From the NCBI RefSeq assembly GCF_022647505.1, contig NZ_CP071409.1:930001-994000 (forward strand): DNA of 64,000 bases. The letters are read 5' to 3'. Of this stretch, positions 1 to 64,000 are shown in pieces. The position numbers and the translations under genes were made by a program. The DNA is from [Pantoea] beijingensis (lineage in GTDB: Bacteria > Pseudomonadota > Gammaproteobacteria > Enterobacterales > Enterobacteriaceae). The notes beneath the pieces are model-generated. The model did no database searches. It was not told where the DNA came from and worked only from the letters and a program-made list of their open reading frames with translations. How positions within the stretch are numbered: position 1 is the stretch's first letter; every line of letters begins with the position of its first letter.

Positions 1-155
1 TTAATTGCATAAAAATACATTCGCAGTGAAGAACAAGCAAGCGATGATTTGTGGCACTTTTATGCAAGTGGATGGGAAAACTGCTCAATTTCACCAGCAG
101 AGTGGAGTCGGATTAAAAGTTGTGGGATGATTGAGCCGTTTTTCAGGGGGCGGGG

Positions 156-473
156 ATGGGAAAACTTACGCTGTTGTTACTTGTACTATTAGGCTGGCTG
201 CAATATTCGCTCTGGCTGGGCAAGAACGGCATTCATGATTATACGCGCGTCAGTGATGACGTTGCGGTGCAGCAGGCGAATAACGCCAAACTAAAAGCGC
301 GTAACGATCAGCTTTTTGCCGAAATCGATGATTTGAATGGCGGTTCGGAAGCGATCGAAGAACGCGCACGTAGCGAGCTGGGAATGATAAAACCCGGTGA
401 GACTTTCTATCGCCTTGTGCCGGATCAAAACAGACGAAACGCGCAACGGGCTGTTCAAAACCAACAACGATAA
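156..473 (+). CDS. ftsB: Cell division protein FtsB
   Basis: FtsB is a small bitopic inner-membrane protein of the divisome that forms a complex with FtsL and FtsQ. The 105-residue product shows the usual plan: a hydrophobic segment at about residues 4-20, then a periplasmic heptad-rich coiled coil at about 30-65, then a polar tail. A G-rich ribosome binding site (about 146-153) precedes the ATG. It is the first gene of the ftsB-ispD-ispF-truD run, with ispD starting 3 nt after its stop. Bases 1-155 upstream contain no gene I can support and probably hold its promoter. Length and order match E. coli. Confidence 0.95.
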
Positions 474-476
474 ATA

Positions 477-1196
477 ATGACCAACATTGCAGGTTCCTTT
501 CCGGATGTAATCGCCGTTGTGCCTGCGGCTGGCATCGGCAGCCGCATGCTATCTGATTGCCCTAAACAATATTTGACCATCGGCCATCAAACTCTTCTTG
601 AGCACAGTATAGCCAGCCTGCTTGCGCATCCGGCAGTGACCCGTGTAATCGTCGTTCTGAGCCCGGAAGACACTCAATTTTGTCGTCTATCCGTTGCCAG
701 TGATAAGCGAGTTACCTGTGTCGCAGGTGGAAGGCAACGCGCCGACTCCGTACTGGCTGGTCTTCAACTAGCCGAGGGAACGGGGTGGGTGCTGGTCCAT
801 GATGCCGCACGCCCTTGCCTGCATCCGGATGATTTAGCACGGTTGCTTGCTATTACCCATACCAGCCGCGTTGGTGGCATTCTGGCAGCACCTGTGCGCG
901 ATACGATGAAACGGGGCGAGCCTGGAACGGCTGCGATCGCTCATACCGTTGAACGTAATGATTTGTGGCATGCACTTACGCCGCAGCTGTTTCCGCTTGA
1001 GCTCTTGCGTCGTTGCCTGCTTCGAGCCCTCAACGAAGGTGCCGTTATTACTGATGAGGCTTCTGCGCTGGAGTATTGTGGCTATCATCCTGAACTGGTT
1101 ATGGGACGTAGCGATAACATTAAGGTGACGCGGCCGGAAGATTTAGCGCTGGCGGCGTTCTATCTGACTCAACTTAATAATGGGGAGAACGCGTAA
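477..1196 (+). CDS. ispD: 2-C-methyl-D-erythritol 4-phosphate cytidylyltransferase
   Basis: IspD transfers CMP from CTP to 2-C-methyl-D-erythritol 4-phosphate, the third step of the MEP isoprenoid pathway in the cytoplasm. The 239-residue product has the nucleotide-binding start [12 protein letters not shown] (about residues 13-24), the central VHDAARP motif and the C-terminal KVTRPEDL motif of the family. Its stop overlaps the start of ispF by one base, so the two are translationally coupled, as in most enterobacteria. Length is normal and no defect is visible. Confidence 0.96.
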
Positions 1197-1675
1197 TGCG
1201 TATCGGTCACGGTTTTGATGTTCACGCGTTTGGTGGAGAAGGACCGCTGGTGATTGGCGGCGTGCGAATTCCTTACGAAAAGGGACTGTTAGCTCACTCT
1301 GATGGGGATGTTGCCCTGCATGCGTTGACGGATGCACTGCTAGGTGCTGCTGCATTAGGTGATATTGGCAAATTGTTTCCGGACACCGATCCCGCCCATA
1401 AGGGCGCTGATAGTCGGGGACTGTTGCGTGAAGCATGGAAAAAAGTTTATGCGAAAGGGTACAGGCTGGGGAATGTTGACGTAACCATCATTGCTCAGGC
1501 ACCTAAAATGCTGCCGCATGTCCCGCAGATGCGCATTAATATTGCAGAAGATCTGGGCTGCCATATGGATGACGTCAATGTGAAAGCCACTACGACGGAA
1601 AAGTTGGGCTTCACCGGGCGCGGAGAAGGCATTGCTTGTGAGGCCGTTGCGCTTATTTTTAAGGCAGGTTCCTGA
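1196..1675 (+). CDS. ispF: 2-C-methyl-D-erythritol 2,4-cyclodiphosphate synthase
   Basis: IspF cyclises CDP-methylerythritol phosphate to 2-C-methyl-D-erythritol 2,4-cyclodiphosphate with loss of CMP, the fifth MEP step, working as a homotrimer. The 159-residue product carries the metal-binding GHGFDVHAF motif near the N terminus, the [17 protein letters not shown] helix with the third metal ligand His, and the C-terminal [15 protein letters not shown] signature. It overlaps ispD by one base and its last base is the first of truD. Full length. Confidence 0.97.
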
Positions 1676-2724
1676 TGGATATGCTGAATCTCACCCGGCT
1701 GTACGGCAAACCGGCAGCGAGCGGTAAGCTGAAGGCCAATCCTGAAGATTTTGTTGTCATCGAGGATCTTGGGTATCGTCCGGATGGGGATGGCGAGCAA
1801 TTGCTAGTACGCATTCGCAAAAAGGGCTGCAACACACGTTTTGTGGCGGAGGCGCTGGCAAAATTTGTCGGAATTCACGCAAGGGACGTAAGCTTTGCGG
1901 GGATGAAAGATCGCCATGCTGTGACTGAGCAGTGGTTTTGCCTGCGTTTACCGGGAAAAGTGACGCCAGATTTATCGGCTTTCGATCTGGAAGGATGCGA
2001 AGTGCTTGAAAGTGGACGCCATCGACGCAAACTCCGCATCGGCGCGTTACAGGGCAATGCTTTTAAACTGGTGTTACGCAATGTTAGCGATCGTGCGGCG
2101 GTAGAACAGCGCCTGGAGCAAATCCGGGTTAATGGAGTACCTAACTATTTTGGTCTGCAGCGCTTTGGCCATTCGGGTAATAATTTGCTGCAGGCAACCC
2201 GCTGGGCTGAAGGTTCGATCCAGGTGCGCGAGCGTAGCAAGCGCAGTTTCTTATTGTCTGCTACGCGTAGCGCATTATTTAATTGGGTGGTCAGCGAACG
2301 TTTGGCACAGCAACATTCGCTTTGTCAGGTAATGAAAGGTGATGCATTACAGCTAACCGGGCGTGGCAGCTGGTTTGTGGCCAATGCCGAAGAGTCAGAC
2401 ATGCTGCAGCAACGCGTTCATCATAATGAACTACGCATCACTGCGCCACTTCCCGGCAGTGGTGAATGGGGAAGTCGTGATGATGCGCTGGCATTCGAGC
2501 AGCAGTGTTTGGTGGCAGAAACGCGGTTAATGGCATTACTTGAACGTGAACGCATAGAAGCAGCAAGGCGCGCGATGTTGGTTATTCCCGATCAGTTACG
2601 CTGGAACTGGTGGGATGATGCCACTCTTGAAATGAATTTTTGGCTCCCCGCAGGAAGTTTTGCCACCAGTGTGGTACGTGAGATCCTTGAACAACAAAGC
2701 GATGATGTAGAGATCTCGGAGTAA
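1675..2724 (+). CDS. truD: tRNA pseudouridine(13) synthase TruD
   Basis: TruD converts U13 of tRNA-Glu to pseudouridine. The 349-residue product has the family motif around [12 protein letters not shown] with the catalytic Asp at residue 79 (Asp80 in E. coli) and the [10 protein letters not shown]-terminal signature. The start is coupled to the ispF stop. In E. coli and relatives surE begins inside the 3' end of truD; here the next conserved gene, surE, lies 16.4 kb downstream, so an accessory block has been inserted right after this stop codon. Confidence 0.95.
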
Positions 2725-2802
2725 AGAAAACTTTTTTACATTTTCCCTTCAGATTAAATGATTCGGTTACTCGTTATCAGATTCCCTTTATGAACATGAC
2801 CT

Positions 2803-2836
2803 GGAGCTTGTTGTGTAAATGAGCTCCACATTTTTT
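2803..2836 (+). terminator. Probable rho-independent terminator of the ftsB-truD operon
   Basis: GGAGCT (2803-2808) pairs with AGCTCC (2822-2827) around a 13-nt loop, followed shortly by six T (2831-2836). It lies 79 bp after the truD stop. The stem is short, so the call is moderate. Confidence 0.5.
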
Positions 2837-3187
2837 ATCCTTTTATGTGAAGTTTCTCTCATTTTATAAAAACGCCACTTCTGAACGTAACTCCACGTTT
2901 TCTCCCTGATTCTCCATCAAAATGCTGTGTTTTTAATCAGTAAAAATCCGTTTTTATTTGATAAATTTATCTTATGTTTTTTTTGAGAGGTTCATCTTTT
3001 TGGCGTTGCTTTGGCTGAATTTTGAACTCATTAGCATTGCTGTACAATAATCATAAAACATACTTAATGAATTAATATTGTAAATATCAATAAGTTGAAT
3101 CAATTTGTAATTTTTAGTCGTAAAAAATGTTAACTTAAGTGGGATTAATCTTGTTGAGAATTGGTTGTGGCGATCGATTGGATCTAT

Positions 3188-3208
3188 ATGATAGCCTGTG
3201 GCTATCAT
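3188..3208. repeat. Perfect 9-bp inverted repeat
   Basis: ATGATAGCC (3188-3196) and GGCTATCAT (3200-3208) are separated by TGT. No T-run follows on the plus strand, so it is more likely an operator or a structured leader element than a terminator. It sits 160 bp upstream of the EAL-like gene. Confidence 0.45.
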
Positions 3209-3367
3209 GATTTGAGTTTATGACCGATTATACCAATTTTTATTCTCTGAATTTAAAGAGTAATATTAAGTTACATTAACGATTGTGCCCCACGTATATG
3301 ATTTACGTAGTAAATTAATTTCTTAAAGTTGATTTGTAAGTATTTTTTAATCATAGGGGGTAGATAC

Positions 3368-4027
3368 ATGAAAGATGGTAATGCTTATCTGTTTAGCTTT
3401 GAACCAATCTACACTGTTTCTGGCTCACTCTTTGCATTTGAGCTAATGACTCGATGCGCGGCTGTAGAAAATCCGAACGGATGTCAACAGGCATTGAGTG
3501 CAGGAGATTGCCAACGTTCTGTCACTCAGAAAATCACACTCTTTGAAGAGCAGATCGGTGTTATCAGCGATAGATTTTTTTCTGATAAGGACGCGCCCAT
3601 TATTTCTGTCAATATTGACACTGACATTTCGAAATACATCCTGGGTAATTTATCAATGCGCAATATGCTGAAGAAAATGCCGAGATTACGATTTGAAGTT
3701 AATGAGGAAATCTTTCATCTCAACAGTACTGATGCAGAGAACTGGAAAAAAATTACACAATATTGTCCGGTTTGGCTTGATCGGTTTGGATTCGGAAATT
3801 CAAGTCTTATTACAGTAATTGATGGGCATTTCGAATATGTCAAAATTAGCAAGGATTTTTTCTGTAAGTATAAAGAAAGTACAGCTTTAAGAAAATTGCT
3901 GGATTATATCAAGCCTTACTGCAAGGGTATTATTGTAGAAGGCGCGGGAACTTCCTCTTTCAGAGATCTTTTAACCTCCCTGCAAATATTTGCATTGCAG
4001 GGAGGTTTTTTACTTATTGATATATAA
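3368..4027 (+). CDS. Degenerate EAL-domain protein (YdiV-like, probably non-catalytic)
   Basis: The 219-residue product aligns by motif with EAL-type cyclic-di-GMP phosphodiesterase domains, but key sites are changed. EAL is replaced by ELM within FELMTR near the N terminus (the Glu is kept). The Asn of ISVNIDTD and the EVNE motif are present, but the usual DDFG loop reads DRFG, losing one metal-ligand Asp, and the C-terminal QGY motif is LQGG. This recalls YdiV/RflP-type EAL proteins that act by protein binding, not hydrolysis. I chose the ATG at 3368 because AGGGGGT (3355-3361) lies 7 nt upstream; a TTG at 3329 would add 13 residues. It lies upstream of a biofilm-type adhesin gene, so a role in its control is plausible but only inferred. 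Confidence 0.7.
   Translation: MKDGNAYLFSFEPIYTVSGSLFAFELMTRCAAVENPNGCQQALSAGDCQRSVTQKITLFEEQIGVISDRFFSDKDAPIISVNIDTDISKYILGNLSMRNMLKKMPRLRFEVNEEIFHLNSTDAENWKKITQYCPVWLDRFGFGNSSLITVIDGHFEYVKISKDFFCKYKESTALRKLLDYIKPYCKGIIVEGAGTSSFRDLLTSLQIFALQGGFLLIDI
3973..4011 (+). terminator. Strong intrinsic terminator inside the 3' end of the EAL-like gene
   Basis: CCTCCCTGCAA (3975-3985) pairs perfectly with TTGCAGGGAGG (3995-4005) around a 9-nt loop, and TTTTTT follows (4006-4011). Two flanking A-T pairs extend the stem. The hairpin is inside the coding sequence, ending 16 nt before the stop codon, and its second arm encodes part of the LQGG motif. Confidence 0.8.
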
Positions 4028-4418
4028 ATAAAAAACCGACTCCTGCCAGGGTTTGCTAAGTGGTTAACAAAGTAAAAGAAGATGCAAATATACATGTTTC
4101 TTATTTACCTGTTTCAGAACCATGGGATCACTATGCGCAAATTTTATTCCAATTTATTTTAGAGGGATAAGACAGATGAAAGCATTTCCAAAAATAAAGG
4201 ATACGCCCTTGGGTATTCTTAATTATCTGCGTCTGGACTATCCCTAAGAAATTCTCAGTAAGACACAATATAAAGTTAATAACGTTGTGACAAAAAGAGA
4301 ATGAAAAGTAGTCATTGTGCAGTGCAGTAAGTGTTTTCAATACAGAGTAAATGGACGTTTAGGTGATGGTGATTATTCCGGAACCGCTTAACTCAATCCT
4401 TGTTGGGAGTACAGGTTT
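4028..4418. other. Gap between EAL-like gene and giant adhesin, with possible coding debris
   Basis: No convincing gene lies here, but two short protein-like frames do. One runs from GTG 4060 to TAA 4170 (36 residues, including YLPVSEPWDHYAQ). The second starts at ATG 4176 after an AGAGGGA ribosome binding site (4161-4167) and stops at 4245-4247 after 23 residues; past the stop the same frame continues for 18 codons to TGA 4302-4304 (EILSKTQYKVNNVVTKRE). This looks like a decayed small gene or genes. The adhesin promoter should also be in this stretch. Confidence 0.4.
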
Positions 4419-7400
4419 ATGAACAATATATCGATAACTGAGAAAGGTAGTGGCAACACTTCCAGTCTCAATGCTGAAGAGGTCAATTTAGATTCTCCCA
4501 GCATAGTTAAATTACAACTGGAAAGGCGCGATATTGCGTCTTTTAACCGATCTGGTAACGATCTCGTCGTTACTCTCCATTCTGGTGAAAAACTCGAGCT
4601 GAAAAATTTTTTCCTGGCGGATGCGCAAGGGAATACCAGCGATTTAGTATTGGAAGATGAACAGGGAGCGTTGTGGTGGGTACAGGATCCCGGGGCTGGA
4701 TTCCATTTTGAGTCGATATCTGGCCTTGAAGATCTCATGATTGCGGGAGAAGGTTCTGGCTACACCGGGCCTTTGGCCATGGCTGCCGCTGGTGCGGTAG
4801 GCATCGCCGCAATGTTCCTTGGCGCGAATAATAGCGATGGTCATTCTAATACTGAAACCATCGACGATTCCGACAGCGATGCAGATTCTGACAGTGACGC
4901 AGATTCTGACGCTGACGCTGACGCTGACGCGGATGCGGATGCCGACAGCGACTCGGATTCAGATGCGGATGCGGACGCCGACAGCGATTCTGATTCTGAC
5001 GCGGATGCGGACGCCGACAGCGATTCTGATTCTGACGCGGATGCGGATGCCGACAGCGACTCGGATTCAGATGCGGATGCGGATGCCGACAGCGATTCGG
5101 ATTCAGATGCCGACGCGGATGCCGACAGTGACTCGGATGCCGATGCCGATGCGGATGCCGACAGTGACTCGGATGCAGATGCCGACGCGGATGCTGACAG
5201 TGACTCGGATGCAGATGCCGATGCGGACGCTGACGCGGACGCCGACAGCGACTCAGATTCAGATGCGGATGCGGACGCCGACAGTGATTCGGATTCTGAC
5301 TCTGACGCCGATGCCGATGCCGATGCGGACGCTGACAGTGACTCGGATTCCGACGCGGATGCGGACGCCGACAGTGACTCGGATTCAGATGCGGATGCGG
5401 ATGCCGACAGTGACTCGGACTCTGACGCCGATGCGGATGCTGACAGCGATTCTGATTCTGACGCCGATGCCGACGCCGACAGCGACTCGGATTCCGACGC
5501 GGACGCCGACGCCGACAGTGACTCGGATTCAGATGCGGATGCGGATGCCGACAGCGATTCCGATTCTGACGCGGATGCGGATGCCGACAGTGACTCGGAC
5601 TCTGACGCCGATGCGGATGCTGACAGCGACTCGGATTCAGATGCGGATGCGGATGCCGACAGTGACTCGGACTCCGATGCCGATGCGGATGCGGACAGCG
5701 ATTCTGATTCTGACGCCGATGCCGACGCCGACAGCGATTCGGATTCAGATGCTGATGCGGATGCCGACAGCGATTCGGATTCAGATGCTGACGCGGATGC
5801 AGACGCCGACAGCGATTCGGATTCAGATGCTGATGCAGACGCCGACAGTGACTCGGATTCTGACTCTGACGCCGATGCTGATGCGGATGCTGACAGTGAC
5901 TCGGACTCTGACGCCGATGCGGATGCGGACGCCGACAGCGATTCGGACTCTGACGCGGATGCGGACGCCGACAGTGACTCGGATTCAGATGCGGATGCCG
6001 ACGCCGACAGCGACTCGGATTCAGATGCGGATGCGGATGCCGACAGCGATTCGGACTCTGACGCGGACGCGGACGCCGACAGTGACTCGGATTCAGATGC
6101 GGATGCGGACGCCGACAGCGATTCGGACTCTGACGCGGATGCTGACGCCGACAGTGACTCGGATTCAGATGCGGATGCAGACGCCGACAGTGACTCGGAT
6201 TCAGATGCGGATGCGGACGCCGACAGCGATTCGGACTCTGACGCGGATGCTGACGCCGACAGTGACTCGGATTCAGATGCGGATGCGGACGCCGACAGCG
6301 ATTCTGATTCTGACGCGGATGCGGATGCCGACAGTGACTCGGATTCTGACTCTGACGCCGATGCGGACGCCGACAGCGATTCGGACTCTGACGCGGATGC
6401 GGATGCCGACAGCGATTCGGATTCTGACTCTGACGCCGATGCGGATGCGGATGCTGACAGCGATTCCGATTCTGACGCGGATGCGGATGCCGACAGCGAC
6501 TCGGATGCAGATGCGGATGCGGATGCCGACAGTGACTCGGACTCCGATGCCGATGCGGATGCGGACAGCGATTCTGATTCTGACGCCGATGCCGACGCCG
6601 ACAGCGATTCGGATTCAGATGCTGATGCAGACGCCGACAGTGACTCGGATTCTGACTCTGACGCCGATGCGGATGCGGATGCTGACAGTGATTCGGATTC
6701 TGACTCTGACGCCGATGCTGATGCGGACGCCGACAGCGACTCTGATTCTGACTCTGACGCCGATGCGGATGCGGATGCTGACAGTGACTCTGACGCCGAC
6801 GCGGATGCAGACAGTGACTCGGACTCGGACTCTGACGCCGATGCGGATGCAGACAGCGATTCTGATTCTGACGCCGATGCGGATGCCGACGCCGACAGTG
6901 ACTCGGACTCTGACGCCGATGCGGATGCAGACAGCGATTCTGATTCTGACGCCGATGCGGATGCGGACGCCGACAGTGACTCTGATTCTGACTCTGACGC
7001 CGATGCTGATGCGGACGCCGACAGTGACTCGGATTCTGACTCTGACGCCGATGCGGATGCGGACGCCGACAGTGACTCGGATTCTGACTCTGACGCCGAT
7101 GCTGATGCGGATGCCGACAGTGACTCGGATTCTGACTCTGACGCCGATGCGGATGCGGACGCCGACAGTGACTCGGATTCTGACTCTGACGCCGATGCGG
7201 ATGCGGACGCCGACAGTGACTCTGATTCTGACTCTGACGCCGATGCGGATGCGGATGCTGACAGTGACTCTGACGCTGACGCCGATGCGGATGCGGACGC
7301 CGACAGTGACTCGGATTCTGACTCTGACTCTGACGCCGATGCGGATGCGGATGCCGACAGTGACTCGGATTCTGACTCTGACGCCGATGCGGATGCGGAT

Positions 7401-10400
7401 GCCGACAGTGACTCGGATTCTGACTCTGACGCCGATGCTGATGCGGACGCCGACAGCGACTCTGATTCTGACTCTGACGCCGATGCGGATGCGGATGCTG
7501 ACAGTGACTCTGACGCCGACGCGGATGCCGACAGTGACTCGGATGCAGATGCCGACGCGGATGCTGACAGTGACTCGGATGCAGATGCCGACGCGGATGC
7601 TGACAGTGACTCGGATGCAGATGCCGATGCGGATGCTGACAGTGACTCGGATGCAGATGCCGACGCGGATGCTGACAGCGACTCGGATGCAGATGCCGAT
7701 GCGGATGCTGACAGCGACTCGGATGCAGATGCCGATGCGGATGCTGACAGCGACTCGGATGCAGACGCCGATGCGGATGCTGACAGTGACTCTGATGCCG
7801 ATTCAGACAGCGACTCAGATATACCCGGAGCGGTAGACGATAAAGCGACCCTTGAAATTGGCACCAGTGTTGAAACTACAGACCACGGTGCTTCATCGAA
7901 AAGTGGTTTCCTGCTGGCTAACCTCGGGCTGGGTGAAGTATTGGATGTGACGCTGATTGATTTGCAGAATCAGGCCACATTCTCGGTAGACGATAATGAA
8001 TCGCGTAGCATCACGGTACAGGCGAGTGCGGGAGGGCTTTCAGTTCTGTCCACTTTTGACCTGTTTATCTACCGGTTCAATGAAGATACGCAGAAATATG
8101 AGCAGTATCAGCATCTCGATGACTGGTTAAGGGTTGTAGCAATTGGTGGCCGTTCGGAAGAACTGACGCTGACGCTACCTAAAGGAGATTATGTCTTCCT
8201 GCTGCAAGCCGATCAGGGACTATCGGTAGCAACGGGCTATACGTTGAACGTATTGGAAGATATCTCTCATACCGTAGAAACCTCTTCTGGAAGCGTGGAC
8301 GGTAATGTTATTACCGGAGACAGCGAGGGAACAGGTGGTGATACCGCTCCTGCAGGCAGTGTCATTAGCAGTGTCAACGGCATAGCCATCAATGCTGACG
8401 GAACCACGGAGATTGAGGGTAAATACGGTACGTTAACGATCGATGCGCAAGGTAACTATACCTATACGCTTACGGAGGGTCTGCCGCCGTCCTCAATTAC
8501 CGGGCCGGAAAACTTCAACTATGTCCTGACCGGCCCTGGCGGTCAAAACAGCTCGGCTACGTTGACTGTTGATCTGACACTTCCGGAAGTTCAGGCTGTT
8601 GACGATCAGGCGACGCTGGATGTCAGAACTGTTGTGGAAGAAACCGACCATGGCGCTTCAGCAAAAGCCGGTGTGCTGCTAGCCAACCTCGGTCTGGGGG
8701 ACGTGCTGGATGTGACGTTAGTCGATCTACAGAATCAGGCACAATTCAATGTTGCCGATGATTCAGTGCGTACCGTGACGGTGCAGGCGAGTGCGGGTGG
8801 TCTTTCAGTACTCTCCACCTTTGACCTGTTTATCTATCAATTTAATGAGGATACGCAGAAGTACGAGCAATATCAGCACATTGATAACTGGTTAAGGATC
8901 CTGGCGGTCGGCGGTCGTTCGGAAGAGCTAACGTTAACGCTGCCTAAAGGGGATTATGTCTTCCTGCTACAGGCTGATCAGGGACTTTCGGTAGCAACTG
9001 GCTACGTGCTGAATGTTCTGCATGATGTAACCCACGCAGTTGAGACGAGCACTGGTTCTGTCGACGGCAATGTCATTACCGGTGGTGATGAGGGCATCGG
9101 AGGTGACTCAGGACCGGCAGGTACGTTAATTTCCACGGTAAACGATGTGGTGATATCACCGAAGGGTACCACGGAGATTGAGGGCAAATATGGCACGCTG
9201 ACGATTGATGCACAGGGTAATTATACCTATGCCTTAACGCAGGGCTTACCCCCCTCCAGCATTACCGGGCCGGAGATCTTTAACTATGTACTGGCCGGTA
9301 TTGATGGTTCAAAAAGCGCGGCAACACTGACGATCAATCTGGAACTGCCGGATATTCAGGCGGTAGATGATGTCGTCTCTCTGGAAGCCTCAGCACTACA
9401 GGTGGAGAGTGAGCATAGTGAGCCGGGGACCTCGGTAAGCTGGCAAAGTGCGCTGTTTAACTCAACAACCGGCACGGCGAGCAGTACGTTCCATATAGAT
9501 GATGGTGTGGCGCTGAAGGATATGGCGTTGGGTATCAATATCAGTGGCGCTGCGCTCACTGGTGTGAACATCACTTATACCATCGCTGATGCGAACGGCA
9601 CGGTACTTGTCACAAATACGGTCTCTGGCGGGACCTTACTTGGCAGCAATCCATCAATTTCTCTGGGAGGACTTGAGCTGACAGAAGGGGATTATACCCT
9701 GACGCTTAGCGGCAGAGTGGGGCCGCTGGCTATCGGTACGGTGACAATTTCCTCTACTGTGACCGGAACCGAAGTGGCGTTAAGTGAATTCCATACCGGT
9801 GATTCGATAACGGTCGAAGGGCATATCTTCGATGGTTCCGGTTCAGAGGGCATACCGGATGAAATTTCATCGCTGTACACCACTCTGACGATCACTGACG
9901 CCAATGGTACGGATACTACGCTGGTTCAAGAGGAGGGCAGTTCTACCGTCGATATTGCTGGTCACTACGGTACGCTGACGCTCAGTACTGATGGCAGCTA
10001 TAGCTACAGTCTGAATGAAGGTATCAACATAGCGGATATTACGGAGAAAGAGGCGTTTAACTATACCCTGACGGCACAGGATGGCAGTACATCAAGTGCG
10101 ACCCTGACGGTCAATCTTGACCTGACTATTGAGGGAAGTCGTCATGACGATACGGCAAGCAGCTCGGCTTATGATGATACTTTCACCTTAGGTGCGGGCA
10201 GTGACACGGTGATCTTTAATCTGCTGGATGCAGATGACGCAGCGGGAGGTAACGGTACAGATAATACCTGGACTGATTTCTCCGTAGCGGACAACGATCA
10301 TATTGATGTCAGCAAGCTGTTAAGTGGCTGGGATGGTTCTTCTGCAGATATCGGTAACTTTGTTTCCGTTGAGCATACCGATTCAGGTGACACGGTTGTC

Positions 10401-10520
10401 TCCATCGACCGTGATGGTGCAGGAGATCAGTTCAATTCAACGCAGCTCATCACCCTGGAAGGTGTGGAAGTCACGCTGGATGAACTGTTACAACAAAACT
10501 CCTCCTCATCAGATGCATGA
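4419..10520 (+). CDS. Giant type I-secreted adhesin with Asp/Ser/Ala repeat stalk (BapA-like)
   Basis: This 2033-residue acidic surface protein is the predicted substrate of the downstream type I secretion system. Domains in order: a BapA-prefix-like N-terminal domain (residues 1-115); a Gly/Ala-rich hydrophobic segment (about 116-137) containing AAAG at 122-125; a repeat stalk of only Asp, Ser and Ala (about 149-1134); two tandem 255-residue beta-rich domains starting at residues 1138 and 1393 that are close copies; a third, divergent unit from about 1648; and a C-terminal secretion region (about 1905-2033) with [10 protein letters not shown] and a Gly/Asp stretch like the VCA0849-type T1SS target domain. 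There is no Sec signal peptide, as expected. The beta domains end in VCBS-like [18 protein letters not shown] units. Family knowledge: BapA/LapA-type proteins act in biofilm formation. Start ATG follows GGGAG with acceptable spacing. The stalk may be glycosylated by the product at 15611-18748 (inference). Confidence 0.88.
4863..7820 (+). repeat. Tandem 36-48 bp repeats encoding (Asp-Ser)n(Asp-Ala)n
   Basis: About 2.96 kb in which every second codon is GAC or GAT and the codons between are Ser or Ala only. By hand I count about 75 units, each opened by GAC-AGC or GAC-AGT. The first Ser of each unit is AGY and later Ser codons are TCN, which marks the unit boundary. Three zones can be seen: mostly three Ser plus three Ala (36 bp) up to about 6600, mostly four plus four (48 bp) at about 6600-7500, and two Ser plus four Ala (36 bp) at about 7530-7790. 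Such an array should vary in length by recombination and slippage. It also creates long stop-free shadow frames on both strands. Confidence 0.97.
7830..9359 (+). repeat. Two tandem 765-bp copies of a 255-residue adhesin domain
   Basis: Copies at 7830-8594 and 8595-9359 have exactly the same length and nearly the same protein sequence; both contain [19 protein letters not shown] and [20 protein letters not shown]. The DNA has diverged at many third positions, so the duplication is not recent. A third unit from 9360 keeps the domain start AVDD and the VCBS-like end but differs between. Confidence 0.92.
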
Positions 10521-10572
10521 TGAAGTGGCGATCTGAGTAGCATTTATCAGCACAGGGATGTGCTTTAAATGG

Positions 10573-10609
10573 AAATAAAGAGGGAGAGATTAATTTTCCT
10601 CTTATTTTT
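10573..10609 (+). terminator. Weak hairpin between adhesin and TolC-like gene
   Basis: AAATAAAGAGG (10573-10583) pairs with CCTCTTATTT (10598-10607) with one bulged base, in a T-rich context. It may be a partial terminator that lowers expression of the secretion genes relative to the adhesin. The 232-bp gap holds nothing else that I can name. Confidence 0.35.
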
Positions 10610-10752
10610 CCAGATAAAGCTGACGCGGCATGACTTCGCGTTAATAAGGATCATCTTTTTCTATTGATTAGCAGGGGCATGTTTTTTGAACGTTAAAAAT
10701 CACCTCTGGCTTGTTGAGCGTTAATCAATGAATCTGATTTTTAGGAAGAATT

Positions 10753-12195
10753 ATGTTTATTTATCGCCATCGCAGAATAGGTACTACCTGCTTTTTTATC
10801 GCCGCCACTACGTTTTTTTATAGTTGTGCGGTAACGGCACAATTGCAAAACCAGTCTGATTCTGCCGGAGTGATCAGTACACAGCATATTATTCCGCAAC
10901 AAGAACTTCCCAGCCTGTCCGGACCAACGCCAGATAATATGCCGGACCGTGCGCCAGATGTACTTGATATTAAAAATGCCGTACAGCGGGCCGTGCAATG
11001 GCATCCCGATATTAGTGAGGCAATCGGGGTACTGTTTTCTCAGTCTGAAAAGGTTGATGTTGCCCGTGCTAAATATTACCCGCAAATTAGCGGAGGATTT
11101 AATAACGGTATTACGAATACATATCGTGATAATGGTTATAGTCCATCGCTGGTTTTATCGCTTTCTCAGATGCTCTATGACTTTGGTAAAGTCGACAACG
11201 CCGTTCGTGAAGCTAACGCGGCGGTTGCTCAGCAGCAGGCTAACGTTTTGGTTAGCATCGATACCATTGCCCATGATGCGGCAGCAGCCTTGGTACAGGT
11301 TCAGGGGTATCAGCAGTTAGTCTCCATCGCTCAGGATCAGCTACAGGCACTCAATAGTATTGGTGACCTGGCTCGTCAGCGTAATGATGAAGGCGCCAGC
11401 TCGCTCTCTGATGTAGTGCAAACCCGCACGCGTATTGAAGGTGCCCGCGCGACCTTAACGCAATATCAAGCCAGTCTGGATCGTTGGCGCGCAACATTAG
11501 CCACCTATATGGGGTGGAAAATGATCAATCGGGTCAACAACGATTTTCCGGGCGAGTTGGCAAACGCCTGCCAGACAACGCAGGTTGACGATCGGCTTGT
11601 GCCTTCGGTGTTAGCCGCGTGGGCCAGAGCCAATCAGGCGCAGGCGCAGGTGGCTTCTGCTGATGCTCAGATGTTGCCCACGATTTCACTGGAGCCGGAG
11701 GTCACGCACTACCTCAACGATCGTTACGCCAATAGCGCTGCGCTGGATCGTACTCAATACTCTGCCTGGGTGCGGGTACAGATGCCGCTTTACCAGGGCG
11801 GCGCGCTTTCCGCCAGTCGTAATGCCGCACAGCACAGTCTGGAGGCGGCTAATGCTGCGGTTCGTACCGCTCAACTCGACGCGCGTCAGCAGTTAAGTGA
11901 AGCGCAAAACGAATCTGGAAGCTTACAGCAAACACTGCAGATCCAGGCACGTCAACAGGCGTTGGGCGAAAAGACCCGTTCGCTTTATCAGGATCAGTAT
12001 TTACAACTGGGTACTCGCCCTCTACTGGACGTACTGAATGCTGAACAGGAGATTTATCAATCTCGTTTCACTGAGCAGCAAACGCAAAGCCAATTAAGGA
12101 GCCTTCAACTGGACTGCCTGTACAGCACCGGCAGAATAAGAAGCGTATTTACTCTGGATAGTCAGGCCATCCAGGGTGTGGAGATTAGACCATGA
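10753..12195 (+). CDS. TolC-family outer membrane channel of the adhesin T1SS
   Basis: The 480-residue product is a TolC/LapE-type outer membrane efflux protein that would form the exit duct of the type I secretion system. It has an N-terminal signal-type hydrophobic segment (about residues 9-29) and two long helical, Gln/Ala-rich OEP repeats, with a YPQISGG motif after the first helix and an NAEQEIYQ motif near the end. An AGGAAG site precedes the ATG. Its TGA overlaps the ATG of the ABC transporter (ATGA, 12192-12195). A dedicated TolC paralogue next to its substrate is typical of Bap and Lap adhesin loci. Confidence 0.9.
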   Translation: MFIYRHRRIGTTCFFIAATTFFYSCAVTAQLQNQSDSAGVISTQHIIPQQELPSLSGPTPDNMPDRAPDVLDIKNAVQRAVQWHPDISEAIGVLFSQSEKVDVARAKYYPQISGGFNNGITNTYRDNGYSPSLVLSLSQMLYDFGKVDNAVREANAAVAQQQANVLVSIDTIAHDAAAALVQVQGYQQLVSIAQDQLQALNSIGDLARQRNDEGASSLSDVVQTRTRIEGARATLTQYQASLDRWRATLATYMGWKMINRVNNDFPGELANACQTTQVDDRLVPSVLAAWARANQAQAQVASADAQMLPTISLEPEVTHYLNDRYANSAALDRTQYSAWVRVQMPLYQGGALSASRNAAQHSLEAANAAVRTAQLDARQQLSEAQNESGSLQQTLQIQARQQALGEKTRSLYQDQYLQLGTRPLLDVLNAEQEIYQSRFTEQQTQSQLRSLQLDCLYSTGRIRSVFTLDSQAIQGVEIRP

Positions 12196-14384
12196 GCCAG
12201 TTGGAAAATACATTCAACGACGTTCCTGATAACGGCGATACTAGCGCAGATTTAACCGATTGGGTGACGGCAATTACCTATATTGCCAGTCATTATCGAC
12301 TTGATTATTCATCAGGTGAGTTACTGGCGATTGCCCGTTGGCAATGGAATAATCCACTGCCTGTTGTGTTAAAAAATCTGGCACGGCAGGCTGGATTATC
12401 GGGAAAAATACTGGCTGCTAAAGATCACGATATTTCTGTGTGGCGTCTTCCGCTGGTTATTCAGCTTAAGGACGGTCAGATTGGTATTATTAAAACGTTT
12501 GATGGTGTTGATCAAATCGGCGTTAGTTTTATTCACGATGAGGGATTGGTAAACACGCTCTCATTCTCACAATTATTACCAGATATTAGCAGGATCATTG
12601 CTTTTCGTCCGGCAGCGGCGGCAAAAGATATTCGGGCTGACAGTTATCTGGAAAAGTATAAGCCTGACTGGTTACGTAAACTGGTTATTCGGGATTTAAA
12701 ACCATACTGGCATGTCATGTTGGCCTCGCTGCTAATTAATGTACTGGCGCTTGCGGGTATTCTTTTTTCTATGCAGGTTTATGATCGGGTCATCCCCGCG
12801 CAGTCTTTTCCAACGCTTTACGTATTATTTATTGGCGTACTTATTGCCGTTATATTCTCATTTATTTTACGTGTGGGACGGGGGCATGTTACCGATATTT
12901 TAGGTAAACAGGCTGATATGCGTGTCTCCGATCGCGTGTTTGGCCACGCATTGCGATTACGAAATAGTGCCATACCACGCTCTACCGGGAGCTTTATTTC
13001 ACAAGTGCGTGAATTAGAGCAAATACGCGAGATGGTAACGTCAACGACCGTATCAGCCATCGTTGATATGCCTTTCTTTTTACTTTTCTTACTGATGTTG
13101 ATGATTATCTCTCCTCAGCTGGCATGGATAGCGCCGGCGGCGGCGTTATTGATGATCGCCCCGGGTCTGCTGTTACAGAAAAAATTATCCCACCTGGCAC
13201 GTCAGTCGGTACATGAGTCAACGTTACGTAACGCGGTATTAGTTGAGAGCCTACAGGGGCTTGAAGATATCAAATTGATGCAGGCGGAAGACCGCTTTCA
13301 GCAGCAATGGAACAGTTATATTGCGGTAACGGCGCAGTCGGGCGTACGTACGCGACGGATCACTCAGGGGCTGATTAGCTGGGGTATGACTATCCAGAAT
13401 CTGGTATATGCCTCGGTGGTTTTAGTGGGGGCGCCGTTGGTCATTAACGGTGATATGACGACCGGCGCGATCGTTGCAGCATCGTTACTGTCGTCACGGA
13501 TGATTGCTCCGATGTCTACGCTTTGTGGTGTGCTGGCGCGTTGGCAGCAAGTTAAGGCAGCAAAGTCCGGTTTGGACAGCATTATGAAACTACCGGTTGA
13601 GAATAGCCGGGAAGAGACAAAGGTTCATTGCGCAGCATTGTATGGACATTATCGGCTAACTGCTGCTGCCTTCAGTTATCACACCGAATCATCTCGCGTA
13701 CCGTTAAGAGTCGGCAAACTGGAAATTAAGCCCGGAGAAAGGGTTGCGGTGTTGGGGCGCAATGGTGCAGGCAAATCGACCTTTTTGCAGGCGCTGGCGG
13801 GGGGGATGGAGCTTACCGAAGGTGAGCTGCTACTGGACGATCTGAGTTTGCCGCATATTGATGTCGCCGATCTGCGACGGAATATCGGTTTACTGACGCA
13901 AAATGCCAGGTTATTCCACGGTACGTTGCGGGATAACCTGACGCTGGGCGCGCCACAGGCCAGTGACGACGATATTTTCAGCGTGCTGGAGGTATGCGCT
14001 GCGGCTGATTTCGTCAGGCGGCTACCGCTGGGGCTTGACCATCCTATTATGGAGGGAGGGCTAGGCCTGTCGGGCGGGCAGCGTCAATCGATTCTGCTGG
14101 CCAGGATGTTATTACGCGATCCGAATATTGTACTACTGGATGAGCCGACCGCTTCACTGGATGAACATACCGAGCAGGATTTCCTGCAACGCCTTTCTTT
14201 ATGGCTGGCAGGCCGAACGCTCATCGTCGCTACCCATCGGGCTGCAGTACTGGAATTAGTCGACCGGGTCTTAGTTTTCAAAGAGGGTAACCTGGTGATG
14301 GATACACCAAAAGAGAAAGCGTTTAACCATGCGGAAAAGCGGGCCCGTCGTCAGGAGTTCAGCAATGAAAATCAATCAGCCTGA
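12192..14384 (+). CDS. Type I secretion ABC transporter (LapB/LssB-like, C39-like domain)
   Basis: The 730-residue inner-membrane ABC exporter powers secretion. An N-terminal C39-peptidase-like domain (about residues 20-145) contains no cysteine, so it cannot act as a peptidase and probably docks the substrate. The transmembrane region spans about 165-440. The nucleotide-binding domain has Walker A GRNGAGKST, signature LSGGQ, Walker B IVLLDEPTA and a following ATHR switch His. This layout matches T1SS transporters for large adhesins. It overlaps the TolC-like gene by 4 nt and the HlyD-like gene by 20 nt, indicating one operon. Confidence 0.92.
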   Translation: MSQLENTFNDVPDNGDTSADLTDWVTAITYIASHYRLDYSSGELLAIARWQWNNPLPVVLKNLARQAGLSGKILAAKDHDISVWRLPLVIQLKDGQIGIIKTFDGVDQIGVSFIHDEGLVNTLSFSQLLPDISRIIAFRPAAAAKDIRADSYLEKYKPDWLRKLVIRDLKPYWHVMLASLLINVLALAGILFSMQVYDRVIPAQSFPTLYVLFIGVLIAVIFSFILRVGRGHVTDILGKQADMRVSDRVFGHALRLRNSAIPRSTGSFISQVRELEQIREMVTSTTVSAIVDMPFFLLFLLMLMIISPQLAWIAPAAALLMIAPGLLLQKKLSHLARQSVHESTLRNAVLVESLQGLEDIKLMQAEDRFQQQWNSYIAVTAQSGVRTRRITQGLISWGMTIQNLVYASVVLVGAPLVINGDMTTGAIVAASLLSSRMIAPMSTLCGVLARWQQVKAAKSGLDSIMKLPVENSREETKVHCAALYGHYRLTAAAFSYHTESSRVPLRVGKLEIKPGERVAVLGRNGAGKSTFLQALAGGMELTEGELLLDDLSLPHIDVADLRRNIGLLTQNARLFHGTLRDNLTLGAPQASDDDIFSVLEVCAAADFVRRLPLGLDHPIMEGGLGLSGGQRQSILLARMLLRDPNIVLLDEPTASLDEHTEQDFLQRLSLWLAGRTLIVATHRAAVLELVDRVLVFKEGNLVMDTPKEKAFNHAEKRARRQEFSNENQSA

Positions 14385-15588
14385 TCCATTGGCGGATACC
14401 GCCGGAACCCGATTACTACTGGATGATAGCGAAGGGCAGGTCAATGACGATAGCGCACTGTCTGGATCCTCGCGGGTTATCGTTATTATTAGCCTGTTAC
14501 TGGCCGTGGCGGCGGTCTGGGCATGGTTTGGTGTTTTAGATGAAGTCTCGACCGGAACGGGGAAAGTGATCCCGAGTTCCAGAGAGCAAGTATTACAGTC
14601 GCTGGATGGTGGGATTTTAGTCGAGCTGAATGTTAAAGAGGGCGATATGGTGCAGGCCGGGCAGGTGGTTGCCCGGATGGACCCAACGCGTTCTGAATCT
14701 AATGTTGGTGAAAGTGCTGCGCGCTATCGAGCCTCACTGGCAGCCGGTGCTCGTTTACATGCAGAGGTCAATGATTCGCCCTTAACTTTTCCGGATGAGC
14801 TGAAGGGGTGGCCTAATCTGACGGCAACAGAAACCAGGTTGTATAACACGCGTCGTGCTCAGCTTACGGAATCTGAGTCGCGAATTAGAGAGTCGCTGGA
14901 TTTGGTCGTCCGGGAACTGCAAATCACCGAAAAACTCGCGAAAAGCGGTGCTGCCAGTAACGTAGAAGTCTTGCGCTTACGGCGCCAGAAATCAGATCTG
15001 GATCTGAAGCTCACTGATTTACGTTCACAGTATTATGTGCAGGCCCGGGAGGAGTTGGCGAAGGCGAATGCTGAGGTTGATACACTTTCGGAGGTGATTA
15101 AGGGCCGCTCGGATTCTGTGACGCGCCTGACGGCTCGCTCACCCGTACGCGGTATCGTTAAAAATATTAAGGTCACCACCCTCGGCGGCGTTATTACGCC
15201 GAATGGTGAATTGATGGAAATTGTCCCTCTTGATGATCGGTTGCTGATTGAAGCCAGGCTTTCACCGCGTGATATTGCCTTCATTCGTCCGGGACAGCAG
15301 GCTCTGGTGAAGATCACCGCCTATGACTACGCTATTTATGGCGGTTTAGATGGTGTGGTCGAAACCATTTCGCCCGATACCATTCAGGACGAAGTGAAAC
15401 CCGAGAATTATTACTATCGGGTATTCATTCGTACCGATCTTGATTATTTACAAAATAAAACCGGCAAGCATTTTTCTATTGTGCCGGGGATGATTTCGAC
15501 GGTGGATATTAAGACCGGCGAGAAAACAATAATGGACTATTTAATTAAACCGTTTAACCGGGCTAAAGAAGCGCTCAGAGAGCGTTAA
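14365..15588 (+). CDS. HlyD/LapC-family periplasmic adaptor of the T1SS
   Basis: The 407-residue membrane-fusion protein links the ABC transporter to the outer membrane channel. After a short cytoplasmic segment there is one membrane helix (about residues 34-53), then a beta-barrel/lipoyl half (SLDGGILVELNVKEGDMVQAG, broken here for length into the lipoyl motif around residue 80), coiled-coil hairpin helices (about 145-245), the second lipoyl half (SPVRGIVKNI) and a C-terminal barrel ending near VPGMISTVDIKTGEK. I start at ATG 14365 because AGGAG (14353-14357) precedes it by 7 nt; an ATG at 14329 would add 12 residues. It overlaps the ABC gene. Confidence 0.92.
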   Translation: MKINQPDPLADTAGTRLLLDDSEGQVNDDSALSGSSRVIVIISLLLAVAAVWAWFGVLDEVSTGTGKVIPSSREQVLQSLDGGILVELNVKEGDMVQAGQVVARMDPTRSESNVGESAARYRASLAAGARLHAEVNDSPLTFPDELKGWPNLTATETRLYNTRRAQLTESESRIRESLDLVVRELQITEKLAKSGAASNVEVLRLRRQKSDLDLKLTDLRSQYYVQAREELAKANAEVDTLSEVIKGRSDSVTRLTARSPVRGIVKNIKVTTLGGVITPNGELMEIVPLDDRLLIEARLSPRDIAFIRPGQQALVKITAYDYAIYGGLDGVVETISPDTIQDEVKPENYYYRVFIRTDLDYLQNKTGKHFSIVPGMISTVDIKTGEKTIMDYLIKPFNRAKEALRER

Positions 15589-15610
15589 TATTTCGACTGG
15601 AGGAAAGAGG

Positions 15611-18600
15611 ATGTCGCTAAGTGAATTATTACAGCTCGCCCGTGGCCAGGCTGAAAAACTAAAGGATACGGCCTTACCATCGGAATACCCGGCCTGGGTG
15701 CTTTTTTTCAGTATCGCGAATGGTTCTGAACGGGCCAGTGTGCACATTGCTACTGGTTCGAGTTTTGAAAAAGCCTGGCTGAGCGGTGCTCAAACATTAC
15801 AGCAATGGAAAAAGAAGCAGAAAAAGCAGCCTGAGTGGCTGCGTGTGGATATTGTTGATCGGGTCGAAGCACTCAGTTGGCAGGTATTACAGGATAAATT
15901 ACAGCAAACTAAACGTAACTATTTTCGCTTTGGACTGGCGTTTGATCCACAATTTTCCCACGCGATCCTTGAGCAGGAGATCGGTGCCGGAGCGCTTCTT
16001 TATGATGGCAAGATTGGTGTTGCGACGCCCAATGCTATAAACCTGAATAACTATGCTAAACGTCGGTTTGGCGAGCCACTTGACTGGCCTGAAAGGGCAG
16101 AGCAATCGATATGGCGTTTTACCACCCGGGCTGTTTTTACTGACGGTTCCCGGGCCTGGCGAATTGAACACCAGGGGCGAAATGCTGGTTATCGGCAGAT
16201 TACCCACTGGCCTGCAGAACATGTTGCGACAGTCATTGATAGCGCTACTGACTATTTATCGCGTCAGATAAAGCTATCCGGTGAATATTATTATGGCTGG
16301 TTTCCCTGTTTTGATCGTCCTATCCCCTCTTATAATGCTTTGCGCCATGCCAGCTCAACCTATGCATTACTTGAAGGTTGGGAACTGACCCAGGATAACA
16401 GCCATAAAGCGGCGATCGATCGTACGCTACGCTATTTAACGCAGCAGTTAATACACAGTCAGCAGTTGGCTGATGGTACTGAAGCCGATTTTTTAGTAGA
16501 TGTTGGCGATGAAATAAAGCTGGGGGGGAATGCGGTCAGCATTCTGGCGCTGGCGAAATATACAGAACTCACCGGTGATCAGCAGTATGTTGCCCAGATG
16601 GAGCGGCTGGCAAACGGCATTGCGTATATGCAGGACCGCCTCAGCGGTGCATTTGTACATGTACTGAATTATCCTGATCTGTCGGTCAAAGAAGCTCAGC
16701 GCATTATTTATTATGATGGTGAAGCGGCTTTTGCCTTGATTCGCCTTTATGCCATCACCAAAAATGAACGCTGGTTACAGATTGTCGAAAGAGCGTTTGA
16801 TTATTTTATTGCACAGAAACACTGGCGTGCACACGACCATTGGCTGAGTTATTGCGTTAATGAATTAACGATGTACCGGCCGGAGGCGCGTTATTATCAG
16901 TTTGGTCTGGATAATGTGCGAGAACATCTTGATTTCGTACTCGAGAGGATAACGACTTATCCGACGCTACTGGAATTAATGATGGCGGCACAGCGGATGA
17001 TCGCCAGGTTGCTCGTCGATCCTCAGCATCGCTATCTACTGGACGATTTTGATCTTAATAAATTTGGACGTGCGCTGGAATATCGAGCGCGCTATCTGCT
17101 CAACGGCTTTTTCTGGCCGGAACTGGCGATGTTTTTTAAAAACCCACAGCGTATTGTTGGAAGCTTCTTTATTCGTCATCACAGTTATCGCGTCAGGATT
17201 GATGACGTTGAGCACTATTTATCTGGTTATGTGGCCTATCTTAAATATCTTAATAACCAGCAGATAATGAAATTATCATCTCCGGTACGGGAGGAGTCTC
17301 GACAGCAGGTTGTCTTTCTGTGCGCAGATATACGTAATGTGGGAAACGGTATCGAAGCGGCAACGCTGAGCCGAGCCAGATTGTTCGCCAGGCAGATGGA
17401 TATAGCGCCATGGATTGTTACATCCGAGTGGAATCCGGCGCTTGCTGATAACGTCGAGATGCTAAAAAAAGCGGGAAAATTACCGTCCCGGGTGCAGGTG
17501 TTTAATATATATCACTGGCTGATTTCTATGCGCGATCGGGGGGAGATTGGTTTTTTACCGGATAACCCGCAGCGCGTCATTAGCGGCATGCCTCAGTCCG
17601 GATTGGGCGGCATAAAAATGATAACGTACACGTTACAGGATCCGGATGGCGAACAACGTTGCCATGAATTTCTTGATGATCAGCACCGGGTATTGTTGCG
17701 TAAGTGTTACCGGGAGTACCCGGGGAAAAGCACGCTAATTGGCATTGAAATTAATGATCATCGATATGGAATCATGACGTTTAGCCATCAGGCAGGTTTT
17801 AACGCCGCAATGCTGGAGGCGAATCTGGACTGCGCCACCGAATGGCACTTCATTGTTGATAAAAATCAACCCTGGAGCGAGTTTGTGAATTCCAGGCCGC
17901 AACAGCGGTTTCATGCAACCGTGACTGCGCTGATTCATTCCTCGCATCGTTTACCGAATGGTGAACGTAAAGGTACCTACAGGCATATCCTCGAACAGCA
18001 TCAGCGGGTTGATCAATTGGTGGTACTCACGGAGGAACAGCGTCAAGACTTAATTGGTGAGGGATTTCCTGAGCACAAACTACGCGTTATCCCCCATCCT
18101 GCAGAGGCACGATATTCAACTGATACGCTGGACAAGATCCCCTCAAAGCAGGTGCTCTATATGGCGCGCTACTCGCCGGAAAAGCAGCATGGTTTATTGA
18201 TTCGGGCATTTGAGCGGGTAGTAGACGCGATACCGGATGCACAGCTGCAGACCTATGGTACCGGCCCGTTACGCGCAGCATTACGCAAGCAGGTAATGCA
18301 AAAAGGGCTGGATTCTCATATTCATATTAATGGTTTTTCCGATGATATCGCCGAAATTCAGCGTCGTTCCTGCTGTGCGGTGCTGTGTTCTAACCAGGAG
18401 GGGTTTTCCCTGTTTGGTTTGGAATCACTGGCCCACGGGACGCCGTTGGTGAGTTTTGCGATTAAATACGGACCTCGCGATCTGCTGCACGAATATGACG
18501 CGGGTGTGCTGGTCACTGAAGGGGATGAGCGAGCGCTTGCTGATGCGCTGATCGCGATAATCAATGACCCAGGTAAACAGAAGCATATGCAGCAGCAGGC

Positions 18601-18748
18601 TTTATGCAGCGCCGGACGCTTTTATAGCGAACTCATCGCGGAGAAGTGGCAGCGATGGTGGCTGGATATGCGTCAGTTTGATCATGTTAACCGGCAGTAT
18701 GACGAGCCCGTTATCGCCGTGTCCGGAATAACCTATCGACAGGAGTAG
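15611..18748 (+). CDS. Two-domain glycosyltransferase, TagE/SdgB-like GT4, candidate SD-repeat glycosylase
   Basis: The 1045-residue product has two parts. Residues about 185-500 look like an alpha/alpha-toroid (six-hairpin) sugar-acting domain, with RHASSTYALLEGW and IIYYDGEAAFALIRLY. Residues about 560-1035 form a GT4-type GT-B fold: a TagE-like start NVGNGIEAATLSRARLF (from residue 576), a NIYHW segment, the donor-domain pattern YMARYSPEKQHGLLI, and an EX7E pair at Glu930/Glu938 in EGFSLFGLE. In staphylococci SdgA/SdgB of this broad family glycosylate Ser-Asp repeats. Here the gene follows the secretion genes by 22 bp with a strong GGAGG site, in the operon of an adhesin that is half Ser-Asp/Ala-Asp repeat, so the repeat is the likely acceptor (inference). 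No signal peptide, hence cytoplasmic action before export. An alternative is teichoic-acid-like or surface polysaccharide synthesis, which the context does not support. Confidence 0.8.
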   Translation: MSLSELLQLARGQAEKLKDTALPSEYPAWVLFFSIANGSERASVHIATGSSFEKAWLSGAQTLQQWKKKQKKQPEWLRVDIVDRVEALSWQVLQDKLQQTKRNYFRFGLAFDPQFSHAILEQEIGAGALLYDGKIGVATPNAINLNNYAKRRFGEPLDWPERAEQSIWRFTTRAVFTDGSRAWRIEHQGRNAGYRQITHWPAEHVATVIDSATDYLSRQIKLSGEYYYGWFPCFDRPIPSYNALRHASSTYALLEGWELTQDNSHKAAIDRTLRYLTQQLIHSQQLADGTEADFLVDVGDEIKLGGNAVSILALAKYTELTGDQQYVAQMERLANGIAYMQDRLSGAFVHVLNYPDLSVKEAQRIIYYDGEAAFALIRLYAITKNERWLQIVERAFDYFIAQKHWRAHDHWLSYCVNELTMYRPEARYYQFGLDNVREHLDFVLERITTYPTLLELMMAAQRMIARLLVDPQHRYLLDDFDLNKFGRALEYRARYLLNGFFWPELAMFFKNPQRIVGSFFIRHHSYRVRIDDVEHYLSGYVAYLKYLNNQQIMKLSSPVREESRQQVVFLCADIRNVGNGIEAATLSRARLFARQMDIAPWIVTSEWNPALADNVEMLKKAGKLPSRVQVFNIYHWLISMRDRGEIGFLPDNPQRVISGMPQSGLGGIKMITYTLQDPDGEQRCHEFLDDQHRVLLRKCYREYPGKSTLIGIEINDHRYGIMTFSHQAGFNAAMLEANLDCATEWHFIVDKNQPWSEFVNSRPQQRFHATVTALIHSSHRLPNGERKGTYRHILEQHQRVDQLVVLTEEQRQDLIGEGFPEHKLRVIPHPAEARYSTDTLDKIPSKQVLYMARYSPEKQHGLLIRAFERVVDAIPDAQLQTYGTGPLRAALRKQVMQKGLDSHIHINGFSDDIAEIQRRSCCAVLCSNQEGFSLFGLESLAHGTPLVSFAIKYGPRDLLHEYDAGVLVTEGDERALADALIAIINDPGKQKHMQQQALCSAGRFYSELIAEKWQRWWLDMRQFDHVNRQYDEPVIAVSGITYRQE

Positions 18749-19155
18749 CCATGATCATGTAGCGGCTCGGGGAAGCGGGCCGCTACAAATATATGGCGAT
18801 CGCTCTGCGCTAAATAGTGGTCGTGCTTTTCTACACTCGCTATGTTCCCATAGTGAACAACGCCTGCAATTCTCAAAATTTAACAACAGGAAATTTGCGG
18901 CTACCACTCCCCACCCCTACGCGATAGAATGCGTCATTTACTGCGGTAAGCGCGGTATCAACCAGGTTTGTGACAAGTTGCCCATTATATTTGGTGTTGC
19001 ACTTACGTTAGCTGTTGTTATTGAGGGCAGCCAAACTTACCAGAACGTGAGCGTTCTCTGGCCGCTTATCGCTGTCAGTTCCATGGGCGTTCTCGTGCTT
19101 CCGGAATGGTTTAGGGCACAGGTATGATTCATTTAAATTATAAGGTTACGCTGTA
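18749..19155. other. Island right border; gene-free gap with a possible membrane-protein remnant
   Basis: A stem TAGCGGC (18760-18766) / GCCGCTA (18779-18785) lies 11 bp after the glycosyltransferase stop but lacks a T-run. One frame is open from within the preceding region to TGA 19125-19127, over 110 codons. It has no credible start, yet ends in a hydrophobic, protein-like stretch (LPIIFGVALTLAVVIEG, then VLWPLIAVSSMGVLVLPEW). It may be the tail of a decayed membrane protein at the island border. The surE promoter must be here, since truD is no longer adjacent. Confidence 0.4.
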
Positions 19156-19917
19156 ATGCGGATATTGCTGAGTAATGACGATGGCATCCACGCCCCGGGA
19201 ATTCAAACGCTGGCTAAAGCTTTGCGTGAATTTGCTGAGGTACAGATTGTGGCGCCCGATCGTAATCGTAGTGGGGCATCGAACTCTCTGACGCTGGAAA
19301 CACCGTTACGTACTTTTCCTTATCCCAACGGTGATATCGCCGTACAGATGGGGACGCCAACGGATTGCGTTTATCTTGGGGTCAATGCACTGATGCATCC
19401 AAAGCCCGATATCGTGGTTTCCGGTATTAATGCCGGCCCCAATCTCGGCGATGATGTTATCTACTCTGGCACCGTGGCAGCTGCAATGGAAGGACGCCAT
19501 CTCGGCTTGCCGGCGCTGGCGGTGTCACTGGACGGCCATCAGCATTATGATACGGCGGCGGCGGTAACCTGTTCTATTTTACGAGCATTGCAGCGTGAAC
19601 CGTTGCGTACCGGGCGAATTCTGAATATTAACGTACCGGACCTGCCGCTCGATCAGATTAAAGGTATCCGTGTGACGCGATGTGGCAGCCGCCATCCTTC
19701 GGATCAGGTTATTCCCCAGCAGGATCCACGTGGTACTACGCTGTACTGGATCGGGCCACCGGGCGACAAGTTTGATGCGGGACCAGATACTGATTTTGCC
19801 GCTATTGATGAAGGCTATGTCTCCGTGACGGCATTGCATGTCGATTTAACGGCCCATGCTGCGCAGGATGTCGTTTCAGGGTGGCTAATCAAAGCCGAGG
19901 TTAATAAGGAATGGTAA
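19156..19917 (+). CDS. surE: 5'/3'-nucleotidase SurE
   Basis: SurE is a cytoplasmic, metal-dependent nucleoside 5'/3'-monophosphatase that also cleaves short polyphosphate and is linked to stationary-phase survival. The 253-residue product has the metal-binding [13 protein letters not shown] motif at the N terminus and the [18 protein letters not shown] motif with the conserved Asn. It overlaps pcm by 7 nt. The gene normally begins inside truD; here it stands alone downstream of the adhesin island and needs its own promoter. Confidence 0.97.
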
Positions 19918-20537
19918 ACAAGCGTATAGATACGCTGTTGGCGCAACTGCGTCTGCAGGGCATTGACGACGAGCGTTTGCTAAAGGCCATTGAAGATGTG
20001 CCGCGTGAGCGCTTTGTTGACGAGGCTTTTGAACATAAAGCCTGGGAAAACGTGGCGTTGCCGATAGGTTCAGGCCAGACCATATCTCAGCCCTATATGG
20101 TGGCGAGAATGACTGCGTTACTGGAATTAACGCCAACGTCACGCGTGTTGGAAATTGGTACGGGATCGGGTTATCAGACCGCAATTTTGGCGCATCTGGT
20201 GGAACATGTTTGTTCTGTTGAGCGCATTAAAGGGCTGCAGTGGCAGGCTAAACGCCGGCTTAAACAGCTCGACCTGCATAATATTTCAACGCGACACGGC
20301 GATGGCTGGCAGGGTTGGCCATCACGTGGGCCGTTTGATGCCATCATTGTGACCGCGGCCCCGCCGGAAATTCCTGTTGAATTGATGTCACAACTGGATG
20401 AAGGCGGGATTATGGTGCTGCCGGTGGGAGAAGAGCAACAGATGCTGAAACGTATTCGCCGGCAGAGCGGCGAATTTGTGGTGGATACCGTTGAGGCGGT
20501 GCGCTTTGTCCCGCTGGTGAAAGGGGATTTGGCCTGA
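19911..20537 (+). CDS. pcm: Protein-L-isoaspartate O-methyltransferase
   Basis: Pcm uses S-adenosylmethionine to methylate L-isoaspartyl residues in damaged proteins so that they can revert to aspartate. The 208-residue product has SAM motif [16 protein letters not shown] and the family [15 protein letters not shown] segment. Its start overlaps the surE stop, with an AAGGA site inside surE. The order surE-pcm-nlpD-rpoS is conserved in enterobacteria. Confidence 0.97.
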
Positions 20538-20703
20538 CCCAGCATTTCTATACAACTGATTAATGGCACGGTTGTTTCTATATTGTTAGTATCAGCGATT
20601 CTCATCGATCAGCGTGAGATACCGTGCGCTTAAAGCGTTTACGGTGGCTACGTCAGGATGTAAACCAATAGTTATTTTTAGTTTTTGCCGTCACGGGGGA
20701 TAA

Positions 20704-21774
20704 ATGAGCACGGGAAGCCCAGTATTTAAATTAAGCCGTATTGCGGCCGTTTCGCTTGTTGGTTTTTGGTTAGCGGGTTGTTCTAACGATTCAACGCAGG
20801 CTCCGATCAGTTCCGTCGGTGGAAACTCCGGTATGAGTAGTAGCCAGAACAGCGCTGGCGCTGCTTCGGGTGGTGGCATGATCGGTGGTGCGGTTCCGGC
20901 GATGCCGAGATCTGCTTCCGGTGCAAATTCAAACGTTGTGACCGAAAACGGGCACATTGTTTACAATCGAAGTTATGGGAATATTCCTAAAGGTAGTTAC
21001 AGCGGTGATACTTATACCGTGAAACGCGGTGATACGCTGTTCTATATTGCCTGGATTACCGGAAACGACTTCCGTGACCTGGCACAGCGCAATAATATCC
21101 CGGCTCCCTACGGTCTGAATGTCGGTCAGTCGTTGCAGGTGGCGAATGGCGCAGGAACTCCGATTACCGGTGGTAATGCGATTACCGTCGCGGATGCCAC
21201 CCAAGGTGGCGTACCGACGCCACCAAACTCTTCCCAAATAAAACCGGGAACGGTTGCACAGCAACCTGTTATTACGTATTCTGAAGATTCTGGAAAATCA
21301 AGTGGGGGCAAAATGCTGCCTTCATCGGGAACAACTGTTGCAACGACAACAGCCCCGGTTACTACCCCGACAGTCAGTAGTACAACGAACAGCACCACTC
21401 CGGTGGGAACCTGGCGCTGGCCTACTGAAGGTAAGATTATTGATAACTTCTCGGCTTCCGAAGGGGGCAATAAAGGAATCGATATCTCCGGGTCGCGTGG
21501 ACAACCTGTAGTATCTACCGCCTCTGGGCGCGTTGTATATGCAGGGAATGCTCTTCGCGGTTATGGTAATTTGATAATCATCAAACATAATGATGACTAC
21601 CTGAGCGCATATGCGCACAACGACACGATGCTGGTCCGTGAACAACAAGAAGTGAAAGCGGGTCAGAAGATCGCGACGATGGGCAGTACAGGTACCAGTT
21701 CAGTTAGATTGCATTTTGAAATTCGTTACAAGGGGAAATCCGTAAACCCGTTGCGTTATTTACCGCAGCGATAA
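20704..21774 (+). CDS. nlpD: Murein hydrolase activator NlpD (outer membrane lipoprotein)
   Basis: NlpD activates the amidase AmiC during septal splitting. The 356-residue product has a lipoprotein signal with lipobox LAGC (Cys26), a Ser/Gly-rich linker, a LysM domain (about residues 100-145: [14 protein letters not shown]), a second Pro/Thr-rich linker, and a C-terminal M23/LytM domain (about 235-352). The LytM metal ligands are changed (GIDISGS in place of the H-x3-D site, LHFEIR in place of HxH), as in known non-catalytic activators. In relatives the main rpoS promoter is inside this gene. It is 51 bp from rpoS. Confidence 0.95.
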
Positions 21775-21825
21775 ACCGGCAGAACCCTGGTGTTCTGCCT
21801 TAGGGATCACGGGTAGGAGCCGCTT

Positions 21826-22818
21826 ATGAGCCAGAATACGCTGAAAGTAAACGAGTTACACGAAGACGCGGAATTCGACGAGAACGGAGCTGAGATTTTT
21901 GATGAGAAGGCTCTTGTCGGAAATGATCCTGGTGATAACGATCTAGCAGAAGAAGAGTTGTTGTCACAAGGTGCGACGCAACGCGTTTTGGATGCGACGC
22001 AGCTCTACCTTGGAGAGATCGGTTATTCTCCATTGTTAACGGCAGAGGAAGAAGTGTTTTTTGCTCGCCGTGCATTACGAGGTGACGTGCCTTCTCGTCG
22101 CCGCATGATCGAAAGTAACTTACGTCTGGTGGTAAAGATTGCCCGCCGTTACAGCAATCGTGGTCTGGCACTACTTGACCTGATTGAAGAGGGAAATCTT
22201 GGCTTGATCAGAGCCGTTGAGAAGTTTGACCCGGAAAGAGGGTTCCGTTTTTCAACGTATGCCACCTGGTGGATTCGTCAGACAATCGAACGGGCGATAA
22301 TGAACCAAACCCGTACTATTCGTCTGCCAATTCACATTGTTAAAGAGCTTAATGTTTATCTGCGTACGGCGCGTGAACTCTCTCACAAGCTCGATCATGA
22401 GCCTAGTGCGGAAGAGATTGCCGAACAGCTTGATAAACCTGTTGATGATGTTAGTCGCATGCTACGTCTCAACGAACGCATTACTTCAGTCGACACTCCA
22501 TTAGGTGGAGATTCTGAAAAAGCGCTGCTGGATATTCTGGCCGATGAAAAAGACAACGGACCAGAAGATACCACGCAAGACGATGATATGAAGCAGAGCA
22601 TCGTCAAATGGTTGTTCGAATTGAATGCCAAGCAGCGTGAAGTGCTGGCACGTCGTTTCGGCCTGTTAGGCTATGAAGCGGCAACGCTTGAAGATGTTGG
22701 ACGTGAAATAGGTTTGACTCGCGAGCGTGTTCGTCAGATTCAGGTTGAAGGCTTGCGACGTCTGCGTGAAATTTTGCAGGCGCAAGGGCTGAATATTGAA
22801 GCGCTGTTCCGTGAGTAA
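21826..22818 (+). CDS. rpoS: RNA polymerase sigma factor RpoS
   Basis: RpoS (sigma 38) is the general stress and stationary-phase sigma factor. The 330-residue product has region 1.2 ([13 protein letters not shown]), region 2 ([16 protein letters not shown] and the [15 protein letters not shown] helix for -10 recognition), region 3, and region 4 with the C-terminal helix-turn-helix ([19 protein letters not shown]). It is full length and intact, with no sign of the truncations often seen in laboratory strains. A strong terminator follows. Confidence 0.98.
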
Positions 22819-22855
22819 GAGCGGCAGGCTTTAATCATTACGATGAGTAGATGCG

Positions 22856-22885
22856 AAAAGCGGTGGTTAACCCCACCGCTTTTTT
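22856..22885 (+). terminator. Intrinsic terminator after rpoS
   Basis: AAAAGCGGTGG (22856-22866) pairs with CCACCGCTTTT (22873-22883), and the T-run continues to 22885. It lies 38 bp after the rpoS stop. Confidence 0.9.
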
Positions 22886-23065
22886 ATTGGTCACAATACG
22901 CGTTTAATTATTTTCGCCCCAGAATGCGCGATTTCCGGGCGTGAACTTTGCTTCTGAGTTGCTAACGTTTACCTATCTCAAATACGACAGGAATCATTAT
23001 ATTTCTTCCCACCGCACATTGGCTGAGCCAACGAGCTTGCCCAACCGCCGTGCTGCGAAAAAAAT

Positions 23066-25642
23066 TTACACCAGTGACTTCAGTCGATAGATCCATTCCA
23101 GGGCCTGACGAGGGGAGAGCGAGTCAGGATCCAGCGCGTCCAGCGCGTCCAGAGCTGGCGAGGTTTCTTCGACCAATAAAGGGAGTTGTGCGCCGTCGAT
23201 ATGTGATGCTGCCGTACTGCCTGAGAGTGCTTCCAGCTCTTTCAGTTTCTGCCGGGCGCGTTTAATTACCTCTTTAGGGACACCGGCTAACGCGGCCACT
23301 GCCAGGCCGTAACTTTTACTGGCAGCACCATCCTGGACGCTGTGCATAAAGGCAATCGTATCACCATGCTCAACCGCATCCAGGTGAATGTTGGCAACGC
23401 CCTCCATTTTCTCTGGCAGAGTGGTCAATTCAAAGTAATGCGTCGCGAATAAGGTCATGGCTTTAATGCGATTTGCCAGCCCTTCTGCACAGGCCCAAGC
23501 CAGCGAAAGTCCATCATAGGTGGACGTCCCACGTCCAATTTCATCCATCAATACCAGGCTGTGCTCCGTTGCATTATGCAGGATGTTAGCCGTTTCGGTC
23601 ATTTCCACCATAAAGGTCGAGCGGCCGGAGGCCAGATCGTCTGCAGCACCGACACGCGTAAAAATACGATCGACAGGACCGATGGCGGCTTGCTCTGCAG
23701 GTACAAAGCTACCGATATAGGCCATAAGCACAATCAATGCATTTTGCCGCATATAGGTACTTTTACCCCCCATGTTGGGGCCGGTAATAATTAACATACG
23801 ACGCTGGGGTGACAGCGAAAGTGGGTTAGCAATAAACGGTTCTTTCAGAACCTGTTCAACCACCGGATGGCGACCACCACGCAGTGATATTCCGGCTTTT
23901 TCGCTCAACACTGGTCGCTTATAATCCAGCGTCCATGCGCGCTCGGCAAGGTTTACCAGCACGTCAAGTTCCGCCAGCGCGGCGGCACTGAGCAATAAAT
24001 TTTCCAGATGTGGTAGCAACAGATCAAATAACGCCTCATACATCGCTTTTTCTAATGCTAACGCCTTTCCTTTTGAGGTGAGCACTTTATCTTCGTACTC
24101 TTTTAACTCCGGGATAATGTAACGTTCTGCATTTTTCAGCGTCTGGCGGCGCACATAGTGAATAGGGACTAAATGGCTCTGCCCGCGGCTCACCTGAATG
24201 TAGTAGCCATGTATCGCGTTAAAGCCAACTTTTAACGTATCCAACCCCAGCTTTTCACGTTCGCGAATTTCCAGCCGATCTAAATAATCTGTTGCTCCAT
24301 CAGCTAGCGCGCGCCACTCGTCCAGCTCGGCATTGTAGCCCGGGGCAATGACGCCGCCGTCACGGACCAGCACCGGGGGGGATTCAATGATAGCTCGTTC
24401 CAGCAGCTCGCGTAGCTCATCAAACTGCCCCATTTGCGAACGTAGTGTTTGCAGATGTTCGACATCGATTTGCGCAAGCTGCGCGTTAAGTTCAGGAAGT
24501 TGCTGAAACGCGTGACGCATACGCGCAAGATCGCGTGGGCGAGCGGTGCGTAATGCCAGCCGTGCCAGAATACGCTCCAGATCGCCGACCTGGCGCAGAA
24601 CCGGTTGCAACGCTGAAAAGGGCTCTTGCAGAGCGGCAATACTTTCCTGGCGCTGGTTAATGATGTTGAGATCGCGGATGGGCATATGTAGCCAGCGTTT
24701 CAGCATGCGACTTCCCATCGGCGTAACGGTGCGATCCAGCACCGACGAGAGTGTATTATCGATTCCGCCAGCCAAATTTTGCGTGATTTCGAGGTTACGC
24801 CGTGTGGCGGCATCCATGATAATGCCATCCTGCTGGCGTTCCATGGTTAATGCACGAATATGGGGAAGGGAAGTACGCTGAGTATCTTTAACGTACTGCA
24901 GCAGACAGCCCGCCGCCCGGAGCGCCATATGGGCTTGCTCAACGCCAAAACCACTGAGATCGCGTGTGCCAAATTGCATGTTTAACTGCTGGCGAGCGGT
25001 ATCCGGTTCAAACTCCCACAGCGGACGCCGCCGTATTCCCCGACGATTCTCAACCAGCTCCATGGCGGCAAAGTCTTCCGGATAAAGCAGTTCCGCAGGA
25101 TTGGTGCGCTGCAGCTCTGCTGCCATGGTTTCTTTATCGGTTGGTTCGGCAAGGCGGAAGCGACCTGAGCTGATATCCAGCGTAGCGAAGCCAAACCCCC
25201 GCGATCCTTGCCAGATGGCTGCCAGCAAGTTGTCCTGGCGTTCCTGAAGCAGCGCTTCATCACTGATGGTTCCAGGCGTGACAATGCGGACGACCTTGCG
25301 CTCTACCGGACCTTTGCTGGTTGCCGGATCACCTATCTGTTCACAAATCGCGACGGATTCCCCCAGTTGCACCAGCTTTGCCAGGTAGTTTTCCACCGCA
25401 TGATAAGGCACGCCCGCCATAGGAATCGGTTCACCGGCAGAGGCACCTCGCTTCGTCAGTGAGATCTCCAGCAGTTGTGAGGCGCGTTTGGCATCTTCAT
25501 AAAAGAGCTCGTAAAAATCGCCCATGCGGTAGAACAGCAAGATGTCCGGATGCTCTGCCTTCAGGCGAAGGTATTGCTGCATCATGGGCGTATGGCTAGA
25601 GAAGTCCTTATCAAATGACTCATTCATATTGATTTTACTCAT
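23066..25642 (-). CDS. mutS: DNA mismatch repair protein MutS
   Basis: MutS recognises base mismatches and small loops and starts methyl-directed repair with MutL and MutH. The product has the N-terminal mismatch-binding motif [13 protein letters not shown], the connector and clamp regions, and the C-terminal ABC-type ATPase with Walker [16 protein letters not shown], Walker [16 protein letters not shown] and the ATHYFEL switch. I start at ATG 25642 (858 residues); ATG 25627 gives 853 residues, the E. coli length, and an upstream ATG at 25723 gives an unlikely extra 27 residues. It is convergent with rpoS, as in E. coli. Confidence 0.96.
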
Positions 25643-25787
25643 TTTTATATTCTTTCGTGTGCTCATGTGGTCCAAGGTAAAGCCCCCGTTAAACCCACAT
25701 ACACCCATAAATTTGTCGCTCATTTTTAGCCCGGAACGTGGCAGGTTACCTTCTCACCATTCTTGGGCTACAAATAGTGGTGATACG

Positions 25788-26157
25788 TTGAAAACAACTC
25801 TCAGCCAATCTTCTATTATCAATAAGTTAAGTATCAATATTAAGCCTGTACTCAGTAGTTCTGGAAAAGTTGTTTTCAAACCTAACCCACAACAGAAAGC
25901 ATACATCGTTTTGACGATCATCGTGGTTCGCCAGTAAGTTTCGGGGTTAAGGTAAGTTTGACGAAAAAAACCTATGTAATCCAGCGAAGAGTAGCCTCGT
26001 CATCGTAATGTCAGTGAAGTTAAGAAGCCAAGCTCTGTCTTGAAGGTAAAGGTTGGAAATGTGTCAGATTTTCCAAGTATCGATGACGCAAGGCAAGTTG
26101 TCCGACAGTTAGTTCAGACAATGCTCGCAACAAAGAGAAATCCTAACAAAATCAAAT
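25788..26157 (+). pseudogene. Frameshifted remnant of a phage-type tyrosine recombinase (N-terminal part)
   Basis: Three frames read in succession give the arm-binding N terminus of a P4/prophage-type integrase. From TTG 25788: LSINIKPVLSSSGKVVFKPN; shifting near 25915 to DDHRGSPVSFGVKVSLTKKT and YVIQRRVASSS; shifting again near 26000 to KVKVGNVSDFPSIDDARQV and RQLVQTMLATKRNPNKIK, then TGA. The catalytic C-terminal domain with the Arg-His-Arg-Tyr residues is absent. It is a dead scar of an integrative element beside mutS. Confidence 0.7.
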
Positions 26158-26835
26158 GAAAAATGGATGTTGTTGAGCTGAAGTGGTTTACTGAATTTGG
26201 TCACTTGTATCCGCTGATCGGCGTAATGAAAGGCAGTTGCGTCAGTTGGCACTAGTCTGTGTCGTGCTACTGACCCCCGCAGACTCCCGCCGATGGGACA
26301 GACGAGATTAACGATAGGTCAGTCCCGACACGCGTTGCCGGATGATGCAATGCTGAATGGCGATTGAAGGCAGTCTCAACTGCATTTAGGCGGGCAGCAA
26401 GGAGAACGATGGAATGCAGGCAATGGAGCTAGTGAATCGGGGGGGCGCCAGTATTGTTACTTGTTGCCGGAAACGATGAGTTATTCAGCGCCCGGGCGAT
26501 GAGAGAGTTCACGGAAAAAACGGTAACAGGCAACTGCGCTTCAGCGTCATTGAAAACAGCACGCATCTCGATTGCCTGTTTTTTGCTGAACAAGCGATCC
26601 GTCAGTATCTGCTGATGCTACGGCAGGAGGCGGTATGATCCGTTGCAAACTCACCTTACGTAATTCGCTGCGTAACGTAAAAGGTTTTAAGTTCAGCGAC
26701 AAAAGTGGTGTACAGGATTTACGGTGAGCTGCCGCTAAACATGCGGATTAAGTCAAAATATCAGGTATCTCTTTCTCGTAAGGATAGAACGGGCAAGTGC
26801 GTTTTACAGTTTATTGATAAGAAAAGGATAATTTT
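26158..26835. other. Degraded accessory sequence between integrase remnant and ivy
   Basis: No intact gene. A protein-like open frame without a good start ends at the TGA at 26636-26638 (includes NGNRQLRFSVIENSTHLDC and AEQAIRQYLLMLRQEAV). It overlaps, ATGA-style, a following ATG frame of 31 codons (MIRCKLTLRNSLRNVKGF and on) ending near 26728. These look like the broken ends of two coupled genes of unknown function, probably cargo of the same element as the integrase remnant. The ivy promoter lies towards the right end. Confidence 0.4.
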
Positions 26836-27288
26836 ATGAAAAAAACACTTATTGCACTATTTCTCTCATTTTCAGGTTTAGCCACATCCGCGTATGCGCA
26901 AGATGAACTAACCATCAGTAAACTGGCAGTGGATCAGGATACGAAGGCGGAGTTCCTGAAAATGGCGGCTAACCAGCATTTACCCAAATGGATAACTCAG
27001 GGTGGAACAGACTCTCAGGGCCAGAAAGTCAACATCGCAGGCAATCAGTATCTGGTGCTGACTTCATGCAAACCGCATGATTGTGGTTCACAACGAATCG
27101 CCGTGCTTTACGCCCCGGTAACGAAAAAAATAGCGGGTGTATTTTCCTCAGTAGATGAGAATACAGGTAATGAAAAACTACAGTGGTTAAATATACCTGA
27201 TGATTTGTCGATTGATGGGAAGACAGTCCTGCTCGCAGCACTGACAGGCAGCCTTGATAATCACCCGGATAGTTTCAATTTTAAATAG
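26836..27288 (+). CDS. ivy: Periplasmic inhibitor of vertebrate (C-type) lysozyme, Ivy family
   Basis: Ivy binds and inhibits C-type lysozyme in the periplasm, protecting peptidoglycan during host or predator attack. The 150-residue precursor has a signal peptide cut after AYA (about residue 21). It keeps the diagnostic CKPHDC loop (about residues 79-84), whose His plugs the lysozyme active site and whose two Cys form a disulfide. An AAAAGGA site precedes the ATG. It stands alone between a degraded element and gntP. Confidence 0.93.
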   Translation: MKKTLIALFLSFSGLATSAYAQDELTISKLAVDQDTKAEFLKMAANQHLPKWITQGGTDSQGQKVNIAGNQYLVLTSCKPHDCGSQRIAVLYAPVTKKIAGVFSSVDENTGNEKLQWLNIPDDLSIDGKTVLLAALTGSLDNHPDSFNFK

Positions 27289-27671
27289 ATGCTGGCTTGG
27301 TGGGGGAACTTTCCCCACCATAATTTTAGTCCAACAGTTCATAGCAAGGCGAAATTTGATTTGCTGTCATCGCTGATAGCAGCAGATTAGGTAGCGAGCC
27401 CCCATCATCTCTATGCTCATTTATCAGGCGCTGGACTCCAGGCTTATTGCCAACGCTATACTAGCCTGGCGGGTAAGCGCACTGGCATAAAAATGAGGCA
27501 GCAAGCGATCAAACGCATCATAAGTGAGGGCGTTGTTCAATTTGAAACGCCCCGGCAAGCTCTGCCTGTTGAAGGTGAGGTCCGAACAGCAGACAGAACT
27601 TGCCGGGAGGCGGGCACTGTCCAGCCGTTTTCCGATAGTCAGCATGCGGGACAGTATGCTTGTTAAAGGAA
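27289..27671. other. Gap between ivy and gntP
   Basis: Apart from the ivy terminator I see nothing secure. Short frames on both strands (one of about 73 codons on the minus strand) do not resemble proteins that I know. The convergent gntP gene ends at 27672 and I could not find a clear terminator for it. Confidence 0.5.
27298..27327 (+). terminator. Terminator after ivy
   Basis: TGGTGGGG (27298-27305) pairs with CCCCACCA (27313-27320) around a 7-nt loop, followed by TAATTTT. It starts 10 bp after the ivy stop. Confidence 0.7.
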
Positions 27672-29015
27672 TTAGCCAAAAAGGCTAATAATTAAGACAA
27701 TAATCAGTCCGACGACAGAGTTAACCAGTTCCAGCAGGCCCCAGGTTTTTAGTGTGTCTTTCACCGAGAGATCGAAGTAGCCTTTGAACAACCAGAATGA
27801 GGCATCATTTATGTGGGTCAGGGTATTAGAACCCGCTGCGGTTGCCAGTACCAGTAGCGCCGGATTGACCCCAACCATGTGTCCGGTCACCGGATCCAGG
27901 ATCGCTGCGCTAATAATGCCGGCGGCGGTCATGGCTGACACAACGCCCTGACCCGTTGCCAGACGGATTAGCACGGTAATAAGCCACGCCATGATGTAAG
28001 GCGAAATATTACTGTGGGACATCAGCATACCAATGGTGTTACCAATACCGGTATCAATGATGGTCTGCTTTAGTACGCCACCGGCGCCAATAATCAGAAT
28101 CACCATTGCGATACTTTTTACTGCATTTTCAAATGCATTCATCACCCATTGCATATCGTGACCACGTGCGGTGCCAAACAGGATGAATGCCACAATCATC
28201 GCGATAAACATCGCGATAGGCGAAGAGCCGATAAAGTTAACGACTCCCCACGCAGAAGTGCCCTTTACCAGCCATATGTTCGCGATAGTGGTGGCGATCA
28301 TAATAATGGCCGGGATCAAGGGGACTAAAATCGATACCCCAAAGGAGGGAAGGTTATTTTTGTCAATCGGGACATCAGCTTTCAGAAATGCAGGGGTTGG
28401 ACGTTCGAGATTACCGAGAAACTTGGGCAAAATAAGCCCTGCGCAGATAACGCTCGGGATGGTTACCAAAATACCATAGATATAGACCATGCCCATATCT
28501 GCGCCGTAAGCGTTCACTAGTGCAACCGGTCCCGGTTGTGGCGGAAATAATGAATGCGCTGTGGTTGCGGCAGCAATAGCCGGGATAGCCAGTTTCAGGA
28601 ATGGGACTTTGGCTTCAACAGCAATGACAATAATCAGCGGCGCCAGCATAATAAAGGCGACTTCGTAGAACATTGCCAGGCCGAAAATCAGACCGATGAT
28701 AATCACTGACAGTTGTACGTAGCGCAGGCCAAAACGGGCCAGTAGTGTGTGCGCAATTTGATATGCGGCACCTGAATCTACCATCAGTTTGCCAATAACG
28801 GCACCAAATACCACGATAATGGCAAGTTCACCTAGCGTATTGCCAAAACCGGTTTTCATCGTGTGCAGCAGGTCCATCAAATTCATGCCCGCCAGCATCC
28901 CGACAGCCAACGCCGCCAATAGTAGCGCGACCATTGAATTTATTCGAAATCGTAGATTCAGAACCAGCATAAGTGCGATGCCGAATACGACCCACAGGAT
29001 ATTGAGAATGTGCAT
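27672..29015 (-). CDS. gntP: GntP-family gluconate/fructuronate transporter
   Basis: GntP is an inner-membrane proton symporter for gluconate and, by regulation, hexuronate intermediates such as fructuronate. The product (447 residues from ATG 29015) is hydrophobic throughout, with 12-14 predicted membrane segments. It follows E. coli GntP very closely, including [20 protein letters not shown] and [23 protein letters not shown] 29015 gives the E. coli length and fits AAGG about 9 nt upstream; ATG 29021 would add two residues. It diverges from uxuR, its known regulator in E. coli, and the intergenic DNA has UxuR-type operators. Confidence 0.92.
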
Positions 29016-29071
29016 TAACATTCGCCTTTTATTGGTTGAGCTGTTACTGGTTTGGTATGTACGTTACCGGT

Positions 29072-29085
29072 ATTGGTCAACCATT
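29072..29085. promoter_or_regulatory. UxuR/ExuR-type operator near gntP
   Basis: ATTGGTCAACCATT, close to the ExuR/UxuR consensus TTGGT-NN-ACCAA, 57 bp upstream of the gntP start. It is placed to repress gntP. Confidence 0.65.
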
Positions 29086-29302
29086 TATGAGATTGTTATC
29101 ACAGTGTCTTATTTATTTTTATTGATGATGTATGACGTGTTTGTACATGGATAGATGTGGTTTGGTTGTTTTAACGTTTGTTGTTTTTTATAAAAAATGT
29201 TTATATTCAATTGCTTGATTGTTTTTATGGCGTTAAGTCTTCGGCTTAGCGTAGTCTGGTTATTCTTCTCTGGTAATTGATAAAAAATCTCATTTTTATT
29301 TT

Positions 29303-29316
29303 AAGGTCAACCAATT
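29303..29316. promoter_or_regulatory. Weaker UxuR-type box, central
   Basis: AAGGTCAACCAATT matches the right half of the TTGGT-NN-ACCAA consensus fully and the left half in part. A further TTGGTTG half-site follows at 29321. Confidence 0.45.
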
Positions 29317-29576
29317 TTGATTGGTTGCGTGCTTTAACCACACTTTCATGCTGGTTGGCTGACGGGTTCCCTTTCTCTCTGCGGCAAGCAGAAAGATGAT
29401 TGATTTTCACGCGATAATGTAAAGTGCTTTTTGTAATGGTATGAATTATTAAATTATATTTTAGTGTTGTCAGGTCATGATATTCGCTCGTTTCAGTATG
29501 GGGTACGTCGTCGTATTGCCTTATGAAGCCGACAGGGCAGGTAATCAAATGAATATTGAACGTACAAAAAAGTTAT

Positions 29577-29592
29577 AATTGGTTGACCAGTT
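29577..29592. promoter_or_regulatory. UxuR-type operator near uxuR
   Basis: AATTGGTTGACCAGTT, a near-palindrome of the same TTGGT-NN-ACCA core, 87 bp upstream of the uxuR start. It suggests autoregulation. Confidence 0.65.
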
Positions 29593-29679
29593 GTTTGGTT
29601 TTGGCGCGGTGCCGATGCAAACATTTTTGCAGAATGCTATAGTCAGGTACTGAATAATCGCCTTTTACGACATGATTTT

Positions 29680-30456
29680 ATGAAATTTAATTCTTCACAG
29701 CACAGGCCTTATCAGGAAGTTGGCACGATGATTCGTGCTCTGATAGTACAAACACCGTACAACCCAGGGGAACGCTTACCGCCGGAGCGCGAAATCGCTG
29801 AAATGCTGGAGGTAAGTCGTACGGTGGTGCGCGAAGCGTTGATCATGCTTGAAATTAAAGGTTTGGTAGAAGTGCGACGCGGCGCCGGGATCTATGTCCT
29901 CAATAACAAGGTTCAGGAAGAGGGGATTGAGGGCACCGACGCAAACAATTGCAATGTCGCCGGTCCATTTGAACTGTTGCAGGCACGCCAGTTGCTGGAA
30001 AGTAATATCGCCGAATTTGCCGCTTTGCAAGCGACCCGTGAAGATATCATAAAAATGCGGCAGGCCTTACAGCTCGAAGAGCGAGAGCTTGCCAGCAGTG
30101 TGCCAGGAGGGTCCGAAAGCGGTGATATGCAGTTTCATCTGGCGATTGCTGAAGCGACTCACAACAGTATGCTGGTGGAGTTGTTCCGTCAGTCATGGCA
30201 GTGGCGGGAAAACAATCCTATGTGGCTCCAGCTACACTCCCACCTCCGTGACACCCATTATCGTAAAGAGTGGCTGGTCGATCATAAGCAGATCCTTGCC
30301 GCATTAATCAAAAAAGATGCCCGCGCGGCGAAACTTGCGATGTGGCAGCACCTGGAAAACGTCAAACGTCGTCTGCTGGAGTTCTCTAATGTGGATGATA
30401 TTGACTTTGACGGTTATCTGTTCGATTCCTGGCCGCTGGATAACGTTAACGCCTGA
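29680..30456 (+). CDS. uxuR: Hexuronate pathway regulator UxuR (GntR/FadR family)
   Basis: UxuR represses fructuronate and glucuronate catabolic genes (uxuAB) and gntP until the inducer fructuronate binds. The 258-residue product has an N-terminal winged helix (residues about 10-78: GERLPPEREIAEML, SRTVVREALIMLEIKGLVEV) and a C-terminal FCD ligand domain with GDMQFHLAIAEATHNSML. It is very similar to E. coli UxuR over its whole length, down to the ending DGYLFDSWPLD. The usual targets uxuA and uxuB are not in the window; only gntP is adjacent. Confidence 0.93.
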   Translation: MKFNSSQHRPYQEVGTMIRALIVQTPYNPGERLPPEREIAEMLEVSRTVVREALIMLEIKGLVEVRRGAGIYVLNNKVQEEGIEGTDANNCNVAGPFELLQARQLLESNIAEFAALQATREDIIKMRQALQLEERELASSVPGGSESGDMQFHLAIAEATHNSMLVELFRQSWQWRENNPMWLQLHSHLRDTHYRKEWLVDHKQILAALIKKDARAAKLAMWQHLENVKRRLLEFSNVDDIDFDGYLFDSWPLDNVNA

Positions 30457-30904
30457 ACCTGTTATTATATTACGCTGATGCCTTCGTAATATACCGTATC
30501 CCTCCTGTGACAGTATGCTGTGAAAACAGCATACTAAGTCTGGTGGCAACGTTAATTGCTTTCTTTATTACCGGCACTGGCTGGCGCGCTCAGTGGTATA
30601 TTTATCTTAGTCTCACCGTCAACGTTTTAGCCTGACAGGGCTGGCCATCATACACTCGCGAGATAACACAAGAGGCTGATAAATCACCCCGAAATACGCT
30701 TGAGGAAATTTCTGATCTTGTAATGTCGGAGGCGTTGCTGGTTATTAGGCGTATATACAAAAAATAGAGCCATCAGTTGCTAATAGTTATCGCTCTTCGC
30801 AAAAGTGTCGCGGTTATTCAGAATCTTTGTATATGATTTCTGAATGCATTCACATATAATAACAACTTGTATTATTTCTTTACTCAATCATGAAGGGAGG
30901 CTAC
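30457..30904. other. Gap after uxuR with two hairpins and a short coding-like scrap
   Basis: Two perfect hairpins follow uxuR: TATATTACG/CGTAATATA (30466-30493) and AGTATGCTGT-GAAA-ACAGCATACT (30512-30535). Neither has a T-run. A 31-codon frame at 30540-30635 reads like the edge of a major-facilitator transporter (TLIAFFITGTGWRAQWYIYL), possibly a scrap of a lost gene. The promoter for the lipoprotein gene should be near the right end. Confidence 0.4.
30512..30535. repeat. Perfect 10-bp hairpin with GAAA tetraloop
   Basis: AGTATGCTGT (30512-30521), GAAA, ACAGCATACT (30526-30535). The very stable GNRA loop suggests a role in RNA, such as protecting the uxuR transcript end. There is no U-tract, so it is not a classic terminator. 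Confidence 0.5.
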
Positions 30905-31294
30905 ATGAAAACAATCGTTAAATGTCTGGCTGTTTTTGCAGTGATCGGGACATTAGCAGGCTGCGCACGTACCGCACCCGTCGCGCAAATTCATACCTCT
31001 GTGGGCGCAGGCCACACTGAAGCGCAGATGAGAACCGCAATTCTTAAAGCGGGTATCCAGCGTCAGTGGATTATGTCTGAGGCCGCACCTGGCGTAATTA
31101 AAGGTCGTCAGCAGTCTCGCGATCACGTTGCGGAAATCAGTATTCCTTATTCTGCAACCAGTTACTCTATTAACTATGACAGCAGCCTCAATCTGAACGC
31201 CGCTAACGGTAAAATCCACAAAAATTATAACCGCTGGGTACGTAATCTGGATAAAGATATTCAGGTTAATCTTTCTGCTGGTGCTGATTTATAA
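30905..31294 (+). CDS. Small lipoprotein of unknown function upstream of the APE cluster
   Basis: The 129-residue product has a lipoprotein signal with lipobox LAGC (Cys at about residue 20) and a mature domain with a KAGIQRQWIM motif and an ending KNYNRWVRNLDKDIQV, a pattern I associate with a widespread family of small uncharacterised lipoproteins. ATG 30905 follows GGGAGG; an ATG at 30890 would add five residues. It lies on the same strand as, and 154 bp before, the first aryl polyene gene, so it may be the first gene of that operon (the apeA position), but this is not certain. Confidence 0.75.
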   Translation: MKTIVKCLAVFAVIGTLAGCARTAPVAQIHTSVGAGHTEAQMRTAILKAGIQRQWIMSEAAPGVIKGRQQSRDHVAEISIPYSATSYSINYDSSLNLNAANGKIHKNYNRWVRNLDKDIQVNLSAGADL

Positions 31295-31448
31295 TCTTAA
31301 TTACGCGCCAAAGTGCCGGTTAGCATGCCAAGCGAACGAAGTGTGCAGGTATAACCAACTGCCAGTATGGTGAATCCATTATTTCGTGTTAAAACGGGTC
31401 AGGGTATGGCCCGTTGAATCTATTATTTTAGGAACGGTCTCTGCGTAT

Positions 31449-32507
31449 ATGTACGAAAAGGATACCCTCGGCGCACTGGATGCTATTACCGAAGCACAAC
31501 GCATCGCTTTCGCGCCAATGCTTTTTCAAACAGCCTTATGCCTGCGTAACGCGGGAGTATTAGCCTATTTGGATCAGCAAGGTAAGCAGGGCGCAACACT
31601 TGAATATATCACTGAAAATAGCAGCCTTGACGAATATGCCGTTAGCGTTCTGCTGGATATGGGGTTGAGCGGCCGTATAGTGACGTGTCAAAACGAAATC
31701 TATTATTTGGCCAAAGTTGGACATTTCCTGCTGCACGATACCATGACCCGGATAAATATGGATTTCACTCAGGATGTCTGTTACCAGGGACTGTTTTTTC
31801 TGCAAGCTGCACTGAAAGAGGCGAAACCAGAGGGACTCAAAGTTTTTGGTAACTGGCCCTCTATTTATCCTGCATTATCGCAATTACCGCCTGCCGCACG
31901 GGATAGCTGGTTCGCTTTCGACCATTACTACTCGGATGCCGCATTTGACGCAGCCCTGCCATATATATTCGTCAACCAACCTCTGAGTCTGTACGATGTT
32001 GGCGGCAATACCGGTAAATGGGCGATGCGCTGCTGCCGCTATGATGAAAATATCGCGGTAACGCTGCTGGATTTGCCGCAGCAGATTGCGTTGGCACGCG
32101 AGAATATCAACAATGCGGGATTATCGCATCGGATTGGTTTTCACGCGGTCGATATGCTCAGTGATGCGCCATTGCCTGGCGATGCAGATGTCTGGTGGAT
32201 GAGTCAGTTCCTGGACTGCTTTTCTCCGGAACAAATTGTTGCCATGTTGGGGCGTGTAGCCCAGGCGATGAAGCCAGGGGCACGACTTTGCATCATGGAA
32301 TTATTCTGGGATGCGCAAAAATTTGAAGCGGCGTCATTTAGCCTGAATGCTTCCTCGCTATATTTTACCTGTATGGCGAATGGCAATAGCCGTTTTTACA
32401 GCGTAGTGAAGTTTTGCCGCTACCTGGAAATGGCCGGATTCCGAGTCGAACAGCGTATCGATAATCTTGGCATTGGGCATACTTTACTGATATGCGAGAA
32501 GTGTTAA
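31449..32507 (+). CDS. apeB: SAM-dependent methyltransferase of the aryl polyene cluster
   Basis: The 352-residue product looks like a class I O-/C-methyltransferase with an N-terminal helical dimerisation region (residues 1-90) and a SAM site SLYDVGGNTGKWAM (about 180), then VTLLDLPQQIALAREN. In APE pathways such an enzyme methylates the aryl head group. I start at ATG 31449; a GTG at 31386 would add 21 residues and no good ribosome binding site supports either strongly. The gene starts the run of APE genes; the next begins 72 bp later. Confidence 0.8.
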   Translation: MYEKDTLGALDAITEAQRIAFAPMLFQTALCLRNAGVLAYLDQQGKQGATLEYITENSSLDEYAVSVLLDMGLSGRIVTCQNEIYYLAKVGHFLLHDTMTRINMDFTQDVCYQGLFFLQAALKEAKPEGLKVFGNWPSIYPALSQLPPAARDSWFAFDHYYSDAAFDAALPYIFVNQPLSLYDVGGNTGKWAMRCCRYDENIAVTLLDLPQQIALARENINNAGLSHRIGFHAVDMLSDAPLPGDADVWWMSQFLDCFSPEQIVAMLGRVAQAMKPGARLCIMELFWDAQKFEAASFSLNASSLYFTCMANGNSRFYSVVKFCRYLEMAGFRVEQRIDNLGIGHTLLICEKC

Positions 32508-32579
32508 CCCCAACGCAATCCGCTGGCGGCTATGACGTAAAGTACGTGTTAATCGTACCAGTGGATAGGCGCTAAGCCA

Positions 32580-33323
32580 ATGAACACCACAGATGCGCAA
32601 ATGAAATTTTCATTAAATCTTATCGACTGGCAGGCCAGGGCGCCTGGAATGAGTGAAGCTTCCCAGTGGCAGCAATGGTCACGGCAGCCTCACGCCATCG
32701 ATCCTGCCGCTGCGCAGACAAAACTAACCGAACTTCCGATGATGACCGCCCGGCGTTTATACTCCGGCAGTAAGCTTGCCGTGGAATGTGGCCTGACGAT
32801 GTTGCGCCGCCATTCAGTTGATGCCGTACTGTATACCAGCCGTCATGGTGAGCTTGAGCGTAATTACCGGATTTTGCAGGCGCTGGCGACTGAACAGGCA
32901 GTATCGCCGACTGATTTTGCCATGTCGGTGCATAATTCTGCCGTGGGTAATCTGACGATTGTGGCGAAACAGCCGGTGGTTTCTTCTTCACTGTCAGCCG
33001 GTATGGATACGTTCCAGCAGGGATTATATGAGGTGATCTGTCTGCTACAGGCGGGATATAAGCGTATCTTGATGGTTGATTTTGATGGCCACTTACCCGC
33101 TTTTTATCTCCCGGACCTGCCGCCGCAGATGCCGACGTGGGCCTATGCGGTGGCGATGGTGTTTGAAGGGGGAGAGGCATTGCGGTGTTCAACGCAAAAT
33201 GGCAGTGAGGGTTCCGAAGCGGCGTTACCGCAAAGCCTGCAATTTTTGCAGCACTATTTGAACGATGACGCCACATTTTCCATTCCCGGTGAGAAAGTAC
33301 AATGGTGCTGGAGTCGTGCGTGA
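32580..33323 (+). CDS. apeC: APE chain-length factor-like ketosynthase partner
   Basis: The 247-residue product matches the N-terminal half of ketosynthase folds (beta-ketoacyl synthase chain-length-factor family) and lacks the active-site Cys and the two His of a working ketosynthase. In the characterised APE system the ApeC type pairs with the ketosynthase ApeO as a non-catalytic subunit. Visible segments include MTARRLYSGSKLAVECGL and AVGNLTIVAKQP. An internal ATG at 32601 is an alternative start. It overlaps apeD by 22 nt. Confidence 0.85.
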   Translation: MNTTDAQMKFSLNLIDWQARAPGMSEASQWQQWSRQPHAIDPAAAQTKLTELPMMTARRLYSGSKLAVECGLTMLRRHSVDAVLYTSRHGELERNYRILQALATEQAVSPTDFAMSVHNSAVGNLTIVAKQPVVSSSLSAGMDTFQQGLYEVICLLQAGYKRILMVDFDGHLPAFYLPDLPPQMPTWAYAVAMVFEGGEALRCSTQNGSEGSEAALPQSLQFLQHYLNDDATFSIPGEKVQWCWSRA

Positions 33324-34132
33324 AAGGCGTGAATGCTTGCCTTAACAGAGCCTGGCGCCTGTTAATGACAGGTGTCTGTTTCGCGCTGTTTGGCCTTGGT
33401 GGACTGCTGCTGTCGCTGGTTTGGTTTAACTTATTGTTAGTGATAGTACGTGATAAACATCGACGTCGTCGGATTGCACGACGCAGTATTTCAGCCAGTT
33501 TCCGTCTCTTTTTAAAAGTCACCACGTTTTCGGGCGTGTTGGATTACCGCATTCGCGGTGCTGAAATATTAGATAAAGAGCAGGGGTGCCTGGTGGTGGC
33601 GAATCATCCCACCCTGATCGATTACGTACTGTTGGCATCGGTGATGCCGGAAACTGACTGTTTGGTTAAAAGTGCCTTACTGAAAAACCCATTTATGAGT
33701 GGTGTTATCAGGGCAGCCGATTATTTGGTCAATAGCCAGGCCGATGCATTATTGCCACAGAGCCTGGAGCGCTTACAGCGCGGTGATACGATTTTAATTT
33801 TCCCCGAAGGCACACGTTCGCGGCCCGGTGAAAATATGGTGTTACAACGCGGTGCGGCGAATATTGCCGTACGCTGTCACAGCGACGTGCGCATTGTCAT
33901 TATTCGCTGTAGTGAACACCTGCTGGATAAGCAGAGCAAATGGTATGACGTTCCCTCCACTAAACCACTATTTGAAGTAGTGGTGCGTGAGCGGGTACGA
34001 ATCGATCGCTTTTATGATGCCAGTAAAGAACCGGCGCTGGCGGCAAGACAGTTGAACCGGCATCTTTTACACCAATTACAACCCGTTGAAACACCTTTTG
34101 CAGGAATGAATGATGCAAGCGCTTTATCTTGA
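33302..34132 (+). CDS. apeD: APE lysophospholipid-type acyltransferase
   Basis: The 276-residue product is a membrane-bound acyltransferase of the PlsC/LPLAT type, with a hydrophobic N terminus (about residues 20-45), the catalytic NHPTLIDY (H-x4-D) motif and the substrate motif FPEGTRSRPGE. In the APE pathway it probably helps attach the polyene to its lipid or sugar anchor. It overlaps apeC by 22 nt and apeE by 23 nt. Confidence 0.85.
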   Translation: MVLESCVKGVNACLNRAWRLLMTGVCFALFGLGGLLLSLVWFNLLLVIVRDKHRRRRIARRSISASFRLFLKVTTFSGVLDYRIRGAEILDKEQGCLVVANHPTLIDYVLLASVMPETDCLVKSALLKNPFMSGVIRAADYLVNSQADALLPQSLERLQRGDTILIFPEGTRSRPGENMVLQRGAANIAVRCHSDVRIVIIRCSEHLLDKQSKWYDVPSTKPLFEVVVRERVRIDRFYDASKEPALAARQLNRHLLHQLQPVETPFAGMNDASALS

Positions 34133-34370
34133 AATTAAAAATCTCATTATAAATACATTAAATCTTGACGAGCTTTCCGCTGATGACATTGATACCGAGG
34201 CCGCATTGTTCGGCGATGGTTTAGGCCTGGATTCTATTGATGCCCTCGAATTAGGATTGGCGGTAAAAAACCAGTATGGCGTGATATTGTCCGCGGAAAG
34301 TGAAGAGATGCGACAGCATTTTTATTCTGTTGCCTCTTTGGCTTCTTTTATAAACGCGCAACAAGCCTGA
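34110..34370 (+). CDS. apeE: APE acyl carrier protein 1
   Basis: The 86-residue acidic carrier protein has the phosphopantetheine attachment motif GLDSIDALEL (Ser at about residue 44). It carries the growing polyene or an intermediate. Two ATG codons are adjacent (34110 and 34113); either may be used. It overlaps apeD, and a second carrier protein follows directly. Confidence 0.9.
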   Translation: MMQALYLEIKNLIINTLNLDELSADDIDTEAALFGDGLGLDSIDALELGLAVKNQYGVILSAESEEMRQHFYSVASLASFINAQQA

Positions 34371-34385
34371 GAGTAGGTGACTCGT

Positions 34386-34637
34386 ATGACTGAACAACAC
34401 GCTATTTATCAGGAAGTTTCCTCACTTCTGACCAAACTGTTTGAAATCGAACCCCAGGATATTCATCCTGACGCGCGTTTGTACGAAGACCTGGAGCTGG
34501 ACAGTATCGATGCTGTCGACATGATCGTACATCTGCAAAAGAAAACCGGTAAAAAGATCAAGCCGGAAGAATTTAAGGCCGTGCGTACCGTGCAGGATGT
34601 GGTTGACGCGGTAGAACATCTGTTGCGAAACGCGTAA
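34386..34637 (+). CDS. apeF: APE acyl carrier protein 2
   Basis: The 83-residue acyl carrier protein has the motif ELDSIDAVDMIV with the phosphopantetheine Ser. ATG 34386 is preceded by AGGTGA at 5 nt, so I prefer it to the GTG at 34377. Two carriers in tandem are a hallmark of APE clusters, one probably for priming and one for elongation. Confidence 0.9.
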   Translation: MTEQHAIYQEVSSLLTKLFEIEPQDIHPDARLYEDLELDSIDAVDMIVHLQKKTGKKIKPEEFKAVRTVQDVVDAVEHLLRNA

Positions 34638-34643
34638 TCCAAC

Positions 34644-35225
34644 GTGCGTGGCGCTTGTTCCCGGCGGGTTTTGCCATTGATAACTGGCGTAATGCTGCTG
34701 GTGTGGCCTTTTTTAATCTGGTTTGGACTGGCGCATAACAGCCTGCACTGGCTGCTGCCGTTGATGGCGTTATTACTGATGTTACGCTTATACCAGTCGA
34801 GGCATTTTTCCGGGCCGATGCGTTTTGTTATTCAAGGATCGGCGCTGGCGGGAATAATCCTGTGTATTGCCAGTTCGCTGCTCAAAACGCATCAGTTGTT
34901 ACTCTACTGGCCGGTGGTCGTCAATGGGGTCATGCTCGGTGTTTTTGGCGGGTCCTTATGGACAAGTATGCCGTTGGTTGAGCGGCTGGCACGACTGCGT
35001 GAGCCCGAGCTGCCGCCTGCAGGTGTCCGTTATACTCGCCGCGTGACCCAAGTCTGGTGCGTTTTTTTTATCTTCAATGGCGCGATCGCGCTCCTGACCA
35101 TACTGTATGGCAACCTAAAAGTATGGACGCTTTGGAATGGCATGTTGGCTTATATGCTGATAGGGATATTGATGGCAGGCGAATGGTTGGTACGCCGCCG
35201 GGTAATTAAACGAGAAACACGATGA
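34644..35225 (+). CDS. apeG: APE integral membrane protein
   Basis: The 193-residue product is hydrophobic with about five to six membrane helices and belongs to the COG4648-like membrane proteins found in APE clusters. Its biochemical role is not known. The start is a GTG 6 nt after apeF. Its stop overlaps the apeH start (ATGA). Confidence 0.8.
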   Translation: MRGACSRRVLPLITGVMLLVWPFLIWFGLAHNSLHWLLPLMALLLMLRLYQSRHFSGPMRFVIQGSALAGIILCIASSLLKTHQLLLYWPVVVNGVMLGVFGGSLWTSMPLVERLARLREPELPPAGVRYTRRVTQVWCVFFIFNGAIALLTILYGNLKVWTLWNGMLAYMLIGILMAGEWLVRRRVIKRETR

Positions 35226-36583
35226 ATCCGATCTTTCCGCTGTCCCAGTGGCTCAGTCCGTCTCGCCCTGAAGACACGCTTATTGCCTGGCTTGGCGATC
35301 GCCAGTGGACGCTGGGGCAGTTACGCCATGATGTCGCGCAGCTGGTTGATCAGCTGCAGCAGCAGGATGGCGAGCGTTGGGCCCTGTGCTTTGAAAACGG
35401 CTATCTGTTCCTCGTCGCGCTACTGGCTACGCTCAGTGCAGGCAAAACGCCGGTGATCCCCGGTCATTGTCGGGCTGCATTGCTGCAGGAGCAACAGGCG
35501 CTATTCTGTGGAGTCATCAGTGACAGTGCCTTGATGTGGCCTGGCGTACTGTTGGTCGTCGAAAGTTCAGGTAAAAGCACGGTGGCAGAGACGAAGCTTC
35601 CGTTGATTGCAGAGACAGGTTGTATTGAACTCTTTACCTCTGGCTCCACCGGAACGCCCAAGCGGGTGATAAAGTCTGTTGCCAGCCTCGACAGGGAAGC
35701 CTTACTGCTGGCGTCCTGTTTCAGCGAGCAGCTTAAGGGATGCCGGGTGGTTGCGTCCGTGGTTCCCCAGCATTTATACGGGCTGACATTTCGTATTTTT
35801 TTATCAATGTCGCTGGGGCTGCCGATGCAAGCGGGGATGCTCTACTATGCTGAGCAGTTCGCTACGCTTGATCCTCGTTATCGTTACGCATTTATTAGCA
35901 GTCCGGCATTCCTTAAGCGACTCGACCCGCAGCTTACACCTCCACCGGTTGAGATACTGTTTTCCGCAGGCGGAATGCTGCCCTGGCATGACGTATTGCA
36001 GACGCAATCGTGGCTCGGGCTCTGGCCCAATGAAATCTATGGAAGCACCGAAACCGGTGTGCTCGGCTGGCGCTTGCGTCAGCAGGATGATATTGGCTGG
36101 CAGGCTTTTACCGGCGTGAAGTTTATCGCTGAAGGTGAGGCTTTTCGCGCAATTTCACCGCTGATTGACGATGAACGAGGGGTATTGCTTGATGATGTTT
36201 TACACCTTGACGGCGTGGAGCAGTTTCGCCTTGGTGAGCGGCGTGGTCGGGTGGTAAAAATTGAGGAGAAGCGCATCTCGCTCAGCGAAATAGAACGAAG
36301 ATTAATTGCGTTGGAAGGGATACGCGAAGCCGTGGCGCTACCGGTTTCTCGCGGTGGACGGCAGGGCATCGGGGCGGTACTGGTGCTGGAAGGAGAGACG
36401 CGCCATACCTGGCAACAACAGGGGGGCAAAGTGCTGGAGCTCGCCTGGCGTCGGGCGTTGTTGCCCTGGCTGGAGCCGGTCGCGCTACCGCGTTACTGGC
36501 GTATTATCGATGAAATACCGGTAAACAGCATGAATAAGCGTATCTATGCGCAATTGCAGGAGTTGTTTAATGAAACCCCGTGA
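35222..36583 (+). CDS. apeH: APE AMP-forming acyl/aryl ligase
   Basis: The 453-residue product is an adenylate-forming enzyme that activates the aryl starter (a 4-hydroxybenzoate-type acid in known systems) and loads it on a carrier protein. The P-loop ELFTSGSTGTPKRV (about residue 137), the EIYGSTETGV motif and the C-terminal RGRVVKIEEKRISLSEIE and NSMNKR motifs with the catalytic Lys are present. It overlaps apeG by 4 nt and apeI by 14 nt. Confidence 0.9.
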   Translation: MNPIFPLSQWLSPSRPEDTLIAWLGDRQWTLGQLRHDVAQLVDQLQQQDGERWALCFENGYLFLVALLATLSAGKTPVIPGHCRAALLQEQQALFCGVISDSALMWPGVLLVVESSGKSTVAETKLPLIAETGCIELFTSGSTGTPKRVIKSVASLDREALLLASCFSEQLKGCRVVASVVPQHLYGLTFRIFLSMSLGLPMQAGMLYYAEQFATLDPRYRYAFISSPAFLKRLDPQLTPPPVEILFSAGGMLPWHDVLQTQSWLGLWPNEIYGSTETGVLGWRLRQQDDIGWQAFTGVKFIAEGEAFRAISPLIDDERGVLLDDVLHLDGVEQFRLGERRGRVVKIEEKRISLSEIERRLIALEGIREAVALPVSRGGRQGIGAVLVLEGETRHTWQQQGGKVLELAWRRALLPWLEPVALPRYWRIIDEIPVNSMNKRIYAQLQELFNETP

Positions 36584-36923
36584 AATTGAACGTCATCAGA
36601 GGCAACAGCATCAGTTGGAAATCGTGTTATACCTCGATCGCGCGCTGTTTTGGTTTAGCGGCCATTTTGCGGTACAGCCACTGTTGCCGGGCGTGGCTCA
36701 GCTCGATTGGGTGATGCATTATGCGACGACACTGCTGGCGCCGGGATTTCGCTTCCACAGCATTCAGAATATTAAATTTCAGGCGCCGCTGCTGCCAGAG
36801 AATACCCTTACGCTAGTGCTGGAGTGGCAGGAAGCACGGCAAGTACTGCTATTCAGCTACTGCCGCCATGATGGCGAGAAACGGCATTTGTCCAGCAGTG
36901 GGAAGATTCGGTTATGCCGCTAA
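36570..36923 (+). CDS. apeI: APE hot-dog dehydratase 1
   Basis: The 117-residue product is a FabA/FabZ-like hot-dog fold 3-hydroxyacyl-ACP dehydratase, with FSGHFAVQPLLPGVAQLDWV carrying the catalytic His. In the APE pathway it and ApeP dehydrate the growing chain so that the double bonds stay conjugated. ATG 36570 follows AGGAG (36558-36562) at 7 nt. It overlaps apeH by 14 nt and apeJ by 10 nt. Confidence 0.85.
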   Translation: MKPREIERHQRQQHQLEIVLYLDRALFWFSGHFAVQPLLPGVAQLDWVMHYATTLLAPGFRFHSIQNIKFQAPLLPENTLTLVLEWQEARQVLLFSYCRHDGEKRHLSSSGKIRLCR

Positions 36924-38605
36924 CCTTTACGCCCTGCGTAGTGATTCCCTGTTACAACCACGGTGCGATGATCACACAGGTACTGGCCCGGATCGCATCA
37001 TTCGACTTGCCCTGCATCCTTGTCGACGACGGCAGCGATGAGCCGACCCGGCGAGTCCTGGAAGCGCTTGCCGCTCAGCACCAGTCGATCACGCTGATTC
37101 GGCTGGCACCAAACGCCGGCAAAGGCGCCGCGGTGATCCGGGGGCTGGAAGAGGCCGCGCGTGCAGGATACAGCCACGCGGTACAGGTTGATGCCGATGG
37201 TCAGCACGCGATTGAGGATATTCCCGCGTTGCTGGCGCTGGCGCAGCAACATCCCCAGGCGCTGATCTCCGGCCAGCCGGTATACGACGACTCAATGCCG
37301 CGCTCGCGCCGTTATGGCCGTTGGGTCACACACATTTGGGTGTGGATCGAGACGCTCTCCCTGCAGTTGAAAGACAGTATGTGCGGTTTCCGCGTCTATC
37401 CCATTGCACCGACGCTGGCTCTGGCGCAGCACGTTGCACTGGGACAACGAATGGATTTTGACACGGAGGTGATGGTGCGGCTCTACTGGCAGGGACACAC
37501 CAGCTATTTTGTGCCGACTCGCGTTACCTACCCGCGGGATGGCCTGTCACATTTTGATGCCCTGAAAGATAACGTACGTATCTCGCTGATGCATACGCGC
37601 CTGTTCTTCGGCATGTTGCCACGTATTCCCTCCCTGTTAATGCGCCGCTCCCGTCATCATTGGGCACGGCAGCAGGAAGTCAAAGGGCTGTGGGGGATGC
37701 GCATTATGCTGAGGATATGGCGTTGCCTGGGGCGCGGGGCTTTTTCACTGCTGTTGTGGCCGGTAATCGCAGGCTACTGGCTGACGGCGTCAAGCGCGCG
37801 TCGCGCGTCGCAACAGTGGATCGCGCAGGTTCGCCGTGAGCTTTCCGCCCGTGCGCTGCCTGAACCTGCGAATTTTAGCAGCTACCGTCATTTTTTGCGC
37901 TTCGGAAACGCCATGCTGGATAAGGTCGCCAGCTGGCGCGGCGAACTGCGGCTCGGACGTGACGTGCTCTTTGCTCCTGGCGCGGAGGCCGCGCTGGATA
38001 TGTCTGCGCCACAGGGCAAACTGCTGCTGGCATCTCACCTCGGCGATGTGGAAGTCTGTCGCGCACTGGCGCAATCGAAAGGCGGTAAAGTCATCAATGC
38101 GCTGGTTTTCAGCGAACACGCGCAGCGGTTTAAGCAAATCATGGAGGAGATGGCGCCGCAGGCGGGACTGAATTTAATCCCTGTAACGGATATCGGCCCG
38201 GAAACCGCCATGCTGCTGAAAGAGAAGCTGGATGCGGGGGAGTGGGTAGCGATTGTTGGCGATCGCATCGCGGTGAATCCGCAGCGCGGTGGAGAGTGGC
38301 GGGTGATCTGGAGCGAATTTATGGGACGCATGGCGCCTTTTCCTCAGGGCCCCTTTATTCTGGCTGCGCTGATGCGCTGCCCGGTGATGCTGCTTTTTGC
38401 TCTGCAGCAGCAGGGAAAACTGCATATCCACTGTGAACCTTTTGCTGACCCGCTGTTATTGCCGCGTAACGCACGGCAGGCCGCTTTGCAGCAGGCAGTC
38501 GATCGCTATGCACAACGGCTGGAGCATTATGCGCTGTTGTCGCCGCTCGACTGGTTTAATTTTTTCGATTTCTGGCAGCTTCCCGATGCTGCTGATAAGG
38601 AGTAA
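36914..38605 (+). CDS. apeJ: APE fused glycosyltransferase 2 / acyltransferase
   Basis: The 563-residue product has an N-terminal GT2 domain (residues about 1-230: VVIPCYNHG, VDDGSDEPTR, QVDADGQH with the DXD motif) and a C-terminal LpxL-like acyltransferase domain (about 290-560; HLGDVEVCRALAQ, then WVAIVGDRIAVN). It probably builds the sugar-lipid anchor to which the polyene is joined. It overlaps apeI by 10 nt and is 2 nt from apeK. Confidence 0.87.
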   Translation: MPLTFTPCVVIPCYNHGAMITQVLARIASFDLPCILVDDGSDEPTRRVLEALAAQHQSITLIRLAPNAGKGAAVIRGLEEAARAGYSHAVQVDADGQHAIEDIPALLALAQQHPQALISGQPVYDDSMPRSRRYGRWVTHIWVWIETLSLQLKDSMCGFRVYPIAPTLALAQHVALGQRMDFDTEVMVRLYWQGHTSYFVPTRVTYPRDGLSHFDALKDNVRISLMHTRLFFGMLPRIPSLLMRRSRHHWARQQEVKGLWGMRIMLRIWRCLGRGAFSLLLWPVIAGYWLTASSARRASQQWIAQVRRELSARALPEPANFSSYRHFLRFGNAMLDKVASWRGELRLGRDVLFAPGAEAALDMSAPQGKLLLASHLGDVEVCRALAQSKGGKVINALVFSEHAQRFKQIMEEMAPQAGLNLIPVTDIGPETAMLLKEKLDAGEWVAIVGDRIAVNPQRGGEWRVIWSEFMGRMAPFPQGPFILAALMRCPVMLLFALQQQGKLHIHCEPFADPLLLPRNARQAALQQAVDRYAQRLEHYALLSPLDWFNFFDFWQLPDAADKE

Positions 38606-38607
38606 GG

Positions 38608-39030
38608 ATGCTTGACGATCCTCGTTTTACGGCTGACGTTGAATTAGCGGTGCCATTCCACGACGTCGATATGATGGGCGTAGTCTGGCATGGCAACTAC
38701 TTCCGCTACTTTGAAATAGCGCGTGAAGCGCTGCTGAACCAGTTTAATTATGGCTACCGCCAGATGAAATCGTCTGGCTATCTCTGGCCGGTAGTCGACA
38801 CGCGGATAAAATACCGCGATACGCTGACGTTTGAGCAGCGTATTCGCGTGCGTGCTCAGCTGAAAGAGTACGAAAATCGCCTGTATATCGCTTATCAAAT
38901 TTTCGATGTGCTGACGGGCAAGCGTACGACGGCGGGCTATACCATTCAGGTTGCCGTGGAAGAGAAAAGCAAGGCGCTCTGTTTTATCAGCCCTCCGATC
39001 CTGTTTGAGTTACTGGGAGTAAAACCATGA
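38608..39030 (+). CDS. apeK: APE thioesterase (4-hydroxybenzoyl-CoA thioesterase family)
   Basis: The 140-residue hot-dog thioesterase has the family motif FHDVDMMGVVWHGNYFRYFE with the catalytic Asp. It may release or edit acyl chains on the carrier proteins. It overlaps apeL by 4 nt. Confidence 0.87.
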   Translation: MLDDPRFTADVELAVPFHDVDMMGVVWHGNYFRYFEIAREALLNQFNYGYRQMKSSGYLWPVVDTRIKYRDTLTFEQRIRVRAQLKEYENRLYIAYQIFDVLTGKRTTAGYTIQVAVEEKSKALCFISPPILFELLGVKP

Positions 39031-39632
39031 GGTACTGGCCGTTAATGGCGTTATTAGTCAGCCCTTGGGTAAGTGCAGTAACGCTGGATGAAATCCAACA
39101 GCGTTTTACCGAGCAGCCGGTTATTCGGGCACATTTCGCCCAGACGCGCGCGATTAAAGATCTGCCGCAACCGTTACGCTCGCAGGGGGAGGTTTTGATT
39201 GCCCGCGATACCGGCCTGCTGTGGGATCAAACGATCCCTTTTCCGATGCGTCTGATGCTGGATGATTCGCGCATGGTACAGGTAGTGAACGGCCAGCCGC
39301 CGCAGGTTGTCACCGCGGCAAATAATCCGCAGATGTTTCAGTTTAACCATTTGCTGCGCGCGCTGTTCCAGGCCGACCGCCGCGTGCTGGAGCAAAATTT
39401 CCGCATTGATTTTCAGGATCGGGGCGAAGGCCACTGGTTTTTACGCCTGACGCCAACGACGACGCCGCTGGATAAAATTTTCACCTCAATCGATCTCGCC
39501 GGAAAAACCTATCTGGAAACGATTCAATTGCATGATAAGCAGGGCGATCGTACCGATATTACGCTTTCACAACACCGGTTAACGCCGGCCGGGCTGACCG
39601 ACGATGAGCGCCAACGTTTTGCCGAACGCTAA
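39027..39632 (+). CDS. apeL: APE LolA-like periplasmic carrier
   Basis: The 201-residue product resembles the lipoprotein carrier LolA: a signal peptide (about residues 1-17, ending VSA), then the LDEIQQRFTEQPVIRAHF opening and beta-rich body. It probably carries the lipid-anchored polyene across the periplasm. It overlaps apeM by 29 nt. Confidence 0.85.
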   Translation: MRYWPLMALLVSPWVSAVTLDEIQQRFTEQPVIRAHFAQTRAIKDLPQPLRSQGEVLIARDTGLLWDQTIPFPMRLMLDDSRMVQVVNGQPPQVVTAANNPQMFQFNHLLRALFQADRRVLEQNFRIDFQDRGEGHWFLRLTPTTTPLDKIFTSIDLAGKTYLETIQLHDKQGDRTDITLSQHRLTPAGLTDDERQRFAER

Positions 39633-41931
39633 CGCCCGGCGCTTTGCGCTGTTATGGGGAGCGCTGTGCCTGGTTCTGCTGGGCACGCTGTTGGTGATGT
39701 TACCTCATGCCCGAATGAACAGCAGCGTGCTGGCGATGTTGCCTAAGCAGGCGCTGGGCGATATTCCGCCTGCGCTTAACGATGGCTTTATGCAGCGTCT
39801 GGATAAGCAGATGGTGTGGTTGGTGAGTCCGGGTAAAACCGCCGATCCCCGTGTTGCTGCATACTGGCAAACCTTGCTGCAGCACTCATCCGTGCTTAAC
39901 GAGGTGAAAGGGGCAATGGACGCCAGCAGCCAGCAGGCCTGGGGAACGTTTTACTGGCAGCACCGCAATGGTCTGATCGATAGCGCGACGCGCGCACGGC
40001 TACAGCATGGCGGCGAGGCGCAGGCGCAGTGGATCTTATCGCAACTGTATTCCGCTTTTTCCGGCGTGAGTGGTAAAGAGCTGCAAAACGATCCGCTGAT
40101 GCTGATGCGCGGCTCACAGCTGGCTCTGGCGCAAAACAGTCAGAAATTGCGCTTAATGGATGGCTGGCTGGTGACGCAGGATGAACAGGAGAACTACTGG
40201 TATCTGCTGCACGGTGAGCTGACGGGTGACTCTTTCGACATGCAGCAAACGCATCAGCGGGTGATGACGCTCACGGCGCTGGAAAAACAGCTACAGGCGC
40301 GCTATCCGCAGGCGCAACTGTTGTCACGCGGAACGCTGTTTTACAGTGATTATGCCAGCCAGCAGGCGAAGCGTGACGTCTCGACGCTGGGCGTTGCGAC
40401 GATTCTGGGCGTGATTTTACTGATCGTGGCGGTGTTCCGTTCGCTACGCCCGCTGCTGCTCTGCCTGATCTCGATTGCCATTGGTGCGCTGGCGGGCTGC
40501 GTTGTGACGCTGTTGCTGTTTGGTGAACTGCACCTGATGACGTTAGTGATGAGCATGAGCATTATCGGCATTTCTGCGGATTACACGCTCTATTATCTGA
40601 CGGAACGGATGGTGCATGGCGCGCAAGCCTCTCCCTGGCAAAGTCTGGTAAAGGTGCGCAGGGCTTTATTGCTGGCGCTGCTCACTACCGTTGTGGCGTA
40701 TGCGATCATGATGCTGGCGCCTTTCCCTGGCATTCGCCAGATGGCGGTATTTGCCGCCGTAGGGTTAAGCGCTTCCTGCCTGACGGTGATTTTCTGGCAT
40801 CCGTGGCTTTGTCGTGGTTTGCCGGTACGGCCGGTTCCGGCGATGGTGCTGATGTTGCGCTGGCTGGCGGCATGGCGGCGTAATAAAAAACTGATGATGG
40901 GGTTACCCGCGATACTGGCGCTGTTTTCGCTGGCCGGACTGAGCATGTTGCGTGTTGATGACGATATCTCTCAGTTGCAGGCGCTGCCGCAGACGCTGCT
41001 GGCGCAGGAAAAATCCATTACCCAGCTGACCGGACAAAGCGTCGATCAGAAGTGGTTTGTGGTTTACGGTCACTCGCCGCAGCAGACGCTGGAGCGGCTG
41101 GAGGCCTTTATCCCCGCGCTGGAGCAGGCGAAAAAAGCGGGGCTAATCGCGGGTTATCGTACCGTGCCGCTCAATTCACTGATGCGTCAGCAACAGGATA
41201 TGGCCTTATTAGATGCCGCGGAACCTGTCGTTGCACAAACGCTGAAAAGCGCCGGATTGCGTGCCGTTAAGCCCGATCTGACGCCGATGTCGGTGAGCGT
41301 AGAATCCTGGCTGGCGAGCCCGGTCAGCGAAGGCTGGCGCCTGATGTGGTTGACGCTGGGCGGTGGTGAGAGTGGCGTTTTGGTACCGGTTGACGGTGTC
41401 AGTCAAAGCGCCGCGCTTAATGCACTGGCAGAAAAGCAACAAGGCGTTGCCTGGGTGGATCGTAAGCAAGCGTTTGATGCCCTGTTTGCGCTCTATCGCT
41501 CGGTGCTGACCGGTCTGTTGTTGGTGGCGTTGGCGGTTATCGCCTGTGGTGCCGTGCTTCGCCTTGGCTGGCGCAAGGGATTGGTCAGTCTGGTACCGTC
41601 GGTGCTGTCGCTGGGATGCGGACTGGCAGTCCTCAGCCTCACCGGGCACGCGGTAAATCTGTTCTCGCTGTTGGCACTGGTGCTGGTGTTGGGGATTGGC
41701 GTCAACTATACGCTGTTTTTCAGTAACGCACGTGGGACGCCGCTGACATCGCTGCTAGCGATTACGCTGGCGATGATGACTACGCTGCTGACGCTTGGCA
41801 TGTTGGTATTTAGCGCCACACAGGCAATCAGCAGTTTCGGTATTGTGCTGGTCAGCGGTATTTTCACCGCTTTCCTGCTTTCACCGCTGGCGATGACGAA
41901 TAAAAAAAGAAGAAACGATGATAAAGCATAA
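39604..41931 (+). CDS. apeM: APE MMPL/RND-type exporter
   Basis: The 775-residue product is an RND-superfamily transporter of the MMPL kind: one N-terminal helix, a periplasmic loop (about residues 40-245), five or six helices (about 250-400), a second loop, and a second helix block to the end. ISADYTLYYLTER is the transmembrane motif. It is expected to move the polyene lipid to the periplasmic side. It overlaps apeL by 29 nt and apeN by 14 nt. Confidence 0.88.
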   Translation: MSANVLPNANARRFALLWGALCLVLLGTLLVMLPHARMNSSVLAMLPKQALGDIPPALNDGFMQRLDKQMVWLVSPGKTADPRVAAYWQTLLQHSSVLNEVKGAMDASSQQAWGTFYWQHRNGLIDSATRARLQHGGEAQAQWILSQLYSAFSGVSGKELQNDPLMLMRGSQLALAQNSQKLRLMDGWLVTQDEQENYWYLLHGELTGDSFDMQQTHQRVMTLTALEKQLQARYPQAQLLSRGTLFYSDYASQQAKRDVSTLGVATILGVILLIVAVFRSLRPLLLCLISIAIGALAGCVVTLLLFGELHLMTLVMSMSIIGISADYTLYYLTERMVHGAQASPWQSLVKVRRALLLALLTTVVAYAIMMLAPFPGIRQMAVFAAVGLSASCLTVIFWHPWLCRGLPVRPVPAMVLMLRWLAAWRRNKKLMMGLPAILALFSLAGLSMLRVDDDISQLQALPQTLLAQEKSITQLTGQSVDQKWFVVYGHSPQQTLERLEAFIPALEQAKKAGLIAGYRTVPLNSLMRQQQDMALLDAAEPVVAQTLKSAGLRAVKPDLTPMSVSVESWLASPVSEGWRLMWLTLGGGESGVLVPVDGVSQSAALNALAEKQQGVAWVDRKQAFDALFALYRSVLTGLLLVALAVIACGAVLRLGWRKGLVSLVPSVLSLGCGLAVLSLTGHAVNLFSLLALVLVLGIGVNYTLFFSNARGTPLTSLLAITLAMMTTLLTLGMLVFSATQAISSFGIVLVSGIFTAFLLSPLAMTNKKRRNDDKA

Positions 41932-42508
41932 TCTCTGGCGCCTTGTCGCCTTATTTATGGCTGCCCTGGTATTGACCGGATGCACCCACCCCGGAAAACC
42001 TGATGAGGTTGCCCGCCCACAGGCATGGCTGGAACCTGGCACGCGTGTGACGCTGCCTGCGCCAGGTATCACGCCTACCGTTGCCTCTCAACAGTTGTTA
42101 ACCGGGACATTTAACGGCAATACGCAGTCCTTGCTGGTAATGCTGAATGCAGATGACAAGAAACTGACCCTTGCCGGACTGTCATCGGTCGGGATCCGCC
42201 TTTTTCTTATCACTTACGATGAGAAAGGGCTGCATACCGAGCAATCCATTGTTGCCCCGCAGCTTCCACCTGCCAGCCAGGTTCTGGCCGATGTGATGCT
42301 CAGTAACTGGCCTCTCGAACGCTGGCGGCCACAGCTACCGCACGGCTGGACGCTTACCGATAAGGCGGATAAGCGTGAACTGCGTAACGCCAGTGGGAAG
42401 CTGGTAACGGAAATCACCTATTTGCAGCGTAAAGGTCAGCGAGAGCCCATTAGTATTATGCAGCATGTATTTAAGTACCATATCACCATGCAATATCTGG
42501 ATAACTGA
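41918..42508 (+). CDS. apeN: APE DUF3261-type lipoprotein
   Basis: The 196-residue product has a lipoprotein signal with lipobox LTGC (Cys22) and a beta-rich mature part. Lipoproteins of the DUF3261 family occur at this place in APE clusters, and a LolB-like acceptor role with the LolA-like ApeL is plausible (inference). It overlaps apeM by 14 nt. Confidence 0.83.
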   Translation: MIKHNLWRLVALFMAALVLTGCTHPGKPDEVARPQAWLEPGTRVTLPAPGITPTVASQQLLTGTFNGNTQSLLVMLNADDKKLTLAGLSSVGIRLFLITYDEKGLHTEQSIVAPQLPPASQVLADVMLSNWPLERWRPQLPHGWTLTDKADKRELRNASGKLVTEITYLQRKGQREPISIMQHVFKYHITMQYLDN

Positions 42509-42509
42509 C

Positions 42510-43679
42510 ATGATCTTTATTTCTGCCGTGGGCATGGTGAATGCATTGGGCAATAACGCTACAGAAATTGCGGCGAATCTGACGCGTGGACTGGCACCTG
42601 GCATGCGACTGCGCGAAGGCTGGCTGCAAGGGCACGATGCCATTATGTTGGGAAGTGTGGACGGTGAACTACCGTCCATTCCGGATGCATTCTCTGCGCA
42701 CCGTACCCGCAATAATCAATTGTTGCTGGCCGCGTTAGCGCAAATTCAGCCCCAGATTGATGAGGCGATTGCCCGTTATGGTCGCGATCGTGTCGCGGTG
42801 GTGCTGGGTACCAGCACATCGGGGCTGGATGAAGGAGACCGACACGTCCAACTGACTACTCAGGGACAAAGCAGTCCCCACTGGCGTTATCCGCAGCAGG
42901 AACTGGGGGATCCGTCGCGCTTTCTTAGCCGCTGGCTGGCGCTGGAAGGACCGGCGTTTACCTTTTCGACTGCATGCTCATCCAGTGCGCGTGCCATTAT
43001 CAGTGGCCGGCGTCTGATTGAGGCTGGGCTGGTGGATGTGGCGATTGTCGGCGGTGCGGACACGCTCAGTCGTATGCCGATTAACGGTTTTAATAGCCTG
43101 GAGTCACTCTCTGTGACGCGCTGTCAGCCGTTTGCGCGTGACCGCTGCGGTATCACGATTGGTGAAGCTGCGGCCCTGATGCTCCTGACCAAAGAGCCTC
43201 AAGCGATTGCTTTGCTTGGCGTAGGGGAATCGAGCGATGCCTGGCATATTTCTGCCCCGCATCCTGCAGGCGAGGGTGCCATTCGTGCGATTCAGCAGGC
43301 GCTGGCGGATGCAGGACTGCAGCCCGATGATGTTGGCTATATTAATTTGCACGGCACCGCGACCACGTTGAACGATCAAATTGAATCGAAGGTGATCCAC
43401 GATCTGTTTGGCGATCGTGTGCCCTGTAGCTCCACCAAACACCTGACCGGTCATACGCTGGGGGCCGCGGGCATTACCGAAGCCGCACTGAGTGCCCTAA
43501 TATTACAGCAGGATCTGCCTCTTCCCCCGCAGGACTTTAGTTTGTCGCCGTACGACGCTGCGCTGCCTGCCTGCGGCATTCTTGACACGGCACAGCCGCT
43601 GGTCAAACCGGTCATCCTCTCTAATTCATTTGCCTTTGGGGGCAATAATGCCAGCATTGTGCTGGGGAGGCAGCGATGA
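42510..43679 (+). CDS. apeO: APE ketosynthase (partner of ApeC)
   Basis: The 389-residue beta-ketoacyl-ACP synthase has the full Cys-His-His set: ACSSSARAI with the nucleophile, HGTATTLND and KHLTGHTLGA. It extends the polyene chain, in known systems as a heterodimer with the chain-length-factor-like ApeC. I start at ATG 42510, 1 nt after the apeN stop, where the protein begins MIFISAVGMVNALGNN; the ATG at 42465 would overlap apeN without a good site. It overlaps apeP by 4 nt. Confidence 0.9.
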   Translation: MIFISAVGMVNALGNNATEIAANLTRGLAPGMRLREGWLQGHDAIMLGSVDGELPSIPDAFSAHRTRNNQLLLAALAQIQPQIDEAIARYGRDRVAVVLGTSTSGLDEGDRHVQLTTQGQSSPHWRYPQQELGDPSRFLSRWLALEGPAFTFSTACSSSARAIISGRRLIEAGLVDVAIVGGADTLSRMPINGFNSLESLSVTRCQPFARDRCGITIGEAAALMLLTKEPQAIALLGVGESSDAWHISAPHPAGEGAIRAIQQALADAGLQPDDVGYINLHGTATTLNDQIESKVIHDLFGDRVPCSSTKHLTGHTLGAAGITEAALSALILQQDLPLPPQDFSLSPYDAALPACGILDTAQPLVKPVILSNSFAFGGNNASIVLGRQR

Positions 43680-44152
43680 GCCATTATCTGGCCCCGGCGG
43701 TCTATTTGCCACATGATGCGCCTATGTTGTTACTGGAACAGGTGGTCAGCGTCGCTGAGAATACGGCCCATTGCCGGGTGACGGTCAACCGGGAGGGTGT
43801 GCTCGCCCCTTTCCTCGATGCTGAGAATAATTTACCCGGCTGGTATGCGCTGGAGCTAATGGCGCAAACCGTCGGCGTCTGGTCCGGTTGGCATCGTCAT
43901 CAGCGTGGTCAGCAGAGTATTGCGCTGGGCATGGTATTGGGCGCAAGGGAGCTGATTTGTGCGTCGGGTGCGCTGCCTGCCGGTGCGACGCTGGAGATCA
44001 AGGTCACTTTGCTGATGCAGGATACGCGGTTTGGCAGTTTTGACTGTGCCATTTATACGGCAGAAGAATTATTGGCATCAGGGCGGGTAAACACCTTCCA
44101 GCCGACAGAAGAAGAGTTAACTTCGCTTTTTAATCAGGGAATTACTGTATGA
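43676..44152 (+). CDS. apeP: APE hot-dog dehydratase 2
   Basis: The 158-residue hot-dog protein has the FabA-like LPGWYALELMAQTVGVWSGW helix. It is the second 3-hydroxyacyl-ACP dehydratase of the pathway, acting with or next to ApeI. It overlaps apeO and apeQ by 4 nt each. Confidence 0.85.
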   Translation: MSHYLAPAVYLPHDAPMLLLEQVVSVAENTAHCRVTVNREGVLAPFLDAENNLPGWYALELMAQTVGVWSGWHRHQRGQQSIALGMVLGARELICASGALPAGATLEIKVTLLMQDTRFGSFDCAIYTAEELLASGRVNTFQPTEEELTSLFNQGITV

Positions 44153-44880
44153 GTCGTTCAGTTCTGGTCACCGGAGCCAGTAAAGGCATCGGAAGCGCCA
44201 TCGCCCGCCAGCTTGCCGCTGACGGGTTTGTGGTCGGCGTACACTACCATCGCGATGAGCAGGGCGCCCAGAAAACGCTGGATGCCATCGTCAATGCGGG
44301 AGGCGCGGGGCGCCTGCTCACGTTTGATGTGGGCGATCGCCAGCAGTGCCGTGAGGTACTGGAGCAGGATATCGCCACCCACGGTGCATGGTATGGCGTG
44401 GTCAGTAACGCGGGAATTACCCGTGACGCCGCGTTTCCTGCACTGAGTGACGATGACTGGGATAGTGTGATTCATACCAATCTCGACAGTTTCTACAACG
44501 TGATTCAGCCTTGTATGATGCCGATGATCGGCGCACGTCAGGGCGGACGCATTATCACGCTGTCTTCCGTTTCCGGCATCATGGGCAACCGGGGACAGGT
44601 GAACTATAGCGCCGCCAAAGCCGGCATTATCGGGGCGACAAAAGCGCTGGCCATCGAGCTGGCGAAAAGAAAAATCACCGTTAACTGTATCGCACCAGGT
44701 CTGATTGATACCGCCATGATTGAGATGGAAGAGGCGGCATTAAAAGAAGCCATGGCGATGATTCCGATGAAGCGCATGGGGCAGGCTGAAGAAGTTGCCG
44801 GCCTTGCGAGTTATTTAATGTCTGACATTGCGGGCTATGTGACGCGTCAGGTGATTTCCATCAATGGGGGGATGTTATGA
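44149..44880 (+). CDS. apeQ: APE ketoreductase (FabG-like)
   Basis: The 243-residue short-chain dehydrogenase reduces the 3-keto group after each condensation. It has the cofactor motif TGASKGIGSAIA, the NAG motif and the catalytic Ser with YSAAK (Tyr-x3-Lys). It overlaps apeP and apeR by 4 nt. Confidence 0.92.
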   Translation: MSRSVLVTGASKGIGSAIARQLAADGFVVGVHYHRDEQGAQKTLDAIVNAGGAGRLLTFDVGDRQQCREVLEQDIATHGAWYGVVSNAGITRDAAFPALSDDDWDSVIHTNLDSFYNVIQPCMMPMIGARQGGRIITLSSVSGIMGNRGQVNYSAAKAGIIGATKALAIELAKRKITVNCIAPGLIDTAMIEMEEAALKEAMAMIPMKRMGQAEEVAGLASYLMSDIAGYVTRQVISINGGML

Positions 44881-46106
44881 CTCGTCGTGTCGTTATTACC
44901 GGTATGGGCGGCGTCACCGCGTTTGGTGAAAACTGGCTGGATGTTTCTCGTCGCCTGAAGGCTTATGAAAATGCCGTGCGCAGGATGCCTGAATGGCAGC
45001 AATATGATGGTTTGCATACGCTGCTGGGTGCGCCCATCGATCACTTTACGTTGCCGGACCATTACACGCGAAAGCGAATCCGTGCGATGGGGCGGGTGTC
45101 GCTGATGTCCACCCGGGCTACCGAGCTGGCACTGGAGCAGGCAGGATTGATCGATGATCCGATATTAACCAACGGGGAAACCGGTATTGCTTACGGTTCG
45201 TCAACCGGCAGCACGGGGCCCGTCAGCGATTTCGCCACGATGCTAACCGAAAAGCACACGAATAATATTACCGCGACGACCTATGTGCAGATGATGCCGC
45301 ACACTACGGCGGTCAATACCGGACTGTTTTTTGGCCTGCGTGGTCGCGTGATCCCAACCTCCAGCGCCTGTACCTCGGGGAGCCAGGCGATTGGTTATGC
45401 CTGGGAAGCGATTCGTCATGGTTATCAGACGGTGATGGTGGCTGGCGGCGCTGAAGAGCTCTGCCCTTCAGAAGCGGCGGTGTTCGATACATTGTTTGCG
45501 ACCAGCCAGCGTAACGATGCACCCCGCACCGCACCTGCACCGTTTGACAGCCAGCGCGATGGTTTGGTCATCGGCGAAGGCGCCGGGACACTGATTCTTG
45601 AAGAGCTGGAGCATGCCAGAGCGCGTGGCGCGACCATTTATGGTGAGATCGTGGGGTTTGCCACTAACTGCGATGCGGCACATATCACCCAACCGCAGCG
45701 CGAAACCATGCAGGTGTGCATGGAGCAATCCCTGAAGATTGCCGGGTTACGCCCTCAAGATATCGGCTATATTTCCGCACATGGCACCGCTACACAGCGG
45801 GGAGATGTGGCTGAAAGCCAGGCAACGGCGGCTATTTATGGCGATCGTGTGCCTATCTCTTCACTGAAAAGCTATCTGGGACATACGCTTGGTGCCTGTG
45901 GTGCGCTGGAGGCCTGGATGAGCTTGCAAATGATGCGCGAAGGGTGGTTTGCACCGACGCTGAATTTGACGAACCCTGATGAGGAGTGCGGCGCGCTGGA
46001 TTATATTATGGGCGAGGCGCGGCACATTGACTGTGAGTATTTACAGAGCAACAATTTTGCTTTTGGCGGCATCAATACCTCTATTATTATCAAGCGCCAG
46101 CTGTAA
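44877..46106 (+). CDS. apeR: APE ketosynthase (FabF-like)
   Basis: The 409-residue beta-ketoacyl-ACP synthase keeps the Cys-His-His triad in SACTSGSQAIGY, SAHGTATQRGD and KSYLGHTLGA. In APE systems ApeR is a second, homodimeric type ketosynthase, thought to act early in chain building. It is the last gene of the operon; no clear terminator follows, but a large inverted repeat lies at 46299-46338. Confidence 0.9.
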   Translation: MTRRVVITGMGGVTAFGENWLDVSRRLKAYENAVRRMPEWQQYDGLHTLLGAPIDHFTLPDHYTRKRIRAMGRVSLMSTRATELALEQAGLIDDPILTNGETGIAYGSSTGSTGPVSDFATMLTEKHTNNITATTYVQMMPHTTAVNTGLFFGLRGRVIPTSSACTSGSQAIGYAWEAIRHGYQTVMVAGGAEELCPSEAAVFDTLFATSQRNDAPRTAPAPFDSQRDGLVIGEGAGTLILEELEHARARGATIYGEIVGFATNCDAAHITQPQRETMQVCMEQSLKIAGLRPQDIGYISAHGTATQRGDVAESQATAAIYGDRVPISSLKSYLGHTLGACGALEAWMSLQMMREGWFAPTLNLTNPDEECGALDYIMGEARHIDCEYLQSNNFAFGGINTSIIIKRQL

Positions 46107-46298
46107 TAGAGCGGATAGAGGTATTTGTGCGAGTGAATATTTACCATGTCAGGTGGTTTGAGCGTCTCACTCGCTGATTACGGCCTCATCCCCGTTATAA
46201 GCGTGTTACAGGCGATATTTTGTCAGACCGCTGTAAAGCTTTCGCGTTATTCGTGAAGCTAATCTCAAATGGGTTAAAATAGCGGCGGATGTCTGTAT

Positions 46299-46338
46299 GC
46301 GAATGATGTATCTCCAGGACTGGCGGTACATCATTCGC
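46299..46338. repeat. 12-bp perfect inverted repeat between apeR and the SDR gene
   Basis: GCGAATGATGTA (46299-46310) and TACATCATTCGC (46327-46338) flank a 16-nt loop that contains CCAGGACTGG. It lies between two convergent genes and could end transcripts from both sides, though no long T-run follows on either strand. Confidence 0.55.
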
Positions 46339-46358
46339 GTATTCTCATCACTGGAAAG

Positions 46359-47114
46359 TTAGATAGATTGCCCGCCTGAAACTTCAATACGTTGTGCTGT
46401 TACCCAGCGATTCTCATCACGTAATAAACAGGCGATCATTGGACCAATATCGTCAGGAAGCCCCGCACGACCTAAAGCAGTTAATGCGGCAAAATGTGCG
46501 TTAACATCCGCGTTGTCTCGCACCAGCCCACCACCAAAATCAGTTTCGATCGCGCCTGGCGCGACGGTATTCACAGTAATGCCGCGCGGTCCCAGTTCTC
46601 GTGCCATGTACACACTGAGCGTTTCTACAGCGGCTTTAGCCGCAGAGTACGCGGAAAAACCGGGGAAAGAAATACGCGTCAGGCCGGTGGAGAAATTGAT
46701 GATTTTTCCACCGTTTACCAGTAATGGTAGAAGTGCCTGTACGAGGAAAAATACCCCTTTGACATGAACATCGAATAAACCGTCAAACTGTGCTTCAGTC
46801 GTTTCTGCAAACGGGGAAAATTCGCCATGGCCTGCATTGTTGATCAAGTGATCGAACGTATCTCGCTGCCATATTTCAGACAGTTTAGCGTGCAAGTTTT
46901 CTGTGAAGGCGGGGAAGGTGGCAATTTTTGCGGTATCAAGCTGAAGAGCGACAGCCTTACGTCCCAGAGCCTGAATTTCAGTGACGACTTCTTCTGCTTG
47001 CCGGGCATTTCCCCGGTAGGTGACGATAACGTCTCCCCCCTGGTGCGCGATAGCAAGAGCCGTATTGCGGCCGAGACCACGATTGGCTCCGGTTACCAGT
47101 GCTATTTTATTCAT
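46359..47114 (-). CDS. SDR-family oxidoreductase
   Basis: The 251-residue short-chain dehydrogenase/reductase has the NAD(P) motif TGANRGLG (residues 8-15), NNAG, the catalytic Ser and YSAAK, and an Arg pair in the first loop that favours NADP. AGGAAAT precedes the ATG on the minus strand. The substrate cannot be read from the sequence. It faces the APE cluster but is transcribed against it, so it is probably unrelated to pigment synthesis. Confidence 0.85.
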   Translation of the reverse strand: MNKIALVTGANRGLGRNTALAIAHQGGDVIVTYRGNARQAEEVVTEIQALGRKAVALQLDTAKIATFPAFTENLHAKLSEIWQRDTFDHLINNAGHGEFSPFAETTEAQFDGLFDVHVKGVFFLVQALLPLLVNGGKIINFSTGLTRISFPGFSAYSAAKAAVETLSVYMARELGPRGITVNTVAPGAIETDFGGGLVRDNADVNAHFAALTALGRAGLPDDIGPMIACLLRDENRWVTAQRIEVSGGQSI

Positions 47115-47562
47115 AATATTTCCTCTCAGGTTGTTGGACAGTATTACGATAAGATGGGTTGCTTGACATGCATTGCGTAAGCTCTTGTTATTTATTGCCA
47201 GCTTCCAGTGCTCTGGCTCTATTCAGCGTGTTACGGTCTAATTTAAGTCTAAATATTGCCCGAATTGATACCCTGCATATCACTTTATTGGATATTTGCT
47301 GACGTTACGCCGACGCATGCGATCTTGCTACAGTGCGGATCCTCTCGTGTGTTCTCCATCCGGAGAGCGAACGAGCGGCACCACGGCCGTTTTTTGCTGC
47401 GGTTTTTACTGTTGCCAGAGAAATGTTGCGGTGTAGTGTGAGGATGAGCCGTGAAGATGGCAGGGAAAGGAAAAATGAATACGCCCTCTCGTATTATCCG
47501 AAAGGGCGTCAGAACGATGGCACTGTAGCATGTCACAGTGTGAATGCCAGGCTGCTATACCA
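47115..47562. other. Gap between SDR gene and fumarase gene
   Basis: It holds the promoter of the SDR gene at the left and the fumarase terminator at the right (47481-47509). I see no gene in between; small frames on both strands are not protein-like. Confidence 0.5.
47481..47509 (-). terminator. Probable terminator of the fumarase operon
   Basis: Read on the minus strand, ACGCCCT (47509-47503) pairs with AGGGCGT (47487-47481), followed by ATTCATTTTT. It lies 54 bp after the fumarase stop. Confidence 0.6.
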
Positions 47563-49209
47563 TTATTTCACACAGCGCGCGCATTGATTAAGATGGATGG
47601 CTTCGAAGAAATCGTTGCCTTTATCGTCCACCAAAATAAAGGCCGGGAAGTTTTCGACTTCGATTTTCCAGATCGCTTCCATCCCCAGTTCCGGGTATTC
47701 AACACACTCAAGACTCTTGATGCTTTGCTGTGCCAGTACCGCCGCCGGGCCACCAATACTGCCCAGATAGAAGCCACCGTGCTTATGGCATGCATCGGTT
47801 ACTTGCTTACTGCGGTTGCCTTTGGCCAGCATAATCATACTGCCGCCGTTTTCCTGCAACTGGTCAACGTAGGAATCCATTCGTCCTGCGGTCGTTGGCC
47901 CCAGCGAGCCGGAGGCATAACCCTCTGGTGTTTTTGCCGGCCCCGCATAATACACCGGATGATCCTTAATATATTGCGGCAGGCCTTCACCGTTATCGAT
48001 ACGCTCTTTTAACTTCGCATGGGCAATATCGCGCGCCACAATAATGGTACCGGTCAGTGATAAACGCGTTGAAACGGGGTGCTGTGACAGCTGGGCGAGA
48101 ATCTCTTTCATTGGGCGGTTCAGGTCGACCTGCACCACCTCACCTTCGCCCTGCTGGCGCAGTGCGGCAGGAATGTACTGGCCAGGATTCTCTTCCAGTT
48201 TTTCAATCCAGATGCCATCGCGGTTAATTTTCGCCTTTATATTGCGGTCCGCCGAGCAGGAAACACCCATGCCGATTGGGCAGGATGCGCCGTGACGTGG
48301 TAAACGAATCACTCGGATGTCATGCGCAAAGTATTTGCCGCCAAATTGCGCGCCCAGTCCGAGGTTCTGCGCTTCCACCAGCAGTTCCTGTTCCAGTTGA
48401 ACATCGCGGAATGCCTGGCCGTGCTCGTTACCTTCTGTTGGCAGCTCGTCGTAATAGTGCGTTGAGGCCAGTTTAACCGTCTTCAGGGTGCTTTCTGCCG
48501 AGGTACCGCCGATGACAAAGGCGATATGATAGGGTGGGCAGGCTGCGGTGCCCAGGGTGCGCATTTTTTCCGTTAAATACGTTTTTAATTTGCCGGGACT
48601 CAGCAGCGCTTTGGTTTCCTGATAGAGATAGGTTTTGTTGGCCGAACCACCGCCTTTGGCGATGCAGAGGAATTTGTATTCATCGCCGTCTACGCTGTAG
48701 AGATCGATTTGTGCTGGTAAATTGGTGCCAGTGTTCACTTCTTTATACATATCCAGCGCGGCGTTCTGGGAGTAGCGCAGGTTGTCTTCAATATAGGTGT
48801 TATAAACACCCTGTGACAACGCGGCTTCATCTCCACCGCCTGTCCAGACTCGCTGGCCTTTTTTGCCCATAATGATGGCGGTGCCGGTATCCTGACAGGT
48901 TGGCAAAATGCCTTTAGCCGCAATTTCCGAGTTTCTCAGAAATTGTAAGGCAACGTACCGGTCATTTTCACTGGCCTCAGGATCATCCAGTATTGCGGCA
49001 ACCTGGCGCTGATGCGCAGGGCGTAGCATAAATGACGCATCGTGGAAGGCTTGCTGCGCCAGCAATGTCAGCGCTTTAGGATCGACTTTTAATACTTCCT
49101 GCCCATCGAAGTTGGAGACGGAAACATAATCCCGACTCAACAGGTAATATTCGGTATCCTCATGGGCGAGAGGAAAGGGATTCTGATAATAAAAAGGTTT
49201 ATTCGACAT
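47563..49209 (-). CDS. fumB: Class I (iron-sulfur) fumarate hydratase
   Basis: The enzyme interconverts fumarate and malate with a labile 4Fe-4S cluster. The 548-residue product is full length and very close to E. coli FumA and Fum[22 protein letters not shown] holds a cluster Cys (broken motif given only in part), with further Cys in [18 protein letters not shown]. Sequence alone does not separate FumA from FumB; I use fumB because dcuS-dcuR and a C4-dicarboxylate-type transporter are adjacent, as with the anaerobic fumB in E. coli. It is 177 bp downstream of the transporter gene on the same strand. Confidence 0.9.
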
Positions 49210-49386
49210 TTTCTCTCACTTAATCACATGTTACCTGGCACCTTTGCTCGCCGATACTGGCAACATCACTGGCGATATTATGCGTTTTCTAACCTTGCCC
49301 GTTTTCAGGAAAAACGGGCAAGGAAATGAATGGTATAATATAAGCGCTTTATCTGCAGGTTTCTTCGTGCCAAATCTGCGTATTAA

Positions 49387-50898
49387 TTAGAAAATCATCA
49401 CCATCCATGGATAGCCGACAACCAGTAACGCGATAAGGAAGATTGCGCCGAAAATAGTTCCTAATCGCCAGTAATCCGCAGTGGGCAGGTAACCGCTGCC
49501 ATAATAAATAGGGCTGGGGCCCGTTCCGTAAGGGGTGATAATTCCCATGATCCCCAGCGAGGTGACCATCATTAGACAGAATACTTGCATGTTTATGCCG
49601 GGAATGGTCGACGCAATGGTAAGCATTGCGGGTAACAGTGCAGTGGTATGTGCGGTAGTACTGGCAAATAAATAGTGCAGCAGGAAGAACGCGACCAGCA
49701 GCAGGATGGTGGCCATTTCTGGTGAGATGCCGCTGAGCAGAGCTCCGCCTTCTTTGCCCAACCAGGCGATAAATCCAACGCGTGATAAGCCGTCTGCCAG
49801 CGCAACAAGGGTGGCAAACCAGGCAAAGGTGTTCCAGGCCGCTTTGTTGCCGGTAATATCTTTCCATTCGAGCACACCTGTCCATAGCATCAGAACGATT
49901 ACCAACAGGGCTGCCAAAGCCGGCTCGATCCAGGCGGTAGCAAAAATCCACATTAATAGCGCAGCGCAGACAAACACTAAAAGCAGAATCTCATTGCGTG
50001 ATAACTTGCCTAATTTCTCCAGCTCCTGGCGAGCCCAGCGAGGCACTTCGTCGTTAATTTTGACCTCGGGTGGATAGAGCCAGTAGACCATCAATGGCAT
50101 GGTCAAAATGAGTAATACGCCGAGTGGCAGGAAGGCGATAAACCAATTACCCCATGAAATATCAATGCCGACGATGCTTTTTACCAGCGCCAGCGCGAGC
50201 AAATTTGGCGCAAGTGCGGAGAGAAACATGGAGCTGGTGATACAGGCCGCGGTGATCGCTATCCACATCAGATAAGAGCCAATTTTACGTGCACTCGGGT
50301 CGTTTGGTTTAGAACCATATAATGGAGGCAGGTTAGCTATAATCGGATAGATAGTTCCCCCACTGCGTGCGGTATTTGAAGGGGTGAACGGTGCCAGCAG
50401 GAGATCGGCAAAGGTGATGGCATAGCCAAGCGTCAGGCTGCGACGGCCCAGGTATTTCACCAAAATCAGTGCCAGACGGCGACCAAACTGGGTTTTATCG
50501 TAGCCCGCAGCAAACATAAAGGCGCCAAAAATCAGCCATACCGTAGAATTACCGAATCCACTCACTGCCCATTGGAAAGACTGGGACGCAAGCTTGAATT
50601 TGGGCGCGGCCATCTCCGCCGGACTAAACAAAAGCCACTGGCTACAGAGTGCGATGACCACGACACCCGTTAGGCCAATCACTGCACCGGGCAGCGGTTC
50701 AAAGATCAAACCGACAATGACTCCCACAAAGATGGCAAAGAAATGCCAGGCATAAGGTTCTAATCCTGCGGGTACCGGCACTAATAGCAGCAAAACGGCA
50801 ACCAGTACGGGTAAGATCATAAATAATAGATGATTTTTTTTTCCTGCGGAGGCCGTTGCGGTCTGAGCGGGAGAGGTTATAGCTGATATCGCTTTCAT
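49387..50898 (-). CDS. DASS-family dicarboxylate/tricarboxylate transporter (CitT/TtdT-like)
   Basis: The product (503 residues from ATG 50898) is a divalent anion:sodium symporter-family protein of the CitT/TtdT type with about 12-14 membrane helices. It shows the family patterns APFTPSNTARSGGTIYPI and, near the end, GIITPYGTGPSPIYYGSGY. Such proteins exchange citrate, tartrate, fumarate or succinate under anaerobic growth. An ATG at 50949 would add 17 residues; neither has a good ribosome binding site. It takes the place that dcuB has next to fumB-dcuR-dcuS in E. coli. The exact substrate cannot be read from the sequence. Confidence 0.88.
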   Translation of the reverse strand: MKAISAITSPAQTATASAGKKNHLLFMILPVLVAVLLLLVPVPAGLEPYAWHFFAIFVGVIVGLIFEPLPGAVIGLTGVVVIALCSQWLLFSPAEMAAPKFKLASQSFQWAVSGFGNSTVWLIFGAFMFAAGYDKTQFGRRLALILVKYLGRRSLTLGYAITFADLLLAPFTPSNTARSGGTIYPIIANLPPLYGSKPNDPSARKIGSYLMWIAITAACITSSMFLSALAPNLLALALVKSIVGIDISWGNWFIAFLPLGVLLILTMPLMVYWLYPPEVKINDEVPRWARQELEKLGKLSRNEILLLVFVCAALLMWIFATAWIEPALAALLVIVLMLWTGVLEWKDITGNKAAWNTFAWFATLVALADGLSRVGFIAWLGKEGGALLSGISPEMATILLLVAFFLLHYLFASTTAHTTALLPAMLTIASTIPGINMQVFCLMMVTSLGIMGIITPYGTGPSPIYYGSGYLPTADYWRLGTIFGAIFLIALLVVGYPWMVMIF

Positions 50899-51163
50899 AG
50901 TGTTTGTCTGCAAGTTATTAAGAGTTTTTATACCCGTCATCCCGACCATAGTTTCAGGTACTCTGCGATTACCGTTGCCGTGCTGGTGAAAATTTAATTA
51001 CTGAAAGAGATAGGGGGCCAGATAAGGCAATTTTTTAAACCGTCTTATTTTGGCGGTGCTAAACATGCTTCCAGCATCTTTTTTAGGCTGTCATCATTTT
51101 CGGATACTTGGCCCAGTTTTAGGGATGTATATTTCTATAATGCGATTTTTAGGGTTATTACCT

Positions 51164-51177
51164 TTGATCTTTATCAA
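51164..51177. promoter_or_regulatory. FNR box upstream of the DASS transporter-fumarase genes
   Basis: TTGATCTTTATCAA is a perfect match to TTGAT-N4-ATCAA. Its centre is about 41.5 bp upstream of the start site implied by CATTAT at 51142-51137 (minus strand), the class II position for FNR activation. Confidence 0.75.
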
Positions 51178-51573
51178 TAAATAAAAAGGCTTTTTTCATT
51201 TAAAAATAAGACAGGTTCCATGAGGCGGGATGGCTTATTAAATAGGGCGATAGTGGCCTTTTTAAGGTGTAACATCCTGTTGTAGGGGGCTTTGTGACGG
51301 TTTATTGACAGTTTAAATATCGTGTAAATAAAGCGTTAATTATTTTTTTAAATTTAACATTGTCAGGGTTAATTATTTTTAAGTTGAATGGAATGGTTCA
51401 TTTATTGGGTCGGTTACCGCGAAATTAAGTATTTTGTTATATTGAAAATATGATGTTAATCACAAATGGAAAATGATAAGTAATATCGGCATCTAATGGA
51501 TGTCAACCTGATGCTTTTATTATTTTTGCGGTTATGTCGCCGAACAGATAGTCGACATGGTAATCAAATCAAG

Positions 51574-51720
51574 TCATTTTCCGCAAAGCACGGTGAATAT
51601 GTTGGGTAGAATATCTGTAGGCAGGTGAGGCCGTTCCTGTAGAGTCTCCACTGTGCGGCGAATGTCATTGCGGATGAGGTTATACTCATCAGGCTTCAAG
51701 TTGTAGGTTTGCTGACTCAT
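51574..51720 (-). CDS. Possible 48-residue small protein
   Basis: ATG 51720 to TGA 51574 encodes a charged, helix-prone peptide beginning MSQQTYNLKPDEYNLIRND and ending NIFTVLCGK. It has no strong ribosome binding site. I do not recognise it; it could be a small regulator or the start of a lost gene. It lies between the FNR-controlled transporter and apbE. Confidence 0.3.
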   Translation of the reverse strand: MSQQTYNLKPDEYNLIRNDIRRTVETLQERPHLPTDILPNIFTVLCGK

Positions 51721-51878
51721 GGTACATTTCTGTGCCTGACCTTGCGAAGGGGGATGGTCAATAGCATTCAGATCTGTTCCTGAGCGATTTGTCAGTTGTC
51801 ACCCACGCCGGGCAACTCGGTCAGGAGCGAATGGTTTTTGCACAAATTTGCATATATTTCTGATACAGGTGCAGTTTT

Positions 51879-52844
51879 ATGCCAGATGAAGAAGGTATTT
51901 ATACGTATTCTGCAGTATTGATGGGATCCCCCATTCTGCTCAGGTTATTTGAACATAATCAGGATCTGGCCTCTCGTGTTTTCAGGCTGATTAAACAACA
52001 GGAAAATATTTTTACGGTTAATCGCCCACACTCTGAAGTGATGGCGATTAATCATGCTGCAGGTCGCCATGCTGTGGAGGTCAGTCCGCAGGTGTTTTAC
52101 CTGATCAAACGCGCCAAAGCCGTGAGTATGCTGAAGGATAGCTGCTTTAATCTTGCTATCGGCCCGCTAGTTAAGCGCTGGAAGATTGGATTTCAGGGTA
52201 ATCGTGTTCCACCTGACGAAGAATTGCAGGCTCTGCTGGCGCTAACCGATCCTGGCCTCGTCATTCTTAATGAGCAGGACCGTTCGGTGATGCTTGAGAA
52301 AGCCGGTATGGAAATTGACCTGGGTGCCATTGCGAAAGGTTATATTGCTGATGTCGTGCGCGACTATCTGCAGCAACAGCATATTGAACATGCACTGATC
52401 AACTTGGGCGGCAACGTGCAAACTCTCGGCGTTCCTGATAGCAGTGGACAGCAGCACTGGGCTATTGGTCTGAAAGCCCCTTTTTCCTCTCCCGATGCCC
52501 TGATTGGTGTGATCAACGTAAATAATAAGTCCGTTGTGACATCCGGCATATACGAGCGCTACTTTGAACTGGATGGACGGCGTTATCACCATATTCTTGA
52601 TAGCAAAAGCGGTTATCCCCTGGATAATGAACTACTGAGCGTTACCGTTATTTCTACGCATTCTATCGATGGGGATATCTTTACAACACTGCTGTATGGC
52701 ATGGGTGTTGAAAAAGGGCTTCGCTATCTCGCTGGACTACCGGAGATTGAAGCCATTTTTGTCACCAAAGATCGCCAGGTTATCTTTTCCTCGCAGCACC
52801 AGTTTTCGTTTACTTTGATAGATAACCGCTACCACATGGCCTGA
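51879..52844 (+). CDS. ApbE-family FAD:protein FMN transferase without export signal
   Basis: ApbE enzymes attach FMN by a phosphoester bond to Thr or Ser of target flavoproteins. The 321-residue product has the family motifs EIDLGAIAKGYIADVV, INLGGNVQTLG and VTSGIYERYF, and HHILDSKSGYP with the metal/FAD site. Unlike the usual ApbE it has no signal peptide or lipobox, so it should act in the cytoplasm, as described for Klebsiella ApbE linked to a soluble fumarate reductase. No such reductase or other target is in the window. It is transcribed towards dcuR, converging with it. Confidence 0.88.
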   Translation: MPDEEGIYTYSAVLMGSPILLRLFEHNQDLASRVFRLIKQQENIFTVNRPHSEVMAINHAAGRHAVEVSPQVFYLIKRAKAVSMLKDSCFNLAIGPLVKRWKIGFQGNRVPPDEELQALLALTDPGLVILNEQDRSVMLEKAGMEIDLGAIAKGYIADVVRDYLQQQHIEHALINLGGNVQTLGVPDSSGQQHWAIGLKAPFSSPDALIGVINVNNKSVVTSGIYERYFELDGRRYHHILDSKSGYPLDNELLSVTVISTHSIDGDIFTTLLYGMGVEKGLRYLAGLPEIEAIFVTKDRQVIFSSQHQFSFTLIDNRYHMA

Positions 52845-52862
52845 TGTTGTTTTCTGACCGGT

Positions 52863-53579
52863 TCACTGGCAATACTGTTTGAGCAGCGCAGTGTGTTCTG
52901 CCTGCAGACGGTAGCGATATACCGGCCTGCCCGTCACTCCATAATGAATTGAGGTAAAAAGGATCTGACACTGCGCCAACCAGATAAGATATTTACGGCA
53001 GGATACCCGCGAAATATTTACGGCGGCGGCAAGTTCATCCGTTGAAAATTCAGCGCCGGGATGTGCATCAATCCACTGGCAAAGCGTACGTAATGTTTGC
53101 GGCGTTAATCCCTTAGGGAGCCGCTGAGTATCCGCGGTGGCCGGAGAGCTGTGCAACAGCATATCCAAATCGGCTTGCTGGTAATATTGCTGTTTATCCA
53201 TCAGTGACTTTTTTTGTAGCCATCCGGTAAGCGCTTCTTCAAAGCGGGAGAACTGGAACGGCTTTATCAGATAATCCACAACGCCGTAATGCAGGGACTC
53301 TTTGATAGTTGTGACATCCGCCGCTGATGAAATGACGATCACGTCGATTGGGCGTTTTGCATGACGTAACTCGGGAAGCAGATCCAATCCGTTATCCTGT
53401 TGCATATAAACATCCAGCAAGATCAGATCAATCGGTTGCTGATTATGCAGAACGCAGTCTTTAGCCTGCTGCAGTGTAGCGGCGATGCCACAGCAGGTAA
53501 ATCCAGGGATTTGGCCGACATAGCAGCGGTTGAGTTCCGCAACCATAGCGTCATCATCGACGACTAACACATTGATCAT
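52863..53579 (-). CDS. dcuR: C4-dicarboxylate response regulator DcuR
   Basis: The 238-residue CitB-family response regulator has a receiver domain (residues 1-120; acidic DDD at 8-10, phospho-acceptor Asp in LILLDVYMQ at about 56) and a C-terminal helix-turn-helix (FSTDELAAAVNISRVSCRKYL). It is very close to E. coli DcuR throughout. It activates fumarate/C4-dicarboxylate genes when DcuS senses its ligand. It overlaps dcuS by 4 nt. Confidence 0.94.
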   Translation of the reverse strand: MINVLVVDDDAMVAELNRCYVGQIPGFTCCGIAATLQQAKDCVLHNQQPIDLILLDVYMQQDNGLDLLPELRHAKRPIDVIVISSAADVTTIKESLHYGVVDYLIKPFQFSRFEEALTGWLQKKSLMDKQQYYQQADLDMLLHSSPATADTQRLPKGLTPQTLRTLCQWIDAHPGAEFSTDELAAAVNISRVSCRKYLIWLAQCQILFTSIHYGVTGRPVYRYRLQAEHTALLKQYCQ

Positions 53580-55207
53580 ACGCTTATGTTTCCTCCGTCC
53601 CAGGGATGTTGTACAAAAAATTGGGTATATACACCAGGTTCGGACTCTACTACGATTTTGCCGCCAAGACTCTGGATTTGCTGTTTGGTAAGAAATAAAC
53701 CCATGCCTCGCTGCTCTCCCTTCGATGAAAACCCCTTTTTAAATATTGCATCAAGATGCTCCGCGGGTATTCCGGGGCCATCATCACTGACTTCACAGGC
53801 CAGCCAGCCATTATGGTAATGCAGCAAGATGTTGACCTCACCCCCTGACTGTTTCTCCATGGCATCCAGTGCGTTCTCGATCAAATTACCTAAAATGGTG
53901 ATGAGCGCGGCGACCTGCTTTTCGTTGCCGTTATCGGGTAAGAAACTGTCGTCGCTGAGCGTCAGCTGGTAGCCTTTATCCGCAGCAAGGTTAATTTTGC
54001 TCAATAGAAAACCGGCGATTATCGGCGATTTAATTTTCCCCAGTAGTGAGCCAATTTCTGTCTGATAATTATTGGCTGTTTTAATAATATAATCTTCAAG
54101 TTGCACATAGCTTTTCATATGTAGCAAGCCCAAAATGACATGCAGCTTGTTCATAAATTCATGAGAGCGCTCACGTAATGCATCGGCATAATTGACCATG
54201 CCGGTTAAGCGCTGCATCAGTTGGCTGACCTCTGTTTTATCCCTGAAGGTGCAAATCGCGCCAATAAGAGTGGTATTGCTGCGGACCGGTACGGTATTGA
54301 TGAGGAGTGAGCGGCCATTAAAATGAATCTCCTCATCCCGTCGGGGAACACCGGTTTGCAGTACTTCACGCAGGTTGAAGATCAGCTGCCCGGCCCCATT
54401 AATATCTTCAATGTTCTCGCAGTTTACTCTATCGATTTCTGAAAAAAGATGCCGGGCTTCTTGATTAATCAACGTGATCTGCGCCTGATGATCGATTGCT
54501 ATCACCCCTTCTTTAATCGATTGCAACATCGCTTGTCGCTGTTCGAATAATGTCGATATTTCATAAGGTTCAAGCCCAAAAAGTATTCGTTTTAACATTT
54601 TTACCAGGCCGATCGTTCCCAGGGCTCCAACCAGTGCGCCAAATAAAACCGTCCAGAAAATACTCCAGCGGCTTTGATTTATTTGCTGTGCCACTGCGCT
54701 CAGCGAAATGCCGATGGCGACCACACCGATTTGCCGATGCTGTTGGTTATATACCGGAGTAAAAACGCGAAGTGCCTCTGCCAGTACCCCATGGTTTATG
54801 GCGACATTCTCTTGGCCGTGTAACGCCGGGTTGATATCTTCCCCGATAAATCGCTGATTAATGATGCTCTGCTGCGGGTGAGAGTAACGAATACCTTGCA
54901 TATTAGTGACAACCACAAATAGCAAGTCATTGCTCTGCTGAACCGCAGAGGCAATCGGCTGAATAATATTACTGGTGGGCGGTAGGGTTAGGCCGCGTTG
55001 GATTTCGGGTGAGGCGGCCAGTGTCCGGGCGACGGCGAGGCCTTTATTTTTAACACCCTCTTGCGTGGTATGACTGATTTGAAAGAAATAGAGAATATGG
55101 ACAACGAGCAGCACGGAGATAATCACCGTGCTGACCATCAGGGTGACGGAGGTGCTGAGTTTCATGGGGCGCTTGCGCGCCGGATAATGTTGCTGTGAAT
55201 TGTTCAC
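53576..55207 (-). CDS. dcuS: C4-dicarboxylate sensor kinase DcuS
   Basis: The membrane histidine kinase binds C4-dicarboxylates or citrate through a periplasmic Cache/PASp domain. It has a membrane helix at about residues 20-42, the periplasmic domain with MQGIRYSHP, a second helix (about 180-202), a cytoplasmic PAS domain, the H-box RERSHEFMNKLHVILG and ATPase motifs NLIENALDAM and DDGPGIP. I start at GTG 55207: GGAG lies 5 nt upstream and the length becomes 543 residues, as in E. coli; an ATG at 55273 would add 22 odd residues. It forms an operon with dcuR. Confidence 0.93.
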   Translation of the reverse strand: MNNSQQHYPARKRPMKLSTSVTLMVSTVIISVLLVVHILYFFQISHTTQEGVKNKGLAVARTLAASPEIQRGLTLPPTSNIIQPIASAVQQSNDLLFVVVTNMQGIRYSHPQQSIINQRFIGEDINPALHGQENVAINHGVLAEALRVFTPVYNQQHRQIGVVAIGISLSAVAQQINQSRWSIFWTVLFGALVGALGTIGLVKMLKRILFGLEPYEISTLFEQRQAMLQSIKEGVIAIDHQAQITLINQEARHLFSEIDRVNCENIEDINGAGQLIFNLREVLQTGVPRRDEEIHFNGRSLLINTVPVRSNTTLIGAICTFRDKTEVSQLMQRLTGMVNYADALRERSHEFMNKLHVILGLLHMKSYVQLEDYIIKTANNYQTEIGSLLGKIKSPIIAGFLLSKINLAADKGYQLTLSDDSFLPDNGNEKQVAALITILGNLIENALDAMEKQSGGEVNILLHYHNGWLACEVSDDGPGIPAEHLDAIFKKGFSSKGEQRGMGLFLTKQQIQSLGGKIVVESEPGVYTQFFVQHPWDGGNISV

Positions 55208-55323
55208 GAGCACTCCACAAAAAGAGCAAAGACACATTATCACGACGATCGGGGGAGATATGCAAAAAAACACATCGCATGCTGAAGCTGTACCTGTTTT
55301 ACTCGTGGAACGATCGCGGCTTT

Positions 55324-55977
55324 TTATGCTTCACCGTTGTGTTGTAAAACCCAAATGGCGGCTTCTACCCGTGATTTTAACTTCAGCTTTTTCAACATAT
55401 GTTTTACATGTACTTTTACTGTACTTTCCGTAATGGTCAAACGGCGAGCGATTACCTTGTTGGTCATTCCCTGAGCGATAAGCTTTAAAATATCCCTTTC
55501 CCGACGAGTTAGTTGCTGAATATCACGTTCTTCAGCCGGACGGTTTTCTCGCAGATTTGAGACAAGGATCGGCGTTAGCGCCTCACTTAACACCAACTGT
55601 CCCAGCGCAGCCTGGTGCAGTGATTTCAACAACTCTTCGGGTTCCATATCTTTCAGTAGATAACCATCCGCACCAAGTTTTAGCGCATTAACTACATCAT
55701 CTTCATGGTTTGATACGCTAAAGATCACAATACGCCCGGAAAGTGCCGTCGCACGCAGTCGCTCCAGAGTTTCCAACCCATTGATTCCTGGCATATTCAG
55801 ATCGAGCAAAATCAGATCGGGATCGTACTGCTCGGCCAGGGCGACGCCTTGTTCACCATTACTGGCTTCTGCGATCAGCTGTAAACAGTTATCCATACCG
55901 ATAAGTTGTTTAACACCGTTTCGCAGCATAGGGTGATCGTCAATCAGTAATATAGTGGCGACTTCATCTGTCATCAT
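55324..55977 (-). CDS. narL: Nitrate/nitrite response regulator NarL
   Basis: The 217-residue LuxR-type response regulator has a receiver domain with phospho-acceptor Asp in [10 protein letters not shown] (about residue 60) and a C-terminal helix-turn-helix ([36 protein letters not shown]). It is activated by NarX under nitrate. It turns on narK and narGHJI and represses other anaerobic genes. It lies 7 nt after narX on the same strand. A second ATG directly follows the first. Confidence 0.95.
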
Positions 55978-55984
55978 TTTTCTC

Positions 55985-57760
55985 TTAATCGATATCTTGG
56001 TTGGCCGGGCGGAAAGTTACCCGGACTTCGGTGCCGCCATTTTCACGCGGTAAAATATCGCACCGTCCATGTAAACTTCTGGCGCGATCGCGCATGATGA
56101 TTAAACCGTAGTGATCGGGTCGTTCCGCGTTATCGGGCAGGCCACGCCCGTTATCCGTCACGCTTAATGTGACTTCCCCTTGGTATGCAGTAACCTGAAT
56201 GTGCACCTGGCTGGCATTGGCGTGTTTGTGAATATTACTCAGTGCCTCACGGGCGATCTGCAACAGGTGAATCGCCTGCCAGGGAGCAACAGTTCGCGGA
56301 TTCAATTGATACTCCAGTTCGACATTAACGCCGAGGCGTAGGCTGAATTCTTGCGTGGTGGATTGCAATGCCGGCAGTAATCCGGGTTCGGTTAAACGTA
56401 GTCGAAAAGTGGTCAATAATTCTCGTAGCTGACGGTAGGCTACGTTGAGCTCCTCCCGCATCTGGTTTATCAGTTCAAGACTCTGTGGCGGTAGGTTAAT
56501 TTTCTGCATTTGCAGGCAACTCACCTGGATTTTCAGACAAGAGAGCGACTGAGCAATTGAATCATGCAGCTCGCGAGCGATGGCTGCCCGCTCTTCCATC
56601 AACATTAGCTGTTGCTGATGATCAACCTGCTGCTCAAGAGCAAGCATACTGGTTAATTGTTCTACCAGCATGCGGAGTAGCTGATAGTGCTCTTCTTTCA
56701 GTTGTCGTACAGGTTGGGCCAGCAATACGCCATAATTGCCTAGTTTATCACTCAGAGGAAGGCTAATTGAGGCTGGCATATCCTCGGCTATGCGATCCTG
56801 TGTTACAGGATACGGTGTGATATCCGTCTCCTCAGACTCGGTTATTTCAGCCTGACCGCTAAGCTGTAAAAATTGCTGTTCCAGATTATTTTCATAGAGT
56901 CTGACATCGATGGCGCGCAGGGGGAGTAAATTCTGTAATTCATTAAGCAGCGGGGTCAAACGTTGTTCAATTGGATCGCCGGTATGGAGCTGCTGGCTGG
57001 AATGATAAAGAAAATGAAGTACCTGGTTTTTCCGTTCTAAATCCGCTGTTTTTTCCTTGACGCGTTTTTCCAGCCCGGCGTACATCACTGATAGCTCGCC
57101 CGACATGCTATTCAGGGCTTCGCCTAATACGCTCATTTCATCCAGACGACGGTTGGTGACAAAACGTTGACTAAAATCGCCATGACCGACAGCGTGTGCC
57201 AGCCTTATTAACTGCCGCCAGGGCTGTAATAACCGTCGCCGAAACCAGATAAACGTACTGATAAGTAAACAAATGATGAGAAAAATAAAGCTGCCCTGCA
57301 CAAGTGACATACGGAATAAACGGTTTTCAGTTTGTCGATCGACTTGTGCAACCAGGGTATCCAGCATAGTGACAAAACTGGCAACTTCATCTGCCGCCTG
57401 GACTGGTGATTGCGCGCGGCGTAACATCGGCTGCAGGTTTTGCTGCCATTCGTCCTGAAGCACCTTTAACTGAAGCGTAAGGCTGCCCTGGCTGACCGTT
57501 TTTTGTAAACGGGCATTATGCACATCGCTATCCAGTTTCCTGATGAGATCCTCATGGCTGGAATTTAGCGGCACCTGCGCTAAAAGCCGATAACTTTGCA
57601 TACGTAATGAACCCGCGACGTTGATTGCATGTGCGTTTCCCTGAATGCTTTGTGCCATCCATGCAGAAATGCTCATACCGCCAATACCTAGCGAACCCAG
57701 CATTAATAGCGCGCATGCAAGTTGGTTAACGAGGGATAGCGGAGCCAATAGGCGTGTCAT
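55985..57760 (-). CDS. narX: Nitrate/nitrite sensor kinase NarX
   Basis: The membrane sensor has two helices (about residues 10-36 and 147-168) around a periplasmic domain with the nitrate P-box in [20 protein letters not shown] domain, a cytoplasmic linker and a HisKA_3 kinase with [18 protein letters not shown] (the phospho-His) and the ATPase motif DNGRGLP follow. I start at ATG 57760 (591 residues), preceded by AGGAG at 9 nt; the ATG at 57841 would add 27 residues not found in the family. The central linker is less conserved and appears to lack the usual Cys cluster of E. coli NarX. Confidence 0.94.
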
Positions 57761-58092
57761 GGGCGGGTGCTCCTGAGTGAGTAATAAAGCTGATGTCAGT
57801 GTGAATATCGCCATTATTGTGAGGTATTTTTCATTATCCATCGTGATAGAAATATACCCATAAAGGATTAATCACTAATTTCCTCCTCACATGATCTAGC
57901 GCAGTTATGTGTATTTTCAATAATTAACTTAATGATTTTAATGAGTTTTACTGTGTAGTTGTGGCTACTTCTTAATGGGTGGAAGGTCATGTAAGTTGAT
58001 ACCCTCATCTGCATTATGGTTGATTTATGTCAACTCTACTGCTGAGAGGGATACATAGGGTGGGGGGAGTGTTATTTATATCAGGGAAAAAT
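57761..58092. other. narX-narK divergent regulatory region
   Basis: It holds the FNR box of narK at 58020-58033 and NarL-like heptamers (TACCCAT about 57856-57862 and TACTTCT about 57966-57972). No gene is present. The layout follows that of E. coli narXL-narK. Confidence 0.55.
58020..58033. promoter_or_regulatory. FNR box of narK
   Basis: TTGATTTATGTCAA matches TTGAT-N4-ATCAA at 9 of 10 fixed positions. A -10-like TACATA follows at 58052-58057. The box lies 60 bp upstream of the narK start codon. Confidence 0.7.
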
Positions 58093-59481
58093 ATGTCACA
58101 GCTCACCTCTCCAATCGCCAAAAAAACAGGTGCAGTAATTCGGGACTGGCAACCTGAAAATCCGGAATTTTGGCAGCAGCGCGGCAAGCGTATTGCCAGC
58201 CGTAATCTGTGGATTTCTGTATTCTGTTTACTACTCGCCTTTTGTGTCTGGATGTTATTTAGTGCCGTTGCGGTAAATTTGAATAAAGTGGGTTTCAATT
58301 TTACTACCGATCAACTGTTCTTGTTGACCGCGCTACCTTCCGTTTCCGGGGCGATTCTCCGCGTACCTTACTCTTTTGTTATTCCTATATTTGGAGGACG
58401 ACGCTGGACCGCTTTCAGTACCTGTTTCTTACTCATTCCCTGCATTTGGCTGGGTTTTGCGGTACAGGATACTCGCACAACGTTTAATACTTTCGTCATA
58501 ATTTCACTCTTATGCGGTTTTGCTGGCGCTAACTTCGCCTCGAGTATGGGGAATATCAGCTTCTTCTACCCCAAAGCTCATCAGGGAGGGGCGTTGGGTA
58601 TTAACGGTGGTCTTGGCAATATGGGCGTGAGTGTGATGCAGTTATTTGCACCGCTGGCGATCTCTTTTGCCATTTTTGGCTTTTTCGGCGGCTCCGGACA
58701 AACGCTTGCCGATGGTAGTCATATGTGGCTGGAAAATGCAGCGTGGATTTGGGTTCCGTTTCTATTCGTTGCTACGCTGGCTGCCTGGTTCGGTATGAAC
58801 GATCTTTCTGCATCTAAGGCCTCGCTTCGACAGCAATTGCCGGTACTCAAACGCCTCCATTTGTGGATTATGAGTCTGCTTTACCTGGCCACTTTTGGTT
58901 CATTCATCGGTTTTTCCGCCGGCTTTGCCATGTTATCCAGGACGCAGTTCCCCGATGTAGTGATTTTGCACTATGCATTCTTTGGTCCTTTGCTTGGCGC
59001 TCTGGCCCGCTCGGCGGGGGGCATATTATCTGATAAGTTTGGTGGCGTGAAAGTGACGCTCATTAACTTCATTGTTATGGCCATCTTTACTGCACTAATC
59101 TTTTTTACGCTACCGGGGAACGGCCAGGAAGGGTCTTTTATCGCTTTCTTTGGTGTCTTTATGGTGCTGTTTTTGACTGCGGGAATGGGAAGTGGATCGA
59201 CCTACCAAATGATCGCGGTTATCTTCAGAAAAATTACGCTTGAACGTGCAAAAGGTCGCGGCGCCAGTGATGAGGCTGCGCAGAGCGAAGCGGTGACCGA
59301 TACCGCTGCGGCTTTGGGCTTTATCTCAGCCATTGGTGCGGCGGGAGGATTTTTCATTCCCCAGACCTTTGGTACTTCACTGGCACTGACCGGTTCACCT
59401 GCCGGTGCAATGAAGGTGTTCCTGGTATTTTATATCTTGTGTATCGCCATCACTTGGCTGGTTTACGGCCGTAAAAAATAA
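58093..59481 (+). CDS. narK: Nitrate/nitrite antiporter NarK
   Basis: NarK imports nitrate and exports nitrite across the inner membrane. The 462-residue major-facilitator protein has 12 membrane segments and the two nitrate signature motifs, around GFAGANFASSMGNISFF and GFISAIGAAGGFFIPQ. It is very close to E. coli NarK. I start at ATG 58093 (AGGG upstream, family-typical N terminus MSQLTSPIAKKTGAVIRDW); the ATG at 58027 would add 22 unrelated residues and run over the promoter. Confidence 0.96.
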   Translation: MSQLTSPIAKKTGAVIRDWQPENPEFWQQRGKRIASRNLWISVFCLLLAFCVWMLFSAVAVNLNKVGFNFTTDQLFLLTALPSVSGAILRVPYSFVIPIFGGRRWTAFSTCFLLIPCIWLGFAVQDTRTTFNTFVIISLLCGFAGANFASSMGNISFFYPKAHQGGALGINGGLGNMGVSVMQLFAPLAISFAIFGFFGGSGQTLADGSHMWLENAAWIWVPFLFVATLAAWFGMNDLSASKASLRQQLPVLKRLHLWIMSLLYLATFGSFIGFSAGFAMLSRTQFPDVVILHYAFFGPLLGALARSAGGILSDKFGGVKVTLINFIVMAIFTALIFFTLPGNGQEGSFIAFFGVFMVLFLTAGMGSGSTYQMIAVIFRKITLERAKGRGASDEAAQSEAVTDTAAALGFISAIGAAGGFFIPQTFGTSLALTGSPAGAMKVFLVFYILCIAITWLVYGRKK

Positions 59482-59495
59482 CACCCGTCGCTATT

Positions 59496-59525
59496 AAAAA
59501 TGCCCCTATTAAAAGGGGCATTTTT
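59496..59525 (+). terminator. Intrinsic terminator after narK
   Basis: AAAAATGCCCC (59496-59506) pairs perfectly with GGGGCATTTTT (59515-59525) around an 8-nt loop, 14 bp after the narK stop. Confidence 0.93.
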
Positions 59526-59646
59526 GTTTCATACCACCCTCGCTACATTCCTTCAGTAACCCCGTGGCTATTTATCGTGCGATTGCGTTTATCAGTAGCT
59601 TGAAAAGCGTCGACTCGCGCAATTTAACCGGCCTCCGTTGAGTTAC

Positions 59647-59653
59647 TACCCCT
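59647..59653 (+). promoter_or_regulatory. Candidate upstream NarL heptamer of narG
   Basis: TACCCCT fits the NarL heptamer consensus. It lies about 196 bp upstream of the start site inferred from the FNR box, close to the -195 NarL site known for E. coli narG. Confidence 0.45.
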
Positions 59654-59797
59654 AAATATCTGCTATGCCATTACTCGTCATATCGCTTAGGTTGTTTTTT
59701 GAATTTTACTTTGTTTTTCAGTTAGTTGTTGGCATTTACTTTATTTATACTTTAGTGGTAGTTATTGGTTGTATCCACAACCTGTCGACGCGTTCTC

Positions 59798-59811
59798 TTG
59801 ATCGCAATCAA
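59798..59811. promoter_or_regulatory. FNR box of narG
   Basis: TTGATCGCAATCAA is a perfect TTGAT-N4-ATCAA palindrome, 94 bp before the narG start. A class II FNR position would put transcription start near 59846. Confidence 0.8.
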
Positions 59812-59905
59812 TCTGCAGCACCGGACGCCTCAGTAGGCTTAGTTCACAGTTTGAGCAATGTTCAGTCATTCATATAACAACGCAGAGCCTTCAGGAGCAT
59901 TCCGG

Positions 59906-62900
59906 ATGAGCAAGTTTTTAGACAGGTTTCGTTATTTCAAGCAAATAGCTGAACCATTTTCTGGCAAACATGGCCAGACAATGAATTCCAATCGTGACTG
60001 GGAAGACGGCTACCGTAGTCGCTGGCAGCACGACAAAATCGTGCGATCTACTCACGGAGTCAATTGCACGGGATCATGTAGCTGGAAAATTTACGTCAAA
60101 AATGGTTTGGTCACCTGGGAAACGCAGCAAACCGATTACCCACGCACCCGTCCCGACTTACCTAACCATGAACCTCGCGGCTGTCCGCGTGGAGCCAGCT
60201 ATTCCTGGTACCTCTACAGCGCGAACCGGCTGAAATATCCCTTAATGCGTAAACGCCTGATCACGTTGTGGCGTGAGGCGAAAGCCCAGCACAGCGATCC
60301 TGTTGATGCCTGGGGCTCCATCGTCAGCGATCCAGAGAAAGCCAAAAGTTACAAAATTGCGCGTGGTCGCGGTGGCTTTGTTCGTTCCAGCTGGCAGGAA
60401 GTCAATGAGCTGATTGCGGCTTCGAATGTTTATACGGCAAAAACCTTTGGTCCTGACCGTATTATGGGGTTCTCGCCCATTCCGGCGATGTCCATGGTTT
60501 CTTACGCTTCCGGCGCGCGTTATCTCTCACTGATTGGTGGGACCTGCCTGAGTTTCTACGACTGGTATTGCGATCTGCCTCCCGCTTCGCCAATGACATG
60601 GGGCGAGCAGACCGACGTGCCGGAATCGGCAGACTGGTATAACTCTTCCTACATTATTGCCTGGGGGTCTAACGTCCCGCAGACGCGTACCCCGGATGCC
60701 CACTTCTTTACGGAAGTTCGTTACAAAGGGACCAAAACGGTTGCGGTAACGCCAGACTATGCCGAAGTCGCCAAGCTGTGCGATCAGTGGCTGAATCCAA
60801 AGCAGGGCACTGACAGCGCGATGGCGCTGGCAATGGGCCATGTCATGCTGAGGGAGTTCCACCTCGATCGTGAAGTCAGCTATTTCCGTGATTACGTTCG
60901 CCACTACACCGATATGCCAATGCTGGTACTGCTGGAGCCACGTGAAGGTGGATACTATGCGGCCGGTCGTATGCTGCGTGCCAGCGACTTGGTGGATGGA
61001 TTAGGTCAGGAAAATAATCCTGAATGGAAAACCATTGCCTATAACGAAGCCAACGGTGAACTGGTTGCCCCGCAAGGTTCTATCGGTTTCCGCTGGGGTG
61101 AAAAAGGTAAATGGAACCTGGAGCAACGCGAAGGTAAGTCACAGCAAGAAGTTGAGTTGCAGCTTAGTTTGCTCGGTAGCCATGATGACGTGGCCGACGT
61201 TGGTTTTCCGTATTTCGGTGGATCTGAGAGCGAGCATTTCAACAGCGTAGCACTGGACGAGATCCTGCTACATAAACTGCCAGTGAAACGTCTGCAGCTG
61301 GCGGACGGCAGTGAGGCGCTAGTGACCAGTGTTTATGATTTGACGCTGGCCAACTATGGTCTTGATCGTGGCCTTGATGATGCGAACTGTGCCAACAGCT
61401 ACGATGATATAAAGGCCTACAGCCCAGCCTGGGCAGAGAAAATTACAGGCGTGTCTCGTCAGAATATCATCCGTATCGCCCGCGAATTTGCTGAAAACGC
61501 TGAGAAAACGCGCGGTCGTTCAATGATCATCGTCGGCGCCGGGATGAACCACTGGTATCACATGGACATGAACTACCGCGGTTTGATCAATATGTTGATC
61601 TTCTGTGGCTGCGTTGGACAAAGTGGGGGTGGCTGGGCGCATTACGTGGGCCAGGAAAAGCTGCGTCCGCAAACCGGTTGGACACCGCTGGCATTCGCCC
61701 TTGACTGGCAGCGTCCACCACGTCATATGAACGGCACTTCATTCTTTTATAACCATTCCAGCCAGTGGCGTTACGAAACGGTCGCGACCAGCGAGTTGCT
61801 TTCCCCACTTGCGGATAAATCCCGCTACACGGGTAGCCTGATTGACTTTAACGTTCGTTCCGAACGTATGGGATGGCTGCCATCTGCTCCACAACTTGGG
61901 ACAAACCCATTGCATCTGGCGGCACAAGCTAAAGCGGCAGGTCAGTCACCAATTGATTTTACGGTCGACAGCCTGAAAAATGGCACACTGCGTTTTGCCG
62001 CAGAACAGCCAGATAACCCACAAAACTTTCCACGTAACCTGTTTGTATGGCGATCTAACCTGCTGGGTTCCTCCGGCAAAGGGCATGAGTACATGCTCAA
62101 GTATCTGCTGGGAACCGAAAACGGTATCCAGGGTAAAGATTTAGGCCTGCAAGGAGCAGTGAAGCCGGAAGAAGTTGAATGGCAGGATCAGGGTGGGGAA
62201 GGAAAACTGGACCTGGTTGTAACCCTCGATTTCCGTATGTCCAGTACCTGTCTCTATTCTGATATTGTGCTGCCTACTGCGACCTGGTATGAAAAAGACG
62301 ACATGAATACGTCGGATATGCATCCATTTATTCACCCGCTGTCAGCGGCTGTCGATCCAGCCTGGGAATCGAAAAGTGACTGGGAAATTTATAAAGGTAT
62401 CGCCAAAGCGTTTTCTGACGTGTGCGTAGGTCATTTAGGCGTGGAGACGGATATCGTTACGCTGCCAGTTCAGCATGACTCACCAGCCGAGCTGGCACAA
62501 CCGTTTGACGTGAAGGACTGGAAAAAAGGCGAATGCGATTTAATTCCAGGTAAAACTGCGCCACATATTATCGCTGTTGAGCGTGATTATCCGGCAACCT
62601 GGGAACGTTTTACCTCGCTTGGACCGTTGATGGACAAGTTAGGCAATGGTGGTAAAGGAATTAACTGGAATACCCAGACGGAAGTCGACTTCCTGAAACA
62701 GCTGAACTACGTCAAGGCCGACGGTCCGGCGGCAGGTCGTCCCAATATCAATAGCGCAATTGACGCTGCCGAAGTGATTCTGTCGCTGGCACCAGAAACG
62801 AACGGCCAGGTGGCGGTAAAAGCTTGGCAGGCGTTGAGCGATATTACCGGGCTTGACCATACGCATCTGGCACTCAATAAAGAAGATGAAAAGATTCGCT

Positions 62901-63667
62901 TCCGTGATATCCAGGCCCAGCCGCGCAAAATTATTTCCAGCCCAACCTGGTCTGGCCTGGAAGATGAACATGTTTCATACAATGCCTGTTATACCAATGT
63001 TCATGAGTTGATTCCATGGCGTACCCTGAGCGGCCGTCAGCAGATCTATCAGGATCATGAATGGATGCGTGCCTTTGGTGAAAGTCTGCTGGTCTATCGT
63101 CCGCCAATTGATACGCGGGCGGCGAAGCCCCTGCTGAACAAGAAACCGAATGGTAACCCGGAAAAAGCGCTGAACTTCCTGACGCCACACCAGAAATGGG
63201 GTATTCACTCGACCTACAGTGACAACCTGCTGATGCTGACATTGTCTCGTGGCGGTCCGATTGTCTGGATGAGTGAGGACGATGCGAAAGAACTGGGAAT
63301 TGTCGATAACGACTGGATAGAGGTATTTAACTCCAACGGTGCGTTAACGGCACGTGCCGTAGTCAGCCAGCGTATCCCGGCCGGAATGACCATGATGTAT
63401 CACGCGCAGGAACGCATTGTGAATATCCCTGGCTCAGAAATTACCAGCCAACGCGGTGGGATCCACAACTCGGTCACAAGAACCTGTCCGAAACCCACGC
63501 ATATGATCGGGGGTTATGCGCAGCTTTCCTATGGCTTTAACTACTACGGCACCGTGGGCTCTAACCGCGATGAATTTGTCGTAGTCAGAAAGATGAACAA
63601 TATTAACTGGTTAGATGGCGAAGGTAACGATGATTGTCAGGGTAGCCAGCAGGAGAAAAGCCAATGA
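59906..63667 (+). CDS. narG: Respiratory nitrate reductase alpha subunit NarG
   Basis: NarG is the catalytic subunit of the membrane-bound nitrate reductase NarGHI on the cytoplasmic face; it holds the bis-MGD molybdenum cofactor and a 4Fe-4S cluster (FS0). The 1253-residue product follows E. coli NarG along its whole length. The FS0 segment has STHGVNCTGSCSWKI with its His and Cys ligands, and SLIGGTCLSFYDWYCDLPP contains the Mo-ligand Asp. I start at ATG 59906, where AGGAG (59893-59897) precedes MSKFLDRFRYFKQ; the ATG at 59858 would add 16 residues. The last few residues differ from E. coli. It overlaps narH by 4 nt. Confidence 0.97.
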   Translation: MSKFLDRFRYFKQIAEPFSGKHGQTMNSNRDWEDGYRSRWQHDKIVRSTHGVNCTGSCSWKIYVKNGLVTWETQQTDYPRTRPDLPNHEPRGCPRGASYSWYLYSANRLKYPLMRKRLITLWREAKAQHSDPVDAWGSIVSDPEKAKSYKIARGRGGFVRSSWQEVNELIAASNVYTAKTFGPDRIMGFSPIPAMSMVSYASGARYLSLIGGTCLSFYDWYCDLPPASPMTWGEQTDVPESADWYNSSYIIAWGSNVPQTRTPDAHFFTEVRYKGTKTVAVTPDYAEVAKLCDQWLNPKQGTDSAMALAMGHVMLREFHLDREVSYFRDYVRHYTDMPMLVLLEPREGGYYAAGRMLRASDLVDGLGQENNPEWKTIAYNEANGELVAPQGSIGFRWGEKGKWNLEQREGKSQQEVELQLSLLGSHDDVADVGFPYFGGSESEHFNSVALDEILLHKLPVKRLQLADGSEALVTSVYDLTLANYGLDRGLDDANCANSYDDIKAYSPAWAEKITGVSRQNIIRIAREFAENAEKTRGRSMIIVGAGMNHWYHMDMNYRGLINMLIFCGCVGQSGGGWAHYVGQEKLRPQTGWTPLAFALDWQRPPRHMNGTSFFYNHSSQWRYETVATSELLSPLADKSRYTGSLIDFNVRSERMGWLPSAPQLGTNPLHLAAQAKAAGQSPIDFTVDSLKNGTLRFAAEQPDNPQNFPRNLFVWRSNLLGSSGKGHEYMLKYLLGTENGIQGKDLGLQGAVKPEEVEWQDQGGEGKLDLVVTLDFRMSSTCLYSDIVLPTATWYEKDDMNTSDMHPFIHPLSAAVDPAWESKSDWEIYKGIAKAFSDVCVGHLGVETDIVTLPVQHDSPAELAQPFDVKDWKKGECDLIPGKTAPHIIAVERDYPATWERFTSLGPLMDKLGNGGKGINWNTQTEVDFLKQLNYVKADGPAAGRPNINSAIDAAEVILSLAPETNGQVAVKAWQALSDITGLDHTHLALNKEDEKIRFRDIQAQPRKIISSPTWSGLEDEHVSYNACYTNVHELIPWRTLSGRQQIYQDHEWMRAFGESLLVYRPPIDTRAAKPLLNKKPNGNPEKALNFLTPHQKWGIHSTYSDNLLMLTLSRGGPIVWMSEDDAKELGIVDNDWIEVFNSNGALTARAVVSQRIPAGMTMMYHAQERIVNIPGSEITSQRGGIHNSVTRTCPKPTHMIGGYAQLSYGFNYYGTVGSNRDEFVVVRKMNNINWLDGEGNDDCQGSQQEKSQ

Positions 63668-64000
63668 AAATTCGTTCGCAAGTCGGCATGGTATTGAACC
63701 TGGACAAATGCATCGGTTGCCACACCTGTTCAGTGACCTGTAAGAACGTCTGGACCAGCCGTGAAGGCATGGAGTATGCCTGGTTCAATAATGTGGAAAG
63801 TAAACCAGGCGTGGGATATCCCCATGCCTGGGAAGACCAGAAAAAATGGAAGGGCGGCTGGATACGTAAAATTAACGGTAAGCTGGAACCCCGCATGGGT
63901 AATCGCGTAGGGCTGCTATCGAAAATTTTTGCTAACCCGGATGTTCCCGCTTTAGATGATTATTACGAACCCTTTGATTACGATTATCAGAATCTGCATA
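63664..64000 (+). CDS. narH: Respiratory nitrate reductase beta subunit NarH (5' part)
   Basis: NarH passes electrons from NarI to NarG through iron-sulfur clusters. The first 112 residues are in the window, with the cluster motif CIGCHTCSVTCKNVW near residues 16-30 and the typical segment YPHAWEDQKKWKGGW. The gene overlaps narG by 4 nt (ATGA) and continues beyond the window end, so narJ and narI should follow outside. Confidence 0.95.
   Translation, partial: MKIRSQVGMVLNLDKCIGCHTCSVTCKNVWTSREGMEYAWFNNVESKPGVGYPHAWEDQKKWKGGWIRKINGKLEPRMGNRVGLLSKIFANPDVPALDDYYEPFDYDYQNLH

Follow-up and report, generated by a model that had tools for sequence, protein, structure and literature searches.

An adhesin island of [Pantoea] beijingensis encodes a candidate stalk-tailoring glycosyltransferase fused to an unnamed module

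The island between truD and surE

The window, by which we mean the whole 64,000-nucleotide stretch of DNA analysed, carries a 16 kb island inserted between truD and surE, two genes that are neighbours in E. coli. Genes run in the order ispF, truD, a short EAL-domain protein, adhesin, TolC, ABC, HlyD, transferase, surE, pcm, nlpD and rpoS. The features of the island and its borders are as follows.

1675-2724: truD, left border of the island, ending at 2724
2725..19155, unstranded: island, 16 kb, between truD and surE (NCBIfam)
3329..4027, + strand: short EAL-domain protein, 5' of the adhesin gene (Pfam EAL, 1.4e-10)
4419..10520, + strand: BapA-type adhesin, 2033 aa
4419..4760, + strand: BapA_N prefix domain, aa 1-114 (Pfam PF22783, 1.6e-36)
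4863..7820, + strand: alternating Asp stalk, aa 149-1134 (231 DSD and 261 DAD triplets)
8745..10121, + strand: adhesin C-terminal family NF045619, aa 1443-1901 (1.7e-165)
10753..12195, + strand: TolC-family outer-membrane component (TIGR01844, 313 bits; cut-off 225)
12192..14384, + strand: LssB-type type I ABC permease/ATPase (TIGR03375, 769 bits; cut-off 693)
14329..15588, + strand: HlyD-family adaptor (TIGR01843, 322 bits; cut-off 209)
15611..18748, + strand: NDOM-GT4 fusion transferase, 1045 aa, 22 bp past the HlyD stop
15611..17260, + strand: NDOM, aa 1-550 (N-terminal subdomain 1-197 and putative AGE-like (alpha/alpha)6 barrel 198-550)
17300..18700, + strand: SdgB-like GT-B domain, aa 564-1030, whose inserted beta domain is shortened
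18398..18424, + strand: EX7E pair, aa 930-938, equivalent to SdgB Glu406 and Glu414
from 19156: surE, right border of the island, followed by pcm, nlpD and rpoS

The initial annotation had described an adhesin gene followed by TolC, ABC and HlyD genes and, 22 bp further on, a transferase. All five are present on the same (+) strand, in that order and with that gap; the observation is confirmed, and the family matches together with the recurrence of the gene order in relatives exclude chance. The longest HlyD frame begins inside the ABC gene; translation of HlyD may in fact start further downstream. Scans for promoters (14 found, 21.2 expected) and terminators (19 found, 14.1 expected) were uninformative. 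A tblastn search of 55 BapA_N stretches, including the window's own copy (L187), found relatives of the EAL protein in 3 of the other 54 (L178 and L206, which are one place, and L188), the upstream side being within reach in only part of the set. A second full transferase relative is absent from the single-contig, 4.1 Mb genome of the window, where the only two other matches reach 1.8e-4 and 3.6e-4.

The prefix domain, C-terminal family and LssB-type exporter all score above their cut-offs, placing the adhesin among the BapA/Bap/LapF type I adhesins. It also counts as a beta-type BAP, as that type is defined in the available text of PMC4647330, because Asp alternates with Ser or Ala over a long tract. 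The longest run of only Asp, Ser and Ala spans 986 residues (494 D, 261 A and 231 S), with Asp at practically every second position (alternation 0.999). Both Asp, four Ala and six Ser codons are in use, and because these synonymous codons are mixed throughout, the stalk is not a plain DNA microsatellite; it is the protein pattern that is kept. The run itself is much as initially annotated, but the label 'Ser-Asp repeat' fits only half of it, since the balance of DSD and DAD triplets makes the stalk Asp-Ser and Asp-Ala in about equal parts. The stalk of the window offers 231 DSD units.

The two halves of the transferase

A TagE-like segment, NVGNGIEAATLSRARLF, starts at transferase residue 576, and together with the EX7E pair at 930-938 it is found as first described. 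The C-terminal half, of which residues 564-1025 are the part nearest to SdgB, adopts the GT-B GT4 fold with an inserted beta domain that typifies SdgA and SdgB, and these are also its top NCBIfam models (1.6e-41 and 8.4e-40, respectively). The corresponding scores of 142.4 and 136.9 bits lie below the curated cut-offs of 800, which rules out an SdgB orthologue. The comparison with SdgB and GtfA that the initial annotation had proposed places SdgB nearest by GT4 profile against PDB sequences (3e-73, followed by TarM at 8e-54 and GtfA at 4e-34). Foldseek returned SdgB at all of ranks 1-10; VIA places TarM chains above SdgB.

The donor-binding and catalytic residues of SdgB given in the available sections of PMC8561734 are His246, Arg329, Lys334, Glu406 and Glu414. 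Mapped by hand along the printed alignment (A4), all five fall on invariant columns (H211, R288, K293, E365 and E373) in 15/15 rows. The groove by which SdgB holds its SD peptide includes Tyr124, Asn126, Phe128, Arg132, Lys134 and Arg137 (PMC8561734, in the part available), and the 38-residue stretch with these six residues is absent from the window enzyme and from 13/14 other NDOM-fused GT4 rows. Judged by eye, three GT4 enzymes outside NDOM fusions (L206, L099 and the PGA_cap-GT4 of L100) retain a like segment. The likeness to SdgB stands as regards nearest relatives (by NCBIfam, PDB sequences and Foldseek) and the donor and catalytic residues, but it does not extend to the six groove residues.

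Residues 1-550 form a separate module, here called NDOM, that the initial annotation had missed. NDOM is conserved, with invariant His and Arg residues, and carries neither a Pfam nor an NCBIfam name. Its profile gave a single match among PDB sequences, at 0.17, and hhalign of NDOM against one PF07221 member gave no match. The net charge of the module is near neutral (+6 and -7), which counts against a stalk-binding role. Relatives of NDOM are fused to, or encoded beside, GT4 and GT2 enzymes, MurF-like ligases and cyanophycin-synthetase-like ATP-grasps, often by adhesins with alternating Asp tracts. This exchange of partners, taken with the missing peptide groove, suggests that NDOM may be the stalk-binding part of the fusion and, from sequence comparison, that it may be a shared stalk-handling module. 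Its fusion in relatives with Mur ligases, ATP-grasps and GT2 extends the system beyond Ser-Asp glycosylation.

Partner enzymes and stalk composition among relatives

Among 295 genomes of the family, 26 have a match to the transferase or NDOM, the window's own included: 11 full-length fusions and 15 matches to NDOM only. With the NDOM profile, matches turned up in 5 of 369 genomes at class level, two of these being weak and partial, and in 14 of 398 at phylum level, again counting the window's own. In the genome collection, at least 499 of the 598 listed pattern stretches encode an NDOM relative, the best 80 of which were kept; the 36 pattern stretches from viral contigs included no NDOM relative. 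Relatives occur in Klebsiella, Citrobacter, Kluyvera and Kosakonia and also on E. coli plasmids. Pfam identified Mur ligase domains in L031, L032 and L045, a Mur ligase with S11 peptidase and PGA_cap in L048, PGA_cap with Mur in L098 and L103, GT2 in L057 and three ATP-grasp stretches in L034 (Agrobacterium). MurF models rank first in NCBIfam, below their cut-offs, for the Mur partners of L031, L045 and L048, and cyanophycin synthetase is the top model for the ATP-grasp partner of L034 (5.8e-112, below cut-off). The remaining loci were given a partner by BLAST to representatives named by the family scans.

The adhesins of these relatives are either BapA-type or LapA-type, the latter with LapG and LapD. 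The Mur gene of LapA-type loci is divergently oriented, frequently at a distance of one gene, and a functional link is therefore weaker there than in the fusions. The genome survey of co-occurrence called for by the initial annotation shows GT4-fused relatives to lie mostly near type I genes: in the stretches read, type I export genes or LapG/LapD accompany 25 of the 26 distinct GT4-fused loci, the window's included, in agreement with the proposed tie between transferase and type I adhesin. An Asp tract is visible in 18 of the 26 stretches, and elsewhere in the same genome for four more (L043, L060, L093 and L096), those of L093 and L096 being on contigs other than the one with NDOM-GT4.

As a control for the adhesin side, BapA_N was found in 112 of the 295 family genomes, and 48 of the 51 best-scoring places among those listed were read just behind the domain, many being visible for only ~400-500 residues past it. 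An Asp tract follows BapA_N in 8 of the 48, and seven of these eight are in genomes with NDOM-GT4, on the same contig in G000, G001, G011, G027 and G242 and on other contigs in G002 and G074. The eighth (G119), from the genus of the window, carries the same type I genes, and the GT4 that directly follows its HlyD gene is SdgB-like but unfused; an SD stalk thus does not require NDOM. The other 40 places have no tract; six of their genomes (G246, G158, G056, G183, G262 and G195) carry NDOM elsewhere.

Stalk composition follows the type of partner. We compared 52 loci whose partner label had been assigned by hand from tables and where at least 40 residues of tract are visible. Ser and Thr make up at least 45% of the non-Asp tract residues at 24 of 27 glycosyltransferase loci and at 2 of 25 ligase loci, a line chosen after the value for the window (46%) was known; moving the line anywhere between 30 and 60% leaves 22-24 of 27 and 2-3 of 25 loci, respectively. 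The association is strong for these 52 loci, which are kin to one another (Fisher 3.6e-9; Mann-Whitney 1.3e-5). Among LapA-type loci only, hydroxyl-rich stalks accompany 7/7 loci with a glycosyltransferase and 1/21 without. For L063 (in part), L096 and L099 the tract was read on another contig of the genome concerned, and contig ends truncate several tracts; nine further tract loci where no partner was seen, among them the Ser-rich Pluralibacter L110, were excluded from the count.

The NDOM tree holds three independent partner contrasts on supported branches and five on all branches. Over 200 pairings, an average of 2.4 of the 3 went in the expected direction and practically none went the opposite way. 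Statistical proof by phylogeny failed because contrasts are too few, 0.05 being out of reach for any test.

Exceptions are found on both sides. Pantoea coffeiphila (L061) encodes a GT4 with all five donor and catalytic residues next to a stalk with 3 Ser in 1522 residues. Asp-Ala stalks also accompany GT4 in Erwinia L060, where the five residues are kept and Ser is 5% of non-Asp residues, and in Entomohabitans L063 (12%). Conversely, L162 and L087 have Ser-rich stalks with a ligase label, which for L087 is a weak BLAST match where an NCBIfam hit is absent. In Pluralibacter L110, NDOM and a Ser-rich stalk occur together, and no glycosyltransferase was seen. Two more cases lie outside the 52-locus count: the genome of Oceanospirillum L130 (NDOM-Mur) has a Ser-rich tract elsewhere (L245), and at Rosenbergiella L093 the neighbouring adhesin has no tract in 1702 visible residues, an SD tract being found at another place in that genome. 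The initial idea of a Ser-Asp system thus fits most glycosyltransferase loci, which are hydroxyl-rich, but not those GT4 loci with Asp-Ala, almost serine-free stalks, and on account of the latter we reject a claim restricted to Ser-Asp stalks.

Proposed tailoring of the stalk before export

GT4 enzymes like SdgB draw on nucleotide sugars, and type I export carries its substrate out of the cytoplasm straight to the outside; from these two facts we infer that any modification would be cytoplasmic. Judging from the sequences, the island probably encodes a BapA-type type I adhesin together with its own pre-export tailoring enzyme, which would O-glycosylate stalk serines, with NDOM as the presumed shared stalk-handling module. 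NDOM would bind the alternating-Asp stalk in the cytoplasm and pass it to the fused GT4, which would transfer sugar from a nucleotide donor, perhaps UDP-GlcNAc by analogy with SdgB, onto the serines of DSD units. The modified adhesin would then be sent out by the TolC/ABC/HlyD exporter. This reading is slightly weakened by L061, L093, L110 and L130.

In relatives, the same NDOM might work with GT2 on Asp-Thr or Asp-Ser stalks, and with MurF-like or cyanophycin-synthetase-like ligases on Asp-Ala stalks, where an amino acid would be expected on the Asp side chains. It is possible, though less likely than not, that NDOM marks a new class of pre-export tailoring for giant adhesins, in which a common barrel takes exchangeable partners: GT4 and GT2 would place sugars on Ser/Thr, the ligases would place amino acids on Asp carboxylates (cyanophycin-like chemistry on a genetically encoded backbone), and the stalk would co-evolve with the partner.

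Three other explanations were weighed. The NDOM barrel could itself be an enzyme, an AGE-like epimerase or other, altering stalk residues or the added groups, with the partner acting before or after it; we consider this rather unlikely, and it is compatible with glycosylation of the stalk. A less probable alternative, to which we give little credence, is that NDOM-GT4 adds sugars to other parts of the adhesin, namely Ser/Thr in its folded domains, or to Asp, the stalk being only a spacer whose Ser preference was inherited with the locus. The Pantoea locus, with practically no stalk serine and its GT residues kept, the Erwinia locus, which comes close to it, and the small number of independent contrasts on the NDOM tree all speak for a spacer. 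Against it stand the excess of hydroxyl-rich stalks at GT over ligase loci (24/27 against 2/25), the like difference within LapA-type loci, where the adhesin type is the same and the partner is another, and the minimum acceptor motif of SdgB, which is DSD (PMC8561734, section 3.1, in the part available). Finally, action on a surface polysaccharide or teichoic-like polymer, with the adhesin nearby by chance, is very improbable given the type I or LapG/LapD genes at 25/26 GT4-fused loci and the preference of sequence and Foldseek comparisons for SdgB.

The window enzyme resembles SdgA and SdgB, described in the available text of PMC8561734 as the Ser-Asp repeat O-GlcNAc transferases of Staphylococcus aureus, in its GT-B GT4 fold, nearest sequence, donor and catalytic residues and nearby Asp/Ser-repeat adhesin gene. 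In contrast to them, it is fused to NDOM, lacks the stretch of six groove residues and falls under the curated cut-off, and its adhesin has a half-alanine stalk and goes out by Gram-negative type I export, where the staphylococcal adhesins have a wall anchor. To our knowledge, Sdg-like enzymes are known only from Gram-positives. HMW1/HMW1C and TibA share with the window the pairing of adhesin and transferase but use other transferase families and type V secretion, the transferases of both pairs doing their work in the cytoplasm, ahead of export. The partner enzymes of relatives differ from cyanophycin synthetase and MurF in scoring below the curated cut-offs and in being fused to or beside NDOM near Asp-Ala adhesins. 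It is already known from the available portions of the respective sources that Gram-negative adhesins can be glycosylated by their own transferase (HMW1/HMW1C, PMC3012730; TibA, PMC3835316) and that beta-type BAPs of Acinetobacter, which is Gram-negative, have SD or AD tracts (PMC4647330). The latter are the same kind of tract, with no partner enzyme seen in the available text, whereas the window encodes an enzyme beside the exporter. Open-licence PMC full text yielded no account of any type I adhesin accompanied by an Sdg-like or NDOM enzyme, in line with the initial view that no enterobacterial case had been described. If the proposal is correct, Enterobacteriaceae tailor giant type I adhesins before export, those bearing GT4 with Sdg-like enzymes; a single module serves unrelated chemistries; an unnamed protein family gains a function; and why adhesin stalks are Asp-Ser, Asp-Thr or Asp-Ala becomes testable.

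A strict link between NDOM and adhesins is rejected, since no type I locus was seen near the Variovorax fusions. In the stretches read, a clear type I locus, LapG/LapD and an Asp tract are all absent around the NDOM-PGA_cap-Mur fusions of Variovorax and Xenophilus, with one weak ABC match beside L105, and likewise near the NDOM-GT4 of Comamonas L106. BapA_N is absent from 6 of the 7 Variovorax/Xenophilus genomes searched (it is present once in that of L092) and from the genomes of L104, L106 and L130. At loci with no adhesin nearby, the substrate of NDOM may be a different one. We read 13 of the 32 ABC places listed for 11 such genomes, and an Asp tract was found at one (Oceanospirillum). The genome of L162 holds two NDOM-PGA_cap-Mur-like copies (L160 and L161), and L162 itself, the third NDOM copy, has ABC and HlyD matches next to it, along with an SD tract.

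Genes adjoining the Ser-Asp adhesins

A short EAL-only protein is encoded 5' of the adhesin gene (window 3329-4027). A relative of this protein adjoins the Asp/Ser-stalk adhesin of G119, a BapA_N place in the window's own genus (stretches L206 and L178, which cover one place), and another is present in stretch L188. The position of an EAL-only protein beside adhesins hints at c-di-GMP-linked control. In G119, the unfused SdgB-like GT4 has a further open frame behind it, for which a Pfam search at 1e-3 returned zero matches:

L206 3-1208, minus strand: 402-residue open frame

Plasmid-borne and variant loci of relatives

The exporter and NDOM-GT4 genes are placed after the frame of an adhesin with an alternating Asp/Ser tract in both L029 and L033. 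L029 belongs to a Klebsiella aerogenes record that is listed as plasmid DNA, L033 to an E. coli plasmid of a Hoplobatrachus isolate. Several genes are split in the annotation of L029. In L165 (about 1-11800), BLAST matches place a HlyD-like end, then NDOM, then Mur/PGA_cap-like and several ATP-grasp-like matches in a single stretch, a gene set that is possibly a richer version of the ligase type (NDOM with a Mur- or ATP-grasp-like partner). An alternating Gly-Asp tract, from about 8445 in L173, lies 5' of a distant NDOM relative:

L173 10146-11687: distant NDOM relative

A separate gene run in the window

One gene run (window 36914-46106) contains a GT2 protein and two ketoacyl-synthase-like genes, and resembles an aryl polyene type cluster.
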